Assembly (NCBI GenBank): GCA_027063505.1
Contig: JAMORO010000076.1
Location: 1 to 62,459, forward strand
DNA: 62,459 bases
Source of the DNA: Sulfurimonas sp.
GTDB lineage: Bacteria; Campylobacterota; Campylobacteria; Campylobacterales; Sulfurimonadaceae
Direction of reading: 5' to 3'
A model generated the notes under the pieces. It did no database searches and was not told the DNA's origin. It saw only the letters and a program-made list of their open reading frames with translations. Positions 1 through 62,459 of the stretch are shown here, one piece after another (the stretch's first letter is position 1; the number at the start of each line of letters is the position of its first letter). Position numbers and translations under genes: made by a program.

Positions 1-10
1 GTATAATTAT

Positions 11-586
11 ATGAAAGAAAATATCTTACTTCTAGGTGCTGGTGGACATTGTCACTCCGTTATTGATGTAATCGAGCAAGAAAATAGATTTTCTATAGTA
101 GGTATTGTGGATAATGAGAAAAATGTTGGAGAGTCTATTTTAGGATATCCTATTATTGGTTGTGATGATGATTTAAAAGAGTTAAGAAAAAAGTATAAGT
201 ATGCACTAGTAAGTGTTGGACAGATTAAAAGTCCAGCGATAAGAGTAAAGTTATTTCATCTCCTCAAAGAGCTTAACTTTGAATTACCTGTAATCATCTC
301 TCCTATTGCTTATGTATCTAAACATACAAGCATAGAAGAGGGCACGATTGTAATGCACCATGCTCTTGTAAATGCGAATGTAGAGATAGGAAAGAACTGT
401 ATAATTAATAGTAAATCCCTTATAGAACATGACGTGATAATTGGCAGTAATTGTCATATCTCTACCGGGGCTATTTTAAACGGTGGTGTAAATGTAGCAG
501 ATGAAACTTTTTTTGGTAGTAATGCAATTTCTATAGAGTATAATAATATATCGGGTTTCATAAAAGCAGGGAGTGTACAAAAATGA
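11..586 (+). CDS. NeuD/PglD/LegH-family sugar O/N-acetyltransferase
   Basis: 191-residue left-handed beta-helix acyltransferase. The N-terminus has the PglD-type nucleotide-sugar-binding Rossmann-like motif GAGGH (residues 10-13 region), and the C-terminal half is built of hexapeptide repeats. His140 in IEHDVIIG matches the catalytic base of PglD. The family transfers acetyl from acetyl-CoA to an amino or hydroxyl group of a sugar. Placed directly before a nonulosonic acid synthase, it could be the LegH-like N-acetyltransferase or a NeuD-like O-acetyltransferase; sequence alone does not decide. The protein ends at AGSVQK, without the usual G-x-PAK tail, and its stop overlaps the next start (ATGA), suggesting translational coupling. 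Start is the ATG at 11; upstream sequence is cut by the window edge. Confidence 0.8.
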   Translation: MKENILLLGAGGHCHSVIDVIEQENRFSIVGIVDNEKNVGESILGYPIIGCDDDLKELRKKYKYALVSVGQIKSPAIRVKLFHLLKELNFELPVIISPIAYVSKHTSIEEGTIVMHHALVNANVEIGKNCIINSKSLIEHDVIIGSNCHISTGAILNGGVNVADETFFGSNAISIEYNNISGFIKAGSVQK

Positions 587-1581
587 GTGTATTTATCATA
601 GCAGAAGCAGGAGTAAATCATAATGGTTCTGTAAAACTTGCAAGAAAGCTTATAGATGTAGCTGTTGAAGCAGGTGTGGATGCTGTTAAGTTTCAAACCT
701 TTAAAGCAGAGAAGCTTGTAAGTAAAGATGCAAAAAAAGCAAAATACCAGAGTGAAAATATGCAAGAGAGTGATGATAGTCAGTTTAATATGCTTAAAAA
801 GTTAGAGCTTGATGTTGCTACCCATCATGAACTTATCTCCTACTGCAACTCCAAAAATATTATGTTCCTCTCAACTCCATTTGATCATGATAGTATAGAA
901 CTACTGGATAGTTTAGATCTTGAAATCTTTAAAATACCAAGTGGAGAGATAACAAACTTACCATATTTACAAGATATTGGGAGTCTTAAGAAAAAGGTTA
1001 TTCTATCAACTGGTATGGCAGATATGGGTGAGATAGAGGATGCTTTAGATGTCTTAGTCGGTGCAGGAACTCAAAAAGAGGATATTACAGTTCTTCATGC
1101 AAATACAATGTATCCAACACCTATGGAAGATGTTAATTTAAGAGCGATGGTCACTATAGGTCATGCATTTGATATAGAGTATGGTTACAGTGATCATACT
1201 CTTGGAATTGAAGTTCCTGTAGCGGCAGTCTCTTTAGGTGCTACTTGTATAGAAAAACATTTTACACTAGACAAAACTATGGAAGGGCCAGATCATAAAG
1301 CTAGTTTAGAACCTGATGAATTAAAAGCGATGGTAGGGGCTATAAGAAATATTGAATTAGCATTAGGAAGTAGTGTTAAAAAACCAACTCCAAGTGAAAC
1401 ACCAAATATTCAAGTGGCAAGGAAGTCTATAGTAGCAAGTAGTAAAATTAAAAAGGGTGAACTTTTTAGTAGTGAAAACTTAACGATAAAACGACCAGGA
1501 AGTGGAATAAGTCCTATGCGATGGAATGAGATTATAGGAAGTGTTGCACAAAGAGATTATATGGTTGATGAACTGATATGA
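583..1581 (+). CDS. legI: Nonulosonic acid synthase, probably legionaminic acid synthase LegI (NeuB family)
   Basis: 332 residues, normal length for NeuB. The family condenses phosphoenolpyruvate with a 6-carbon amino sugar to form a 9-carbon sialic-like acid in the cytoplasm. The TIM-barrel N-terminus carries AEAGVNHNG at residues 8-16 and the metal/substrate motif SDHTLG; the last ~60 residues form the SAF (antifreeze-like) lid, around RKSIVASSKIKKGE. The gene overlaps both neighbours by 4 bases. Order legI-legG-ptmE-legF is that of the C. jejuni legionaminic acid pathway (Cj1327, Cj1328, Cj1329, Cj1331), which favours LegI over sialic acid NeuB or pseudaminic PseI. Substrate choice is inferred from context. 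Confidence 0.88.
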   Translation: MSVFIIAEAGVNHNGSVKLARKLIDVAVEAGVDAVKFQTFKAEKLVSKDAKKAKYQSENMQESDDSQFNMLKKLELDVATHHELISYCNSKNIMFLSTPFDHDSIELLDSLDLEIFKIPSGEITNLPYLQDIGSLKKKVILSTGMADMGEIEDALDVLVGAGTQKEDITVLHANTMYPTPMEDVNLRAMVTIGHAFDIEYGYSDHTLGIEVPVAAVSLGATCIEKHFTLDKTMEGPDHKASLEPDELKAMVGAIRNIELALGSSVKKPTPSETPNIQVARKSIVASSKIKKGELFSSENLTIKRPGSGISPMRWNEIIGSVAQRDYMVDELI

Positions 1582-2756
1582 ATAGAAGAAAAATATGTGT
1601 AGTCACGGGAACTCGTGCGGAGTATGGTCTTTTATATTGGCTCCTAAAGGAGATAGAGTCTGAAGAGACTTTAGAACTGCAACTTATAGTGACTGGAATG
1701 CATCTGAGCCCTGAGTTTGGATTAACATACAAAAGTATAGAAAAAGAGTTTAGGATTGATAAAAAAGTAGAGATGTTACTCTCCTCTGATACTTCAGTAG
1801 GAATCTCTAAGTCAATGGGACTTGCACAGATTAGTTTTGCAGAGGTATACGAAGAGTTACAACCTCAAATGATAGTTGTCCTTGGAGATAGATATGAGAT
1901 ATTTTCTGCGGTAAGTGCAGCAATGATAGCTCGTATTCCTATAGCACACCTTCATGGAGGAGAGACTACAGAAGGCGCTTTTGATGAATCTATACGTCAC
2001 AGTATTACAAAGATGAGTCATTTACATTTTACTGCAACACAAGAGTATAGAGATAGAGTTATTCAATTAGGAGAGCATCCAAGTAGAGTTTTTAATGTTG
2101 GTGGACTTGGCATTGATAATATTAAAAAATTAAAACTTTTAAGTAAAGAAGAGTTTGAGAAGTCAATAGATTTTAGATTAAATAGAAAAAATATTTTAGT
2201 TACATTTCATCCTGTAACACTGGAAAATACAACGGCAAAAGAGCAGTTTAGTGAACTCTTAAATGCAATAGATGAGTTAGAAGAGACACATATTATTTTT
2301 ACGAAAGCAAATAGTGATACAGATGGCCGTATAATTAATAAGATGATTGATGAGTATGTCTCAAAAAATAGAAATAAATCTGTAGAATTTACCTCCTTAG
2401 GACAACTTAGATACTTAAGTGCTTTACAGTATATGGATGCTATGGTTGGAAATAGTTCAAGTGGTTTAATCGAAGCACCTTCATTTGGACTTGGAACTGT
2501 TAATGTTGGAGATAGACAAAAAGGTCGTATTATGGCTGATAGTGTCATATCTTGTGAGTCTGATAAAAAGTCTATTTTAGAGGTGTTCAAAAAATTATAC
2601 TCTAAAGAGTTCCAAGAAACTTTAAAATCAGTTACAAATCCTTATGGTGATGGTGGGGCAAGTAAAAAGATTAAAGATGTTCTTAAAGTAGTGGATTTAG
2701 ATAATATATTGAAAAAATCTTTTTTTAATATAGAGTGTAAAAATAAGGAAATATAA
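1578..2756 (+). CDS. legG: UDP-sugar 2-epimerase (hydrolysing), probably LegG (NeuC family)
   Basis: 392 residues, GT-B fold of the NeuC/WecB family. The enzyme hydrolyses the UDP group of a UDP-N-acetyl sugar with inversion at C2, giving the free mannosamine-type sugar used by the neighbouring NeuB-family synthase. Visible motifs: VVTGTRAEYGLL at the N-terminus, HLHGGETTEGAFDESIRH in the middle, VTFHPVT, and the UDP-binding loop GNSSSGLIEAPSFGL. Start ATG overlaps the previous stop. In legionaminic synthesis the substrate is UDP-2,4-diacetamido-2,4,6-trideoxyglucose or its GDP form; the choice of LegG over sialic acid NeuC rests on the adjacent ptmE. Confidence 0.85.
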   Translation: MNRRKICVVTGTRAEYGLLYWLLKEIESEETLELQLIVTGMHLSPEFGLTYKSIEKEFRIDKKVEMLLSSDTSVGISKSMGLAQISFAEVYEELQPQMIVVLGDRYEIFSAVSAAMIARIPIAHLHGGETTEGAFDESIRHSITKMSHLHFTATQEYRDRVIQLGEHPSRVFNVGGLGIDNIKKLKLLSKEEFEKSIDFRLNRKNILVTFHPVTLENTTAKEQFSELLNAIDELEETHIIFTKANSDTDGRIINKMIDEYVSKNRNKSVEFTSLGQLRYLSALQYMDAMVGNSSSGLIEAPSFGLGTVNVGDRQKGRIMADSVISCESDKKSILEVFKKLYSKEFQETLKSVTNPYGDGGASKKIKDVLKVVDLDNILKKSFFNIECKNKEI

Positions 2757-2762
2757 TTATTT

Positions 2763-3815
2763 ATGAAAAATATTAATGAGATAAAAATAACAACCAATGC
2801 TACTATAAAAGAGGCACTTCAAATCATAGATAATGGAGCAGTAAAGTTTGCTATAGTTGTGGATAAAGAAGATAAACTTTTAGGTACAGTAACTGATGGT
2901 GATATAAGAAGAGCTATGCTTAATGAAAAAACACTTCATAGCAGCATTGAACAAATTTATTTTAGAACTCCTGTTACTGTAAGTGTAAATACTTCAAAAG
3001 AAGAGATAATTAATATATGTACAACAAAAAAGATTTATCAAGTTCCTGTAATAGATGAAGTAGGTAAAGTAGTTAGTATTCAAATTTTAGATGAACTTCT
3101 AAAGCCAAAAGAGCATAAAAATAGAGTTGTTCTTATGGTTGGAGGCTTGGGTACAAGGTTAAAACCATTAACTGATACTACTCCAAAACCAATGCTTCCT
3201 GTTGGGGGAAAACCAATCCTTCAGACGATAGTTGAAAAATTTGTAAGTTATGGATTTGTAAATATAATTATGTGTGTAGGGTATAAGTCTCAGATAATTC
3301 AAGATTTTTTTGAAGATGGAAGTAAATATGGTGCTAATATTGAATATATTCTTGAAGATAAACGTATGGGAACAGCAGGTGCTCTTACACTTTTAAGTGA
3401 TATACAAAAGCCTTGTGAACCATTTTTTGTAATGAATGGTGATTTACTTACAAATGTAAACTTTGAAAATATGTTAGATTTTCATATGGCTCAAAATGCA
3501 AAAGCAACTATGTGTGTAAGAGAATATGATTTTCAAGTTCCTTATGGTGTTGTAAATATAAAAAATGGTGAAATAAAATCAATAGAAGAGAAACCAGTTC
3601 ATAAATTTTTTGTAAGTGCAGGTATCTATATGTTAGATACTTTATGTATAGAGATGATACCAGAAGATCAATTTTATGATATGCCAACACTTTTTGAAAA
3701 GATGATAGAAAACAATGATATGACAGTCTCTTTTCCAATTAGAGAGTATTGGTTGGATATTGGTAGAATTGATGAATATGAAAAAGCAAATATTGAGTAT
3801 GTAGAGGTATTCTAA
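2763..3815 (+). CDS. ptmE: CBS-domain nucleotidyltransferase, PtmE-like (sugar-1-phosphate guanylyltransferase)
   Basis: 350 residues. Residues about 1-115 form a CBS pair (ATDGDIRRAM-like element in the first repeat), followed by a nucleotidyltransferase domain with signature GGLGTRLKPLT at about 128-138 and KPMLPVGGKPIL. C. jejuni PtmE (Cj1329) has this architecture and makes GDP-glucosamine, the entry metabolite of the GDP-linked legionaminic acid route. Position between the legG-like and legF-like genes supports that role. The CBS pair may sense an adenylate or CMP-sugar ligand; that is an inference. It ends one base before the next ATG. Confidence 0.82.
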   Translation: MKNINEIKITTNATIKEALQIIDNGAVKFAIVVDKEDKLLGTVTDGDIRRAMLNEKTLHSSIEQIYFRTPVTVSVNTSKEEIINICTTKKIYQVPVIDEVGKVVSIQILDELLKPKEHKNRVVLMVGGLGTRLKPLTDTTPKPMLPVGGKPILQTIVEKFVSYGFVNIIMCVGYKSQIIQDFFEDGSKYGANIEYILEDKRMGTAGALTLLSDIQKPCEPFFVMNGDLLTNVNFENMLDFHMAQNAKATMCVREYDFQVPYGVVNIKNGEIKSIEEKPVHKFFVSAGIYMLDTLCIEMIPEDQFYDMPTLFEKMIENNDMTVSFPIREYWLDIGRIDEYEKANIEYVEVF

Positions 3816-4502
3816 ATGTATAAAGGGAGAACATTCTTAGCAATTATTCCTGCTCGTGGTGGGAGTAAAAGATTGCCAAGAAAAAATATTTTAAATCTAA
3901 ATAGTAAACCTTTACTTGCATACAGTATAGAAGCAGGATTTAAGAGCAAGTATATTGATAGTGTTGTAGTAAGTAGTGATGATGAAAAGATACTAGAGAT
4001 AGCAAAAAAATATAATGCTACTCTTATAGAGAGACCTGAATTTTTGGCAAGTGATACTGCAACGACATTTGATGCGATTAAACACACTATCGAGAATAGT
4101 GATTCATATGATTATATAGTATTACTACAAGCAACATCACCTTTGAGAAATGCTACTCATATAGATGCAGCAATTGAATTATTAGTAATAAAAAATGCAG
4201 ATGCTATTGTATCTGTTTGTGAAATGGATCATAGTCCTTTATGGTCAAATACATTATCTAAAGATTTATCTATGAAAGGTTTTTTAAAAGATGAAGTTTT
4301 AAATAAACGTAGTCAAGATTTAGAGAGATATTATAGGCTTAATGGTGCTATATATATCTGTAAAACAGAAAAACTTCTACAAGAGAAAAGTTTTTTATTG
4401 AAAGAGAATATTTTTGCATATAAAATGGATAGAAATTGTTCAATAGATATTGATGAAGAGATTGATTTTAAAATTGCAGAAATAATTCAGGCCAATCAGT
4501 GA
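3816..4502 (+). CDS. legF: CMP-nonulosonic acid synthetase, probably CMP-legionaminate synthase LegF (NeuA family)
   Basis: 228 residues, typical for NeuA/LegF/PtmB. Activates the 9-carbon acid with CTP. The N-terminal CTP-binding signature IPARGGSKRLPRKN (residues about 10-23) and the motif LLQATSPLR are intact; C-terminal IDIDEEIDFKIAE is typical. It completes the in-window acid synthesis, condensation and activation steps, and its product would feed the sialyltransferase-like protein encoded next (4-base overlap). Legionaminate is preferred over Neu5Ac from gene order only. Confidence 0.87.
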   Translation: MYKGRTFLAIIPARGGSKRLPRKNILNLNSKPLLAYSIEAGFKSKYIDSVVVSSDDEKILEIAKKYNATLIERPEFLASDTATTFDAIKHTIENSDSYDYIVLLQATSPLRNATHIDAAIELLVIKNADAIVSVCEMDHSPLWSNTLSKDLSMKGFLKDEVLNKRSQDLERYYRLNGAIYICKTEKLLQEKSFLLKENIFAYKMDRNCSIDIDEEIDFKIAEIIQANQ

Positions 4503-5413
4503 AAGCAATTTTCTTTATTGAATCTCCTTTACAACTTTTAAATGCATATGAAGCAAAAAGTTTTTTTGAAGTACAAGAGTATATCTACTATATAAGATTC
4601 TCTGGGCTTGTAAATAATGATAAGCAATTATTAAATCTTATTAAAGTTTTAGATTTAAAAAATATTGAGAGAATTACTATTAATACTACTAGTAGGAGTA
4701 TAAAAGACTATATAACACTTTTATATTATAAATATATTTACAAAGTTCCATCAAGTTTTGATAAGGTTTTTATCGGAAATTTTGATTCTGGTTTTTTTAA
4801 TTTAATAATTAAAAAAATCAATAAAAGTAAAATTATTTTACTTGATGATGGTGCAAAAAGTATTGATATTCAAAAGAATTTTTCAGAAGAGAACTATTAT
4901 AATCTTTTTACGATGTATAATTTAAAAATCTTTTCACAACAAAAAGTATTTAAAAACTCTTATAATCAGTTACAAAAAAACTTAAAAAACATAACTAGAA
5001 ATAAAAATAAAATTCTATTTCTAGGATTAAAATTGAGTGAGATAGGTATAGTTACAGAAGAGTACTATTTACAACAGATTCAAAAAATAGTTAATAATTA
5101 TGGAGAAAAAGAGCTTATATATATCTCTCATAGAGGTGAGAACCGAAATAAAATAGATAAAATTATTGCTATACAAAATATTAAAGTATTAGAGCTTGAT
5201 TATCCAGTAGAACTGTATGGTCTCTATAATGAGGAGATACCTTATAAAGTCGCTTCTTTTTATTCTACAGCACTTTACACAATGAAAAATATTTATAATA
5301 TAGAAGCTGAAAGTTTCATGTTTGATTTTTCTCACTCTAAGTATAAAACTACTATTGCAAATGTTTATAGTTATTATGAAAAATATTTTGAGGTTATTGA
5401 TTTAAATGATTAA
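4499..5413 (+). CDS. Putative sialyltransferase-like glycosyltransferase
   Basis: 304 residues, GTG start overlapping the legF stop. The N-terminus IESPLQLLNAYEAK resembles the opening strand-helix of GT52 and polysialyltransferase-type enzymes, which begin with a similar SPLQ-x-x-NA-x-E element. A mid-protein LLDDGAKSID and a later YISHRGENRNKID also recall that family (DDG and HP/HR motifs). Such enzymes transfer a CMP-activated nonulosonic acid. Immediate linkage to legF makes transfer of CMP-legionaminate the simplest role. No signal peptide or membrane segment is apparent, so it should act at the cytoplasmic face. Family assignment is moderate, donor is inferred. Confidence 0.6.
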   Translation: MKAIFFIESPLQLLNAYEAKSFFEVQEYIYYIRFSGLVNNDKQLLNLIKVLDLKNIERITINTTSRSIKDYITLLYYKYIYKVPSSFDKVFIGNFDSGFFNLIIKKINKSKIILLDDGAKSIDIQKNFSEENYYNLFTMYNLKIFSQQKVFKNSYNQLQKNLKNITRNKNKILFLGLKLSEIGIVTEEYYLQQIQKIVNNYGEKELIYISHRGENRNKIDKIIAIQNIKVLELDYPVELYGLYNEEIPYKVASFYSTALYTMKNIYNIEAESFMFDFSHSKYKTTIANVYSYYEKYFEVIDLND

Positions 5414-6632
5414 ATTATTATCTAAAAATATTGTTTTATATGGTGGGACTAATGCTTTAAAATCCTTAGTTCCACTTTTGATGTTACCAATTTTAACAGC
5501 ACATCTTACTCTTTCTGATTTTGGAGTGCTCTCTATTGTCGAAACAACCATTTTGTTTGTTACTCCTTTTATAATGTTAAATATTAATGCTGCTATAAAT
5601 GTAGAGTATTTTAAACTTGAACATGTAAAACTAAAAGAGTATGTAACAAATGCTTTGATCTTATCTCTACTAGCCTTTATGATAGTTATAACTTTTGTAG
5701 CTATTTTACGGGAACAAATAGCTTTGTTTTTTGATATTGATATAAGATTAATAGTATGGATTATTATTTTTGCTATGCTGAGAGTTGTGAGTAGTGTTCT
5801 CTTGGGGTTGTACCAATCAAGACAAGAAGCAACTCATTTTGCATTTTTTACACTTTCTCAAACTGTTTTTGATTTTGCCTTGTCATATATTTTAGTAGTA
5901 ATATATCAATTTGGATATATTGGAAGATTAGAGGGAATATATGGTGTCTATGGTATATTCTCTATCGTTGGGGTTTATCTTCTTGTTAGAATGGATTATA
6001 TTGGAAATATTACATTTAAATATACTAAAGATATTTTAAATTATGGGGTGCCTTTGATTCCTCATGCTGTGAGTGGTACAGTTATGGCAATGTCTGATAG
6101 ATATTTTATCTCATATTATATTGGAAATGATGAAGTAGGTTTATATACAATAGCTTATCAAATATCTGCATTAATGCTTTTAGTAAGTATGTCTGTTAAT
6201 CAGGCCTGGTCCCCAATGCTCTTTAAGCTTTTAAAAGAAAAAAATATTCAAAAAGTGATGCAAATAACGGTATATCTTTTCATAATCTTTACTCTAATTG
6301 GTATAATTATCTATTTTTTAGAGGGTCTACTATTTCAGATTTTTGTTGATGAAAGTTTTTATCAAGCAAAAGAGTATTTTGGATGGTTACTGATTGGATT
6401 TATTTTTCAATCATTTTATTTTTTAGTAACAAATATTTTATTTTTTGAAAAAAAGACAAAATTACTTGCTAGTATGACTATTATAGGTGCAAGTATAAAT
6501 ATAGTGTTGAATTATTTTTTTATTCAATGGTATAGTGTTATTGGTGTGGCATATGCTACAGCTATAACATGGTTTTTATTCTTTCTATTAGTACTGCTTG
6601 TAGATATTAAATTACTTAAAGGAAATAAATGA
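5406..6632 (+). CDS. Wzx-type polysaccharide flippase (MATE/MVF-like)
   Basis: 408 residues, hydrophobic throughout, with roughly 12 predicted membrane segments, matching the length of Wzx O-antigen flippases. N-terminal sequence (NIVLYGGTNALKSLVPLLMLPILT) and the segment DILNYGVPLIPHAVSG are typical of the PF01943 polysaccharide_synt family. It should move undecaprenyl-linked repeat units to the periplasmic face. Overlaps the previous gene by 8 bases and the next by 4. Its place before the Wzy-like protein supports a Wzx/Wzy-dependent pathway. Confidence 0.85.
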   Translation: MIKLLSKNIVLYGGTNALKSLVPLLMLPILTAHLTLSDFGVLSIVETTILFVTPFIMLNINAAINVEYFKLEHVKLKEYVTNALILSLLAFMIVITFVAILREQIALFFDIDIRLIVWIIIFAMLRVVSSVLLGLYQSRQEATHFAFFTLSQTVFDFALSYILVVIYQFGYIGRLEGIYGVYGIFSIVGVYLLVRMDYIGNITFKYTKDILNYGVPLIPHAVSGTVMAMSDRYFISYYIGNDEVGLYTIAYQISALMLLVSMSVNQAWSPMLFKLLKEKNIQKVMQITVYLFIIFTLIGIIIYFLEGLLFQIFVDESFYQAKEYFGWLLIGFIFQSFYFLVTNILFFEKKTKLLASMTIIGASINIVLNYFFIQWYSVIGVAYATAITWFLFFLLVLLVDIKLLKGNK

Positions 6633-7126
6633 GATATTTAAAATTTATATTATCAATTATATATACAAGAATAGCACTTTTTACAATAGGTTCATATAAA
6701 TCAAAACCAAAAGTAAATTTTTATTCGAGATTTACAAAGTATACTAATCTTGGCAATAACTGTCATTTTAACGGTATGATCATTAGAGGGCAAGGTCGTG
6801 TTACAATAGGAGATAATTTACATTCAGGAAAGGATGTATTGATTGTTAATTCATATCATAAATATAATGATGGTGATGCAATACCTTATGATACTAAAGA
6901 AAGTATTAATAAAGATATTACTATTGAAAATAATGTTTGGATAGGGGATAGAGTTATAATACTAGGGGGTGTAATAATAGGAGAAGGTGCTATTCTACAA
7001 GCAGGAAGTGTAGTAGTCGCAAATATTCCAAAATATGCAATAGCTGGAGGTAATCCAGCTAAAATGTTTAAATTAAGAGATATTAACCATTATAATAAAA
7101 TGAAAGAAGAAAAACGATTTTGTTGA
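6629..7126 (+). CDS. Hexapeptide-repeat acyltransferase (WbbJ/CysE-like)
   Basis: 165 residues, start ATG after an AAAGGA ribosome site. Left-handed beta-helix repeats occupy about residues 35-150 (for example ITIENNVWIGDRVIILGGVIIGE), ending with the diagnostic IAGGNPAKMFK coenzyme-A-binding region. The NSYHKYNDG segment carries the loop histidine that acts as base in galactoside acetyltransferase-like enzymes. Probably acetylates a sugar of the repeat unit. The acceptor cannot be read from sequence. Confidence 0.8.
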   Translation: MRYLKFILSIIYTRIALFTIGSYKSKPKVNFYSRFTKYTNLGNNCHFNGMIIRGQGRVTIGDNLHSGKDVLIVNSYHKYNDGDAIPYDTKESINKDITIENNVWIGDRVIILGGVIIGEGAILQAGSVVVANIPKYAIAGGNPAKMFKLRDINHYNKMKEEKRFC

Positions 7127-8847
7127 AAAATATTATATTCTTCTCCTTTCTACAATTGTTTTTATTTTTAGGTTTTATAACTTTTAGTTTTATGGCTTTA
7201 CACATTAAAATATATATGTTCTTTGGATCTATATATGCTTTCTGGAATAAACAAGTATTCGTATTAAAAAATGTATATTTACATGAAATTATTTTTATCA
7301 CACTTTATTTTTATATAATAATGACGTCACTTTATGCTGAAGATGTATTTTTAGCTACAAAATTGATATTAGGTGAAATAACTTTAATACTTACATACCT
7401 TTCTTTGCGTTACTTAGTTTTAAACATAGATTATAAAATAGTAGAAAATATTTTTTTAAAATTAGGAACTGCATTTATCCTTACATCTTTACTTCTATAT
7501 ATAGCAGGTATTATATACATATACTATTTACATTATATTCCTACTCAAGATATGTACTTGAATGAACATTCAATAAGAGTTTATGGACTTTATATGGAAG
7601 GAAGTTTCCCACGATTAACTGGTCTTTCCGAAAGTCCAAATAGTTATTTATATATTGCATTCTTATTAATGTTAGTCTATTTTTTCAAAAAAAAATTTAT
7701 AATGTTTATTCTAACATTAATTACAGTTATTTTAACAATGTCAGGAACAGGACAACTCCTTATAATTATCTTTATAGGGTATAAATTACTTACAAACAAG
7801 AAGACATTTTTTTATACGATAGGAATTTTGATACTCATTACCTGTGTATTGATTTTTCTATATTTTAATGATCCTTTTATAAAATATATGATTGATCTAA
7901 GAATGGCACGGATAGAAAGTGGAAGTGGCCGATATGACTTATGGTACTTTGTGTTAGAGTGGTTAGATCAAAGTCCATGGATTGGGTATGGTGCTAATCA
8001 ATCAAGAGTTATACTAGAAAACTATAGTAGACATTATCAAAGTGCACATAACAGTTTTTTAGATATATTTCTAACAACGGGAGTATTAGGACTTTTAATC
8101 TATATCTTTTTTCATATTTCATTAGTTATGATATCTATAAAATTAAATAAAGTATATAAGACAAAAATTTTTATTCTTGCATATATCGAATATTTTATTA
8201 TATCACTCTCCAACAATACATTACATGTGGATTATGTTATAATCTACTTGATATTTATGTATATATTTTTACATAACAAAGGCAAAGAAATGGATCTTGA
8301 TTGTAGTTTAAAACAGTGCTTTTACACAATAAAAAAATCAAAATTTGTGGTAGTAAGTATAGCTTTTTTACCAATGATTTTAATGTATGTGTACATACTT
8401 AATAAAACTAATATTATTGTTAAACCAATATATAATGGTAAAGTAATGCTTGAAATTGGTAAAGCTACAAGTTTTCTAGAAGACTTGGTAAACCCTTTAG
8501 ATAAGACATATAATTTAAAAAGTATATTAGAACAAAAATATGATGTATCGGTGGTGATCCCTCCCCATACTACAAATATTTTAGTTATTACAAAAAAAGA
8601 TGCAGATATAGAAAAAATAAAAAACTCTTTAAAAGAATCTATAGAGTATGTAATGCAAAAACATAGAGAGTCGTTAAAATTATATGATGAATTCATTATG
8701 ACAAAAAAAATAGGAGCTATTTCAATATCTAAAATAGCTGAGACTAAACCTCTTACAAATTTAAAATTAGCACTTGCTCTTTTGGTTGGTATTCTTCTGT
8801 CATTTTTATATTCATACACAAAGTGTAAGTTAAAAACTGATGAATAG
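7120..8847 (+). CDS. O-antigen polymerase (Wzy-like) fused to a Wzz-like chain-length domain
   Basis: 575 residues from a TTG start at 7120 (a second TTG follows at 7123), overlapping the previous gene. Residues about 1-395 are a multi-pass O-antigen ligase/polymerase domain: the large periplasmic loop contains SGSGRYDLW and the polymerase-type motif SAHNSFLDIFLTTGVLG. After a short cytoplasmic stretch, residues about 405-575 look like a Wzz (polysaccharide co-polymerase) module: one membrane segment, a periplasmic region with VMLEIGKATS and TNILVITKKDADIEKIKN, and a terminal membrane segment preceded by IAETKPLTNLK, the Pro-containing pre-TM2 region of Wzz. Reading frame is continuous. Inference: one protein both polymerises and measures the glycan. 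Confidence 0.75.
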   Translation: MLKNIIFFSFLQLFLFLGFITFSFMALHIKIYMFFGSIYAFWNKQVFVLKNVYLHEIIFITLYFYIIMTSLYAEDVFLATKLILGEITLILTYLSLRYLVLNIDYKIVENIFLKLGTAFILTSLLLYIAGIIYIYYLHYIPTQDMYLNEHSIRVYGLYMEGSFPRLTGLSESPNSYLYIAFLLMLVYFFKKKFIMFILTLITVILTMSGTGQLLIIIFIGYKLLTNKKTFFYTIGILILITCVLIFLYFNDPFIKYMIDLRMARIESGSGRYDLWYFVLEWLDQSPWIGYGANQSRVILENYSRHYQSAHNSFLDIFLTTGVLGLLIYIFFHISLVMISIKLNKVYKTKIFILAYIEYFIISLSNNTLHVDYVIIYLIFMYIFLHNKGKEMDLDCSLKQCFYTIKKSKFVVVSIAFLPMILMYVYILNKTNIIVKPIYNGKVMLEIGKATSFLEDLVNPLDKTYNLKSILEQKYDVSVVIPPHTTNILVITKKDADIEKIKNSLKESIEYVMQKHRESLKLYDEFIMTKKIGAISISKIAETKPLTNLKLALALLVGILLSFLYSYTKCKLKTDE

Positions 8848-9598
8848 TTTAGTATCGATTATAACACCTTCATACAACTCAAAGCCGTTTATTAAAGAAA
8901 CGATTGATTCTGTTTTAGCTCAAACATATCAAAATTGGGAAATGATAATTGTTGATGATAAATCACAGGATGATAGTGTTGAATATATTAATACTCTTAT
9001 TAAAGATGAACAGAGAATAAGATTAATTACTTTAAATGAAAATATTGGTGCTGCAATGGCAAGAAATAGAGCACTTGAAGTAGCAAGAGGTAAATATATA
9101 GCATTCTTAGATAGTGATGATGTTTGGTTACCTAAAAAACTTGAAATTCAATTAGACTTTATGCAGAGAAACAATGTAGCAATATCATTTACATCGTATA
9201 ATACAATAGATGAGAATAGTAATGAAAATGATCATACAATTTATGCAGTTGAGAGCTTAACTTTAGTACAATATCTTAAAAATACTATTATTGGATTTTC
9301 TACATCTATCATAGATAAAGAATTAATTAAAGAAGAGATTAAATTTTTAGATATTAGAATTCGACAAGATACAAATTTATGGATTACATTATTAAAAAAT
9401 GGTTATAAAGCTTATGGCATAAATCAGGTACTTGTAAAGTATAGAATTCATTCAAATTCAATATCAGCAAATAAGCTAAAAGCGGCTAAAGGGGTATGGA
9501 ATTTGTATTTTCGTATTCATCACTTTGGACTTATAAAATCACTCTATTATTTCTCTTTTTATGCTTTTAATGCAATAAGAAAAAGGTTTAAAAGGTAG
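8840..9598 (+). CDS. Family 2 glycosyltransferase
   Basis: 252 residues, overlapping the previous gene by 8 bases. The GT-A fold is evident: VSIITPSYNSKPFIKETI at the N-terminus, LAQTYQNWEMIIVDDKSQD, and the metal-binding LDSDDVW (DxD-like) near residue 95. The C-terminal half has RQDTNLWITLL, the usual acceptor-side ED/QD helix. It should add one sugar to the undecaprenyl-linked repeat unit in the cytoplasm. Donor sugar is not predictable here. Confidence 0.88.
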   Translation: MNSLVSIITPSYNSKPFIKETIDSVLAQTYQNWEMIIVDDKSQDDSVEYINTLIKDEQRIRLITLNENIGAAMARNRALEVARGKYIAFLDSDDVWLPKKLEIQLDFMQRNNVAISFTSYNTIDENSNENDHTIYAVESLTLVQYLKNTIIGFSTSIIDKELIKEEIKFLDIRIRQDTNLWITLLKNGYKAYGINQVLVKYRIHSNSISANKLKAAKGVWNLYFRIHHFGLIKSLYYFSFYAFNAIRKRFKR

Positions 9599-9604
9599 TT
9601 AACT

Positions 9605-10732
9605 ATGAATATACCATTTCATAAAACACATACAAATCAAGAAGAGATAGATGCTGCAGTAAATGCTATAAAATCTGGATGGCTTACTATGGGACCAAAA
9701 ACTGTAGAGTTTGAAGAGAACTTTAAAAATTATATTGGTACAAGTAATGCGGTTAGTTTAAATAGTGCAACTGCTGCATTACACTTAGCACTCAAAGCAG
9801 TTGGAATAGAACGTGGAGACGAAGTTATTCTTCCTACAAATACTTTTGTTGCTACTGCAGAGGTTGTAACTTATTTTGATGCTATACCAGTGTTATGTGA
9901 TATAGAAGAAGATACATATAATATGGATATTTCAAAAATAGAAGCATTAATTACAAAAAAAACAAAAGCAGTTATTCCTGTTCATTTTGCTGGACAACCG
10001 TGTGATATGGATGAACTTTATATAATAGCAAAAGAGTATAATTTAAAAGTGATAGAAGATGCTGCACATGCTCTACCAAGTAAGTATAAAGGTGTGAAAA
10101 TAGGAAACCTCGCTAAAACAGATGTTACCTGTTTTAGTTTTTATGCTACTAAAACATTGAGTACCGGTGAGGGTGGCATGGCAACTACTAATAATAATGA
10201 TTATGCAAAAAGTATAAAGATTAACAGACTACATGGTATTAGTAAAGATGCATGGGATAGATATACTATAAAAGGTTCTTGGCACTATGATATAGTAGAT
10301 AATGGTGCAAAGTATAATACTACTGATATCAATGCTTCTATTGGAATTATACAGTTAAAAAAGCAAGAAATTTTAAGAGAAAAAAGAAGAAATATTGCAT
10401 CTAAATATAATGAGGCCTTTAAAAATCATCCGAAAATAAAGATTCCATTTGTAAAAGATGATAGAGAAACATCTTGGCATCTTTATGTGATTAAACTTGA
10501 AAAGAGAGATGAAGTCATTGAATTACTTAAAGAAAAAGGTGTTGGATGTAGTGTACATTTTATACCTGTTCATAAACATACATATTATAAAGATAAATAT
10601 GGATACCAGGAACGGGATTACCCAATAGCAAATAGTGTTTTTGAACGCTCTTTATCTTTACCTATATATCCAGATATGAGTGATATAGAGATTGAGTATG
10701 TTATAGAAAAGTTAAAAGAGGTTATCTCCTAA
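9605..10732 (+). CDS. DegT/DnrJ/EryC1 aminotransferase, PglE-like (UDP-4-amino-sugar synthesis)
   Basis: 375 residues, full length for sugar aminotransferases. PLP lysine is K183 in FSFYATKTLSTGEGG; IEDAAHAL supplies the aspartate that contacts PLP nitrogen. The family converts a UDP-4-keto-6-deoxy sugar to the 4-amino sugar. Its neighbours, a PglC-like phosphosugar transferase and a PglF-like 4,6-dehydratase, point to a PglE role in making UDP-bacillosamine-type sugar; a LegC role for the legionaminate branch is also possible because no other aminotransferase is in the window. It abuts the next gene (TAATG overlap). Confidence 0.82.
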   Translation: MNIPFHKTHTNQEEIDAAVNAIKSGWLTMGPKTVEFEENFKNYIGTSNAVSLNSATAALHLALKAVGIERGDEVILPTNTFVATAEVVTYFDAIPVLCDIEEDTYNMDISKIEALITKKTKAVIPVHFAGQPCDMDELYIIAKEYNLKVIEDAAHALPSKYKGVKIGNLAKTDVTCFSFYATKTLSTGEGGMATTNNNDYAKSIKINRLHGISKDAWDRYTIKGSWHYDIVDNGAKYNTTDINASIGIIQLKKQEILREKRRNIASKYNEAFKNHPKIKIPFVKDDRETSWHLYVIKLEKRDEVIELLKEKGVGCSVHFIPVHKHTYYKDKYGYQERDYPIANSVFERSLSLPIYPDMSDIEIEYVIEKLKEVIS

Positions 10733-11328
10733 TGTATAAACATTTTGGAAAAAGAATTTTTGATGTAGTTGCTGTTTTATTAGGAGGTGTATTTTTACTT
10801 CCTTTTATTATTCCTATTGCAATATGGATTAAGTTAAGTTCAAAGGGTCCGTTGTTTTATGTACAAGAGAGAGTTGGACAGGATTTTAAACTTTTTAAAC
10901 TTTTTAAATTTCGTTCTATGGTAATTGATGCTGATAAAAATGGTCCCAGTGTAACGAGTGGTGATGATCCAAGGATTACTAAGGTAGGCCATTTCATAAG
11001 AAAAACAAAAATAGATGAATTACCGCAACTTTTAAATGTTTTATTAGGAGATATGAGTTTGGTAGGTCCAAGACCAGAAGTGATGAAATTTGTTGAAAAG
11101 AAAAAAGAAGAATATAAAAAAGTTTTAAGTATAAAGCCAGGTATTACAGATAATGCTGCCATTGAGTTTCGTGATGAAGAAACGATGATGGAAGCTTTTA
11201 AAGACAAAGAAAAAGGTTATATAGAAACAATTTTGCCAGAAAAAATAAAATTATATTATGTATATATTGAGCAAATTTCATTTGCAAATGATATAAAGTT
11301 AATTTTAAAAACATTAAAAGTTATATAG
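10732..11328 (+). CDS. Initiating phosphoglycosyl transferase, PglC-like
   Basis: 198 residues, the minimal monotopic size of PglC rather than the long WcaJ form. One N-terminal re-entrant hydrophobic helix, then LFYVQERVGQDFK, FKFRSMV and the catalytic Asp-Glu dyad (D95, E96) in KIDELPQLLNVL, followed by MSLVGPRPE. The family transfers a sugar-1-phosphate from a UDP-sugar to undecaprenyl phosphate, starting glycan assembly at the membrane. Linked genes suggest a diNAc-bacillosamine-like or 4-amino-sugar phosphate as donor; the exact sugar is an inference. Confidence 0.88.
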   Translation: MYKHFGKRIFDVVAVLLGGVFLLPFIIPIAIWIKLSSKGPLFYVQERVGQDFKLFKLFKFRSMVIDADKNGPSVTSGDDPRITKVGHFIRKTKIDELPQLLNVLLGDMSLVGPRPEVMKFVEKKKEEYKKVLSIKPGITDNAAIEFRDEETMMEAFKDKEKGYIETILPEKIKLYYVYIEQISFANDIKLILKTLKVI

Positions 11329-11333
11329 TCCTG

Positions 11334-13085
11334 ATGTTTGAAGTAACAAATTTAAAACGAACAATTTTCTTTTTGGTTGCAGATGCAATATCTACATATA
11401 TTGCAGTTATTATCGCATTTTTATTTCGGTTTGATTTTTCTATACCTGAACAATATTTGGATGATATGCATAAGATGGTAGTTATTCTGATTCTTTTGAA
11501 AGTAGTACTCTTTTGTATTGGATCTGTTTATAAAATTTCATGGAGACATTTTAGTTTTAGAGATAGTGTTGTTGTTTTGTACCTTTCTATTGCAGTTACA
11601 ATGATTTTCACATTAATTGTATATGTTTTACGAGAAAACTTTATGAATGGGTTCCCTCGTTCAGTAATCCCTATTGAGTTTTTTATTTCACTTTTCATTA
11701 TTTTAAGTTCAAGAATGGTAAAAAGATTTTTTTTAGAATTATTCAATAAAAATGCTCTGGGAGTTCCAACTTTAGTAGTAGCGAAATCTCTTAAAGCAAA
11801 TGAAATAACTAGAAAAATGCTCTCCAATGATAAGTATTGGCCAGTGGCGATATTTGATAATCAATCAAGTTCAACAAAGATTAATGGAGTTTCAATTAAG
11901 ACAGTTGCTCAGCTTGAAAAATATCATCTTGGGTTACAGCAAGCTATAATTTCAGATGAGTTTGAATTAGAAGAGATCTATGAAGTTTTAAAAAATATTG
12001 GTGTACAAGAGTTTAAAAAGTATAACTCTCAAGGTGGGATAGAAGAGAGTTTTAAAGATATTACAGTTGAAGATTTACTTGCTCGCCACCCAAAAGACTT
12101 GGATAAAGAGAAAATAAAAACTTTTATCAAAAATAGAACTATCTTAGTTACAGGTGCAGGAGGTAGTATTGGAAGTGAAATCTGTAGGCAGTGTGAATTG
12201 TTTGAGGCTAAAAAACTGATACTACTTGATAATAGTGAGTATAATCTTTATACTATTACAGAAGAGATTAAAAGTATAGAGACTATTCCTGTGATGCAGA
12301 GTGTGGTTAATAGAGAATTATTAGATAAAACATTTGCACTTCATAAACCAGATATCGTTATACATGCAGCTGCTTATAAACATGTACCTTTAGTAGAGTC
12401 AAATATTTATGAGGGCATTATTAATAATATTATAGGTACAAAAAATGTTATAGATATATCTATACAACACAATGTAGAAAAGTTTGTAATGATTTCAACA
12501 GATAAAGCTGTTCGTCCCACAAATGTTATGGGTACCACAAAACGTATCTGTGAACTCTATGCACAAAATTCTAATGGCAAAGGAACAGATATTGTAGCTG
12601 TACGTTTTGGAAATGTACTTGGAAGTAGTGGAAGTGTGATACCTAAATTTAAAGCACAAATTCAAGCTGGAAAAAATATAACAGTTACTCATCCTGATAT
12701 AACGAGATATTTTATGCTAATACCTGAAGCATGTGAATTAGTACTTCAGGCAGGTGCTATTGGAACAGGTGGAGAGATATTTATACTTGATATGGGTGAA
12801 CCAATAAAGATAGTTGACTTAGCACAGAAAATGATAGATTTACATGGTAAAGAAAATATTCAAATAGAATTTACTGGACTTCGTCCCGGTGAAAAACTTT
12901 ATGAAGAGTTACTCATTGATGATACCGATAGTACTACTGATTATGAGTCAATAACAGTAGCAAGACCAACAGTATATAAAATAGAAAAGCTATCACAAGA
13001 TATCGAAGAGTTACTAATATGTGAAGATAAGCTTACAAAATTAAAAGAGATAGTTCCAGAATTTAACCATCAATTAAATAATTAA
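11334..13085 (+). CDS. Membrane nucleoside-diphosphate-sugar 4,6-dehydratase, PglF/WbpM/CapD type
   Basis: 583 residues, normal for PglF/WbpM. About four membrane segments (residues ~10-130) precede a CoA-binding-like domain and an extended SDR domain. The NAD(P) motif GAGGSIGSEI lies near residues 273-282; TDKAVRPTNVMGTTKR near 388-404 shows the family's replacement of the SDR catalytic Tyr by Met/Thr while keeping the Lys. Converts UDP-GlcNAc to UDP-4-keto-6-deoxy sugar, the substrate of the PglE-like aminotransferase. Last gene of the glycan cluster. A short all-AT inverted repeat at 13076-13093 overlaps its stop; it is a weak terminator at best. Confidence 0.88.
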   Translation: MFEVTNLKRTIFFLVADAISTYIAVIIAFLFRFDFSIPEQYLDDMHKMVVILILLKVVLFCIGSVYKISWRHFSFRDSVVVLYLSIAVTMIFTLIVYVLRENFMNGFPRSVIPIEFFISLFIILSSRMVKRFFLELFNKNALGVPTLVVAKSLKANEITRKMLSNDKYWPVAIFDNQSSSTKINGVSIKTVAQLEKYHLGLQQAIISDEFELEEIYEVLKNIGVQEFKKYNSQGGIEESFKDITVEDLLARHPKDLDKEKIKTFIKNRTILVTGAGGSIGSEICRQCELFEAKKLILLDNSEYNLYTITEEIKSIETIPVMQSVVNRELLDKTFALHKPDIVIHAAAYKHVPLVESNIYEGIINNIIGTKNVIDISIQHNVEKFVMISTDKAVRPTNVMGTTKRICELYAQNSNGKGTDIVAVRFGNVLGSSGSVIPKFKAQIQAGKNITVTHPDITRYFMLIPEACELVLQAGAIGTGGEIFILDMGEPIKIVDLAQKMIDLHGKENIQIEFTGLRPGEKLYEELLIDDTDSTTDYESITVARPTVYKIEKLSQDIEELLICEDKLTKLKEIVPEFNHQLNN

Positions 13086-13208
13086 AATTATTTAACGAGA
13101 AACTATTACTATTCTATACCCGTAAAATTACTATGATTTTTTAGATGTTGCATTTAGTGACATCTTTTCTCACTTATTTTAGATAAAACTTCTATTTAAT
13201 ACACTTTT

Positions 13209-13217
13209 TGATATAGT
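13209..13217 (+). promoter_or_regulatory. Extended -10 promoter element for the nuo operon
   Basis: TG-A-TATAGT preceded by a T-run (TTTTTG), the T-rich upstream pattern common in Campylobacterota sigma70 promoters. A start near 13224 would leave a leader of about 105 bases before nuoA. The distance and absence of any other good candidate nearby support it; no -35 box is obvious, as usual in this group. Confidence 0.5.
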
Positions 13218-13235
13218 GCAGTAACTGTTTTTTCC

Positions 13236-13269
13236 TAATCACTACAGGGATAGTAATGTCTAGTGATTA
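13236..13269. promoter_or_regulatory. Perfect 9-bp inverted repeat in the nuo leader
   Basis: TAATCACTA (13236-13244) and TAGTGATTA (13261-13269) are exact reverse complements separated by 16 bases. It lies just after the predicted start of transcription of nuo and about 60 bases before nuoA. There is no following U-tract, so a terminator is unlikely; a dimeric repressor site or an mRNA stem-loop is more plausible. Confidence 0.45.
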
Positions 13270-13328
13270 CTGTTGTTAAGTGTGGAAAACAAATATTTTC
13301 TTAAAGAAGAAATTTAAAGGTAGGTTAT

Positions 13329-13718
13329 ATGGAGCATATTAGTACTGCAAACCCGTACTTTGGTGTATTCGTTCTATTCGTAGTGACTTTTGGCGCGTTT
13401 ATCGCAACAACTGTAATTGCTCGTTTAGCGAGTCGTGCATTAGCACGTAAAGATAGTGAGAAGATTAAGCTCTCAGTTTATGAGTGTGGACCTGAAATCA
13501 CAAAACAACCAAATAGAGTTTCGCCTCAGTTTTATCTGTTCGCGTTACTTTTTTTACTGTTTGATGTAGAGATAGTGTTTATGTTCCCATGGGCAGTTGA
13601 TTTTAAGCTACTTGGTTGGTTTGGATTCGCTGAGATGTTAATGTTTATACTACTTCTTGCTATCGGTTTTGTATATGCATGGAAAAAAGGAGCGCTAGAA
13701 TGGCACAACATAAAGTAA
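13329..13718 (+). CDS. nuoA: NADH-quinone oxidoreductase subunit A
   Basis: 129 residues with three membrane segments. Family landmarks are visible: [12 protein letters not shown] (the conserved cysteine loop between TM1 and TM2), [27 protein letters not shown] with the buried acidic residues of TM2, and a third helix. It is part of the membrane arm near the quinone chamber. First gene of a 14-gene operon; the ribosome site AAAGGTAGGTT lies just upstream of ATG 13329. NuoB's start lies inside its last codons. Confidence 0.95.
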
Positions 13719-14209
13719 ATTATACACAAGATGGTGGACTTCCAGTTGCACTAACTTCTATCGACAAGATAGTAAACTGGGGACGTTCAAACTCACTTTG
13801 GGCATTGACTTATGGTCTTGCTTGTTGTGGTATTGAGATGATGGCATCTGGTGCTTCTCGTTATGACTTTGACCGTTATGGAACGATTTTTCGTGGTTCT
13901 CCACGTCAATCAGACTTGATGATAGTTGCAGGAACACTGACAAAGAAACATGCAGAGTTTATTAAACGTTTATATGATCAAATGACTGAGCCTCGATGGG
14001 TTATTTCTATGGGTTCATGTGCGAACACTGGTGGTATGTTTAACACATACGCTACTGTTCAAGGTGTTGATAGAATTATTCCTGTTGATCTGTATCTTCC
14101 TGGTTGTGCACCTCGCCCTGAAACACTTCAGTATGGTGTAATGTTGCTACAGAAAAAAATCCGTGCTAACAAAGCTGGAAATGCTCAAAAGCCAAAGAGG
14201 TTAATGTAA
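13700..14209 (+). CDS. nuoB: NADH-quinone oxidoreductase subunit B
   Basis: 169 residues from ATG 13700 (a GGAG site lies 9 bases upstream); an earlier in-frame ATG at 13679 lacks one and is rejected. Cysteine ligands of terminal cluster N2 are present: the CC pair in ACCGIEMM, the cysteine in GSCANTGG and that in PGCAPRPE. The protein passes electrons to quinone at the junction of the peripheral and membrane arms. The gene overlaps the nuoA end by 19 bases, implying coupled translation. Confidence 0.95.
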
Positions 14210-14210
14210 T

Positions 14211-15017
14211 ATGAGAAAGTATACTCCTAAAGATGATGTACAAGCAAAAGCTTACTATACTGATAGATACTATGTAGCACCTCAAGTTCCTAAACAAGAA
14301 GTAGAGAGTGATGAAGTATTTGCTGCAGATTTAGCTGCTATAAAAGCGAAGTTTGATGTAAAAGAAGCATTTATTCAAGTTGAACAGATGATAGTTTATA
14401 TCAATGCTTCAGATATCTATGGTGTTTTAGAGTTGATGAAAGATAAACTTACATATACACAACTTTCAGAACTTTCTGCAATTGATTGGCTTGCAAAAGA
14501 TAACACTTTTGAAATCTTTTACCAAATGCTTTCAATGACGAAACGTAAACGTATTCGTATCAAATTTTTCATTAATAATGGTGAAGCTGTTGATTCTGTT
14601 GAGAAGCTTTTTCGTTCCGCTGATTGGTCTGAGCGTGAGATGTTTGATATGTTTGGAATTGAGGCAAATGCTCATCCATTTATGAAACGTATTCTTATGC
14701 CTTATGATTGGCAAGGATATCCACTTCTTAAAACTTATCCATTAGAGGGTGATGAGTTTGCTGCATGGTATGAAGTAGATAAGATTTACGGAAAAGAAGC
14801 TCGTGAGGCAATTGGACCAGAAATTCGTGATACTGCACGTGTTGATCGTTATGACTCTGAGCGTTTTGCTCGTCTTGGATTTGAAGTACCTAAGGGGACT
14901 GAGATTACAGGTAATGAAGAGAGAAATGTAGAAGATTATCAAGAAGATGGTGGCGTTTTCCTCATCAAAAAATATAGTAAAAAAACATCAACAATCGTTG
15001 ATGATCCTCAAAGATAG
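14211..15017 (+). CDS. nuoC: NADH-quinone oxidoreductase subunit C
   Basis: 268 residues, separate from nuoD as in other Campylobacterota (fused NuoCD occurs in Enterobacteria). The conserved 30-kDa subunit segment SADWSEREMFDMFGI and MKRILMPYDWQGYPLLKTYPL are clear. There is an N-terminal extension of about 80 residues and a C-terminal tail relative to the core family domain. Structural role in the peripheral arm, beside NuoD and NuoB. Confidence 0.93.
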   Translation: MRKYTPKDDVQAKAYYTDRYYVAPQVPKQEVESDEVFAADLAAIKAKFDVKEAFIQVEQMIVYINASDIYGVLELMKDKLTYTQLSELSAIDWLAKDNTFEIFYQMLSMTKRKRIRIKFFINNGEAVDSVEKLFRSADWSEREMFDMFGIEANAHPFMKRILMPYDWQGYPLLKTYPLEGDEFAAWYEVDKIYGKEAREAIGPEIRDTARVDRYDSERFARLGFEVPKGTEITGNEERNVEDYQEDGGVFLIKKYSKKTSTIVDDPQR

Positions 15018-15029
15018 GGTGGTAAAAAT

Positions 15030-16271
15030 ATGGCACAGATAAAAAATAGATTAACACCGTTTTTTGAAAACATTACTTTTGATCGTGAAGATAACGAACT
15101 TATCCTGAACTTTGGTCCTCAACACCCATCAGCTCACGGACAGTTACGTTTAATGCTTCACCTACAACAAGAGCAGATAGTGAAATCACATCCAGATATT
15201 GGATATCTTCACCGTGGTATGGAGAAGATGGCTGAAAATATGATTTATAACGAGTTCATGCCTACTACTGATCGTATGGATTATATCGCTTCATCTTCAA
15301 ACAACTATGGTTTTGCTCTTGCAGTTGAAAAGCTTATAGATGTTGAAGTTCCTCGTCGTGCGAAAGTTATTCGTATGATGCTTTTAGAAATTAACCGTTT
15401 AATGTCTCACCTTTTCTGGCTTGCAACTACTGCACTAGATATTGGGGCTATGACAGTTTTCCTTTTTGCTTTCCGTGAGAGAGAGTACTTAATGGATATT
15501 ATAGAAGGTTATTGTGGTGCACGTTTAACACATGCAGCTATTCGTATTGGTGGTGTTCCTCTCGATATTCAAGATGACTTTTTACATCAATTAAGAGTTT
15601 TCTTAAATAAATTACCTCAAAATATTAAAGATTATGAGGATCTTTTAGATGCTAACCGTATCTGGCTTATGAGAATGGAAGAGGTTGGAGTAATTCCAAC
15701 TGAAATGGCACTCTCTTGGGGTTGTACAGGACCAATGCTTCGTGCATCTGGAGTAGCTTGGGATATTCGTAAAGAAGAGCCATATGAGTTATATGATGAA
15801 GTAGAGTTTAATGTTCCTTTCTCTGATAAGGGTGATAACTTTGCACGTTATAGAATCTATATGGAAGAGATGAGAGAGTCTGCTAAGATTCTTTATCAAA
15901 CAATAGATATGTATGAGAAGTGTGTAAAAAATGGTGAGACAGAATTAATGGCACATGCACCAAAATATATCTCTGCACCAAAGCTTGATTTAATGACACA
16001 AAACTACTCATTAATGCAACACTTTGTTCTTGTGACTCAAGGTATGAGACCACCAGTTGGTGAAGTATATGTAGCAACAGAATCACCAAAAGGTGAGCTT
16101 GGTTTCTTTATAAACTCTCAAGGTGGACCATATCCATATAGACTAAAACTGCGTGCTCCATCTTTCTGGCATACGGGTATTTTAACTGACCTTTTACCAG
16201 GTCACTACATTCCGGATGTTGTTTCTATTATTGGGACAACAAACATAGTATTTGGTGAGGTTGATAGATAA
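15030..16271 (+). CDS. nuoD: NADH-quinone oxidoreductase subunit D
   Basis: 413 residues. Opens into the quinone-site motif [14 protein letters not shown]; other family segments are [28 protein letters not shown] and [10 protein letters not shown], with the C-terminal [14 protein letters not shown]. Builds the quinone-binding cavity with NuoB. A good AGGGTGGT ribosome site precedes ATG 15030, and its stop overlaps the ATG of the following small gene (TAATG). Confidence 0.95.
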
Positions 16272-16498
16272 TGAAAAGATATGATTTACGTAAACTAAAA
16301 AATGAGTTTGAACCTCGTATGAAAGAGATTCTCAGCGAGTCCCACAAAGCGAACGAAACACTTATATTTCTTTTTGAAATAGGAGATTTTACTCCTATTC
16401 AAAGATCTGCTGACTTAGTAAAAGAGTCTGGTTATGAGTTATACAACTCATTAAAATTCAACGAAGTCGACTGGACTATCGTCGTTAAAAAAGATTAG
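16271..16498 (+). CDS. Small NuoE-like subunit of Campylobacterota complex I
   Basis: 75 residues, position-equivalent to the small protein found between nuoD and nuoG in Helicobacter (HP1264) and Campylobacter (Cj1575). It has no cysteines, so it cannot carry the [2Fe-2S] cluster N1a of true NuoE (about 165 residues). Sequence reads as a compact alpha/beta domain (helix at 8-30, ETLIFLFEIGDF, VDWTIVVKKD). Likely a structural adaptor for the substitute electron-input protein encoded next, 9 bases downstream. Function in detail unknown. Confidence 0.72.
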   Translation: MKRYDLRKLKNEFEPRMKEILSESHKANETLIFLFEIGDFTPIQRSADLVKESGYELYNSLKFNEVDWTIVVKKD

Positions 16499-16507
16499 GA
16501 TTTTATT

Positions 16508-18541
16508 TTGAGTAAAGTCTATTTTTCTACTTGGAAAGGTGAATCTATAAATAATATAGGTAAACCTGAAGAAGAGTGGCAAGAATCAGCATATAATCTA
16601 CCAGCACAATACGATGATCATCGTGAGTCTAAAGCCTTTATTGGTTGGGATGGTGTTGCACTTTTTAGTGAAGATGTAGATGTTATCCGTTTAGCGATGG
16701 AGTATGCAGCACAGTATCAAGAGTATTCAGAAGCATGTGGAAGATGTGCACCTGGTCGTTGGGGTGGTCGTATTCTTTATGATCAACTTGACAAAATTGC
16801 TCGTGGTGAGGGTGCTGTAGCTGATTTGGATCACTTAAAAGAGATCGGAAAAAGTATGCAAGTCACATCTAAGTGTGAGATTGGTAAAACTGTTCCAAAT
16901 CCTATTATTGACCTTATGACTCATTTTGAAGATACATTCATGGAGTGTATAAATGAGCAAAAAGAGTCAAAGCACTATAAAGAAAGCATTGGTTACATTG
17001 CAAAAATCACTTCTCCGTGTAGTGATGCTTGTCCTGCTGATGTTGATATTCCTGGTTATATCGAGGGTGTAAGAGATATGCGTTTTGATGACTCTCTTAT
17101 GGCAACTCGTGAGACTATGCCTCTTGCTCATGTTTGTGGTCGTGTTTGTCCACACCCATGTGAAGATGCGTGTCGTCGTACAAATCTTGATGAACCTATT
17201 AGTATTATGGCACTTAAACGCCTTGGTGCTGATTGGGAAACTGACCATGGGTATGACTTCTTTCAACCTATGGAGCCTAAGCCTAAAACTGGCAAAAAAG
17301 TAGCTGTAGTTGGGGCTGGTCCTGCTGGTCTTACGACTGCTTACTATTTAGCATCGGAAGGTGTTGAAGTAGATGTTTATGAAGCACTACCTGTTCTTGG
17401 TGGTGAAGTGACAGTTGGTGTTCCTGAGTACCGTATGCCATGGGACAAATATCTTCAAGATATTGAATGTGTAAGAGATATGGGTGTAAACTTCATACTT
17501 AATCACAATGTTTCAAAAGAGGATATGACTCGCTTTGAGAGTGAGTATGATGCAACAATGATTGCATCTGGTACTCGTATATCTAAAGCAGTTCGTTGTT
17601 CTAATGAACGTCCTGAAATTCAGGGTTACTGGGGTGCTATTGATTTTCTCGACTGGGTGAACCTTTATGAGAAGTTCGATATTAAAACGCCAGAATCAGT
17701 TCAGAAGCAACAGATGTTACCAACGGATCATGTAGATTTAACTGGTAAAACTCTTGCTTGTGTTGGTGGTGGATTTACATCTATGGATGTTGTTCGTTGT
17801 GCTATTCGTGCAGGTGCGAAGAGAGTAGTTATGATTTATCGTCGTGATGAGAAAACTATTATTCGTAATACTACTTATGAAGAGTATCATGAAGCAGTTG
17901 AAGAGGGTGTTGAGTTTATTTTCCATTCGGCTGTAAATGAGATTGTCGATGAAAATGATGTTCTAAAAGCTCTTGTAATTGATAAGTTTGAGTTAGTTCC
18001 TGATCCAAATGGTGGTCGTGCACAACTTGTTAAGATTGAGGGTGCGAGTGAGACAATTGATTTTGATTATCTTATTCCTGCTGTTTCTCAAAGTGCTGAT
18101 TTAGGATTTATTCCTGATGACTGGGATTTAGAGATGACTTCTTGGGCAACTCTTAAGACGAATGGTAAAGACTATATGACTTCTCGTAAAGGTGTTTTTG
18201 CATCTGGAGATTGTGAGTATGGTCCGATGACTATTGTAAATGCAGTGGGTCAGGCAAAACGTGGTGCTTCAGTTATAAGTCGTTACATAGAGAGTGGTGA
18301 GATAACTCTTACTGATGATGAGATTATGGAAGACCACCTTAAAAAACTGAAGGTTTACGATAAGAAAGAGAAAGTAACTGGATGGTTACCTGGTCTTCCT
18401 CGTGAACATAGTTCTGTTTTAGATACTGACTTTAGAAGATCAAACAACGAAGAGGTAAACTTAGGTTTTACTCAAGAGCAAGCACTAAGTGAAGCTGATC
18501 GTTGTATGCGTTGTTACTACATCGCTATGGTTCAGGCATAG
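16508..18541 (+). CDS. NuoF-replacing chimera: NuoF-like Fe-S domain fused to GltD-like FAD/NAD(P) oxidoreductase
   Basis: 677 residues from a TTG start with an AGGA site upstream. Residues ~50-145 resemble the C-terminal N3-cluster domain of NuoF (C77, C80, C123), but the third ligand position is G83 in CGRCAPG instead of Cys. Residues ~165-235 are a GltD-type double [4Fe-4S] domain (C171, C175, C210, C214, C218, C222). Residues ~263-620 hold an FAD motif GAGPAG (269-274) and a second nucleotide site GGGFTSMD with downstream YRRD, as in GltD-type NAD(P)H enzymes. The FMN/NADH domain of NuoF is absent. Inferred role: electron input to complex I, possibly from NAD(P)H or ferredoxin. A Cys pair (CMRC) ends the protein. 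Confidence 0.82.
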   Translation: MSKVYFSTWKGESINNIGKPEEEWQESAYNLPAQYDDHRESKAFIGWDGVALFSEDVDVIRLAMEYAAQYQEYSEACGRCAPGRWGGRILYDQLDKIARGEGAVADLDHLKEIGKSMQVTSKCEIGKTVPNPIIDLMTHFEDTFMECINEQKESKHYKESIGYIAKITSPCSDACPADVDIPGYIEGVRDMRFDDSLMATRETMPLAHVCGRVCPHPCEDACRRTNLDEPISIMALKRLGADWETDHGYDFFQPMEPKPKTGKKVAVVGAGPAGLTTAYYLASEGVEVDVYEALPVLGGEVTVGVPEYRMPWDKYLQDIECVRDMGVNFILNHNVSKEDMTRFESEYDATMIASGTRISKAVRCSNERPEIQGYWGAIDFLDWVNLYEKFDIKTPESVQKQQMLPTDHVDLTGKTLACVGGGFTSMDVVRCAIRAGAKRVVMIYRRDEKTIIRNTTYEEYHEAVEEGVEFIFHSAVNEIVDENDVLKALVIDKFELVPDPNGGRAQLVKIEGASETIDFDYLIPAVSQSADLGFIPDDWDLEMTSWATLKTNGKDYMTSRKGVFASGDCEYGPMTIVNAVGQAKRGASVISRYIESGEITLTDDEIMEDHLKKLKVYDKKEKVTGWLPGLPREHSSVLDTDFRRSNNEEVNLGFTQEQALSEADRCMRCYYIAMVQA

Positions 18542-18551
18542 GAGGGCTGTT

Positions 18552-20795
18552 ATGAGTAAAATTATAAATTTTAAGATTGATGGTCAAACTGTAGAAGCAC
18601 AAAAAGGCGAGACAATTCTTCAAGTTGCTCGCAAAAATGATATTTATATTCCTACTATGTGTTACATAGAAAAAACTTCTGCTTGTGCATCATGTCGTAT
18701 GTGTGTTGTCGAGGCTGAAGGGGTGGATGGTTTTGTACTAAGCTGTAATACACCTCCAACAGAAGGCATTGAAATTACTACAAATACTGTAGCACTTGAA
18801 GAGGAACGTGTAAACATCATGAAACTTTATGATGTAAATCATCCTTTAGAGTGTGGTGTTTGTGATAAGTCTGGTGAGTGTGACTTACAAAACAAAACAT
18901 TAGAGTTTAATGTAGGACAGCAAAACTTTTCAGCAAAAGATCAGCAACGTAAAATTGAGCATTGGGGATTGATTAATTATGATCCTTCACTCTGTATTAT
19001 GTGTGAGAAGTGTACACATGTTTGTAATGAAGTTATAGGTGATGATGCTATTGATGTGAAATTTGGTGGATATGGTTCAACTATCATCCCTAAAAATGCT
19101 GAAACACTTGATTGTACTTTCTGTGGTGAGTGTATCGCAGTTTGTCCAGTTGGAGCACTTGTAAGTTCTGACTTTCAGTACTCCGCAAATGCTTGGGAGC
19201 TAAGCCGCATTCCATCTACTTGTGCACACTGTTCTGCAGGATGTTCTTTAGAGTATGAGACAAGACATCATGGGATTAACACGGAGTCTACTATTCATAG
19301 AGTGAAGAATAACTTTGAATTCACTTCACTTTGTGGGGCAGGACGTTTTGGTTTTGATTTTCAAAATAAGTCTGTGAGTGATAATGCAGCATTTGATAAG
19401 GCGGTTGAAGCTCTTAAAAATGCAAATGCTATTCGTTTTTCATCTATCATTACAAATGAAGAGGCTCAAATCTTGCAACTTTTAAAAGAGAAGTTAGATG
19501 TGAAACTTTTTAATGAAGATGCTAGAAAATTTTCAGAGTTTATGAAAGCATATAGCTCAGTGAGTGGAAAGAAGCACCATAGTGGTTCATTAGATGCAAT
19601 TAAGCAAGCCGATGGAATCATTATAATTGGTTCTCGCATTGCAACTGATAATCCAGGTGTTCGTTATGCTATGACGACAGCAAGTCGCCATAATGGCGCG
19701 AAAATAGTTTATGCGCACCCTATTGAAGATGTTTTAATGCAAAACACCGTAACTCAGTTTATGAAGTATGAAGCTGGTAGTGAAGAGGGTGTTTTAGCAC
19801 TTTTAGCAAATACACTTCTTAAAAATGCTGATGTAGATGAAGCAACACGAGCTTTTTTAGATGATTTAGATTTAGGATATATTGAAGCTGAGAGTAATGT
19901 TGGTGAAGATGAACTTCTTAATATTACTAAAACATTTGCAAGAACTCAGAATCGAGTGCTTATAATTGGTAGTGATGTTTTTGCTCATGAGTCTGCACAA
20001 AACATAGCGAAACTTGCAGCAACTATTGAGAAGTACACAGACTTCTCTTTAGTTATTATTCCACAAGAGGTAAATACACTTGGTGTTTCACTTATATGTG
20101 ACTTAGACATTGATGAAAATATCAGCAATGTTGTGGGATATAATGCTGATGGAGATTTTATAATTAGTGCTTTAGAAGATGCTAATCTTTCTGTTGGAGC
20201 ACTGAACCAACAAGAGGGAACTGTTGTAAGTATTGATAACCGTCTATTACCACTTAATGTAGCTGTAGAGTTTAAGGGAACAAACTTAAATGAGATAGTA
20301 AAGAGAGTTGGTTTAGAGAAAGAGAATACAGTTGACTATACAGAAGTGTTACCAAGTTCATCAGGTTTTCAAGCTGTTAATTTTGACTCCTTAGAAAACT
20401 TCTTAGATAAGTACGGTAATGACACTCGTGGTTATATTTTAGATGAAGTAGAGACATTAGTAGATGGCACTTTAACTGCAGTAGCTGATTTAGCTGAGTT
20501 TAATGGAACTGTGATTTATCACTCAAATCCAGTGTTACAGTTTAACAGTTTCACAAACACTACAAAACAGTTAGAGCGTGATACAACACTTCGGGGTTCA
20601 GCACAATTTAGTGCAGCTGCAAAAATTGTAGATGGAGAGAAGATTGAGATAAGCTTCGGTACATCAACAATAACGAGAGTCTTTAAATTAGACCCTGAAC
20701 TAAAAGGAACAGTAGCATTAAATCCTACATTTGATATAAATGTAGCTGCTAATGAGTACAAGTTTCTTAAATCCAAAATAGTGAGAACAATATAA
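18552..20795 (+). CDS. nuoG: NADH-quinone oxidoreductase subunit G, copy 1
   Basis: 747 residues from ATG 18552, chosen because GGAGGG sits 6 bases before it; the in-frame ATG at 18489 lies inside the previous gene. N-terminal [2Fe-2S] ligands C37, C48, C51, C65; His-ligated [4Fe-4S] H97, C101, C104, C110; ferredoxin-type pairs C138-C148 and C178-C188; a further CAHCSAGC (214-221) plus LCGAGR supplies an N7-like cluster. The rest is a molybdopterin-oxidoreductase-like domain, presumably without cofactor. It relays electrons from the input module toward NuoI. Directly followed by a second, diverged nuoG. Confidence 0.92.
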   Translation: MSKIINFKIDGQTVEAQKGETILQVARKNDIYIPTMCYIEKTSACASCRMCVVEAEGVDGFVLSCNTPPTEGIEITTNTVALEEERVNIMKLYDVNHPLECGVCDKSGECDLQNKTLEFNVGQQNFSAKDQQRKIEHWGLINYDPSLCIMCEKCTHVCNEVIGDDAIDVKFGGYGSTIIPKNAETLDCTFCGECIAVCPVGALVSSDFQYSANAWELSRIPSTCAHCSAGCSLEYETRHHGINTESTIHRVKNNFEFTSLCGAGRFGFDFQNKSVSDNAAFDKAVEALKNANAIRFSSIITNEEAQILQLLKEKLDVKLFNEDARKFSEFMKAYSSVSGKKHHSGSLDAIKQADGIIIIGSRIATDNPGVRYAMTTASRHNGAKIVYAHPIEDVLMQNTVTQFMKYEAGSEEGVLALLANTLLKNADVDEATRAFLDDLDLGYIEAESNVGEDELLNITKTFARTQNRVLIIGSDVFAHESAQNIAKLAATIEKYTDFSLVIIPQEVNTLGVSLICDLDIDENISNVVGYNADGDFIISALEDANLSVGALNQQEGTVVSIDNRLLPLNVAVEFKGTNLNEIVKRVGLEKENTVDYTEVLPSSSGFQAVNFDSLENFLDKYGNDTRGYILDEVETLVDGTLTAVADLAEFNGTVIYHSNPVLQFNSFTNTTKQLERDTTLRGSAQFSAAAKIVDGEKIEISFGTSTITRVFKLDPELKGTVALNPTFDINVAANEYKFLKSKIVRTI

Positions 20796-23281
20796 TGAGT
20801 AATGTAGTCATCAATATTGATGGAAAAGAGATAGAGACACAAGAGGGTGAGTTTATATTAAATGCTGCTCGTGCTAACGATATCTTTATACCAGCAATCT
20901 GTTATTTGACAAGATGTAGTCCAACACTCGCTTGTCGTATTTGTCTTGTAGAAGCTGATGGTAAACAAGTGTATGCTTGTAATGCTAAAGCTAAAGACGG
21001 AATGAATATTACAACTTCAACGGAAAACATTGAGAAAGAGAAGCGTGCTATCATGGAAGTTTATGATGTAAATCATCCTCTTCAGTGTGGTGTATGTGAC
21101 CAGTCAGGTGAGTGTGAACTTCAAAACTATACACTTGAAATCGGTGTTGATTCACAAAACTATACGGTAAAAGATGTAGATAGAAGTTCTCACGATTGGG
21201 GTCATTTACACTACGATCCAGGTCTCTGTATAGTATGTGAGCGTTGTGTTACTGCTTGTAAAGATATGATTGGAGATAATTCACTTAAAACTATCGCTCG
21301 TGGTGCTGATGCACTAGAAGCAGAGTTTAAAGAGAGTATGCCTAAAGATGCTTATGCAATGTGGAATAAACTCAATAAGTCAGTTATCGGTCTTACAAAT
21401 GGAACAGATGTTCTTGATTGTACTTCATGTGGTGAGTGTGCTGCTGTTTGTCCAGTTGGAGCATTAGTTGATACTCAGTTCATGTATAAATCAAATGCTT
21501 GGGAGCTTACTCAGATTCCTGCAACTTGTTCTCACTGTTCTGCTGGATGTCAAATATCTTACGATGTAAAACATACAAGTATAGAGAATCCAGAAGATAA
21601 AATCTACCGTGTTATGAATGAGTGGAACTATGTATCTCTTTGTGGTGCTGGTCGTTATGGTTTTGACTATGAAAATCGTGATGTTGTAAAAGATGAAGTT
21701 GCTTTTTCTAATGCAATTGAAGCTTTCAAAAAGGCCGACACTATTAATTTTACTTCTACTATTACGAATGAAGAGGCTTATATCTTAGAGAAACTCAAAG
21801 ATAAATTTGGTTATAAACTTGTGAATGAAGAAGCAAGATCTTTCCAAACTTTCTTAAAAGATTACTCTGAAGTAAGTGGAACTACTCTTTATGGTAGTGA
21901 CTTAAAAGAGTCTATGAACTCTAACTTTATTGTAACTGTTGGCACAGCTATTAAAACTGATAATCCAAATGCGAGATATTCACTCAATAACTCACTTACA
22001 GTAAATAAGGGCGCGGCACTCTATTTTCACCCAGTAGCAGATCCTGTTGTTGACGGGATGAGTAAAAATATTTTAAGTATTAACCATAAACCTCTTCAAG
22101 AAGAGACAGCTTTATACTTAATTCTTGACCTTTTTGCAGATAAGTCTAAACTACCAACTGATATAGTTGAATATTTAGCATCTTTTCACTCTATGAAAAC
22201 AGTTACAGTTACGGAAACTATTAAAGAGAAAGTAGTTACTGTTGTTAAAGAGATGAAAGTTAATGAAGAGACTGGTGAAGAGGAAGAAGTTGAAGTAGAA
22301 AAATCTAAAATGGCTCCTAAAAAAGTAAGTAAAGAAGTTGAAGTAGATGACAACAGACTTATCTCTATGCTTGGAATGAAAGATGATTTTAATGAAGTTC
22401 TTGCAAAGTTTATGAAGAAAAAAGATAGCTTCTCTCTTATCGTTGGACCAGATCTTTACAATCATCCTAACTCTAAAAACTTAGCTCGTTTAGTAGCTTT
22501 AGTTGAAAAATACTCTAAATTTGAGTTAGTTATGATTCCAACTCTTACAAATACACTTGGTGTTGCTCTTATAAATGAGCTCTCATGTGAAGCTGGAAGT
22601 AACTCTATAGGTTATAACACAAAAGGTGACTTTGTTTTAAGTGCCTTAGGTGATGGAGATCTCGATATGCCTGCAATTAATCAGCAAGAGGGAACTCTTA
22701 CAAGTATAAATAAGCGAGTTAATCCTACAAATGCAGCACTTAGTTATGGTGGTTACACACTTAACGATATCGCTAATGCTTTAGGCTTAAGCGTTGAAAA
22801 TACGATTGATTACACGCTAGAGCTTGGAAATGTAACTGGATTCGAAGCTATTGCATTTGATGATCTTCCTGATTATTATACAAATGCAGGAGAAGAGATT
22901 CGTGGTTTTGGCCTTACATCTACTTCAGTTGCAACAACAGATGATAGTGTAGAGAAGATAGATGAAGCTCTTATGTTAGAAAATGATATAATCTACTTAG
23001 CAAACCCTGTAAGACAGTTTACAGATTTTACAAAAGTAACTACAAATCTTGATGAAGAGAGTGGTATATACATGAGTGCTGAAGCTTTAGAGAAATCTGA
23101 GTACAGTGCTGGTGAGAGTGTAAAAGTAAAAACTGCTAATGGTGAACTTACTGCAAAAATTATTAGTGATAATAAAATAGCAGGTAATATTGTTGTTTTA
23201 CCAACATTTGATTCTAAATTAAACTCAGAGGCTTTAGTAGACGGTTACCGTTTTGCAACAGCTTCGATACAAAAGGTGTAA
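20795..23281 (+). CDS. nuoG: NADH-quinone oxidoreductase subunit G, copy 2 (larger paralogue)
   Basis: 828 residues, overlapping the first nuoG stop by one base. All cluster motifs are kept: the N-terminal [2Fe-2S] set ending in LACRICLVE, HPLQCGVCDQSGEC, CIVCERCVTAC, CTSCGECAAVCP and CSHCSAGC with LCGAGR. Compared with copy 1 it has an extra ~25 residues between the ferredoxin pairs and a highly charged insertion at about 466-520, rich in Lys, Glu and Val. The two proteins are clearly homologous across their length but far from identical, so the duplication is old. Whether both sit in one complex or alternate is unknown. Confidence 0.9.
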   Translation: MSNVVINIDGKEIETQEGEFILNAARANDIFIPAICYLTRCSPTLACRICLVEADGKQVYACNAKAKDGMNITTSTENIEKEKRAIMEVYDVNHPLQCGVCDQSGECELQNYTLEIGVDSQNYTVKDVDRSSHDWGHLHYDPGLCIVCERCVTACKDMIGDNSLKTIARGADALEAEFKESMPKDAYAMWNKLNKSVIGLTNGTDVLDCTSCGECAAVCPVGALVDTQFMYKSNAWELTQIPATCSHCSAGCQISYDVKHTSIENPEDKIYRVMNEWNYVSLCGAGRYGFDYENRDVVKDEVAFSNAIEAFKKADTINFTSTITNEEAYILEKLKDKFGYKLVNEEARSFQTFLKDYSEVSGTTLYGSDLKESMNSNFIVTVGTAIKTDNPNARYSLNNSLTVNKGAALYFHPVADPVVDGMSKNILSINHKPLQEETALYLILDLFADKSKLPTDIVEYLASFHSMKTVTVTETIKEKVVTVVKEMKVNEETGEEEEVEVEKSKMAPKKVSKEVEVDDNRLISMLGMKDDFNEVLAKFMKKKDSFSLIVGPDLYNHPNSKNLARLVALVEKYSKFELVMIPTLTNTLGVALINELSCEAGSNSIGYNTKGDFVLSALGDGDLDMPAINQQEGTLTSINKRVNPTNAALSYGGYTLNDIANALGLSVENTIDYTLELGNVTGFEAIAFDDLPDYYTNAGEEIRGFGLTSTSVATTDDSVEKIDEALMLENDIIYLANPVRQFTDFTKVTTNLDEESGIYMSAEALEKSEYSAGESVKVKTANGELTAKIISDNKIAGNIVVLPTFDSKLNSEALVDGYRFATASIQKV

Positions 23282-23284
23282 TAT

Positions 23285-24268
23285 ATGGATAACGCATATT
23301 TAATTGAAACGGTTATAAAGGTCGTTGTGATTTTACTTATATTCTCTGCACTCGCAGGAATTGGTACATACTTTGAGCGTAAGGTACTTGCATTTATGCA
23401 ACGTCGTCTTGGGCCAATGAATGTAGGTCCTTTTGGACTACTACAAGTTGGAGCTGATGGTATTAAACTCTTTACAAAAGAGGATATTATTCCTACAAAT
23501 GTTGTAGCACCAATCTTTAAAATTGCACCAGTAATTACTGCAGCGACTGCATTTATGGCAGCAGCTGCAATTCCATTTTTACCAGCATTTACAGTTTTTG
23601 GATATGAAGTTCATCCAATAGTTGCAGATATTAACATCGGTATATTATATGTTCTTGGTGTAATGGCTGTTGGTCTTTTTGGTCCACTACTTGGTGGTAT
23701 GGCATCTGCAAATAAGTTTTCACTTCTTTCAGCTGCTCGTGCTGCTGCAGTATTTATATCGTATGAAGTTGTAACAGGTCTCTCAATTTTAGCTCCAATT
23801 ATGATGGTTGGTTCACTTTCACTGATTGACTTTAACAACTACCAAATTGAGAATGGTTGGATTGTATGGTCTCAACCAGTAGCATTTATACTTTTTTGGA
23901 TTGCTGCATTTGCTGAAACGGGTCGTACACCTTTCCACCTTATTGCAAATGATCATGAAATAATTGATGGATTTGGAACAGAGTACTCTGGTATGAGATG
24001 GGGTCTTTTCTTCATCGGAGAGTATGCAAATATGTTCTTTATATCATTTGTTATTCCTATCATTTTTCTTGGTGGTTTTGGTGATGGTTCTGTTTTAGGT
24101 GCTCTAGCACTTCTTGGTAAGATGGCATTCTTCTTCTTTTTCTTCTTATGGACAAGAGCTGCATGGCCAGATGTTAGACCAGATCAACTTATGTGGTTAT
24201 GTTGGAAAGTACTTATGCCAGTAGCAGTAATAAACGTTGTTATCACTGGTTTTGTGATGATGTTTTAA
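23285..24268 (+). CDS. nuoH: NADH-quinone oxidoreductase subunit H
   Basis: 327 residues with about eight membrane helices. Diagnostic segments: FERKVLAFMQRRLGPMNVGPFGLLQ after TM1, the AFAETGRTPFHL loop (usually ETNRAPFDL) and the C-terminal FFFLWTRAAWPDVRPDQLMWLCWK. It forms part of the quinone tunnel and the link between electron transfer and proton pumping. Three bases after nuoG copy 2. Confidence 0.95.
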   Translation: MDNAYLIETVIKVVVILLIFSALAGIGTYFERKVLAFMQRRLGPMNVGPFGLLQVGADGIKLFTKEDIIPTNVVAPIFKIAPVITAATAFMAAAAIPFLPAFTVFGYEVHPIVADINIGILYVLGVMAVGLFGPLLGGMASANKFSLLSAARAAAVFISYEVVTGLSILAPIMMVGSLSLIDFNNYQIENGWIVWSQPVAFILFWIAAFAETGRTPFHLIANDHEIIDGFGTEYSGMRWGLFFIGEYANMFFISFVIPIIFLGGFGDGSVLGALALLGKMAFFFFFFLWTRAAWPDVRPDQLMWLCWKVLMPVAVINVVITGFVMMF

Positions 24269-24277
24269 GGGATGATG

Positions 24278-24889
24278 ATGGAACAGTTTAATAATAGAAA
24301 TGTAGCCGAAGGTGGTTACTACTTAGTAGACATTGAAGACTATCCAACTGATGGTTGGGGTAAGTTTAAGCGTGTAGTGAAGAGAAGTTTTAAAGGTGAA
24401 CTATTTGTTGGTCTTTGGGTTGTACTTCGTGAGATGATTCGGTTTGATATTCACACTATATCTTACCCAGAAGAGAAGATGCCTATTGGACCACGTTATC
24501 GTGCTATTCATGAGATGAAGCGTCTTTGGGAATCTGATACTGAACGTTGTATCGGTTGTGGACTTTGTGAGAAGATCTGTATCTCTGACTGTATTCGTAT
24601 GGATACTAAAATAGATGAAGAGTCTCGTAAAGAGGTGAGTGAATATACTATTAACCTCGGTCGCTGTATTTTCTGTGGATACTGTGCTGAAGTTTGTCCA
24701 GAACTTGCAATCACACACGGTGGTGAGTATGAAAATGCATCAGATCAACGTGAGCATTTTGTTGAGTATGCAGATATGCTTACACCACTTGATACTATGA
24801 AAGCAAATGCTCAAAAAGAGTTTGACGGTTTTGGTGCGATTACACCACATGAAGATGAGCGTGTTAAGAAAACACCTCTATCATATTAA
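24278..24889 (+). CDS. nuoI: NADH-quinone oxidoreductase subunit I
   Basis: About 203 residues. Three consecutive ATG codons occur at 24272, 24275 and 24278; the last is best spaced (6 bases) from the AAGGG site and is chosen. Two [4Fe-4S] ferredoxin motifs, CIGCGLCEKIC and CIFCGYCAEVCP, ligate clusters N6a and N6b. An amphipathic N-terminus anchors it beside NuoH. It carries electrons from NuoG to NuoB. Confidence 0.94.
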   Translation: MEQFNNRNVAEGGYYLVDIEDYPTDGWGKFKRVVKRSFKGELFVGLWVVLREMIRFDIHTISYPEEKMPIGPRYRAIHEMKRLWESDTERCIGCGLCEKICISDCIRMDTKIDEESRKEVSEYTINLGRCIFCGYCAEVCPELAITHGGEYENASDQREHFVEYADMLTPLDTMKANAQKEFDGFGAITPHEDERVKKTPLSY

Positions 24890-24901
24890 GGAGATTGGAT
24901 T

Positions 24902-25474
24902 ATGTTTGAAGCGGTAGCGTTTTACCTGTTTGCATTTTTAACAATTGCGATGTTTTACATAACTGTGACTACATCACAAGCGTTATATGCACTAACTGCA
25001 TTAGCAGCGGGGATGATTTTTATATCAGCATTTTTCTTTATTCTAGGTGCTGACTTTTTAGGTGCGGTACAGATTATCGTTTATACAGGTGCTGTTATGG
25101 CACTCTATGCTTTTGGTATGATGTTTTTTGATACAACTCGTGAAGTTAAAGAGAAGCAGGGTAACAAATTTATTGTTGTTGGTCTTGCAACTTTAGCTGC
25201 TGTAATGGTTGTAGCAATATTCGTAGCCCCAATCGTATCAACTAATATGACAGCTTTTTACCCTATGGTAGAGGGTGCTGGAAATACTCAAGAGGTTGGT
25301 TTAGTACTTTTTACTAAATATCTTATTCCTTTTGAAGTTGCAGCAGTTATGTTACTTGTTGCAATGGTAGCTGGAATTGTACTAGCGGGTAAAAAAATGG
25401 ATCTTTCTCTAACTCTTATGAGTGCTGAGCAAGCTAAAGATATAGATGATAAAGATAAGAAGGTGCTTTCATGA
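24902..25474 (+). CDS. nuoJ: NADH-quinone oxidoreductase subunit J
   Basis: 190 residues, five membrane helices expected. The third helix has the family element FLGAVQIIVYTGAVMALYAFGMMF, including the pi-bulge region important for proton transfer. An AAGGAG ribosome site precedes ATG 24902. The stop overlaps the start of nuoK. Confidence 0.93.
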   Translation: MFEAVAFYLFAFLTIAMFYITVTTSQALYALTALAAGMIFISAFFFILGADFLGAVQIIVYTGAVMALYAFGMMFFDTTREVKEKQGNKFIVVGLATLAAVMVVAIFVAPIVSTNMTAFYPMVEGAGNTQEVGLVLFTKYLIPFEVAAVMLLVAMVAGIVLAGKKMDLSLTLMSAEQAKDIDDKDKKVLS

Positions 25475-25779
25475 TGGAAATAGGTTTAAACCACTATCTG
25501 GTTCTTTCTACAATTCTATTTGCTATTGGTTTAGTAGGTATTATGAGAAGAAAGAATCTTCTGTTACTCTTTTTTGCAACAGAAATTTTATTAAACGCTG
25601 TTAATATCGCATTTGCTGCGATTTCACACTACTATGGTGACTTAACGGGTCAGATGTTTGCATTTTTTGTAATTGCAATCGCGGCTTCTGAGTTAGCTGT
25701 AGGACTTGGTCTTTTAATTGTATGGTATAAACGCCATGGCAATATTGATCTTGACACTATGACAAGTATGAGAGGATAA
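25471..25779 (+). CDS. nuoK: NADH-quinone oxidoreductase subunit K
   Basis: 102 residues, three membrane helices, MrpC-like. The two buried glutamates used in proton transfer are seen in FFATEILLNAVN and AIAASELAVGLGLLI. ATG 25471 overlaps the nuoJ stop; the adjacent ATG 25474 is an equally possible start. Confidence 0.94.
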   Translation: MMEIGLNHYLVLSTILFAIGLVGIMRRKNLLLLFFATEILLNAVNIAFAAISHYYGDLTGQMFAFFVIAIAASELAVGLGLLIVWYKRHGNIDLDTMTSMRG

Positions 25780-25781
25780 TT

Positions 25782-27701
25782 ATGGAATTATATTTATACA
25801 TTGCACTTTTTGCACCTCTAGTGAGTTCTATGTTCTCTGCACTATTTACGAACACACCAAAGAAGCAGTTTGTAGGGATTGTTGCAAGTCTTTTAATCTT
25901 TACAGCATTTGGAAGTAGTACTATACTCCTTTCTCACATCTTAGGTGGTGGTGATATTGTTCATGTTGAGATGATGACATGGATGGCTACTGGTAACCTT
26001 TACATTCCTTTTGGATTTGTTGTTGATCAAGTTTCTGTAACTATGATGATGGTTGTAACTTTAGTTTCTACTATCGTGCATATCTACTCTATAGGTTATA
26101 TGGATCATGATAAAGGATTTAATAGATTCTTTGCATGGCTTTCTGCTTTCGTGTTCTCTATGATGATTCTTGTTATGAGTGATAACTTTGCTGGTCTTTT
26201 CATTGGTTGGGAAGGTGTTGGTCTCTGTTCATGGGGTCTAATTGGTTTCTGGTTTCATAAAGAGGTTGCTACTTGGGCAGCGAATGAAGCATTTATTATG
26301 AATCGTATTGCTGACCTTGCTATGCTTATCGGTATCTTTTTAGTTTATTGGAATACAGGTTCACTGCAGTATGATATTGCATTCCCTGCAATGGCTACTC
26401 TAGACCCTTCTACTTTAACTTGGATGGGAATCTTTCTTTTCATTGGTGCTATGGGTAAGTCGGCTCAGTTTCCACTCCATACATGGCTTGCGGATGCGAT
26501 GGAAGGTCCTACACCAGTTTCTGCTCTTATTCATGCAGCGACGATGGTTACAGCAGGTGTTTATTTAGTTATTCGTTCAAACGAGCTTTATGACTTAATT
26601 CCTAATGTAGGTCTATTTATAGCATCTCTTGGTGCTTTTGTTGCCCTTTTTGCAGCTTCAATGGCACTTGTAAACCGTGATATGAAACGTATCATTGCAT
26701 ACTCGACTCTTTCACAACTAGGTTATATGTTTGTGGCAGCAGGTCTTGGTGCTTACTGGGTTGCACTATTTCACCTTATGGCTCACGCATTCTTTAAAGC
26801 ACTTCTTTTCCTTGGTGCTGGTAATGTTATGCATGCTATGCATGATGAACTTGATCCATTTAAAATGGGTGGACTATATAAGAAAATGAAGTGGACAGCA
26901 ATTATGATGACTATCGCATCAATTGCTCTTGCTGGTATCTTTCCTCTTGCTGGTTTCTTCTCTAAAGATGCTATTTTAGAAGCGGCATTTGTTGAGCATC
27001 ACTTTATTATCTATTCTGTGATTTTATTTACTGCGGGTCTTACAGCATTCTATTCATTTAGACTTGTTGCTATGATTTTCCATGGTGAAGAGCGTTATAA
27101 ACTTTTTGGTATTGATCCACATGAAGCATATAAGTTTATGCTTGTTGGTATGAGTCCTCTTTTAATTCTAGCTATTATTGCTGGTGCATTAAAAGGAACA
27201 TACTTCGAGATGATTACAGGACTTCTTCCAAATACTGAGTATCACTTACATAGTGAACTTACATATTGGATTATGACTATTGGTACTCAAGTTTTTGTTG
27301 CACTTGCTATTATGTATGCATATAAAAAATATGCATTTTCTCCAGTTTCAGTTCCAGATGGAACAAGTAAGATGGAAAATAGCTTTATGTATAAACTTTT
27401 ACTTAACCAATACTATATTCCGTATGCTTATGAAGAGTATATAGTAAAACCATATAATGAGCTTTCAGCTGCTTTATGGAAAGTTGATCAAAATGTTGTT
27501 GATGCGAGTGTTGATGGAATAGCAAATATATTCTACAAAACTGGTGAAAACACAAGACATATGCAGAGTGGAAATCTTTCTACTATGTTAAAATGGATGG
27601 TAGCTGGTACTGTTGCACTACTATCATTAGCTGTTGTTTTTGGACTTGCAGCAAGATACTCTGGTGAGATTAGAACAATCTTATCAGGTTTAGGAGTTTA
27701 G
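25782..27701 (+). CDS. nuoL: NADH-quinone oxidoreductase subunit L
   Basis: 639 residues, the largest antiporter-like proton-pumping subunit, with about 14 core helices plus a C-terminal extension containing the lateral helix. Key residues are seen in GWEGVGLCSW (TM5 Glu) and in LIHAATMVTAGVYL, followed by STLSQLGYMF. Two bases after nuoK. Confidence 0.95.
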   Translation: MELYLYIALFAPLVSSMFSALFTNTPKKQFVGIVASLLIFTAFGSSTILLSHILGGGDIVHVEMMTWMATGNLYIPFGFVVDQVSVTMMMVVTLVSTIVHIYSIGYMDHDKGFNRFFAWLSAFVFSMMILVMSDNFAGLFIGWEGVGLCSWGLIGFWFHKEVATWAANEAFIMNRIADLAMLIGIFLVYWNTGSLQYDIAFPAMATLDPSTLTWMGIFLFIGAMGKSAQFPLHTWLADAMEGPTPVSALIHAATMVTAGVYLVIRSNELYDLIPNVGLFIASLGAFVALFAASMALVNRDMKRIIAYSTLSQLGYMFVAAGLGAYWVALFHLMAHAFFKALLFLGAGNVMHAMHDELDPFKMGGLYKKMKWTAIMMTIASIALAGIFPLAGFFSKDAILEAAFVEHHFIIYSVILFTAGLTAFYSFRLVAMIFHGEERYKLFGIDPHEAYKFMLVGMSPLLILAIIAGALKGTYFEMITGLLPNTEYHLHSELTYWIMTIGTQVFVALAIMYAYKKYAFSPVSVPDGTSKMENSFMYKLLLNQYYIPYAYEEYIVKPYNELSAALWKVDQNVVDASVDGIANIFYKTGENTRHMQSGNLSTMLKWMVAGTVALLSLAVVFGLAARYSGEIRTILSGLGV

Positions 27702-27704
27702 TAT

Positions 27705-29255
27705 ATGTTAGATCATATTTTAAGTATTTTAATTTTCTTCCCAGCACTTGCCGGTGTTATGGGATTTATGATAAATAAAGAGAGCATGAGAGCTTACGGT
27801 GTATCTGTAGCATTCATTGAGTTTGCACTCTCTTTATGGTTATGGTTCGCATTTGATAATAATATATCTGGTATGCAGTTTATGGAACACCTTCCACTTA
27901 TTCCTTCATTTGGAATTAACTATATTTTAGGTGTTGATGGTATATCTCTGTTTATCATCATCTTAGCAGCATTCTTTACTATGATAGGTATCGCTTCACT
28001 TACTGATACTAAAGATGTAAAAAACATGATTATTACACTTCTGTTTTTACAGATGACTATGATAGGTGTTTTTTCTGCACTTGATGGAATCGTATTTTAT
28101 GTATTTTGGGAACTCTCTCTCGTACCAATGCTTTATATCATTGGTGCATGGGGTGGACCTTTACGTATCTATGCATCTGTTAAGTTCTTCTTATATACAT
28201 TTGCGGGATCTCTTGTTATGCTTGTTGGTATGCTTTTTATGGCTTACTTCTTTTACCAGGCAACAGGTGTATGGTCATTCGCTATTCTTGATTGGTACAG
28301 ACTTATCCTTCCTGAATCTTTTCAGTTATGGTTATTTGCAGCGTTCTTTGTTGGTTTTGCCATCAAAGTACCTATGTTCCCATTTCATACATGGTTACCG
28401 TATGCACACGGTCAAGCACCAACTATTGGTTCGGTTATACTAGCAGCGATTTTACTAAAAATGGGTACATATGCATTTATCCGTTTTTCACTGCCACTAT
28501 TTCCAGATGCTTCGGTATACTTCATGTACCCAATCGCAGTTATATCAATTATTATGATTATTTACACTGCAATGGTTGCTTATGCACAAAAAGATGTTAA
28601 ACAAGTTGTTGCTTACTCTTCAGTATCACATATGGGTGTTATCATTCTTGGTACATTTGCTCTTAATGTTGAAGGTATTTCAGGTTCAGTTTTCTTAATG
28701 ATTGCTCACGGTGTTGTCTCAGGAGCACTCTTCTTACTTGTTGGTGTTATCTATGATAGACGTCACACGAAGCTTATGTCTGAGTTTGGTGGTTTAGCAC
28801 ATGTGATGCCTAAGTATGCAACTATCTTTGGTATTATGATGATGGCTTCAGTAGGTATGCCACTTACTATTAACTTTGTTGGTGAGTTCCTTTCACTTCT
28901 TGGTTTTTATCAGCAGTCTCACATCTTAACACTATTAGCAGGTATTGCTATTGTTGTTGGTGCTATTTATATGCTTAGTGCTTACAAAAAAATGTTCTTT
29001 GGTGAAGTTACAAAAGAGGAAAATAGAAATCTTCCAGATGTAAATAAACGTGAACTTATCGCTTTAATACCTTTAGTGTTAATTACAATTTGGTTAGGTA
29101 TTTATCCTAAACCAGTTCTTGGTCCGATTAATAACTCTGTTGAGTCAGTTGTACAGTTAATGCACAATAAAGCTACATCAGAAGAAGCTAAAATGAGAAT
29201 ACCAAATGTAAGTGGTGTTGTTATTAGCAAAACTGCAACGAAGGAGGCTCACTAA
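27705..29255 (+). CDS. nuoM: NADH-quinone oxidoreductase subunit M
   Basis: 516 residues, 14-helix antiporter-like subunit. FYVFWELSLVPMLYIIG holds the conserved TM5 glutamate; FPFHTWLPYAHGQAP and AYSSVSHMGVIILG mark the proton-channel helices. Its last base is the first base of nuoN. Confidence 0.95.
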   Translation: MLDHILSILIFFPALAGVMGFMINKESMRAYGVSVAFIEFALSLWLWFAFDNNISGMQFMEHLPLIPSFGINYILGVDGISLFIIILAAFFTMIGIASLTDTKDVKNMIITLLFLQMTMIGVFSALDGIVFYVFWELSLVPMLYIIGAWGGPLRIYASVKFFLYTFAGSLVMLVGMLFMAYFFYQATGVWSFAILDWYRLILPESFQLWLFAAFFVGFAIKVPMFPFHTWLPYAHGQAPTIGSVILAAILLKMGTYAFIRFSLPLFPDASVYFMYPIAVISIIMIIYTAMVAYAQKDVKQVVAYSSVSHMGVIILGTFALNVEGISGSVFLMIAHGVVSGALFLLVGVIYDRRHTKLMSEFGGLAHVMPKYATIFGIMMMASVGMPLTINFVGEFLSLLGFYQQSHILTLLAGIAIVVGAIYMLSAYKKMFFGEVTKEENRNLPDVNKRELIALIPLVLITIWLGIYPKPVLGPINNSVESVVQLMHNKATSEEAKMRIPNVSGVVISKTATKEAH

Positions 29256-30772
29256 TGTTAAGTCCAGTAAATGTTTCTTTAGAGTCTTTAAATCTAATTA
29301 CTCTAGCACCGATGTTAATTCCTATCGTTGGTGCACTTTTAATCTTAGTTATAGATATTATTAAAGGTGGTCTTGATAAAACTCTCTATGTTGTATTAAG
29401 TATCCTTTTTCTAGCACTTGATTTTGGTGCTCTTTTAGATGCTGCCGGTGTATTCACAAAAGATGGTATCGTTCTTGGTGTATTTAATGTAATGTTAATT
29501 GATGGTTTAGCTATCCTTTCACAGTTTATTATTGTTGCAACAAGTATGCTTTTTATTCCTTTAGCACTTACAAATAAGCGTTTTCATGAGTTCTCATATC
29601 CTGAGTTCTTTGCACTATTCTTATTTATGATTGCTGGATTCCAGTTTATGGTTGCAAGTGATAACTTAATTCTTATCTTTGTAGGTTTAGAGACAGCTTC
29701 TTTAGCTCTCTATACTCTTATAGCAATGCATAACCGTGATAAATCATTTGAAGCAGCAGTAAAATACTTTACTATGGGTGCTTTAGCAGCTGGTTTTTAC
29801 TCTTTTGGTTCAATGGTGTTTTATGCACTTACAGGATCTATAGAGATTAACCAAATCGCTACAATCTTAGCAGCTAATGGTTATGTAGATATCGGTTTTG
29901 TACTTGTTGGTGTTGTTTTCTTACTTGCATCATTTGCATTTAAACTATCTATCGTACCATTTCATACATGGACACCAGATGTTTATGAGGGTTCTAGTGC
30001 AGCGATGGCTGGTTATATGTCAATCGTTCCTAAAATCGCAGCATTTGTTGTCGCTATGAGACTTTTTGAGTTCTTAATACACTCAAATGTAGTATGGTTA
30101 GAAGTAGTACTCTATGCATTTGTTGTTATTACTATGACTGCAGCAAATATGTGGGCATTAGTTCAAACTGATGTAAAACGTATGCTTGCATATAGTTCTA
30201 TCTCACATGCTGGTTTTGTAATGGCCGCTATTTTAATTGGTACTACTCAGTCAAATAGTGCACTTTTTCTTTACTGGATACTTTTTAGTTTTACTAACTT
30301 AGGTTCATTCTCTATGTTATGGATCTCTCGTCAGAAACAACTTCCAGGGTATCAAAAAACAGATCATAGTTTTGAGAAATTCTCAGGAATGATAAAAACA
30401 TCTCCAATGGCAGCTATTGTTATGGCTATCTTTATGTTAAGTCTTGCAGGTTTACCACCATTTGCACTTTTCTGGGGTAAAATTTACATGATTAGTTCTG
30501 CAGTTACAAGTGGTTATACTGTTCTTGCACTTATTATGGCTCTTAACTCTGCAATTGCGGGTTACTATTACATTAAACTAATTGTTTATATGTTTATGAA
30601 AGATCCAATTGAAAGTAATATAGATAATAATGGTGAGCTTTATGTTGCAAATGCAACAACAGCCTTAAAAACTATTATTGGTTTCGCTATAATAGCGACT
30701 ATATTCGCATTTTTAGCAATAGACCCACTTTTAGAGTTTGTTACTTCATTTGTATATAATAGTGGATACTAA
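29255..30772 (+). CDS. nuoN: NADH-quinone oxidoreductase subunit N
   Basis: 505 residues, 14-helix antiporter-like subunit. Visible markers: IFVGLETASLALYTLIA (TM5 Glu), VPFHTWTPDVYEGSSA, AYSSISHAGFVMA and LAGLPPFALFWGKIYM. The final proton-pumping subunit of the operon. pflA follows after 32 bases with no terminator seen between. Confidence 0.95.
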   Translation: MLSPVNVSLESLNLITLAPMLIPIVGALLILVIDIIKGGLDKTLYVVLSILFLALDFGALLDAAGVFTKDGIVLGVFNVMLIDGLAILSQFIIVATSMLFIPLALTNKRFHEFSYPEFFALFLFMIAGFQFMVASDNLILIFVGLETASLALYTLIAMHNRDKSFEAAVKYFTMGALAAGFYSFGSMVFYALTGSIEINQIATILAANGYVDIGFVLVGVVFLLASFAFKLSIVPFHTWTPDVYEGSSAAMAGYMSIVPKIAAFVVAMRLFEFLIHSNVVWLEVVLYAFVVITMTAANMWALVQTDVKRMLAYSSISHAGFVMAAILIGTTQSNSALFLYWILFSFTNLGSFSMLWISRQKQLPGYQKTDHSFEKFSGMIKTSPMAAIVMAIFMLSLAGLPPFALFWGKIYMISSAVTSGYTVLALIMALNSAIAGYYYIKLIVYMFMKDPIESNIDNNGELYVANATTALKTIIGFAIIATIFAFLAIDPLLEFVTSFVYNSGY

Positions 30773-30804
30773 TAGTTAAATCTTACAGATAAGGGGAAGA
30801 GAAT

Positions 30805-33159
30805 TTGTTTAAATGGATACTCTTAACTCTTATACCACTCTCCTCTTTTGCACTTGAAATTTATATAGATAGTGCAAAAGATAACTTCGAAAAATATGCA
30901 ACTCTCCATATGAATAATGACAAAAAATTTATCTGTCAAGCAATGAAAAATGATTTTGAGCTTACAACAGAGATTATCTGTGCATTTCATAAAAAACCAT
31001 TTAGTAAAATTAAAAGTATTCAAAATGATTTTTTTAAAGTGGACAGTTTTATTAAAAAAGGCACTTTTTATATATCAGTAAAACCTATCTATAAAGTGAA
31101 ACTTATTCCTGAAGTATTTGATTTGATTAAAGATACTACAGTCTATCAAGCAGATATTACTCTTGCAAAACGCTGGACTATTATTGGTTATAAAGATAAA
31201 CTACCATTAATTAACAATCGAAAAAAAGTAGATGACACTATTAATTTCCCTTTCTTTCTAGAGTATGATAATTTACCTTATGTTGGAAGTTTAGATATTA
31301 AAGGGAATCCAGTTCATATTAAAAAAGTAGGTGATGTAACTGACTATTTAAGAGTTAAAAAATACTTTAAAGAGGGACAGTATGACCGTTGTATGGAAGT
31401 ACTTGATGATATTCTTTTAGAGTATCCAAATACACTGTTTAAAGCAGAACTTATCTATTATAAAATCAAACTCTATGCAAAACTTAAAGATTATGACAAT
31501 GTGATTAGTAATGCAAAGATCTATTTAAGAGAGTACTCTGGAAATGCAAATATACCTGAGGTCTTGGCCTTTACTGCTCAAGCATACTCTCAGATTGGTA
31601 TTTATATAGATGCTGATTACTTTTTCGATAGACTCTTTAGTGAACATGCAGATTCTGTTTATGCAGAGTGGGGTTATATATATAAGGGTGAAATGCTTGA
31701 ACAAGGTGGTAGTATAAAACCTGCACTAAAGTTTTATAAAAAAGCACTCTATAAAACTAAAGATTTGGATGTTGCAGCAACTGCCGCTTACAATATAGCA
31801 CGTTCGAGGATAGATATATCACAGAGTGATGCAGCAAAGTATGTAGATAAAATTATTAGTGCTAAACCAAGCTATTTCTCAGAAAAATATAAAGAGTCTA
31901 AAGCGATGATGTACACATTTGCAGATTATGATGATGTTGTAACTGCTGCGAAGATAGCTAAAGCACTTATTGATACTATGGATGCATCAAATGATGATTA
32001 TGAGAAACTATTAAGTCAAAGAGCATTATGGCTTGCAGAGACTAAAGATAAAGATGAAGCACTTATCTGGTTAAATAGATACCTTAAAGAGTTTCCTGAT
32101 GGAGACTATATAAATAAAATTCAAATTGCAAAAGATGCAATGTTCTTTGAAACAACAGATAAAAATGTATCTGCAAGACTCGAGGAGTATAACTCTCTTA
32201 TTGTAGAGTATCAGAACGATACTATTGGGGATAGAGCATTATATGAGAAAGCAAAATTATTACTTCAAGAGAAAATGTTTGGGGAAGTTTTAAACTCTGA
32301 AGAAGATATTTTAGCACTTGATGAAGAGTTATATAGTGATTCAAAAGAGATTATTCGTGATGCTGCTATTGGTGTTATGACACAAGCACTTGATATGAAA
32401 GAGTGTAATAGAGTTTTAACAATCTCTAATGAGTACAATATTACACTGTCAGATAAGTGGGATGATGGCGTTTATGAGTGTGCTATGAAGGGTGGTGACT
32501 TTAGACTTGGTAAAAGTATATGTCAGAAAAATTTTAAAAGTAAAGATTTAGAGTTTAGAAAAAAATGGCTTTATAGATATATAAAAGTTGATTTTGCTAC
32601 AGGAAACTATAGTGATGTCATAGATGCTAGTAATGATCTTATTGCTTTGATATCGGATGATAATAACTCTAGTTATAATGAAGTTTATAGATATCTTTTT
32701 GATACCTATGACCGTGTTGAAAAGAAAGATATGATGATAACTGCAATGGCAGACATTGAAGATAAATTTGGCTTAACATATAAAGATATAGAACGCTATA
32801 TTGCAGTTATGTCTATAGGCAGTGATAGAAAAGATGACAATATGGTTATAAAATATGGATCTAAAGTTATGCAGATTCAAAAGAGCTCAAAGTCAACGGC
32901 ACAGAGCCCTTATGTTGAGTTTACGCTCTATCAATCATATACAAACCTTGAGGATTATACAAAAGCTTTAGATGTTATTGAAGGACTTGATAATATTACT
33001 TTAAAGAAGAAAGATAGAGCAAGACAGAAGTATCTTCTTGGAACAGTATTAAACAAGCTCTGGAGAGATGATGAAGCAAAAATAGCTTATGAAGAAGCTA
33101 TTAAAGCAGATGCTGACTCTGCATGGGCAAAGCTAGCAAAAAGTGCTTTAGAGATATAA
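30805..33159 (+). CDS. pflA: PflA-like periplasmic TPR protein of the flagellar motor
   Basis: 784 residues from a TTG start with a strong AAGGGGAAGAG site. An N-terminal signal peptide (residues 1-16, LIPLSSFA) is followed by a beta-rich region and then many helical TPR/Sel1-like repeats from about residue 185 to the end. Both Helicobacter (HP1274) and C. jejuni (Cj1565) carry pflA directly after nuoN, and the 784-residue length matches the 788-residue C. jejuni protein. In C. jejuni PflA is a spoke-like scaffold of the high-torque motor, working with PflB. Identification rests mainly on synteny, length and architecture. Confidence 0.8.
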   Translation: MFKWILLTLIPLSSFALEIYIDSAKDNFEKYATLHMNNDKKFICQAMKNDFELTTEIICAFHKKPFSKIKSIQNDFFKVDSFIKKGTFYISVKPIYKVKLIPEVFDLIKDTTVYQADITLAKRWTIIGYKDKLPLINNRKKVDDTINFPFFLEYDNLPYVGSLDIKGNPVHIKKVGDVTDYLRVKKYFKEGQYDRCMEVLDDILLEYPNTLFKAELIYYKIKLYAKLKDYDNVISNAKIYLREYSGNANIPEVLAFTAQAYSQIGIYIDADYFFDRLFSEHADSVYAEWGYIYKGEMLEQGGSIKPALKFYKKALYKTKDLDVAATAAYNIARSRIDISQSDAAKYVDKIISAKPSYFSEKYKESKAMMYTFADYDDVVTAAKIAKALIDTMDASNDDYEKLLSQRALWLAETKDKDEALIWLNRYLKEFPDGDYINKIQIAKDAMFFETTDKNVSARLEEYNSLIVEYQNDTIGDRALYEKAKLLLQEKMFGEVLNSEEDILALDEELYSDSKEIIRDAAIGVMTQALDMKECNRVLTISNEYNITLSDKWDDGVYECAMKGGDFRLGKSICQKNFKSKDLEFRKKWLYRYIKVDFATGNYSDVIDASNDLIALISDDNNSSYNEVYRYLFDTYDRVEKKDMMITAMADIEDKFGLTYKDIERYIAVMSIGSDRKDDNMVIKYGSKVMQIQKSSKSTAQSPYVEFTLYQSYTNLEDYTKALDVIEGLDNITLKKKDRARQKYLLGTVLNKLWRDDEAKIAYEEAIKADADSAWAKLAKSALEI

Positions 33160-33164
33160 ATCTC

Positions 33165-33932
33165 TTAAAGTCCTAAACAGTCTGCTATAGTATAGAGTCC
33201 CGCCTCTTTATCTGCTAACCAACCACCTGCACGAATCGCACCTTTAGAAAATGTACTTCTTGAAGTTGCTGTATGGTTAAGTTCTAAAAACTCACCATCA
33301 TTATAAAAGCCTACAGTGTGACGACCAACAATATCTCCACCACGAATTGCCATTACTGCAATCTCATCTTCAGTTCTCTCACCAATATTACCATCACGAC
33401 CACTAATACGAACTTTATCAAGCTCAAGACCACGGCCTCGTGCTGCATGCTCACCCAAAGTAAGAGCAGTACCACTAGGGGCATCTTTTTTATGTTTGTG
33501 ATGCATCTCTACTATCTCTATATCAAAGCCTTTAAGAGCAGCTGAGGCCTGTTGCACAAGGTTGTTTAAAAGTGCTACACCTAAAGACATATTTGTTGCA
33601 TAGAGGATAGGCATTTTATCACTTGCATCTTTAAGAAGATTAAGTTGATGTGTATTAAGTCCTGTAGTTCCAATTACTAAAGGTTTAGGCGTGTTCATAG
33701 CTTCTTCTAATAGCATTTCACATGCATCAGGTAGAGAGAAGTCGATAACTACATCACATGCAGATAAAAATGATTTCATATCTGTTGTAATTAAAATAGA
33801 AGGATCAATTGAAAAATCAAGACTATTTCTCACATATACACTACTAACACTCATATCTGATGTCTCTTTTAAATTTTCTAAGAGTAACTTCCCAACACGA
33901 CCACTTGCTCCAAATACACCAACTTTTATCAT
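33165..33932 (-). CDS. dapB: 4-hydroxy-tetrahydrodipicolinate reductase
   Basis: 255 residues. N-terminal NAD(P) motif GVFGASGRVGK, the GTTGL loop, the active-site segment EMHHKHKKDAPSGTAL and the C-terminal RAGGWLADKEAGLYTIADCLGL identify DapB. It catalyses the second committed step of lysine and meso-diaminopimelate synthesis, supplying peptidoglycan. It is convergent with pflA, separated by only 5 bases. Confidence 0.95.
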   Translation of the reverse strand: MIKVGVFGASGRVGKLLLENLKETSDMSVSSVYVRNSLDFSIDPSILITTDMKSFLSACDVVIDFSLPDACEMLLEEAMNTPKPLVIGTTGLNTHQLNLLKDASDKMPILYATNMSLGVALLNNLVQQASAALKGFDIEIVEMHHKHKKDAPSGTALTLGEHAARGRGLELDKVRISGRDGNIGERTEDEIAVMAIRGGDIVGRHTVGFYNDGEFLELNHTATSRSTFSKGAIRAGGWLADKEAGLYTIADCLGL

Positions 33933-33977
33933 TTTAGTACCTTGTAAATATTTTTAAAATGATACCAAATATTTGAT

Positions 33978-34199
33978 TTATATAAGTTTTTTAATGATCT
34001 CTTTCATCACCTTTGTACTTACTTCAGGATGGGATTGTAAAAAGAGTTTGAACTTACGCTTTGTGATACTTAGAGCAATAGTCTCTTGAGTGACTTTAAC
34101 TGAAGCAGTATGTTGAGTATATCCAAGTAGTGCAATCTCTTTTTCATTGACCTCTACTACAGCAGCACCCTTTATGAGTAATAAAGTGTAGATTCTAAA
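33978..34199 (-). pseudogene. Remnant of a cyclic-nucleotide-binding domain protein
   Basis: On the minus strand an open stretch of 73 codons plus stop (TAA at 33978-33980) begins directly after an in-frame TGA at 34200-34202 and has no start codon with a ribosome site. It reads like the C-terminal half of a cNMP-binding (CAP_ED) domain: TLLLIKGAAVVEVNEKEIALLG, then YTQHTASVKVTQETIALSI and RKFKLFLQSHPEVSTKVMKEII. The Arg of the phosphate-binding cassette (usually PRTA or similar) is His here. Most likely a decayed regulator or sensor gene, lacking its N-terminus. It accounts for most of the 391-base gap between dapB and trxB. Confidence 0.6.
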
Positions 34200-34259
34200 T
34201 CACCTTGTGCTATATTTTAGATGAAATGTAATAATTTTGTGATAAGTAGAGGAGGAGAA

Positions 34260-34292
34260 TCTCTCTGTGTAGTTATGCAGAACACAGAGAGA
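34260..34292. terminator. 11-bp perfect stem-loop downstream of trxB
   Basis: TCTCTCTGTGT (34260-34270) and ACACAGAGAGA (34282-34292) pair perfectly around an 11-base loop. It lies 32 bases past the trxB stop on the minus strand. A U-tract after the stem is lacking, so it may stabilise the 3' end rather than act as a classical terminator. Confidence 0.5.
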
Positions 34293-34323
34293 TAGAGGTG
34301 AAAGTTATTAAAAAAAAGATCAG

Positions 34324-35268
34324 TTAATTGAGTAGTTCATCTACAAAAGATATAGCTCCAAGAGCAGCGACTGCACCATCACCAGCTGCACTTACAACTT
34401 GTTTTGGAGCAGCTATACGCATATCACCAGTTGCAAAAAGACCAGGAACTGAAGTTTTCATACTTATGTCAACGATTACCTGTCCCTGCTCATTCATATC
34501 ACAAAGAAAAGTTCCATCCTCTTGAATAAGAGTCTGGTTATTAACATCATTTCCAACAAAAGTAAATACACCTGGAACTTCGATGTCACGAGTCTCACCA
34601 TCTTTATTTATAATACGGATACCAGTTACGCCCATGTTATCTCCATATACTTCATCTGGAGATGAGTTTAAAATAATCTCGATATTTTCAGTGTTCTCTA
34701 AACGGCTTACTGTGTTTGGTGCTGAACGGAAAGTATCACGACGGTGCACTAAGTATACCTTAGAACATATTTTAGCAAGATAGAGTGCTTCTTCTAGTGC
34801 AGTATCTCCACCACCAATAACTACAACTTCTTTGTTCTTATAGAAAAAACCATCACAAGTAGCACAAGTACTTACACCCTTCCCAAAAAGTTCATCTTCA
34901 CCCTTAAATCCTGCACGGCGAGGAGATGAACCTGTCCCTATAATAACACTATGAGCATCTTGTGTCGTTCCATCTTCAATATGTATAGTGAAAATATCTC
35001 CCTTTTTACTTACACGAGTAACATTTACCATGTCATGTTTTAAACCAAACTTTTGACACTGTGCAGGCCATGGCATCATAAGGTCCATACCTGTTATCTC
35101 ACCAGTAACACCTGGGTAGTTTTCTATCTCTGAAGAGTTTGTAATCTGCCCACCAGGCATACCTTTTTCAAACATTGTTACATTTTCTAAACCACCACGT
35201 GTTGTGTAGAGCCCTGCAGTAAGACCAGCTGGTCCTCCGCCAATAATTGCACAATCTAAAATTGACAT
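34324..35268 (-). CDS. trxB: Thioredoxin reductase
   Basis: 314 residues, the low-molecular-weight type. FAD motif [12 protein letters not shown] near residue 10, the redox pair CATC ([10 protein letters not shown]), NADPH motif [13 protein letters not shown] followed by VHRRDTFR, and the C-terminal GLFATGDMR. Uses NADPH to reduce the TrxA encoded two genes upstream. Transcribed with trxA and the intervening membrane protein. Confidence 0.95.
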
Positions 35269-35285
35269 TAATATTCCTTGAGTTT

Positions 35286-35774
35286 TTATAATGATTTTGC
35301 TTCTCTTGATAACTCTTTTAAATTATCGAGTTTGCGTATCATACTATCTTGTTTATAAAGAGACTCTTTAGTTCTTTTTATAAAAAATATAGAGGGGGAT
35401 TCGTAAATGTTAAAGCGCTGAATAAAGGCAAGAGAGTTTTTTGTGCCACTGCGTAAAAATGTTGTTGTTTTAGTGTTCTCTCTTACTTTATTGTAGTAGT
35501 CAATTGCAAGGATAGGAAGATTTAGGTCTGTTTTTGCGAGAAGATCCATTGTTCCTTTTTCACGAGAACTGTAAAATATAACTATATAGTTGTCTTCTTT
35601 TGGTGTGAAAAGATTGCTTTTTTCATAAAAAGTCCACTCTTTAAAGTCTATAAATTTATACTCAGCAAATTTGTAGTTGAAGTAAGCAAAGGAGGCAGCA
35701 ATCATTGCTGCTCCAAAGAAAGAGGCTAAAAGTGTAGATAAAGAGAAAAGAGATTTTCCTTTTCTTTTAGCCAA
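35286..35774 (-). CDS. Membrane-anchored cysteine-free thioredoxin-fold protein
   Basis: 162 residues, not assigned to a named family. A positively charged N-terminus (MAKRKGK) precedes one membrane segment at about residues 10-33. The following domain looks like a thioredoxin fold: strand NYIVIFYSS, strand [10 protein letters not shown], and a cis-proline-like element [14 protein letters not shown], comparable to IRSIPTIIFFKDG in the neighbouring TrxA. There is no cysteine anywhere, so it cannot do thiol exchange itself. It sits between trxA (15 bases upstream) and trxB (17 bases downstream) in the same operon, suggesting a binding or docking role. Function unknown. Confidence 0.6.
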
Positions 35775-35789
35775 AGGAAACCTTTAAGA

Positions 35790-36110
35790 TTATCCTAAAA
35801 TTTCGTTGATTTTGTCAGTTAAAGCTTGTTTGCTTTGTGCACCAACAACAGTGTCTACCATCTCACCATCTTTAAAGAAGATGATAGTTGGAATTGAACG
35901 GATACCAAACTCAACAGCGATATCTTGCTCTTCATCTGTGTTTACTTTACAGATTTTAGCTTTACCATCGAAATCTTCAGCTAACTCTTCGATAATTGGA
36001 GCGATCATACGACAAGGTCCACACCATGGAGCCCAGAAGTCTACTAAAGATACACCCTCAGCGATAGTTGCTTTATAGTCAGCACCAGTTAATTCAATAT
36101 ATTTACCCAT
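35790..36110 (-). CDS. trxA: Thioredoxin
   Basis: 106 residues, canonical size. Active site WCGPC in FWAPWCGPCRM, cis-Pro in IRSIPTIIFF, terminal GAQSKQAL. General cytoplasmic protein disulphide reductase, recycled by TrxB in the same operon. A ribosome site AAAAGGA lies before the start, and a TATAAT promoter about 35 bases upstream. Confidence 0.96.
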   Translation of the reverse strand: MGKYIELTGADYKATIAEGVSLVDFWAPWCGPCRMIAPIIEELAEDFDGKAKICKVNTDEEQDIAVEFGIRSIPTIIFFKDGEMVDTVVGAQSKQALTDKINEILG

Positions 36111-36143
36111 ATGTAAATCCTTTTTTATAATTTATATGGAAGT

Positions 36144-36149
36144 ATTATA
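36144..36149 (-). promoter_or_regulatory. -10 box for trxA operon
   Basis: TATAAT on the minus strand, preceded by TTG, 33 bases before the trxA start. Perfect consensus and a sensible leader length. No other promoter is evident for the three-gene redox operon. Confidence 0.55.
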
Positions 36150-36164
36150 CAACTAATTGGTTAA

Positions 36165-37397
36165 TCATATCTTTAGCTTTAATATTTTTAATATTATTAT
36201 AAAAAATATAAGAGAAGCTACACAAAGTAACACTAATCCACCTAAAAAGAGAGCTTGATTAGTGAGTAAAAGAGCCAAGGTTGTTAAAGTAAGTCCGCTG
36301 AGTGAGTAAAACCACTGGAGTTGTGCTAGTTTTGTTGGGAGCAGTTCATGAAGCATCGGTATAGGCTGCTCTTCAATAAGAGGTGAGTAGATATGAAACC
36401 ATATAAGGAAAGGAATAACCTTATAAAAGTTCCCAATAATAACAAAACCGAAGAATCCAATGAAGAGTAGCCAAACACCACTTTTAAGATAAAGGATATT
36501 CTCTGTGGATAGGTATACAAGAAGTAGGATAAATGCGATAAGAAAAGAGCTAAAGGCTACATACATTGATTTTGCCCAGATATCATGTTTGACTCTTTTT
36601 CTACTACTTGTCATCTTATAGAGTTGGTAGAAGTATAAAATAACGGCAAGTGAAGTGAAAAAATAAGCAAGAGACTCTAATAGCGTTTTATAAAAGAAGA
36701 TAGAGAGCATCATGAGAATAACTCCAAATGCTACTGTATAAAAACTATTTGTAAACTCATTGTCACTAATACGAGCAGATGACCCAAACATAGGAATAAG
36801 AATGATGCTAATTCCCATGATAAGTAGAACAACAAAACCAACAACGAGACCGAAGGTGTGCATATTTAAAATATCATGCGGATTAATATCTATGTAACCA
36901 TTAAATGCTGCAGCCATTACTAAACCTGTAATAATACCGATGAGAAGAAAGAAGTTACTCATCTTCATCGCTTTAGTAATGCTTGTTTTTCTTTTTGAGT
37001 TCTTGAGTGTAAGTAAAAACTCTCCAGCATAGAGAAGCATCGCTACAAGGACAAGTGATCCGCCAGTGAGTAAAAAAGTTACATCAATATAGAAGCCATA
37101 GAGCATAAGCAGGAGTCCTGAGACTAAAAATATCCAGAGATATTTAAAAATAGCTACACTATAGTGTTTTGTCTCAACTACAATAGGACCTAGTTGTGCC
37201 ATGGCAGCAAAGATACCCATCATGACAAAGCCAAGCATATAGAGGTGTACCCAACCAATAAGCTTGAAGTCTTGAATATCTAAGTTAATATCGATAAAAA
37301 AAAGCCAAAACATACTTAAAGCATAAAATCCAGCACTTATTAGAAAGTAAGGAGCCATAAGTTTGATAGGTGGCGAGAAGTTTGGTGACACATTCAT
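36165..37397 (-). CDS. Multi-pass membrane protein resembling NnrS / haem-copper oxidase subunit I
   Basis: 410 residues, about 12 membrane helices. Histidines sit where haem or metal ligands occur in oxidase-like folds: WVHLYMLGFVMMGIFAA in the second helix, NPHDILNMHTFGLVVGF in the sixth region, and IPFLIWFHIYSPL late in the protein. This pattern resembles NnrS and other subunit-I-like proteins tied to nitric oxide or oxygen metabolism, but the family cannot be fixed by eye. It is divergent from a truncated haemoglobin gene with 83 bases between, which supports a haem/NO/O2 theme. Start ATG 37397. Confidence 0.55.
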   Translation of the reverse strand: MNVSPNFSPPIKLMAPYFLISAGFYALSMFWLFFIDINLDIQDFKLIGWVHLYMLGFVMMGIFAAMAQLGPIVVETKHYSVAIFKYLWIFLVSGLLLMLYGFYIDVTFLLTGGSLVLVAMLLYAGEFLLTLKNSKRKTSITKAMKMSNFFLLIGIITGLVMAAAFNGYIDINPHDILNMHTFGLVVGFVVLLIMGISIILIPMFGSSARISDNEFTNSFYTVAFGVILMMLSIFFYKTLLESLAYFFTSLAVILYFYQLYKMTSSRKRVKHDIWAKSMYVAFSSFLIAFILLLVYLSTENILYLKSGVWLLFIGFFGFVIIGNFYKVIPFLIWFHIYSPLIEEQPIPMLHELLPTKLAQLQWFYSLSGLTLTTLALLLTNQALFLGGLVLLCVASLIFFIIILKILKLKI

Positions 37398-37448
37398 AAG
37401 TTAAGCCTCTGTATAAAAAAATTCTAAACATTTTACAGTAATAACAAG

Positions 37449-37454
37449 TATAAT
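37449..37454 (+). promoter_or_regulatory. -10 box for the truncated haemoglobin gene
   Basis: TATAAT preceded by AACAAG, 27 bases before ATG 37481. Perfect consensus; ribosome site TTAAGGG lies between. It leaves a leader of about 20 bases. Confidence 0.6.
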
Positions 37455-37480
37455 TCTAGCAAATAAATTAAGGGTTTAGT

Positions 37481-37924
37481 ATGAAACTTACAGTAACAGA
37501 TGGGACAATTGGTGTTAGACCACCCGTAACAAAGCCACACCCTGGTTTTTTACATGAAGTAGGTAAAGAGAGATTTCATCAGTTAGTGTATGATCATTAT
37601 GATCTTATAGAGAAGAGTGATATAGGTTTTCTTTTTCCTATCCTTGATGAAGAGGATTTTGATGAGGCAAAACGCCATGCTTTTACATTTTTACTTGAGA
37701 TCTCTGGAGGTGAAGCACTTTTTTCTAAAGAGAGAGGGGATCATCAGATGGTTGGTCGTCATGCACCGTTTCGTATAGATGAAGAGGGGCGAAAAATCTG
37801 GTTAGAACTCTATGCACAGCTTTTGGAACCTTTAGCTGATGAGGGTATAACAGAAGAGTATATTCAATCTTTTTGGGATTATCTAGATATATTCTCTATG
37901 TGGTTAGTAAATACAGAGAGTTAA
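37481..37924 (+). CDS. Group II truncated haemoglobin
   Basis: 147 residues. The core motif VGRHAPFRI gives the proximal haem ligand H94, and the downstream W107 (KIWLEL) matches the TrpG8 of group II (TrHbO-type) globins. An early PHPGFLHEVGKERFHQLVYDHY segment forms the B/E helix region with a distal tyrosine. Such proteins bind O2 or NO; C. jejuni has relatives in its nitrosative and oxygen response. It carries an N-terminal extension of about 20 residues. Single gene with its own promoter. Confidence 0.88.
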   Translation: MKLTVTDGTIGVRPPVTKPHPGFLHEVGKERFHQLVYDHYDLIEKSDIGFLFPILDEEDFDEAKRHAFTFLLEISGGEALFSKERGDHQMVGRHAPFRIDEEGRKIWLELYAQLLEPLADEGITEEYIQSFWDYLDIFSMWLVNTES

Positions 37925-37938
37925 TGATAGATGGCGTT

Positions 37939-38718
37939 TTAAAACGCCATGGTGTAGGGTTTGTGTTTTATGAAGTATGTTACTTCACTGTAACCAACTT
38001 CTTTGGCTAGTTTTACTATTTTATCTTCATACATATTTATCTGTTTTGGTGAGTGTGCGTCTGATGCAAAAGTGATGGGGATATTAAGTTCAAATGCCAT
38101 CTCTAAAAGATCTTTAGATGGATAGGGCTCTTCTACTTTTTTTCTATATCCTGCAACATTGAGTTCTAAAACCATATCTGCTTTCTTTATGGACAAAAGA
38201 GCATCTCTCGCCATATCTACAATACTCCCTTTAGGCATAAACTTAAAAACTTTTATAAGATCAAAATGGCCTACTATATCAAAGAGCTTACTTTTCGCCA
38301 TATCTTCAATAGTATCAAAATACTTTTGCCAGATTTCATCTATGTTTTGTTCTTCCCATTTTCCTATAAACTCAGGATTATCAAATCCCCAACCCTCTAG
38401 AAAATGAACACTTCCTATAAGATAATCTACATCAGCATTCAGAACCCTTTTATCCATATGGCCAGGAAGATAATCAACTTCATAGCCAAGTAAGATTTGA
38501 ATCTCTTTTTTATACTTCTCTTTTGCGATGAGTACTTCTGCTTCATAATCTTGCATATCGCTAAACTTCATTCGATATTTTGGATCAAAATCCATAGGTG
38601 CATGATCTGAAAAACCAAATATTTTTATTCCTGCTTTTATAGCACTTTGGATATATTCTTCTATGCTTCCCTCGGCATGATTACAAAGAGGTGTATGGTT
38701 ATGTAAATCTACTATCAT
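37939..38718 (-). CDS. PHP-family histidinol-phosphatase (HisJ type)
   Basis: 259 residues. Metal-binding motifs of the PHP domain are present: DLHNHTPLCNHAEG, GFSDHAPM, IGSVHFL, DIVGHFDLIK and a late ASDAHSP. This set matches the trinuclear-metal HisK/HisJ phosphatases that make histidinol in Campylobacterota and Firmicutes. No other his gene is adjacent, so a general phosphoesterase function is not excluded. Convergent with the globin gene, divergent from cheZ. Confidence 0.8.
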   Translation of the reverse strand: MIVDLHNHTPLCNHAEGSIEEYIQSAIKAGIKIFGFSDHAPMDFDPKYRMKFSDMQDYEAEVLIAKEKYKKEIQILLGYEVDYLPGHMDKRVLNADVDYLIGSVHFLEGWGFDNPEFIGKWEEQNIDEIWQKYFDTIEDMAKSKLFDIVGHFDLIKVFKFMPKGSIVDMARDALLSIKKADMVLELNVAGYRKKVEEPYPSKDLLEMAFELNIPITFASDAHSPKQINMYEDKIVKLAKEVGYSEVTYFIKHKPYTMAF

Positions 38719-38800
38719 TATTTTCTCATATTTATAGTTTTTATGCTATTATAGTGTTAATTTAATAAATATATACAATTTTGATCTTGGAGAAGAGTTT

Positions 38801-39529
38801 ATGACACAAGAAGAATTAGATGCTCTTATGAATGGCGGGATAGACTTAGATGAGTTAGAAGATAGCACTTCAGAAGAAGATACTATCCCAACAGATGTAC
38901 AGACAGAAACAGCAGAGGCAATAGCAGATGAACTTGCTTCAGAAGATATGAGTGACTCTGATATACCTGCCGGTTACTCTGACGATACGGCACATCAGTG
39001 GCCACTTCCTGCTACAGATGAAAATAAAATGGTACACCAACTTGATGATGTAACAAAAGAGTCTGAAGAGAAGGCAAGTGAAATTTTTGATATTATTGAA
39101 AATATCTCTAATGACTTGATGGAAAAAGAGGAAGAGGCACAAAAAACTATAGATACAATAACTGCTAATATTACTCTTTTTAAAACACTCACAACTAAGT
39201 TTCCAGATGTTGAAGCATTCTCTACAAGTTTAACTCAAAATGAGGAAGCACTTGTCGCTGCAAATGACATCATAGAGACAATGCAAAATAGTGGAGACTC
39301 TATTATGAGTGTTATGGATATAATGCAGTACCAAGATATTCATCGTCAAAAAATTGAGCGAGTTATAAATGTTATGCGTGCACTCTCGAAATATATGAAT
39401 ACTCTCTTTGAAGGTAAAATCGATGATGATAAACGTGTGAGTTCTGCACAGCATATCGCAGGAGATACACATAATGATGTTGCATCGGCTGATGATATTG
39501 AAGCACTACTTGAACAATTTGGAAGCTAA
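38801..39529 (+). CDS. cheZ: CheZ-type chemotaxis phosphatase
   Basis: 242 residues. The catalytic CheZ signature is seen as QYQDIHRQKIERVINVM, with D179-x3-Q183 spaced as in E. coli D143/Q147; it lies on a long helix (residues ~85-205). CheZ dephosphorylates CheY-P. The protein has a short C-terminal CheY-tail-like helix (ADDIEALLEQFGS) and an unusual N-terminus MTQEELDALMNGG resembling the N-terminal peptide of FliM/FliY. HP0170 of H. pylori, the divergent CheZ there, also neighbours a U32 peptidase gene. Stop overlaps the next start. Confidence 0.85.
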   Translation: MTQEELDALMNGGIDLDELEDSTSEEDTIPTDVQTETAEAIADELASEDMSDSDIPAGYSDDTAHQWPLPATDENKMVHQLDDVTKESEEKASEIFDIIENISNDLMEKEEEAQKTIDTITANITLFKTLTTKFPDVEAFSTSLTQNEEALVAANDIIETMQNSGDSIMSVMDIMQYQDIHRQKIERVINVMRALSKYMNTLFEGKIDDDKRVSSAQHIAGDTHNDVASADDIEALLEQFGS

Positions 39530-40818
39530 TGAAAAAAGTAGAATTACTCTCTCCTGCAGGGACTTTAGAAAAACTTAAAATTGCTTTTGATTTTGGTGCT
39601 GATGCTGTTTATGGTGGTGTTTCTCACTTTTCACTTCGTATCCGTTCTGGTAAAGAGTTTAGTATGGAGGATTTTAAAGAAGGTATAGAGTATGCTCATG
39701 AGCGAGGTAAAAAAGTCTATGCAACTATCAATGGATTTCCTTTTAACTCACAACTTTCACTGCTGAAAAAACATATTGTGGCTATGGGTGAGTTAAAGCC
39801 GGATGCTTTCATCGTAGCGACTCCTGGTGTTTTAAAACTCTGTCACGACTTAGTACCAGATATGCCACTTCATCTCTCAACACAAGCAAATGTTATGAAT
39901 GTTTTGGATGCTCAGATTTATCATGATATGGGTGCGACTCGTATTATTACCGCTCGTGAAATTTCTCTTAAAGATTTAGTGGCCATTAAAGCTGAACTTC
40001 CAGACTTAGAGCTTGAAGTTTTTGTTCATGGTAGTATGTGTTTTGCCTATAGTGGACGCTGTCTTATCTCTACACTTCAGTCTGGCCGTGTACCTAATCG
40101 TGGTTCATGTGCGAATGATTGTCGTTTTGAGTATGAGATGTATGCAGCAAATCCTGAGACAGGAACACTCTTTAGACTAGAACAAGATGAGGGTGTTGGA
40201 ACATACATTATGAATGCAAAAGATCTCAACCTTGCTTCACATATGAAAGAGATTTTAGATAGTGGTGTAGTTGATAGTGTAAAAGTAGAGGGTCGTACTA
40301 AAACTGCTTACTATGCAGCTACAACAGCAAAAGCATATAGAATGGCGATAGATGACTACTATAAGGGTGAGTTTAATGATGCAAAGTATCAGTATGAACT
40401 CCAATCTTTACAAAATCGTGGCTATACAGATGCCTATCTAGTATCTCGTCCTTTTGAGCGTCATGATACTCAGAGTTTAGACTTTTCTATGCAACTTGGA
40501 ACACATCAAGTAAGTGGTGTTGTGACTCCTGATGGTACACACTTCTTATGTAAGTTTAAAACTGAACCCCAAGATGAACTTGAAGCTGTTTTCCCTGTAG
40601 GGAGTAAAGTTGATTTAGTAGATAATGAGTATGGAACAACTTATGAAAAAGAGGGTCGTTTTTATCTAAAATTTAAACAACTCAAAACTGAAAAAGGAAA
40701 ACTTTACGAAGCTATTCATAGTGGTAACACAAATGAGATAGTGCTACCAACGAAGTTTCCAGCCTTCACATTTTTTAGAATACCATCAACTCCAGATATG
40801 GGAACAAATCCTAAATAA
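39529..40818 (+). CDS. U32 family peptidase / RlhA-like protein
   Basis: 429 residues. Signature VELLSPAGTLEKLKIAFDFGADAVYGG at the N-terminus (only partly quoted here as family marker), STQANVMN, and the family's central EVFVHGSMCFAYSGRCLIS with conserved cysteines, plus SCANDCRFEYE and VKVEGRTKTAYY. H. pylori HP0169 (called PrtC) is the syntenic homologue. Modern members of this family act in 23S rRNA or tRNA hydroxylation rather than proteolysis (RlhA, TrhP), so the peptidase name may mislead. Start overlaps cheZ stop by one base. Confidence 0.85.
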   Translation: MKKVELLSPAGTLEKLKIAFDFGADAVYGGVSHFSLRIRSGKEFSMEDFKEGIEYAHERGKKVYATINGFPFNSQLSLLKKHIVAMGELKPDAFIVATPGVLKLCHDLVPDMPLHLSTQANVMNVLDAQIYHDMGATRIITAREISLKDLVAIKAELPDLELEVFVHGSMCFAYSGRCLISTLQSGRVPNRGSCANDCRFEYEMYAANPETGTLFRLEQDEGVGTYIMNAKDLNLASHMKEILDSGVVDSVKVEGRTKTAYYAATTAKAYRMAIDDYYKGEFNDAKYQYELQSLQNRGYTDAYLVSRPFERHDTQSLDFSMQLGTHQVSGVVTPDGTHFLCKFKTEPQDELEAVFPVGSKVDLVDNEYGTTYEKEGRFYLKFKQLKTEKGKLYEAIHSGNTNEIVLPTKFPAFTFFRIPSTPDMGTNPK

Positions 40819-40835
40819 TCATTATAAAAAAATGA

Positions 40836-40841
40836 TATAAT
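40836..40841 (+). promoter_or_regulatory. -10 box for purE
   Basis: TATAAT 28 bases before the purE ATG, with an A-rich and AT-only upstream region. A weak ATCATT/AATGAT stem just before it may mark the end of the U32 transcript. Confidence 0.55.
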
Positions 40842-40869
40842 TCTGGAACAAAAACTAAGGACAAAAACT

Positions 40870-41367
40870 ATGAAATTTGTATCTATCGTAATGGGATCAA
40901 AAAGTGACTATGAAGTAATGAAGTCGTGTGCAGACACACTTGAAGCATTTGGTGTTAACTATGAGCTAATTGTATCATCGGCACACCGTTCACCTTCAAG
41001 AACAGTAAAGTATATTCACGATGCTGAAGAGAAAGGTTCTCAAGTATTTATCGCTGCGGCTGGAATGGCTGCACACTTAGCGGGTGTTTTAGCTTCTAAA
41101 ACAATCAAGCCAATTATCGGTGTACCGATGTCTGCTTCTGCACTAGCAGGAATAGATGCACTTCTTTCAACTGTACAGATGCCAGCTGGAATGCCAGTTG
41201 CTACAGTTGCTATAGGAAAAGCGGGTGCGATTAACTCAGCCTTTCTTGCGATGCAGATTTTAGCTTTAAGTGATGAAGAGTTAGCGATAAAACTTCAAGA
41301 AGATAAAATAGCAAAAGCAAAAAAAGTTGAAATGGACTCTTTAGAAATAGAGACAATTATAGCTTAG
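40870..41367 (+). CDS. purE: N5-carboxyaminoimidazole ribonucleotide mutase
   Basis: 165 residues, class I PurE. GSKSDYEVMKSC near residue 9, SAHRSPSRT near 38-46 (active-site His), and FIAAAGMAAHLAGVLA followed by VPMSASALAG are diagnostic. Rearranges N5-CAIR to CAIR in de novo purine synthesis. Probably co-transcribed with the two following genes. Confidence 0.96.
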   Translation: MKFVSIVMGSKSDYEVMKSCADTLEAFGVNYELIVSSAHRSPSRTVKYIHDAEEKGSQVFIAAAGMAAHLAGVLASKTIKPIIGVPMSASALAGIDALLSTVQMPAGMPVATVAIGKAGAINSAFLAMQILALSDEELAIKLQEDKIAKAKKVEMDSLEIETIIA

Positions 41368-41384
41368 TAAAAGAGGGGCAAGAT

Positions 41385-41858
41385 ATGACTTGGATGAGCG
41401 ATGCGGAGTATATTGAATTAACTGGTTTGAGTATTGAGTCTATTGAAGAGTTGATAGACCATGGAAAACTCACTGTTAAAGTAGAAAATGGTACTCGCTA
41501 TATCGATCCATCTAAAGGGACAACAGAGTCTGTTGTCCCTGTAAAACTTGCGCAACTTGCAGAGCGAAATACCCATGAGATGCTGGTACAACCTGAGTTT
41601 GTAGAGAAAACTATAGGAACTATCATTAATCTTCATGAGAAAGTTCTTGATGCAAAAGATGAAACTATTGAGGCTGTTAAGGTTGAAAATGAGTTTCTCA
41701 GGGAAGCACTCGCTTCACTGCAAGAACTTTATGATGAAGATAGAAAAACTATTCATACCCTTCAAGAACAACTCAAACTCTCCCAACAAGAGGTAGAATT
41801 TATGCGACGTAAGTATAAACTTATGTGGAATAAGGCTATCGCAGATCATACAGAATAA
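41385..41858 (+). CDS. Conserved Campylobacterota protein, possible DUF3972
   Basis: 157 residues. The N-terminus WMSDAEYIELTGLSIESIEELIDHGKL looks like a small helix-turn-helix or MerR-type DNA-recognition fold followed by a wing-like TRYIDP. Residues about 70-150 form a predicted coiled coil (EKVLDAKDETIEAVKVENEFL and onward). This could be a nucleoid or structural protein; I recall similar proteins in Campylobacterota as DUF3972 but cannot confirm it. Between purE (17 bases) and the DUF89 gene (6 bases), in one operon. Confidence 0.6.
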   Translation: MTWMSDAEYIELTGLSIESIEELIDHGKLTVKVENGTRYIDPSKGTTESVVPVKLAQLAERNTHEMLVQPEFVEKTIGTIINLHEKVLDAKDETIEAVKVENEFLREALASLQELYDEDRKTIHTLQEQLKLSQQEVEFMRRKYKLMWNKAIADHTE

Positions 41859-41864
41859 AACTAA

Positions 41865-42722
41865 ATGTTTATAGATGAAGCATGTGTTACATGCATAATT
41901 AATCAGAGTGTTAAGGTCGCTGATGCTATTAATGCATCAGATGAACTAGAGAACTCTTTAGTCTCCACTATTACATCTATGAGCAGAGAGTTTTCATTTA
42001 CAAAAACACCGCCAGAGATTGCTGCAGATGTGTATGAAAAAATGGCTTTTATAGCCCAAAAAGAGGACCTTTATGATGAGGTCAAGAGACTCTCAACAGA
42101 GAAGGCATTAAGTTTTGTTTCCCCTTTAAAGCTTAAACTTCAAGAGAGTAGTGATAGACTCTTAACCGCTACAAAAATAGCAGTAGCTGGGAATGTCATT
42201 GACCTCGCTGCAGCTGTAGAGTTTGACCTTGAAGAGGAGCTAGAGAGAGTATTTGAGACAGCGTTTGCACATGATGACTTTATAAAACTTCAAACTGAAC
42301 TTACAAAAGCAGAAACTGTTTTAATCATTGGTGATAATGTTGGAGAGCATATTTTTGATTTTATGTTTATCCAAACACTTAAGGAGCTCTATCCAAACGC
42401 TATCTATAGTTATATGGTGCGAGGGAATCCTATTATTAATGATGTCACGATGAAAGAAGCAAAAGAGGCAGGGTTTGACAAACTTTGTAATCTTGTTGAT
42501 AGTGGTGTAAATACTCCAGGTTTTGCCTATTCTCGTGCGAACATAGAGTCACAAAAACTTTTTGAGAGTGCTGATCTGGTTATAAGTAAAGGAATGGGGA
42601 ACTACGAGTGTATGAGTGAGTCACATAGAAAAAACATCTGCTTTTTACTAAAGGTAAAGTGTGAGGTAGTTGCTTCTTCTTTAAACGCTACAGTTGGTGA
42701 TATAATCTGTAAATTAGCATAA
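41865..42722 (+). CDS. DUF89 / ARMT1-like metal-dependent protein
   Basis: 285 residues. The DUF89 core is recognisable: N-terminal helix with [28 protein letters not shown] (metal-binding Asp-Asn), [14 protein letters not shown] and [16 protein letters not shown]. Family members are metal-dependent phosphatases acting on damaged sugar phosphates or related metabolites. An early CVTC pair may bind a metal. Substrate unknown here. Confidence 0.78.
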
Positions 42723-42727
42723 TTTGC

Positions 42728-42733
42728 TATAAT
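42728..42733 (+). promoter_or_regulatory. -10 box for glyQ
   Basis: TATAAT within TTTGCTATAATTTC, 42 bases before ATG 42776. Perfect consensus. It overlaps the space just past the DUF89 stop. Confidence 0.55.
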
Positions 42734-42775
42734 TTCAAAAATAATATAGTTAGATACAAAATAAGGAATAGACGA

Positions 42776-43660
42776 ATGATAACTTTTAGTGCAATGCTTC
42801 TAAAACTACAAGAATTTTGGATGAATGAGGGGTGTAATATAGTACAACCTTACGATATTCCAGCAGGGGCGGGAACATTTCATCCCGCTACTTTCCTTCG
42901 TTCACTAGACTCTACTCCTTGGGCAACTGCTTATGTAGCTCCCTCTCGCCGTCCGACTGATGGTCGTTATGGAGAGAACCCTAATAGACTTGGAAGTTAT
43001 TATCAGTTTCAAGCACTTATAAAACCATCTCCAGATAATATTCAAGAGCTTTATCTGAAATCTTTAGAGTTTTTAGGTCTTGATGTCTCTAAACATGATA
43101 TTCGTTTTATCGAAGATAACTGGGAATCACCAACACTTGGTGCTTGGGGACTTGGTTGGGAAGTGTGGCTTAATGGTATGGAAGTAACACAGTTTACATA
43201 CTTTCAACAAGTTGGTGGGATAGAGTGTAACCCTGTAGCTGTTGAGATTACTTATGGGACAGAGCGTTTAGCGATGTACCTACAAGGTGTTGATACTATC
43301 TTTGATATCGTTTGGAATGAAGATAAAGATGGAAATAAAACTTACTACCGTGATGTGCATAAAGAGAGTGAGATAGAGTTCTCTAAGTATAACTTCGAAG
43401 TAGCAGATACAGATATGCTTTTTCATGAGTTTGAAGCAAAAACAGCAGAGTGTTTAAGAACACTAGAATCGGGACTCCCTCTTCCTGCTTATGATTTATG
43501 TATGATGGTCTCAAATGTATTTAATGTTTTAGATGCAAGAAAAGCGATTAGTCAGACAGAACGTCAAAACTATATGCTTAAAATCCGTGAACTCTCAAAA
43601 GGGTGTGCAGAGCTTTATAAAGCACAGGAACCAGAGCGTTTAAAAAGAGTAAATGGGTAA
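42776..43660 (+). CDS. glyQ: Glycyl-tRNA synthetase alpha subunit
   Basis: 294 residues, complete for GlyQ. Markers: [46 protein letters not shown] and [24 protein letters not shown], the class II catalytic core. It pairs with GlyS (beta subunit), not found in the window. A clear terminator follows. Confidence 0.96.
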
Positions 43661-43671
43661 ATAATTGTAAG

Positions 43672-43694
43672 ATATGACTATTTGTCATATTTTT
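43672..43694 (+). terminator. Rho-independent terminator of glyQ
   Basis: ATATGAC (43672-43678) pairs with GTCATAT (43684-43690) around a 5-base loop, extendable by G.U and A-U pairs, followed by a T-run. It starts 12 bases after the glyQ stop. Confidence 0.65.
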
Positions 43695-43716
43695 ACATCG
43701 AGTGTAAAAAATAGCT

Positions 43717-43722
43717 TATACT
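43717..43722 (+). promoter_or_regulatory. -10 box for the RecD2-type helicase gene
   Basis: TATACT in GCTTATACTTT, 49 bases before ATG 43772, just after the glyQ terminator. One mismatch to consensus. Confidence 0.4.
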
Positions 43723-43771
43723 TTCTCCTAATTAAACAAAATAATAATATATCTTCGTAGAGAGTACAAAT

Positions 43772-46009
43772 ATGAGTACAACACTAATTGGCCAGATTGA
43801 TAGAATTCTTTTTGAAGATGAGGGCTTTTTTATAGCTGTTTTAAAGTCTGGTGAGAAGATTAGTGGGACTTACTACGAGAGTAGTGTTGAAAATATTAAA
43901 GGCTCGGCAATTACTCTTACCGGTTTTTGGGATGAGCATAAAAAACATGGGAAGACTTTCAAGTTTGAAACTCTCAAAGTCAACCAAAACGAACTCTTCT
44001 TCTTTTTAAATAAAATCATTAAAGGCTTTACAAAAAAACTCGCTGCAGACTTAATAGAGAAGTTTGGTCAAGAGGGTCTCATCGATATACTCGATAATGA
44101 TATCGAGAGACTATTAGAGTTTAGTGGTATAAAAGAGAAACGGCTTAAAAAGATACAAGCATCTTGGAAGCAGTTTCGTTCAATGAGACGACTTGGAGAG
44201 TTTCTATCTCCCTTTGATGTCTCTCCTGCACTTTTAACAACTATAGCAGGGGCTATGAAAGATGTAGATGAACCCTGCACAAAAATAAAAGATAATCCTT
44301 ACATACTTACAAATATAAACTCCATAGGTTTTAAACGTGCCGATGAACTAGCTTTAAAAATGGGGATAGAGAGAGAGGATGAGGGGCGTGTTAGTTCCGC
44401 TATGGATTATGTACTTCTTAACTACTGTGAGGCACAAGGAAACTCCTGTATTAGTAAAGAGGTACTCTTTGGTGGTTTAGATGAACTCTTGGCATTTAGT
44501 GGGAAACATAAGCTCTATGAAGCAGCCTTAGTGGAGCGAGTAGGGGAGGGAAGTATAGTGATTATGAAAAATAATCGTGTCTCACCTGCTAGACTCTATG
44601 ATGCGGAAAAATATCTGTATGATGAGTTTAAAACAAGAAGTAAACTAAGCAGTGGCGGTTTTGTAAAAAATTTAGATAGTTTTTTAGCAGACTCTTCACT
44701 TAAACTAGGCACACAGCAAAAAGAGGCAGTTGTAAAGATAAATGAGGGAGCTATGGTGCTTTTTCTTGTAGGGTATGCAGGAACAGGAAAGAGTACAACA
44801 AGTAAAACTATACTAGAAGTTCTAAATACTCGTTTTGATAAAAAAGAGATTATGACTTGTGCTCTGAGTGGTATAGCATCACAGCGAATCAGTGACACAA
44901 CAGGGTATGAATCAGCTACGATTCAATCCCTTCTACTCAAACATGAAAAGAGTGATAAGTTTCCTTATAGTGTCGTCTTGATAGATGAAGCTTCTATGAT
45001 AAACTCGGCACTCTTTGCAAGACTAATGGGAAAAATCTCTCGTAAGGCTATCATCATTATAGTTGGTGATGATGCACAACTTCCTCCTATTGGTGCTGGA
45101 AATGTGCTCTCGGATGCACTGACATTGGAACTGGCTCCTATTGTGAAACTAACACAGATCTATAGACAGAGTGAAGATCAAGCTATCACTCTTATAGCTA
45201 ATGAGATACGAAAAGGGGAAGTTCCTGAGTATAGAGCGAAGTATGATGACTTTGAGTTTATAGATGTAAGTATTCAAAACTACTACTCTCTGCGGAATCA
45301 ACTCTCTCAAAATGAGCTCAAAGATCTTCGAGAGGAGAACTCACAGCAGATAGTTGTAGAGATCATTCATCAAGTAGTTGCATCCATAGAGAAAGCTCGC
45401 TATAGACTAAAAAATAAGCAGATCAAAGAGTACCTTAACTACTTTCAAGTGATAACACCTATGAAAGGGGGAATTCTTGGGAGCACTAACTTAAATAAAG
45501 TTCTTCAAGAGTACTTCAACCCAAACCCAAAACAGTGTGTTAAACGGGGTGACTTAGAGTTTAGACTTATGGATAAAGTAGTACACACTAAAAATGAAAA
45601 TATGACAAGCTGGAGTGGTGATGGCTTTAAGATGGGTGAAGACTCAAACCAAAGACGTATCTTTAACGGTATGAGTGGACTCCTCTTTAAGATAGAAGAG
45701 GATGATGAGCAGGTTTTTGTTTTTTATCCAAATGAGGATGTTGTGGTGGTGTATGAGTATGAGGAGTTAAAATCGCACTTAATGCTCTCTTATGCTTTAA
45801 CTATTCATAAAGTGCAGGGAATGGAGTATGATATAGTAGTGATTCCTATGAGCTTTACTCACTTTATCATGCATAATACTAAGCTCATTTATACGGCTAT
45901 CACTCGTGCAAAACATCGCTGTATTTTAGTTGGTGAGGGTGGTGCTTTTGAGAGTGGTTGTAAAAAGTTTGAAGTAACACGGCGAGATACTGTACTATTG
46001 GAATTATAA
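43772..46009 (+). CDS. recD2: RecD2-type (exodeoxyribonuclease V alpha-like) DNA helicase
   Basis: 745 residues, RecD2 size, no RecB/RecC context. N-terminal OB-like domain (IGQIDRILFEDEGFFIAVL), then helix-hairpin-helix repeats (IEKFGQEGLIDIL and YILTNINSIGFKRADELA), Walker A GYAGTGKSTTSK near 334-345, Walker B VVLIDEASM, VGDDAQLPPIGAGN and the C-terminal LMLSYALTIHKVQGMEYD and YTAITRAKHRCILVGE. A 5'-3' SF1B helicase in DNA repair and recombination. The last 13 codons are followed, in the same frame, by a second diverged copy of the same tail. Confidence 0.88.
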   Translation: MSTTLIGQIDRILFEDEGFFIAVLKSGEKISGTYYESSVENIKGSAITLTGFWDEHKKHGKTFKFETLKVNQNELFFFLNKIIKGFTKKLAADLIEKFGQEGLIDILDNDIERLLEFSGIKEKRLKKIQASWKQFRSMRRLGEFLSPFDVSPALLTTIAGAMKDVDEPCTKIKDNPYILTNINSIGFKRADELALKMGIEREDEGRVSSAMDYVLLNYCEAQGNSCISKEVLFGGLDELLAFSGKHKLYEAALVERVGEGSIVIMKNNRVSPARLYDAEKYLYDEFKTRSKLSSGGFVKNLDSFLADSSLKLGTQQKEAVVKINEGAMVLFLVGYAGTGKSTTSKTILEVLNTRFDKKEIMTCALSGIASQRISDTTGYESATIQSLLLKHEKSDKFPYSVVLIDEASMINSALFARLMGKISRKAIIIIVGDDAQLPPIGAGNVLSDALTLELAPIVKLTQIYRQSEDQAITLIANEIRKGEVPEYRAKYDDFEFIDVSIQNYYSLRNQLSQNELKDLREENSQQIVVEIIHQVVASIEKARYRLKNKQIKEYLNYFQVITPMKGGILGSTNLNKVLQEYFNPNPKQCVKRGDLEFRLMDKVVHTKNENMTSWSGDGFKMGEDSNQRRIFNGMSGLLFKIEEDDEQVFVFYPNEDVVVVYEYEELKSHLMLSYALTIHKVQGMEYDIVVIPMSFTHFIMHNTKLIYTAITRAKHRCILVGEGGAFESGCKKFEVTRRDTVLLEL

Positions 46010-46060
46010 AGTTATAATGGACTAGAAGTACGAAGAGATACTGTTCTTTTAGAACTATAA
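46010..46060 (+). pseudogene. Diverged second copy of the recD2 3' end
   Basis: Directly after the recD2 TAA (46007-46009), in the same frame, the sequence reads SYNGLEVRRDTVLLEL then TAA (46058-46060). The gene's own tail reads FEVTRRDTVLLEL. Nine to ten aligned codons encode the same residues, yet at least six differ at silent positions (CGG CGA versus CGA AGA, GTA/GTT, CTA/CTT, TTG/TTA, TTA/CTA). That pattern fits a leftover from a diverged allele more than a recent slippage duplication. No ribosome site or start codon, so not a gene. Confidence 0.7.
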
Positions 46061-46075
46061 AAAAAGGGGTTATAT

Positions 46076-46741
46076 ATGATAAAAAATAGTGAGATTATTG
46101 AGGCATATAATTTTAGACATGCTTGTAAAATTTTTGATGCTGAAAAAAAGATAACACAAGAGAACTTTGAGACTATTTTAGAGAGTGGACGACTCTCTCC
46201 TAGCTCATTTGGGTTTGAGCCATGGAAGTTTTTAGTAGTACAAAACAGAGAGCTTAGAGAGAAGTTACAGAGTGTCACATGGGGAGCACAGGGAACACTC
46301 CCTACTGCAAGTCACTATGTCGTTATTTTAGCGCGTAAGCAAAAGTCTATGAAGTTTGATAGTAAGTACATCTCTCATATGATGTATGATGTGCATCATA
46401 TTCCAGAGGAGATGGCTGAGAAGAGAAGAACTTTTTATAAAACATTTCAAGAGAGTGACTTTAAACTTTTAGAGAGTAAGAGAGCTACTTTTGACTGGGC
46501 ATGTAAACAGACCTATATAGCCCTTGGTAACATGATGACAACAGCCGCAATGCTTGGTGTAGACTCTTGCCCTGTTGAGGGTTTTAAAGCTAAAGAACTT
46601 GAAGATATTATGGCTAAAGAGTTTGGTATAGATATGGAAGAGTTTGGTGTGAGTGTTATGGTTGCATTTGGATACAGAGTTGATGAACAGAAGCCAAAAA
46701 CTCGTCAAGCTGTTGAAGAGATTACAGCATGGTATGAGTAA
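46076..46741 (+). CDS. Nitroreductase-family NAD(P)H-dependent FMN oxidoreductase
   Basis: 221 residues. The FMN-binding N-terminus AYNFRHACKIFDAEKKI and ESGRLSPSSFGFEPWKFLVVQN are typical of NfsB/RdxA-like enzymes; DSCPVEGFKAKELEDIM and VMVAFGYRVDEQKPKTRQ are the C-terminal markers. A flavin-dependent reductase of nitro compounds or quinones. AAAAAGGGG ribosome site before ATG 46076. Related H. pylori enzymes are RdxA and FrxA. Confidence 0.88.
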   Translation: MIKNSEIIEAYNFRHACKIFDAEKKITQENFETILESGRLSPSSFGFEPWKFLVVQNRELREKLQSVTWGAQGTLPTASHYVVILARKQKSMKFDSKYISHMMYDVHHIPEEMAEKRRTFYKTFQESDFKLLESKRATFDWACKQTYIALGNMMTTAAMLGVDSCPVEGFKAKELEDIMAKEFGIDMEEFGVSVMVAFGYRVDEQKPKTRQAVEEITAWYE

Positions 46742-46764
46742 GAGGAGATAACTCCTCTTATCTA

Positions 46765-47280
46765 TTAAAACTGCTGTTTAGTGTTTTCTATCGCTTCTTG
46801 TAACTCTTTTGCTGTGCTAAGTGTATTTAATGTTGTGATAGTCCCATTGTTAATAGTAACAATGATGATTTTTTCTACTTCTGCATCTTTTCTAAATGGT
46901 GCTGCTTTTGTTTCATCATCAAGAATTAAAACAGTGTGTTTAAAATCTTTAAGTCCTGGCATGATAAACATACTTCTTACAAGTGATGGTGCAGCACTTA
47001 CATCTGCGATAAATTGTGTATGATTTTTTGCTAAGTAGTCTGCCTCTTTTGTTACAAAAAAGTCATTACAAGTATGTGCAACATCTTTACTAAATGCGAA
47101 AACAATTTTTTGAGTATCTGCTTTTATTGTGTGGGGTTTTTCAAACTGGTCATTGAGTGTGAGGTTTTGTAGTGTACCACCAAGCACTAGTTTAGGTTTT
47201 ACATCAATAGGCTCTTCACCTTTTGAACTACATCCAATTATACTCATCATTAGTAAAAACGCCATAAAAAATTTAATCAT
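46765..47280 (-). CDS. Lipoprotein with thioredoxin-like fold, unknown function
   Basis: 171 residues with a lipoprotein signal peptide: hydrophobic MIKFFMAFLLMMS then lipobox IIGC, cysteine 17. The mature part starts with a charged linker and resembles a thioredoxin or AhpC-like fold: TLNDQFEKPHTI, KIVFAFSKDVAHTC, TVLILDDETKAAPFR. A single cysteine (HTCND) remains near where a redox site would be, so activity is uncertain. It should be anchored in the inner or outer membrane facing the periplasm. Alone on the minus strand, convergent with the nitroreductase gene. Confidence 0.6.
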   Translation of the reverse strand: MIKFFMAFLLMMSIIGCSSKGEEPIDVKPKLVLGGTLQNLTLNDQFEKPHTIKADTQKIVFAFSKDVAHTCNDFFVTKEADYLAKNHTQFIADVSAAPSLVRSMFIMPGLKDFKHTVLILDDETKAAPFRKDAEVEKIIIVTINNGTITTLNTLSTAKELQEAIENTKQQF

Positions 47281-47384
47281 TTTTTCTCCTTAAAATTTGG
47301 CAGTATCATACTCAAATTGTGTTGAGAATAGTGTTACATATGGATTTAGCAGGGAAGATTAATAATATATAAAGAAGTGAGCGG

Positions 47385-47390
47385 TAAAAT
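47385..47390 (+). promoter_or_regulatory. -10 box for the parvulin gene
   Basis: TAAAAT in GCGGTAAAATTAG, 29 bases before ATG 47420; ribosome site AAGGAAG lies between. One mismatch to consensus. Confidence 0.4.
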
Positions 47391-47419
47391 TAGACTATTA
47401 AAACATAAGGAAGTCAATT

Positions 47420-47698
47420 ATGGCATGGGCAACAGCAAGACATATACTAGTAGATAGTGAAGCAAAATGTAACGATTTAAAAACAGAGATAGAAAATGGT
47501 ACAAAGTTTGAAGATGCTGCAAAAGCAAACTCTTCATGTCCTTCATCTGCACAGGGTGGAGACTTAGGTAAGTTTGGTCCAGGTCAGATGGTACCTGAGT
47601 TTGATAAAGCTGTTTTTAGTGGTGATGTTGGTGTAGTTTATGGACCGATTAAAACACAGTTTGGTTACCACCTACTCGAGGTTACTGGGAGAGGATAA
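47420..47698 (+). CDS. Parvulin-type peptidyl-prolyl isomerase, cytoplasmic PpiC-like
   Basis: 92 residues, a free-standing parvulin without signal peptide. Family markers: ATARHILVDSEAKC, NSSCPSSAQGGDLGKFGPGQMVPEFDKAVF and the final TQFGYHLLEVTGR. Catalyses proline cis/trans isomerisation. The 3' end overlaps convergent miaA by 17 bases. Confidence 0.92.
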   Translation: MAWATARHILVDSEAKCNDLKTEIENGTKFEDAAKANSSCPSSAQGGDLGKFGPGQMVPEFDKAVFSGDVGVVYGPIKTQFGYHLLEVTGRG

Positions 47699-48569
47699 TC
47701 TCTTCAAGCTCCTCTAGTGGAGCAGATACAATATCTGAAAACTGTGTACGGTTAAAGGTCTGCTGACGTTTAGCAAGTTGTGCAGTGTGAATGGAGATAA
47801 GTTCAAGCATCTCCTCTTTTTCAACCTTTCCATCAAGATACTCTAAAACTTCAACAATCCCAATACTACTCATAGCATTTGGTAGTCGAGTGTACTTCTG
47901 CTCTAGGTAACAGACTTCATCTATGAGTCCCATTGCAAGCATCTTCTCTGTTCGTTGTGCAATTCTCTCTCTCAGTATATCTCGTGAGACATCTATGTTG
48001 TAAATACTAAGGTCCTCTATAATAGGTTTTGGAGGATTATCTCTAAACCACTCGGATGGCGTTTTATCTGAAGCTTCATAGATAAGCATCGCTTTTTCTA
48101 TCCTATAACTATCATTCTTGTCTATATTTTGCATATAAACGCTATCTTTTTCTAGGAGCATCTCATAACATCTGTTAAGATTTTTTAGTTTTTGAGTAAC
48201 ACTTTTTTCTATCTCTTGTGTGATTTTTGGAAGTTTTGAAAGTCCTTGCATAAGTGACTTTAAGTAAAATGATGTACCCCCAACGATAACAAGATTTTTC
48301 CCATCCTCTTTACACTTTTGAACTACATTTCTATAGAGATCTATAAAAATATCGACACTGAAATACTCATCAGGATATATCTCATCTATACCAAAATGCT
48401 TTACAGCAGCTAACTCTGTTCTACTTGGTTTAGCTGAGACTATATCTATCTCTTTGTAGATACTCAGAGAGTCTATAGAGAGGATATAAGCATTCGTTTT
48501 TATAGCTATCTTTATAGCTAAATCACTCTTTCCAGAGGCAGTTGGCCCAATAATGGCAAGTTGTTTCAT
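47682..48569 (-). CDS. miaA: tRNA dimethylallyltransferase
   Basis: 295 residues from ATG 48569, chosen because AAAGAGG lies just upstream and the P-loop then sits at the normal place (MKQLAIIGPTASGKSD); an in-frame ATG at 48623 would add 18 non-conserved residues. Further motifs: ILSIDSLSIYKEIDI, VSAKPSRTE and IVVGGTSFYLKSL. Adds an isopentenyl group to A37 of tRNAs that read UNN codons. Follows the 130-residue conserved gene after 16 bases. Confidence 0.93.
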   Translation of the reverse strand: MKQLAIIGPTASGKSDLAIKIAIKTNAYILSIDSLSIYKEIDIVSAKPSRTELAAVKHFGIDEIYPDEYFSVDIFIDLYRNVVQKCKEDGKNLVIVGGTSFYLKSLMQGLSKLPKITQEIEKSVTQKLKNLNRCYEMLLEKDSVYMQNIDKNDSYRIEKAMLIYEASDKTPSEWFRDNPPKPIIEDLSIYNIDVSRDILRERIAQRTEKMLAMGLIDEVCYLEQKYTRLPNAMSSIGIVEVLEYLDGKVEKEEMLELISIHTAQLAKRQQTFNRTQFSDIVSAPLEELEEIILSQ

Positions 48570-48585
48570 AGTACCTCTTTCTTTT

Positions 48586-48978
48586 TTATTTCTTCTCAAA
48601 ATGAGCAAAAGCACCTTCAACACTTAAAACAGTTCTATAACGAGTTTTTGTTAAGCGGACATGTTTTGTCTCTATGTCACAGACGGCTATACGAAAGTTT
48701 GCTCCCATCATTGGTTCTACTATACAGATGATTTTGTCTTCAACCTGTCTTGTGGCATGAATATCCCCTTGCAGATTAAAGAAGAAGTATTTAGGGTAAC
48801 TCAGAGGTGTAATCTCGACAATATTAACACTCTCTCTCTGCTCTAGTGTCTGTGCGACAAGTGAAGCATCTTCAAAGTTATCAAACTGCACACACCAATC
48901 ATCAAAGACCTTGTTGAAGTGCATTAACTCTTCATCTAAAAAACCACCAGCAGGTGACTGTAATGCAAATATACTCAT
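48586..48978 (-). CDS. Conserved hypothetical protein upstream of miaA
   Basis: 130 residues, no recognised family. No signal peptide or membrane segment. The N-terminus FALQSPAGGFLDEELMHFNKVFDDW and the beta-rich C-terminal half (DKIICIVEPMMGANFRIAVCD) suggest a small soluble alpha/beta protein. It has a possible TACAAT -10 (minus strand, 49014-49019) and is probably co-transcribed with miaA. No function can be stated. Confidence 0.6.
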   Translation of the reverse strand: MSIFALQSPAGGFLDEELMHFNKVFDDWCVQFDNFEDASLVAQTLEQRESVNIVEITPLSYPKYFFFNLQGDIHATRQVEDKIICIVEPMMGANFRIAVCDIETKHVRLTKTRYRTVLSVEGAFAHFEKK

Positions 48979-49073
48979 TAAAAATCCTCAATCTTTTGTC
49001 TATATTTATCTGAATTGTACCATAGCTACTCTATTGCTTTGTCTAAAAAAACATACTTTAAAGCACTTTTAGG

Positions 49074-49079
49074 TAAAAT
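49074..49079 (+). promoter_or_regulatory. -10 box for the prenyltransferase gene
   Basis: TAAAAT in TTTTAGGTAAAATAGC. A start of transcription around 49086 fits the TTG start at 49113 better than the ATG at 49095. Confidence 0.4.
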
Positions 49080-49112
49080 AGCTCTTATTTACATATGAAG
49101 AGGAGTGTGCGC

Positions 49113-49973
49113 TTGCAAAGAGTCATACAAAAAGCAAAAGATTTTAATGAGTTGGTGATGTTTGAACACTCTATCTTCTCACTACCATTTATTTTTATAG
49201 CTATGGTTGTAGCAGCTGATGGTTGGTTTGGGTTTTGGTTACTTATACTTGGAGCATTGGCTGCACTCTCTGCTCGTAACTTTGCAATGGGTGTAAACCG
49301 TTATGCGGATCGTGATGTTGATGCTGCAAATCCTCGTACACAGAACAGACCAAATGTAGATGGTAGACTTGACGCTTCGAGTATGCTCATCTTCATAGGG
49401 GTAAACGCTTTTATCTTTATTGTTGTTGCCTATATGATAAACTCATTAGCATTTGGACTCTCCATTCCTATACTTTTTGTACTTGGTTCATACTCCTACT
49501 TTAAACGTTTCTCTTCGATGGCACACATTATCTTAGGCATCTCTCTTGGACTTGCTCCTATAGCCGGTGTTATTGCCGTAAATGCTACTATACCTATCTG
49601 GTCAGTTCTGCTCTCCCTTGGTGTGATGTTTTGGGTGGCTGGATTTGATTTACTTTATTCGCTACAAGATATTGACTTTGATAAAGAGAAGGGTCTACAC
49701 TCTATCCCTTCTATCTATGGTGCTAAAGCGACACTCTTTATCTCTGCACTTTTTCATGCTTTAGCCGTACTCTTTTGGCTCCTTTTTGTATGGGCGGCGG
49801 CTCTTGGTACTTTTGCTTTTATTGCAGCTGTTGGGAGTGGGTTAGTGTTGGCTTATGAGCAGAAGCTTGTTCGTAAGGACTTTACACAGATTGACCGTGC
49901 ATTCTTTACTGTTAATGGCTATCTTGGAGTAGCGTTTTTTGTTCTCATCATCTTAGATAAGGTTTTTGCATGA
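49113..49973 (+). CDS. mqnP: UbiA-type prenyltransferase of menaquinone synthesis (MqnP-like)
   Basis: 286 residues from TTG 49113, which has AGGAG 7 bases upstream; the in-frame ATG at 49095 lacks a site. About nine membrane helices. First Asp-rich motif NRYADRDVDAANPRTQNRP and second LLYSLQDIDFDKEKG bind the prenyl diphosphate through magnesium. Campylobacterota make menaquinone by the futalosine route, where this family (MqnP) prenylates the naphthoate precursor; hence MqnP rather than ubiquinone UbiA. Overlaps the next gene by 4 bases. Confidence 0.8.
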   Translation: MQRVIQKAKDFNELVMFEHSIFSLPFIFIAMVVAADGWFGFWLLILGALAALSARNFAMGVNRYADRDVDAANPRTQNRPNVDGRLDASSMLIFIGVNAFIFIVVAYMINSLAFGLSIPILFVLGSYSYFKRFSSMAHIILGISLGLAPIAGVIAVNATIPIWSVLLSLGVMFWVAGFDLLYSLQDIDFDKEKGLHSIPSIYGAKATLFISALFHALAVLFWLLFVWAAALGTFAFIAAVGSGLVLAYEQKLVRKDFTQIDRAFFTVNGYLGVAFFVLIILDKVFA

Positions 49974-50491
49974 GTATACCTCGTTTAGTTCCTGCACCTA
50001 TTAGTCTCTGTTTTAGTGAGGCTACTTTAGATAAAGAGTCATATGAGAGAGAGTACCAGAGTCTCAGTGAGTCTGATGAAGACCCAATAAGCCAATGGCT
50101 TAAACTTGCAAAGGCAAAAGGAGATACTCGCGATACAGATCAAGTTCTTTTACAGCTTGTAGTAGAGCTTCATAGAAAGATAGACTCTTTAGAGATGTTT
50201 TTAAAAGATGAGGTGCCTGTTCGCCTTTCGCTAACTTGTGAGTCAAAGATAAACGCTGTAGGGTTTGAGCATTTTCAGATAGAAGCTCCCATCTTTGAAG
50301 TAGGTAAACGCTACTATGGTCGTATAGAGATGCCTGTTTATCCTAAACGGGATGTAGGTGTTTTCTTTGAAGCACAGAGTGAAAACCTTGCAAAGATTGT
50401 AAAGATGCATGAACGTGACGAAAAAGAGTGGAATGCTTACATGACTGCGAGAGAGCGAGTCTTAATCCGAGAAGCAAGAGAGAAAAAATGA
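49970..50491 (+). CDS. Conserved protein with possible degenerate PilZ-like domain
   Basis: 173 residues, soluble. Residues about 70-173 resemble atypical PilZ-type domains: VRLSLTCESKINAVGFEHF, YYGRIEMPVYPKRDVGVFFEA, then a helix KIVKMHERDEKEWNAYMTARERVLIREAREKK (quoted as a guide only in part). The c-di-GMP motif RxxxR is not obvious, so binding is doubtful. Flanked by mqnP and a membrane coiled-coil gene, overlapping both by 4 bases, and upstream of ftsW-murG. Confidence 0.5.
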   Translation: MSIPRLVPAPISLCFSEATLDKESYEREYQSLSESDEDPISQWLKLAKAKGDTRDTDQVLLQLVVELHRKIDSLEMFLKDEVPVRLSLTCESKINAVGFEHFQIEAPIFEVGKRYYGRIEMPVYPKRDVGVFFEAQSENLAKIVKMHERDEKEWNAYMTARERVLIREAREKK

Positions 50492-51009
50492 TGAATATAG
50501 AAGAGTTTCATATTGAGTATATTGTAGTTGCTATGGCGGGTATTATTCTCTATTTGCTCTATTATGTCTACTCAAAAGATTCACAGTACTCTAAAAATAT
50601 TCGCTCCGTAGCTTCTGTTGTAGAGGAGCTAAACCGTGAACTTTTTTATCTTAAAAAGAACCTGAGCGAGACACAGGGAAGTATAAAAGAGAACTCTCAA
50701 CGTATGAATGATGAAGCGATTTATGAAGAGATAGAGCGTAGTGTTTATGATATGGTACAGCCTCTCTCTTTAGGACTCAAACAACTTCAAGATAACATAA
50801 ACGCTATTGATGTTGAGATAGGAAATCGCATAACACAGCTAGAGAGTGGTGTGAAACAGATAAGTATTCCTACCTCTGTTCATGGGAATGATGATGAGAA
50901 AATTCTTTCACTCTTCAAGCAGGGTGTTTCCCTTGAGACTATCTCTAAAGAGTTACATATCTCTCAGCCAGAAGTTGAGTTCGTTTTAAAAATAAACAAG
51001 ATAAAGTAG
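50488..51009 (+). CDS. Membrane-anchored coiled-coil protein with C-terminal helix-turn-helix-like motif
   Basis: 173 residues from ATG 50488, overlapping the previous stop. A single membrane segment (residues ~10-27, IVVAMAGIILYLLYYVY) is followed by a helical coiled-coil region (ELNRELFYLKKNLSE onward). The end, LFKQGVSLETISKELHISQPEVEFVLKI, reads as a helix-turn-helix-like motif, as in DUF6115/DUF2802-type proteins. It could be a cell-envelope or flagella-linked protein; placed before ftsW and murG. Function unknown. Confidence 0.55.
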   Translation: MMNIEEFHIEYIVVAMAGIILYLLYYVYSKDSQYSKNIRSVASVVEELNRELFYLKKNLSETQGSIKENSQRMNDEAIYEEIERSVYDMVQPLSLGLKQLQDNINAIDVEIGNRITQLESGVKQISIPTSVHGNDDEKILSLFKQGVSLETISKELHISQPEVEFVLKINKIK

Positions 51010-51013
51010 GCGA

Positions 51014-52192
51014 ATGTACGCAGATAGAAAACTCTTCACATTAGTGAGTATTTTGATTATGACAAGTGTGGTACTCTCCTATACACTTGCACCCTATACA
51101 ACACTTCTTTTTAATGTAAACGAGTTTCACTTTGCAATTCGTCAGAGTGTTTTTGCTGTTCTTGGTATAAGTATTATTTTTGGACTCTCACGGCTTAACC
51201 CAGATGTTTGGCTTGGGCGTGTTGGCTTTACTCTCTTTTTTGGTTCTCTTATCTTGATGATAGCTATGCCTTTTCTTCCTGAGAGTTTGGTGTCAGCTGT
51301 TGGTGGTGCAAAACGCTGGATTAAAGTTGCTGGCTTTTCTTTAGCCCCTGTCGAGTTCTTTAAAGTAGGGTTTATCTACTTTCTTGCTTGGAGTTTTTCT
51401 CGTAAACTAGGACATCATGATGGTATGGGACTTAGTAGTGAGTTTAAACGTTTTGCACCCTATGGAGTTATCTTTTTAGGTGCTATGTTTATCATAGCAT
51501 TTTTACAAAAAGATCTGGGTCAAGTTGTTGTTTTAGGCTTAACTCTACTTGTGATGCTCTCTTTTGCTGGAAGTAGTTTTCGCTTTTTCTTAAGTATATT
51601 TGGTGTTGTATTTGCAGCTATCATTATCTTTATATTTACAGCAGAACATAGGATTATACGTATAAAATCATGGTGGGCACTCGCTCAAAATAGTGTCTTA
51701 GAGATTCTTCCCGCTTCTATAGCTGACAAACTAAGAGTACCCGTTGAGGTTGAACCCTATCAGATAGGTCACTCTTTAAACGCCATTCATAATGGTGGTT
51801 TATTTGGAGTGGGTATTGGGAATGGTACCTTTAAACTTGGTTTCTTATCTGAAGTACATACTGACTTTGTATTAGCTGGACTCGCTGAAGAGTTTGGTTT
51901 TATGGGTGTACTTTTTGTTGTTGTGATTTTTTTATGGATGTTGCAACGTATCTTCAAGGTGGCCAACCGTTCACACTCAAAACGAGTCTATCTTTTTAGT
52001 ATAGGTATAGGACTTATCCTCTCTTTTGCTTTTATGGTAAATGCTTATGGGATAAGCGGAATAACCCCTATTAAAGGGATAAGTGTTCCTTTCCTCTCTT
52101 ATGGAGGTTCTGCAATGCTCGGAGCAGCATTTGGAGTGGGAATGGTGCTTATGGCATCAAATAAAGTCGATATGGATGGAAAACAGAAATGA
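51014..52192 (+). CDS. ftsW: FtsW/RodA/SpoVE-family peptidoglycan glycosyltransferase
   Basis: 392 residues, ten helices expected. SEDS signatures: VGGAKRWIKVAGFSLAPVEFFKVGFIYFLA, LQKDLGQVVVLG (catalytic Asp region) and HTDFVLAGLAEEFGFMG, then SVPFLSYGGSAML. Named FtsW rather than RodA because it directly precedes murG, as in division clusters. Polymerises lipid II at the septum. Its stop overlaps murG. Confidence 0.87.
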   Translation: MYADRKLFTLVSILIMTSVVLSYTLAPYTTLLFNVNEFHFAIRQSVFAVLGISIIFGLSRLNPDVWLGRVGFTLFFGSLILMIAMPFLPESLVSAVGGAKRWIKVAGFSLAPVEFFKVGFIYFLAWSFSRKLGHHDGMGLSSEFKRFAPYGVIFLGAMFIIAFLQKDLGQVVVLGLTLLVMLSFAGSSFRFFLSIFGVVFAAIIIFIFTAEHRIIRIKSWWALAQNSVLEILPASIADKLRVPVEVEPYQIGHSLNAIHNGGLFGVGIGNGTFKLGFLSEVHTDFVLAGLAEEFGFMGVLFVVVIFLWMLQRIFKVANRSHSKRVYLFSIGIGLILSFAFMVNAYGISGITPIKGISVPFLSYGGSAMLGAAFGVGMVLMASNKVDMDGKQK

Positions 52193-53211
52193 AGTTATGC
52201 ATAACAGGTGGTGGAACAGGTGGACATTTGATGATAGCAGAGGCACTTGCTGAAGCATCTGTAAGAGAGGGGCATGAAGTTATCTTTATAGGTTCAACTC
52301 ATGGACAAGATCAGAAGTATTTTGCAGGTCGCTCACACTTTTCACATGCATATTTTTTGGAGACTACTGGTGTCGTTAATCAAAAAGGTTTAGGAAAGAT
52401 AAAAGCACTTTTAAAGGTTGTGATAGCATTTTTTAAAGCACGAACTATTTTAAAACGACATAAGATAAAAGCTCTCTATAGTGTGGGTGGTTTCTCTGCT
52501 GCACCTGCATCATTTGCTAGTATAAGTCGTTTTATACCACTTTTTATTCATGAGCAGAATGCTGTAGAGGGGAGATTAAACTCTCTGCTAAAACCCTTGG
52601 CAAAGAGTTTTATCTCTGCTTATGATAAAGAGTCAGTAGTTCAAGGTTATCCTGTAAAAGAGATTTTTTATAAAACGGCACATGAGAGAGAGACTCTGCA
52701 GTCTATTATCTTTCTAGGGGGAAGTCATGGAGCAAAAGCTATCAATGATCTAGCTCTTAGTGTAGCAAAATATCTTCAAAGTGCAGGTATTAAAATCATC
52801 CATCAAGCAGGGGAGAGTGATTATGAGAGAGTTAAAGAAGCATATAAGGCTCTTGATGTCACTGTCTCTTTATATGCTTTTACAAAAGAGCTACCCGCAC
52901 TGATCTGTGAAGCTGATTTGGCTGTGAGCCGGGCAGGGGCAAGTACTCTGTGGGAACTTACTACAAATGGTTGTCCCACTTTTTATGTACCATACCCTTA
53001 TGCAGCAGGAGATCATCAGTATCATAATGCAGCTTTTATAGTTGAAAATGAGATGGGTTGGTGTGAGAGAGAGGGTGAAAATCTTAAACAGAGTCTGTTA
53101 GAAGCTTTACAGCATCCAGAGATTGTAACTAAAAGCAAAAAATTACTACAGCACTCAAATCGAGATGTTGCAGTGAAGATGATAAAAAAAGTAGCGGAGT
53201 ATTTACAATGA
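52189..53211 (+). CDS. murG: UDP-GlcNAc--lipid I GlcNAc transferase
   Basis: 340 residues, GT28 family. TGGGTGGHLMIAEALAEA at the N-terminus, VGGFSAAPA, FIHEQNAVEGRLN, FLGGSHGAKAINDL and the donor-site LAVSRAGASTLWELTTNGCP with VPYPYAAGDHQYHNA. Converts lipid I to lipid II on the cytoplasmic face. Translation is coupled to ftsW (4-base overlap) and to the dedA gene. Confidence 0.95.
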   Translation: MKLCITGGGTGGHLMIAEALAEASVREGHEVIFIGSTHGQDQKYFAGRSHFSHAYFLETTGVVNQKGLGKIKALLKVVIAFFKARTILKRHKIKALYSVGGFSAAPASFASISRFIPLFIHEQNAVEGRLNSLLKPLAKSFISAYDKESVVQGYPVKEIFYKTAHERETLQSIIFLGGSHGAKAINDLALSVAKYLQSAGIKIIHQAGESDYERVKEAYKALDVTVSLYAFTKELPALICEADLAVSRAGASTLWELTTNGCPTFYVPYPYAAGDHQYHNAAFIVENEMGWCEREGENLKQSLLEALQHPEIVTKSKKLLQHSNRDVAVKMIKKVAEYLQ

Positions 53212-53807
53212 TACATGAGTACGCACAACTCTTAGTTGATCTTATTTTTGATTGGGGGTATCTTGGTATCTTCATAATGATGGCTATTGAGAGTAGTTTT
53301 ATTCCTTTTCCCAGTGAGATTGTACTTATTCCTGCTGGGTATTTAGCAAGTCAGGGGGAGATGAATATTTTAATGATTATGATTTCTGCTCTTGGTGGTT
53401 CAATGGTTGGAGCTTTTATAAACTACTATCTTGCTTTAACTCTTGGTCGTAAGTTACTGTTAAAGTATGGTAAATATTTCTTTATTAAAGAGAGTGCTGT
53501 TCTAAAAATGGATGCTTTCTTTGAAAAGCACGGTCATATTTCTACTTTTACAGGAAGACTCATTCCTGGGATACGACAGCTTATCTCTGTTCCAGCAGGA
53601 CTTGCCCGTATGAATATTGTACAGTTCTCTTTTTTTACTGCTTTAGGTGCGGGTATCTGGGCTTTAGTCCTTACACTTTTAGGATATTTTATAGGAGAAA
53701 ATCAGGAACTTATTAACAGTTACTTAAAACAGATAACTATTGCTGTTTTAGCTCTTTTAGTTGTGCTTGCTTTTGTATACTATCAAATTAAAACAAAGAG
53801 GAGTTAG
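53208..53807 (+). CDS. DedA-family membrane protein
   Basis: 199 residues, several hydrophobic helices. The DedA signature is clear: ESSFIPFPSEIVLIPAGYLA, LGGSMVGAFINYYLALTLGRK and FTGRLIPGIRQLISVPAGLARM. Members act in lipid transport; bacterial relatives flip undecaprenyl phosphate, which fits the adjacent murG and ftsW. That specific role is an inference. Confidence 0.88.
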   Translation: MIHEYAQLLVDLIFDWGYLGIFIMMAIESSFIPFPSEIVLIPAGYLASQGEMNILMIMISALGGSMVGAFINYYLALTLGRKLLLKYGKYFFIKESAVLKMDAFFEKHGHISTFTGRLIPGIRQLISVPAGLARMNIVQFSFFTALGAGIWALVLTLLGYFIGENQELINSYLKQITIAVLALLVVLAFVYYQIKTKRS

Positions 53808-53811
53808 TCTT

Positions 53812-54291
53812 ATGGAATATATGTTTAGACCTGGTTTTTTAGGAACCTCTGCCCCACTTTTTATGGATATGGTAACTCTTATCGTGGCATTTTTACCAAT
53901 TTTGGTTTATGGTGTCATTATTTTTGCAAAGAAGAGAATGTTTAAAACACATGCACTTCTCCAAAACATACTATTTGTTTTTTCTGTGATTGTTGTTTTT
54001 TACTTTGAACTAGGTGTACGAGTAGGTGGTGGCTTTGATATCTTTATGGAAGGGAGTGATGTCTCGTATACTTATGCACTTGTAGTTCTAATCTTGCATA
54101 TTATTATCGCAACTATGATGCTCTTTTACTGGGGTATTACAATTTATACGGGTAATATACATTTTATGAAAGGGCTTATCCCAGGTAGAATGTCTTTTTA
54201 TCATAGACGTGTTGCCATAAAAACTTTTATGGGGATTATCTTTACCTCTTTTAGTGGTATATGGGTCTATCTTCTACTCTTCGTCTATTAA
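53812..54291 (+). CDS. DUF420-like membrane protein
   Basis: 159 residues from ATG 53812 with GAGGAG-like site (AAGAGGAG) upstream; an in-frame ATG at 53761 lies inside dedA and is rejected. About four membrane segments (residues ~18-40, 48-70, 86-108, 138-158). Conserved histidines in FKTHALLQN and LILHIIIATMM fit DUF420/CtaM-like proteins connected with haem-copper oxidase maturation. No oxidase gene nearby. Function tentative. Confidence 0.6.
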   Translation: MEYMFRPGFLGTSAPLFMDMVTLIVAFLPILVYGVIIFAKKRMFKTHALLQNILFVFSVIVVFYFELGVRVGGGFDIFMEGSDVSYTYALVVLILHIIIATMMLFYWGITIYTGNIHFMKGLIPGRMSFYHRRVAIKTFMGIIFTSFSGIWVYLLLFVY

Positions 54292-54307
54292 ACTTTAAAG
54301 GAAAAAA

Positions 54308-54775
54308 ATGATAAAAATTGATGAAAAAGCACCGGAGTTTTGTCTCCCAAATCAAGATGATGTTGAGATCTGTTCTCGTGACTTAAAAGGTAAGTGGGTT
54401 GTTCTCTACTTCTATCCTCGTGACAATACTCCAGGGTGTACAACAGAAGCTTGTGAGTTCACAGAGGCTGCTCCTGACTTTGGCTCTTTAGATGCTATTA
54501 TCTTAGGTGTAAGTGCTGATAGCACAAAAAAACATCGTAACTTTATAGAGAAGAAAGATCTAGGTATTACACTTTTGAGTGATGAATCTACAGAGATGAT
54601 GCAAGAGTATGGTGTTTGGCAACTTAAGAAAAATTATGGAAAAGAGTATATGGGAATTGTTCGTTCAACTTTCATTATAGATCCAGAGGGTGTTGTAAAA
54701 GCAGTCTTTGAAAAAGTACGTGTAAAGGATCATGTAGCGAAAGTAAAAGCAGAGTTAGAGAGTCTCCAAGCTTAA
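54308..54775 (+). CDS. bcp: Thiol peroxidase Bcp / PrxQ
   Basis: 155 residues. The peroxiredoxin site YPRDNTPGCTTEACEF gives peroxidatic C44 and resolving C49, the PrxQ spacing. LGVSADSTKKHRNFIEK and VRSTFIIDPEGVV complete the family picture. Reduces hydroperoxides with thioredoxin, so it should work with the TrxA/TrxB encoded earlier in the window. AAAGGAAAAAA ribosome site. Confidence 0.94.
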   Translation: MIKIDEKAPEFCLPNQDDVEICSRDLKGKWVVLYFYPRDNTPGCTTEACEFTEAAPDFGSLDAIILGVSADSTKKHRNFIEKKDLGITLLSDESTEMMQEYGVWQLKKNYGKEYMGIVRSTFIIDPEGVVKAVFEKVRVKDHVAKVKAELESLQA

Positions 54776-54787
54776 TTTATTATCTGC

Positions 54788-54809
54788 TTCCCCAGCTCTC
54801 GCTTGGGAA
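54788..54809. repeat. Short hairpin resembling a dispersed GGGAA-type repeat
   Basis: TTCCCCAGC (54788-54796) pairs with GCTTGGGAA (54801-54809) with one mismatch around a TCTC loop. The shape, arms of TTCCC/GGGAA closing a GC-rich tip, is like small dispersed inverted repeats found between genes in many bacteria. It is markedly more GC-rich than the surroundings. It may also help end the bcp transcript. Confidence 0.45.
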
Positions 54810-54821
54810 TGTTATAGAGTG

Positions 54822-54845
54822 GTTACAGATTTTAGTATCTGTAAC
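54822..54845. terminator. 9-bp stem-loop at the 3' end of the DUF3373 gene
   Basis: GTTACAGAT (54822-54830) and ATCTGTAAC (54837-54845) pair perfectly with a 6-base loop that contains the DUF3373 stop codon. No strong U-tract follows on either strand. Likely a 3' stabilising or weak bidirectional terminator hairpin between the convergent bcp and DUF3373 genes. Confidence 0.45.
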
Positions 54846-56439
54846 GAAGATAAAAACGAATATCTTGTGCTTTATCTACAACATTTGCAGCACTAGCAGC
54901 ATCTAAATTTTCAATAAGAACAGATCTTCCTGACGAGCCTCCGAAGAAGCCATTGCTTCCAGTGTATTTATAATCAATATATGTATAACGGACTTGAAGT
55001 GTTAAAATATCTTCAACAAGAGACTCCGTAAAATATACTTCATAAGCATCACCACGAGCAGCTAGTTTTGAACCAATATTTGTATCTTCAGCATATGTCA
55101 TACTTCTCCAGTTGGCTGTACCTTTATTGTATTCTAGCCCCCATCTACCCTCTTCAGTCATTACTGAGGGCATCTGTAAGCCAACCCATGCTGAGTAACC
55201 AGTTACACTCTCTCCTGGTGCACCACTAAACATAACTTTATCATCATCAGGATTTGAGATACTTATTGCAGCACTCATAAAAAAGAAAGTATCATCAAGG
55301 TAGTCACTCCACTCATCTCCTATACCATTCATAGTTATATTTGCAGTAAAACTATGTAGACCACCAACTGTTTCAAATGCACCCACTGGACTTGTTGGAT
55401 CTTGGTCAATTAAATTCCCTGCATAGTAGTATTGTGTAGCGATTCCATATTGACCATCATTATAAGGTACAAAAATTAGACCAAATAAATCAATGTTTGG
55501 CACATCATTTTCAGTTGTTGCATAAGGCGTTCCTGATCTTGTAAACTTAGCAACAGCATTTGTGCCACCACGTCCTGCACAAAATTTTATGTACATTCCA
55601 TCAACACCTATAACATCTTCAAGTGCGAACTTAGAACTAAGTCCATCAAATTCAACATTAATAGTATGACCCATAGGTGAAGCTGCACCATCATCATCTC
55701 GTAGGTTAACTAAGTGCCCATTAGTAGATGGACGACGCCCTATACTAAATGTCCATGGAATTTCCGTTCCCATAAAAGTGTCATTTTTATAAAAGAAATA
55801 GGCTGAACGAACACGAAGAACATCATCGTAAGCATTCTCGTTAGTTATCCAGTCAAAAGTTTCATATCCTGCAGCTGGAACCCCTGAACGAGCACCAAAA
55901 GCTTTGTTATATGCAATTTGACCACTAAAACTAAGATTATTAGTAGCTTTCCAGTTCATGTTAATCCAGAGTCTATTTGTTAAGAGTGCATCATTCCCCT
56001 GTTTTGATCCATCAGCCATAGTGTAGTTAAGATTATCAACAGCAAATCTATAATCTACACCTAATTTAAGATGACTACCGTTTGTCGCTTTATTGAGATC
56101 CGTGATACTCTCTTGAATATCTACAAGTTGTTCTTCAACACTCTCTTCATCGTCATCCTCAGTATCATCATCTTCTATAGCTTCATCTTCTTCTGTATCA
56201 TCATCTTCTTCAGATACAGAATTATCATCCTCTATAGCTTCATCGAGAAGAGCGACTGATTCACTCTCATCATTATCTTCTTCAGCTTGAGATTTTTCAG
56301 CTTTTAGCGTAGTAATCTCATTTTGCATCTGTTTCATTTTCATTTCCATAGACTGGATACGCTCATACATTGAGTCTGCATTTAGGCTAGTTCCTAAAAG
56401 TGTAGCAGTGGCTAAAGATAATAGTAGAGGCTTATTCAT
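54832..56439 (-). CDS. DUF3373-type outer-membrane porin-like protein
   Basis: 535 residues. Signal peptide at residues 1-21 (LLLSLATATLLGTSLNA), then a coiled coil (MYERIQSMEMKMKQMQNEI, ~24-55) and a strikingly acidic Glu/Asp linker (~57-112). From ~120 on, alternating beta strands such as LKLGVDYRFAVDN and WINMNWKATNNLSFSGQ indicate a barrel, ending in the strand FYLRYRY with terminal aromatic Tyr, as outer-membrane proteins do. The coiled coil followed by barrel recalls SLH-less porins. DUF3373 proteins are typical of Campylobacterota. Convergent with bcp; own promoter TATAGT (minus, 56499-56504). Confidence 0.78.
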   Translation of the reverse strand: MNKPLLLSLATATLLGTSLNADSMYERIQSMEMKMKQMQNEITTLKAEKSQAEEDNDESESVALLDEAIEDDNSVSEEDDDTEEDEAIEDDDTEDDDEESVEEQLVDIQESITDLNKATNGSHLKLGVDYRFAVDNLNYTMADGSKQGNDALLTNRLWINMNWKATNNLSFSGQIAYNKAFGARSGVPAAGYETFDWITNENAYDDVLRVRSAYFFYKNDTFMGTEIPWTFSIGRRPSTNGHLVNLRDDDGAASPMGHTINVEFDGLSSKFALEDVIGVDGMYIKFCAGRGGTNAVAKFTRSGTPYATTENDVPNIDLFGLIFVPYNDGQYGIATQYYYAGNLIDQDPTSPVGAFETVGGLHSFTANITMNGIGDEWSDYLDDTFFFMSAAISISNPDDDKVMFSGAPGESVTGYSAWVGLQMPSVMTEEGRWGLEYNKGTANWRSMTYAEDTNIGSKLAARGDAYEVYFTESLVEDILTLQVRYTYIDYKYTGSNGFFGGSSGRSVLIENLDAASAANVVDKAQDIRFYLRYRY

Positions 56440-56459
56440 AATATTCCTTTTTCTTATAG

Positions 56460-56482
56460 AAGTACTGCTAAAATGAGTACTT
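56460..56482. promoter_or_regulatory. AAGTACT...AGTACTT inverted repeat in the DUF3373 leader
   Basis: Perfect 7-bp arms at 56460-56466 and 56476-56482 with a 9-base spacer, about 20 bases upstream of the DUF3373 start and downstream of its predicted promoter. Because AGTACT is itself a palindrome, this is also a pair of direct repeats, as for a dimeric regulator site. Confidence 0.35.
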
Positions 56483-56598
56483 TTTTTAATAATGCGATAC
56501 TATACATCATAAAATATAAAAGCAATTTGAATCTATCATTATAAATTCTAATATATCAAAAGTTATACTTTAAAAGCTAATATTAAAACTTATTTAAG

Positions 56599-56604
56599 TA
56601 TAAT
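56599..56604 (+). promoter_or_regulatory. -10 box for rpsB-tsf
   Basis: TATAAT in TTTAAGTATAATTCGCGG, a perfect box followed by a GC-rich discriminator (CGCGG) of the kind found at growth-rate-controlled promoters. It is about 155 bases before the rpsB start. Confidence 0.65.
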
Positions 56605-56662
56605 TCGCGGATTTTTCTTCTTTCTCGTAAAGTTGAGAACATTAAACAGATATGTGTCAAAA

Positions 56663-56719
56663 GTTAGTGCAACTCTCTTTTTAGTGAGTCAATGTTCGAC
56701 ATTATCGAAGTTAACTAAC
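56663..56719 (+). promoter_or_regulatory. Structured rpsB leader, candidate autoregulatory RNA
   Basis: GTTAGT (56663-56668) can pair with ACTAAC (56714-56719), enclosing a small hairpin AATGT-TCG-ACATT (56691-56703). Ribosomal protein S2 controls rpsB-tsf through the leader in other bacteria; whether this one does so is an inference. Confidence 0.35.
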
Positions 56720-56757
56720 AAAACTCTGGCTTGAAATATAGCCTTTAAGGATACCCT

Positions 56758-57507
56758 ATGGTAACTATGAAAGATCTTTTAGAATGTGGTGTACACTTTG
56801 GACACCAAACTCGTCGTTGGAACCCGAAAATGAAAAAATACATCTTTGGTGTTCGTAAAAATATCTATATTATCGATTTACAAAAAACTTTACGTTATTT
56901 CCGTAATACTTATACAATCGTTATGGATGCAGCAGCTGAAGGTAAAGTAGTACTTTTTGTTGGTACAAAAAAACAAGCTCGTAACTCAGTAAAACAAGCT
57001 GCACTTGATTGTGATATGCCATATGTAGATAATAGATGGTTAGGTGGTATGCTTACTAACTTCCCAACTATTCAAAAGTCTATTCGTAAACTAGATGTAA
57101 TCTCTGAAATGCAAGAGAATGGTCAAATTGATCTTCTTACTAAGAAAGAAGCACTTATGCTTGCTCGTCAAAAAGTAAAACTAGAAGCATATTTCGGTGG
57201 TATCCGTAATATGAAAAAACTTCCAGATATGCTTTTTGTTGTAGATGCAGTAAAAGAGCACATCGCTGTTTTAGAAGCTCGTTGTCTTAACATTCCAGTT
57301 GTAGCACCACTTGATACTAACTGTGATCCAGATCTTATCACTTACCCAATTCCTGGTAATGATGATGCTATCCGTTCTATTCAACTTTTCTGTCGTGAAA
57401 TGACTGCAGCGATTAACGAAGGTAAAGCGTTAAGAGATGCACCAGCAGAAGAAGAGCAAACTGAAGAAGCTGCAACTGAAGAAGTAGCAGCTACAGAGGA
57501 AGCATAA
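56758..57507 (+). CDS. rpsB: 30S ribosomal protein S2
   Basis: 249 residues. [54 protein letters not shown] and [17 protein letters not shown] are family segments. The C-terminus ends in a Glu/Ala-rich acidic tail of about 20 residues ([14 protein letters not shown]). AAGGATACC lies before ATG 56758. Two bases before tsf. Confidence 0.97.
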
Positions 57508-57509
57508 TT

Positions 57510-58562
57510 ATGGCAGCTATTACAGCAGCAATGGTAAAAGAGCTTCGCTCTGCTACTGATGCACCTATGATGGATTGTAAAAAAGTTCTTGTTGAAGCTG
57601 ATGGAGACATGGCTAAGGCAACTGAACTTTTAAAAGAACGTGGTATTGCTAAAGCAGCTAAAAAAGCTGATAGAGTTGCTGCTGAAGGTCTTTGTGGAAT
57701 CGTTATCGCTGATGACTTCTCTAAAGCTACTGTTATCGAAATCAACTCTGAGACTGACTTTGTTGCTCAAAATGAGGGTTTCCAAAACTTAGTAAAAGAT
57801 ACTACAAAAGAGATTTTTGACAATCAACCAGCTGATGTTGCAGCATTTTCTGCATCTGAATTTGGTGCAAAATTTCAAGCAGAAGTAATCAAAATCGGTG
57901 AAAAGATTGAACTTCGTCGTTTTAACACTTTAACTGCTGATGCTACTACTGCTTTAAATGGTTACATTCACTCTAACAATCGTATTGCAGTTATTATTAC
58001 TGCAAAATGTGACAGTGAAAAAACTGCTGAAGCTCTAAGACCTTTTATGAAACAAGTTGCAATGCATACATCTGCTATGAAACCAACTACTCTTTCATAT
58101 AAAGATTTAGATGCAGCTTATGTTGCAGCTGAGACTGTTGGACGTATCGAAGTTATCAAAAAAGATAATGAAGAGCTTTCACGTTTAGGAAAAACTCTTA
58201 AAAATGTACCAACATACATCTCTATGAGTCAGATTACTGATGAAGTTTTAGCACAAGCTGAAGCTGATATCAAAGCTACTCTTAAAGAGCAAGGTAAACC
58301 AGAAAAAATCTGGGATAAAATTGTTCCTGGATCTTTAGCTCGTTTTATCTCTGATAATACAACTTTAGATAAAGAGCAGTGTCTTCTTGACCAAAACTTT
58401 GTAATGGATGACAAACTTACAGTTGCACAAGCATTAGAAAAAGCTGCTAAAGCTGCTGGTGGAACTGCTGAAATTACAGAATTTGTTCGCCTTGAAGTAG
58501 GTGAAGGAATTGAGAAAGCTGAAGATGATTTTGCTGCAGAAGTTGCTGCACAAATGGGTTAA
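57510..58562 (+). CDS. tsf: Elongation factor Ts
   Basis: 350 residues, longer than the ~283 of E. coli but normal for Campylobacterota. UBA-like N-terminus [19 protein letters not shown], then [29 protein letters not shown] (nucleotide-exchange contact with EF-Tu), HIHSN-like [13 protein letters not shown] and [14 protein letters not shown]. Followed by a strong terminator. Confidence 0.97.
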
Positions 58563-58577
58563 TCCTCAAGGATTAAT
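58560..58577 (+). terminator. 7-bp stem-loop overlapping the tsf stop
   Basis: TTAATCC (58560-58566) and GGATTAA (58571-58577) with a TCAA loop, followed by TTTCTTCTTTTTC. A first, weaker hairpin ahead of the main terminator. Confidence 0.5.
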
Positions 58578-58594
58578 TTCTTCTTTTTCTATCA

Positions 58595-58627
58595 AAGGTT
58601 AGGACTTCGGTCTTAGCCTTTTTTTTT
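58595..58627 (+). terminator. Strong rho-independent terminator of rpsB-tsf
   Basis: AAAGGTTAGGAC (58595-58606) pairs with GTCTTAGCCTTT (58611-58622), with two G.U wobbles, closing the very stable C(UUCG)G tetraloop, and is followed by a T-run to 58627. Confidence 0.9.
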
Positions 58628-58650
58628 GCTCTTTTTTTGCCAATCTTGGC

Positions 58651-58656
58651 TATAAT
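58651..58656 (+). promoter_or_regulatory. -10 box placed for leaderless transcription of the ABC ATPase gene
   Basis: TATAAT ends only 6 bases before ATG 58663, so transcription would begin at or next to the A of the start codon. No purine-rich ribosome site exists between. Confidence 0.6.
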
Positions 58657-58662
58657 CTCCCT

Positions 58663-59307
58663 ATGAATTTACTATCTGCACAGAATCTATCACATACTTT
58701 TGAATATAAACTTTTTGAAGATGTCTCTCTAGAGTTAAATAGAGAAGAGAGTATCGCAATAATAGGGATGAGTGGAAGTGGAAAATCAACTCTTTTGCAT
58801 ATACTTTCAACACTTCTTATCCCAGAAGAGGGGAGTGTTTCACTCTTTGGTGAGAGTGTCTCTTCTATGAATAGAAAAAGATTAGGTGAGATAAAACGCT
58901 ATGACTTAGGACTTGTGTTTCAGTCACACTATCTTTTTAATGGCTTTAGTGCCTATGAAAATCTAGAAGTTGCAGAACTTCTTTCTGGTGAAAAGATAGA
59001 TAATACTCTTTTAGAACATTTAAATATAAAAGAGTGCATAGATCAAAAAGTGACACAACTTTCAGGTGGGCAGCAGCAGCGTGTCTCTATCGCAAGAGTT
59101 TTAACTAAACAGCCTCGTATTATCTTTGCTGATGAACCTACTGGAAACTTAGATAAAGAGACAGCATCTCAGGTAATGAAACTCTTTTTTGAGTACTGTA
59201 AAAGAAGTGGTGCAGGGATGATTCTTGTAACTCATGATAATGAACTTGCACATAAGTGTGATAAAGTCTATAAGTTAGAAAATAGACAGCTCGTAAAGAT
59301 ACAATAG
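58663..59307 (+). CDS. LolD-like ABC transporter ATP-binding protein
   Basis: 214 residues. Walker A GMSGSGKSTLLH (~34-45), Q-loop VFQSHYLFNGFSAYEN, signature LSGGQQQRVSIARVL and Walker B IIFADEPTGNLD. The MacB/LolD-type features (PTGNLD, EEGSVSLFG) suggest service to a lipoprotein-release or FtsEX/MacB-like permease. No permease gene adjoins it; the partner must be elsewhere. Preceded by the tsf terminator and a promoter that gives a leaderless mRNA. Followed by fliR after 12 bases. Confidence 0.85.
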   Translation: MNLLSAQNLSHTFEYKLFEDVSLELNREESIAIIGMSGSGKSTLLHILSTLLIPEEGSVSLFGESVSSMNRKRLGEIKRYDLGLVFQSHYLFNGFSAYENLEVAELLSGEKIDNTLLEHLNIKECIDQKVTQLSGGQQQRVSIARVLTKQPRIIFADEPTGNLDKETASQVMKLFFEYCKRSGAGMILVTHDNELAHKCDKVYKLENRQLVKIQ

Positions 59308-59319
59308 AGAGCTATTTAG

Positions 59320-60084
59320 ATGGAGTGGGCAGAAGTATTTACTGAAACTTATGTAGTAGGTTTTATGTTACTGTTCTTCCGTTTTGCAGCTCTGTTTTTA
59401 GCCGTACCAATTTTTTCTCATAAAAATATTCCGATGAATATTAAAGCTTCACTCGCTTTCTTTTTTACTATTGTTTTTTATTCTTCTATGCCTCCTCTAG
59501 AGATAGCGATAAATGTACCCACTATAGTATTAGCAATTTTAAGTGAGTTTTTACTTGGTTTAGTTGTCGGTATAATACTGCTCCTCTCATATAATGTAAT
59601 CACTTTTGCAGGGGGGATGATCTCTTTTATGATGGGATTTTCAATGGCGAGTGCAATTGACCCTCAAACAGGTGTCTCAATGCCTATCGTTTCACAGTTT
59701 CTTTCTCTTATGGGTTTAATGGTTTTACTTGCATTAGACCTGCACCACTGGGTGCTTCTTTTTGTAGATAGCTCTTTAAAAGTTGTGCCACTGGGTGGGT
59801 TTATAATGAGTGAAGATATTTTTCATTATATTATTAGTGCAACAGCACATATGTTTTTAGTAGGTTTTATGATTGCCTTTCCAATTATAGCACTCTCTTG
59901 GCTTGCAGATGTGATATTTGGTATGCTTATGAAAACTATGCCACAGTTCAATCTTCTTGTAATTGGTTTTCCTATCAAAATAATGGTAGCATTTACTGTG
60001 CTTATAGCTACGTTTACATCAACGATGTTGATACTAAAAGGGCAAATGATTGAGGCATTTAATGCCTTAGAGATGTTTTTTTAG
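59320..60084 (+). CDS. fliR: Flagellar export protein FliR
   Basis: 254 residues, about six membrane helices. FMLLFFRFAALFLAVPIFSHKNIP at the N-terminus, GMISFMMGFSMASAIDPQTGVSMPIVSQF in the centre, and FGMLMKTMPQFNLLVIGFPIKIMVAF near the end define FliR. Part of the flagellar type III export gate with FliP and FliQ, which are not in the window. Apparently co-transcribed with the ABC ATPase gene. Confidence 0.94.
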   Translation: MEWAEVFTETYVVGFMLLFFRFAALFLAVPIFSHKNIPMNIKASLAFFFTIVFYSSMPPLEIAINVPTIVLAILSEFLLGLVVGIILLLSYNVITFAGGMISFMMGFSMASAIDPQTGVSMPIVSQFLSLMGLMVLLALDLHHWVLLFVDSSLKVVPLGGFIMSEDIFHYIISATAHMFLVGFMIAFPIIALSWLADVIFGMLMKTMPQFNLLVIGFPIKIMVAFTVLIATFTSTMLILKGQMIEAFNALEMFF

Positions 60085-60111
60085 TTTTATTTGGATACAA
60101 TAAATCAAAAG

Positions 60112-60117
60112 TATAAT
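60112..60117 (+). promoter_or_regulatory. -10 box for chePep
   Basis: TATAAT in CAAAAGTATAATCAAG, 26 bases before the GTG start at 60144. Confidence 0.55.
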
Positions 60118-60143
60118 CAAGAATCTCCCATCAAGGAATAGAC

Positions 60144-61436
60144 GTGAAAATCTTACTTATCAATGATAATCCCGTTGTTAATAAATTAGTTACACTCAGT
60201 GCACAAAAAACATCTGATACATTAGAGGTAGTTGACTCTCTATCTGAAGCTTCAGGTACGAGTTATGACTTAGTAGTTATAGATGATACACTTTATAGTG
60301 ATGAGCTTATTATCGATCTCGAAGCAAATATTAAATATAAAAATTCACTCTATATCTGTTCTCGTGATGCAGAAGAGGTAGAAGGATTTAGTCGTGTGTT
60401 AAAAAAGCCATTTCTTCCAACTGACTTAGTAGAGATATTTGCTCAATTTGGTAAAGATGTTGAAACTATGAGTAATGATATTTCTATGGATGAAGATTTT
60501 GTAACAGTCGATGAAGAGATTGAAGAGTTAGGTGATTTAGATGAACTTGAAGAGATTGAAGAGTTAGGTGATTTAGATGAACTTGAAGATCTTGAGGAAA
60601 TTAGTGAACTTGATGAACTAGGGGACCTTGAGGAGATAAGTGAACTAGAAGAATTAGTTGATCTGGATGATTTAGACCTAGATGATGGAAGCTCTTTAGA
60701 AGATGACGAGAGTTTAGGTGAAAGTATCTTAGATGATGAAGAGGCACAAAAAGTAAAAGATCTACTCGATGAAACAGAAGATGAAGATTCTTTAGATGAT
60801 GAGTTTGAGTTTGACATAGATTTTGAAGAAGATGAAGATGAAGAAAAACTTGATTTAGAAGAAGAGAAGATAGAAGATGAAGTTGAAAATGATGAGTTAA
60901 TGAACTTAGAAGATAGTGAATTAGACTCTGAAATTGAAGATACATTAAATATGGACTTAGAAGATGACTTTGAGTTAGAAGATAATCTAAATTTGGAAGA
61001 AGAACTAGAAAGTAAACCTGAAGAAGTAGAAGAAGAGTTTGATGAAACTGTAGATGAAGATCTTGATTTAGAGTCTCAGATAGAAAATGCAGTTGAAGAG
61101 TTAAGTTATGAAGAGTTAGAGAGTGAAGTAGATGAAGAGACACTTTTAGATATCGTCACATCAGATATAGACTCTTTAGATGCTCTTTCAAGTCGAGATA
61201 TAAAACTTGCAGTCGGTGAAGAAGTTTCAGAAGAGATAGAGGAAGTAGAAGAGCCTATAGTTGAGAAGAGTGATGATTTAGAAGATATTTTAGATGATGA
61301 ATCTCAAGTATCAAAAAGTTCTAATGATGGAGTAGAAGCTTTAAAAACACTTTTAACTGCATTAACAGATAAAAATGTTGCTGCATCTCTTAAAGGTATG
61401 AAAATCAGTATTAACATTACACTAGGTGATAACTAA
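60144..61436 (+). CDS. chePep: ChePep-like chemotaxis regulator with receiver-like domain and long acidic region
   Basis: 430 residues from GTG 60144 (CAAGGAA site upstream). Residues 1-110 look like a response-regulator receiver: KILLINDNPVVNK, LVVIDDTLYSDE (phospho-acceptor-like Asp region) and RVLKKPFLP. Residues ~115-385 are very acidic, low-complexity with EELGDLDELEE-type repeats. The last ~40 residues, VEALKTLLTALTDKNVAASLKGMKISINITLG, form a conserved end. H. pylori HP0322 (ChePep, poly-E-rich) also sits next to gmk (HP0321) and tatA (HP0320). ChePep controls swimming reversals from the cell pole there. Overlaps gmk by one base. Confidence 0.82.
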   Translation: MKILLINDNPVVNKLVTLSAQKTSDTLEVVDSLSEASGTSYDLVVIDDTLYSDELIIDLEANIKYKNSLYICSRDAEEVEGFSRVLKKPFLPTDLVEIFAQFGKDVETMSNDISMDEDFVTVDEEIEELGDLDELEEIEELGDLDELEDLEEISELDELGDLEEISELEELVDLDDLDLDDGSSLEDDESLGESILDDEEAQKVKDLLDETEDEDSLDDEFEFDIDFEEDEDEEKLDLEEEKIEDEVENDELMNLEDSELDSEIEDTLNMDLEDDFELEDNLNLEEELESKPEEVEEEFDETVDEDLDLESQIENAVEELSYEELESEVDEETLLDIVTSDIDSLDALSSRDIKLAVGEEVSEEIEEVEEPIVEKSDDLEDILDDESQVSKSSNDGVEALKTLLTALTDKNVAASLKGMKISINITLGDN

Positions 61437-62056
61437 TGATTGAAAAAAATGGTGTTGTACTTGTCCTTTCAGGTCCAAGTGGTGCAGGAAAAAGTTCTTT
61501 AATAAATAAAATTGCTGATGATATTGGTGATTATTATTTTTCAATCTCTACAACAACTCGTCCAATGCGAGAAGGAGAGGAGGAGGGTGTTCACTATCAT
61601 TTTGTCTCCAAAGAAGAGTTTACAGCAGATATTGAAAATGATAACTTTTTAGAGTATGCAACAGTTCATGGAAACTACTATGGAACATCCCTAAAGCCAG
61701 TTAGAAAAGCTCTCTCCGAAGGAAAACTAGTTATATTTGATATTGATGTTCAAGGGAATATGGCTATTAAAAATAGACTTGGGGATATTACAACATCAGT
61801 GTTTATTACTCCTCCAACACTCTCTGAACTAAAACGTCGTTTAGATAATCGCTCTACTGATACACAAGAGGTTATAGCAGGGCGTTTAAAAATGGCGACA
61901 CGTGAAATTCAAAGAACTTCAGAATATGACTTTATTGTTGTTAATGATGATCTTGATGTTGCAGCAGAAGTGCTTCGACAAGTTGCTGTAACAGCACGAC
62001 TTAAAATCCCACATGACAAGATAAATGAGTTTGTACAAAACTGGGAAGATCTGTAG
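61436..62056 (+). CDS. gmk: Guanylate kinase
   Basis: 206 residues. P-loop LSGPSGAGKSSLINK near residues 11-25, STTTRPMREGEEEGVHYHFV (GMP-binding), FLEYATVHGNYYGTS and IFDIDVQGNMAIKN. Phosphorylates GMP to GDP. Between chePep and tatA as in Helicobacter. Confidence 0.96.
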   Translation: MIEKNGVVLVLSGPSGAGKSSLINKIADDIGDYYFSISTTTRPMREGEEEGVHYHFVSKEEFTADIENDNFLEYATVHGNYYGTSLKPVRKALSEGKLVIFDIDVQGNMAIKNRLGDITTSVFITPPTLSELKRRLDNRSTDTQEVIAGRLKMATREIQRTSEYDFIVVNDDLDVAAEVLRQVAVTARLKIPHDKINEFVQNWEDL

Positions 62057-62083
62057 ATAAGAAAATTTATAGCAAATATGAGA

Positions 62084-62089
62084 TATAAT
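62084..62089 (+). promoter_or_regulatory. -10 box for tatA
   Basis: TATAAT in GAGATATAATCTC, 31 bases before ATG 62121. It lies within an AGAT/ATCT-like near-palindrome (GAGATATAATCTC). Confidence 0.55.
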
Positions 62090-62120
62090 CTCAGAATTAA
62101 TTTTAAACAAGGAAATTACT

Positions 62121-62351
62121 ATGGGCATGCCTAGTGGAACAGAACTATTAATCATTTTCGGAATCATCGTTTTATTATTTGGAGCGAAAAAAATACCTGA
62201 TTTAGCAAAAGGTCTTGGAAAAGGAATCAAAAACTTTAAGTCTGAGATGAAAGATATAGATGAAGAAGTAGCACAAGATACACCTAAAAAAGTTGAAGGT
62301 AGCGAAGAAGTAGCATCTACTGAAGCTCCAAAAACTACTACACAAGCATAG
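62121..62351 (+). CDS. tatA: Sec-independent protein translocase TatA
   Basis: 76 residues. Short N-terminal membrane helix ([23 protein letters not shown]), then the amphipathic helix [15 protein letters not shown] with the FG hinge, and a charged Thr/Glu/Lys tail. Forms the Tat pore with TatC. AAGGAAA ribosome site. Gene order gmk-tatA-argS is the Helicobacter one. Confidence 0.94.
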
Positions 62352-62355
62352 TACT

Positions 62356-62459
62356 TTGAAACAACGTGTATCGGCGCTTTTGCGCGAAAAACTGGGTCGT
62401 GAGGTTGTTTTAGAAAAACCACGTGACCGCTCTTTTGGTCACTTTGCTACTCCTATAGC
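62356..62459 (+). CDS. argS: Arginyl-tRNA synthetase, 5' part only (cut by window end)
   Basis: From TTG 62356, five bases after tatA, the frame stays open to the last base and reads MKQRVSALLREKLG, then DRSFGHFATPIA, where HFATPIA is the ArgS N-terminal-domain landmark just before the class I catalytic domain. The start has no strong ribosome site, so the exact start is uncertain. H. pylori has argS (HP0319) next to tatA (HP0320), supporting the call. Confidence 0.8.
   Translation, partial: MKQRVSALLREKLGREVVLEKPRDRSFGHFATPI

Follow-up and report, generated by a model that had tools for sequence, protein, structure and literature searches.

Respiratory complex I is usually taken to contain one NuoG subunit, with seven on-path iron-sulfur clusters in an invariable chain. 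Why, then, does one complex I operon of a Sulfurimonas species encode two NuoG proteins? The operon lies in a stretch of 62,459 nucleotides (hereafter the window), contig C76 of a genome of 2.10 Mb in 86 contigs. Its initial annotation recorded two complete, diverged nuoG genes in tandem and offered two explanations: either two forms of complex I exist with different electron donors, or one complex holds two NuoG-like proteins in series. Beyond that annotation, we found a fifth [4Fe-4S] site in both copies, an upstream NuoF(N3)-GltD fusion and a second, standard nuo operon.

Organization of the nuo operon

As judged from open reading frames and Pfam, the genes follow the order nuoA-B-C-D, NuoX, NuoF(N3)-GltD fusion, NuoG1, NuoG2, nuoH-N, all on the forward strand. 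The genes nuoA, nuoB, nuoC and nuoD (13329-16271), whose order is identical in all related operons, form the start of an epsilon-type complex I operon; surface-polysaccharide genes (aminotransferase, sugar transferase, nucleotide-sugar dehydratase; 9605-13085) are located directly 5′ of it. The adjacent NuoX (16271-16498), a short 'NuoE' replacement of 75 amino acids (PF16514, E 8e-38), occupies a position that we take to be the Cj1575/HP1264 slot. The presence of a PF16514 protein between nuoD and the nuoG genes is a trait of the epsilon-type complex I, and PF16514 was detected in 240 of 299 genomes of the order and in 0 of 14 control genomes. Downstream lie the fusion (16508-18541; 677 amino acids, TTG start), assigned by Pfam, PDB sequence matches and ligand conservation, followed by NuoG1 (18552-20795; 747 amino acids) and NuoG2 (20795-23281; 828 amino acids). 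The operon is completed by nuoH, I, J, K, L, M and N (23285-30772), which encode the membrane arm and NuoI and were assigned by their reading frames and cross-locus identity.

Sequence, clusters and fold of the two NuoG proteins

Both nuoG reading frames are open and overlap by 1 nucleotide, in line with the tandem of complete genes described initially. The Campylobacterota NuoG model NF006305 (cut-off 591 bits) recognizes NuoG1 with 890 bits and NuoG2 with 1133 bits; both stay under the cut-off of the general model TIGR01973 (231.7 and 200.4 vs 470). The strong divergence claimed for the pair holds for the sequence, with 46% identity over 423 amino acids of the Fe-S half and 35% over 293 amino acids of the C-terminal half. 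It does not hold for the length, since the difference between 747 and 828 amino acids is mild and results mostly from two inserts in NuoG2, residues 465-517 and 173-195. The latter insert (window 21311-21379), located between the N4 and the extra-cluster motifs and comprising a K[DE]SMPKDAY-like core, is conserved in NuoG2 and single NuoG proteins and occurs in no NuoG1, and it is a candidate docking loop.

In NuoG1, the ligands are C37/48/51/65 for N1b, H97/C101/104/110 for N5, C148/151/154/198 for N4, C158/188/191/194 for the extra [4Fe-4S] cluster and C224/227/231/261 for N7, and all five sets likewise occur in NuoG2. Thus, the observation that each copy keeps every Fe-S ligand motif, including N7, was correct. 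When ligand conservation was scored on alignment columns, the N1b, N4 and N5 ligands were complete in all 95 NuoG1 and in all 87 NuoG2 or single NuoG sequences. By contrast, N7 ligands are lost piecemeal in 27 NuoG2 and 3 NuoG1, and the extra cluster is lost in 10 NuoG1 and 2 NuoG2. Because N1b, N4 and N5 are intact everywhere, while N7 and the extra cluster have disappeared in several lineages, both proteins look like working wires. Moreover, the extra cluster is credible since its four cysteines vanish together in the 10 NuoG1 proteins that retain the four N4 cysteines.

The AF2 model of NuoG1 (pLDDT 89.3) matches the NuoG/FDH fold, with a Z score of 25.4 to E. coli NuoG (7p61_G) over 708 amino acids, and its C-terminal half is predicted to adopt a degenerate fold of the molybdopterin enzyme type. 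The initial annotation had pointed to relaxed selection on one copy as a sign against its explanations; we looked for this and found median dN/dS values in Sulfurimonas of 0.134 for NuoG1 and 0.112 for NuoG2 (0.092 and 0.058 for the respective Fe-S halves). Purifying selection acts on both proteins. Positions that are fixed in both NuoG1 and NuoG2 but carry different residues are concentrated next to the N1b ligands (4/9 vs 2/98, p 3e-4, post hoc), as expected at this electron entry site if the two proteins take electrons from different partners. In one genome (G167; L102:10680-11609 and the next reading frame), NuoG2 is split into 309 and 537 amino acids, which reflects a frameshift or a sequencing error.

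The NuoF(N3)-GltD fusion

Residues 74-145 of the fusion correspond to the C-terminal Fe-S domain of NuoF (PF10589), and residues 164-583 to the GltD-like 4Fe-4S/FAD/NAD(P)H domains (PF14691, PF07992). By Pfam, the FMN/NADH domain PF01512 is absent from the fusion as well as from the whole operon, and the only copy in the genome belongs to the standard nuo operon on contig C15. The N3 motif (residues 77-83) reads CGxCxPG, so that one of the four ligands is missing; its third cysteine is replaced by glycine in 67 of 67 fusions. Because of this universal loss, electrons from GltD may reach NuoG1 without passing the N3-like site, or a different ligand may be used there. The six cysteines of the GltD clusters, a C-terminal CxxC (C666, C669) and Glu124 are invariant among the relatives of the fusion.

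All 67 fusions likewise contain a YRR motif. In the GltD/Nfn family, this motif goes with NADPH, and family membership suggests that NADPH rather than NADH is the substrate of the fusion. In sequence comparison with the PDB, the GltD part matched best to the Stn/NfnABC structures 8oh5 and 9bov. Longer fusions (724 to about 960 amino acids), with the additional sequence between the N3 and the GltD domains, were observed in some Helicobacteraceae (L122, L115; genomes G212, G286 and G294).

Distribution and history of the NuoG pair

The order fusion-NuoG1-NuoG2 was found in all 55 operons that could be read fully, with gaps of -38 to +6 nucleotides. In a set of 50 operons, 27 contain both the fusion and NuoG1 and 23 contain neither, without a single discordant case. 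Across the class, 217 of the 249 genomes encode relatives of NuoG1; in the phylum sample, 81 of the 298 genomes encode the NuoF-GltD fusion. The pair recurs in many genomes, which rules out an assembly artefact; a recent duplication is ruled out by the identity of 46%, and a pseudogene by purifying selection.

The phylogeny of both copies, a check proposed with the initial annotation, was inferred from the Fe-S halves, with the paralogs of operon L108 assigned by gene order. All single NuoG proteins group with NuoG2 in one clade (SH-aLRT 100), which excludes NuoG1. Therefore, NuoG2 is seen as the standard NuoG of the group and NuoG1 as an old paralog. Since the standard NuoG encoded elsewhere in this genome was unusable as an outgroup (branch length 8), the tree does not place the duplication in time against its root. 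On this phylogeny, NuoG2 and the single NuoG of Campylobacter/Helicobacter-type operons are orthologs, and by its distribution the NuoG pair is an old, conserved feature of the Campylobacterales. Sulfurimonas and most of its free-living relatives appear to carry the pair together with an NADPH-type input protein for complex I.

NuoY is a reduced NuoG1 by sequence and predicted fold

Almost every operon that lacks the fusion has a reading frame of 215-350 amino acids between nuoX and nuoG; in the Helicobacteraceae operon L124, no reading frame was found in this slot. By its operon position, the short protein is Cj1574c/HP1265 ('NuoF-like', 'NuoY'). Reviews describe this slot as replacing nuoF (PMC4178425), the designation 'nuoXY' is used in PMC6682613, and Cj1574c of C. 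jejuni has been reported to mediate the transfer from flavodoxin to complex I (PMC4178425). NuoY has neither a Pfam family nor an NCBIfam model of its own. Profile-profile comparison with hhalign matched it to NuoG1 with E 1.3e-59 and to NuoG2 with E 3e-22. It keeps residues ~350-515 and ~637-747 of NuoG1 and lacks the Fe-S domain, and is thus cluster-free. For its predicted structure (pLDDT 92, pTM 0.90), Z scores reach 22 against molybdo-enzymes, and the match to E. coli NuoG (7nz1_G) has a Z score of 16.7 across 240 residues. As judged from the profiles and the predicted fold, NuoY is the C-terminal domain of NuoG1, a stripped-down remnant of this protein. The cluster-free form is absent from the operon in the window, where full-length NuoG1 stands in its place.

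The number of origins of NuoY is uncertain, since the C-terminal tree gives two, with a single origin not rejected (p-AU 0.39), as opposed to at least 6 switches of the fusion/NuoG1 state on the tree of the 50 operons. The input module may have been exchanged horizontally. In operon L114 (4211-5266), NuoX and NuoY are fused into one protein of 351 amino acids, which suggests that NuoX and NuoY touch. The Sulfurovaceae-like genome G208 harbors two NuoY-type loci (contigs C9 and C59); its congener G096 contains a full NuoG1.

A proposed model with two NuoG proteins in series

The patterns described above, comprising gene anatomy, homology, co-occurrence, ligand conservation, selection and the origin of NuoY, were read from sequence. 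We consider it likely that NuoG1 and NuoG2 are co-subunits of one complex I, arranged in series, which would probably act as a reversible NADPH:menaquinone oxidoreductase. Here, NuoX and the NuoF(N3)-GltD flavoprotein would replace the usual NuoE/NuoF NADH module, NuoG1 would serve as an extra piece of wire that ties the GltD-type module to NuoG2, and NuoG2 would take the normal place of NuoG and pass the electrons on to NuoI. The proposed path would thus lead from NADPH via the FAD and the two 4Fe-4S clusters of the GltD domain, and possibly the N3-like site, to N1b/N4/N5 of NuoG1, and onward via N1b/N4/N5 of NuoG2, NuoI and NuoB to menaquinone, with N7 and the extra 4Fe-4S cluster off-path. 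Likewise, in StnC the GltD NADPH domain and the NuoG clusters constitute a linear path, from which the N7-side clusters (the two of the FdhF-like domain) are set apart (PMC10482914). In autotrophs, the enzyme would often run in reverse and generate NADPH. Lineages in which flavodoxin or ferredoxin feeds the complex would have shed the fusion along with the Fe-S half of NuoG1, and would have kept the C-terminal domain of NuoG1 as the subunit NuoY.

A single complex is favored by the fixed gene order, the translational overlap and the obligatory pairing of the fusion with NuoG1, as well as by the universal through-path clusters in both copies and the retention of NuoY where the input module has been lost. 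The serial arrangement appears to be the simplest, since co-loss links NuoG1 to the GltD module, and the retention of NuoY beside NuoG2 links the C-terminal domain of NuoG1 to the remaining complex. A branched arrangement, in which both NuoG proteins would contact the Q-module, is conceivable as well. We infer the physical stoichiometry, the serial order, NADPH as the substrate and the direction of electron flow. Hence, the second of the two explanations offered initially, two NuoG proteins in series in one complex, is the one that the sequence evidence favors.

Alternatively, one complex could use both NuoG proteins as a branch point, with the GltD module feeding NuoG1 and ferredoxin or flavodoxin feeding NuoG2 directly, so that NADPH and low-potential electrons are merged or split, possibly by bifurcation at the GltD FAD. 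NuoG2 alone suffices in the NuoY lineages, for which flavodoxin or ferredoxin has been reported as the donor, autotrophs using the rTCA cycle need reduced ferredoxin as well as NADPH, and a GltD-type FAD does bifurcate in NfnB (PMC10482914). However, we identified no ferredoxin-docking feature, and StnC shows that a NuoG-bound GltD FAD need not bifurcate (PMC10482914). We therefore regard this branched variant as unlikely, though it fares best among the alternatives.

The other initial explanation, by which two alternative forms of complex I exist, we consider improbable; the operon would then yield one form in which NuoG1 works with the GltD fusion and another in which NuoG2 serves a different donor. 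With N1b, N4 and N5 kept in both copies, either could be a complete wire, and S. multivorans expresses two types of complex I. Yet the two nuoG genes overlap and share one operon with only one nuoX, and the reduced NuoG1 keeps its C-terminal domain as a subunit beside NuoG2. Moreover, the genome harbors a separate, complete standard nuo operon with its own NuoG (genome G000, contig C15:15001-35000; L156), encoding a fused NuoCD of 553 amino acids, a canonical NuoF of 407 amino acids and a short NuoG of 457 amino acids (about 26% identical). Of 61 Sulfurimonadaceae, just 21 were found to encode a canonical NuoF, as was 1 of the 8 Sulfurimonas sampled, which makes the NuoG pair independent of it; among the 40 family members without canonical NuoF, those with operons read keep the pair. 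A purely structural or assembly role for NuoG1, which would then hold the GltD module in place without conducting electrons, is highly improbable, as all 12 through-path ligands are invariant in 95 of 95 NuoG1 and the off-path clusters decay, even though the C-terminal domain of NuoG1 persists, cluster-free, as NuoY.

Returning to the serial arrangement, we see an even chance that it extends to a class-wide variant of complex I with two NuoG proteins behind a GltD-type NADPH module, which would rank among the longest respiratory Fe-S wires (about 11 on-path clusters vs 7 in the canonical enzyme), and in which Cj1574/HP1265, as the cluster-free vestige of NuoG1, would have become a docking subunit for flavodoxin. 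If the native complex indeed holds two serial NuoG proteins fed via a GltD flavoprotein, the N-module would be open to exchange and extension with the pump retained, and chemolithoautotrophic Campylobacterota would possess a direct route from menaquinol to NADPH. The suggested origin of NuoY also renders the feeding of complex I by flavodoxin testable, as docking on the old NuoG1 scaffold beside N1b of NuoG2.

Comparison with known systems

In the literature searched, we found no description of paired NuoG proteins or of the origin of NuoY, although older papers may mention them. The Sulfurimonas enzyme is a variant of complex I rather than a Stn transhydrogenase, since the membrane arm is present and the FMN-binding NuoF is absent. 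With the Stn/NfnABC transhydrogenases (8oh5, 9bov), it shares the GltD-type NADPH/FAD domain with two 4Fe-4S clusters and the NuoG-type clusters. There, GltD is wired to the NuoG clusters by insertion into NuoG (StnC), whereas in Sulfurimonas both modules are present and co-inherited on separate chains, with GltD fused behind the N3 domain of NuoF. The transhydrogenases further differ in being soluble, with a NuoF-like FMN subunit, a single NuoG unit and no quinone arm.

The epsilon-type complex I of C. jejuni and H. pylori (NuoX-NuoY, Cj1575c-Cj1574c), for which flavodoxin has been reported as a donor in C. jejuni (PMC4178425), resembles that of Sulfurimonas in operon order, the PF16514 NuoX, a NuoG orthologous to NuoG2 and the membrane arm. 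In contrast, it comprises neither the NuoF-GltD fusion nor the Fe-S half of NuoG1, and electrons enter from flavodoxin; its NuoY would be a piece of the NuoG1 that is seen whole in Sulfurimonas. The standard complex I of the same genome is likewise encoded by a complete nuo operon, but with a canonical NuoF, a single short NuoG and no GltD fusion. Finally, the canonical complex I of E. coli, Thermus and Aquifex (NuoG, 7q5y) shares the NuoG fold, the N1b/N4/N5/N7 ligands and NuoA-D and H-N, whereas the Sulfurimonas operon has no NuoE, no FMN/NADH-binding NuoF and an N3 site that lacks one of the four cysteines, and it encodes two NuoG proteins instead of one, both with the extra 4Fe-4S site.
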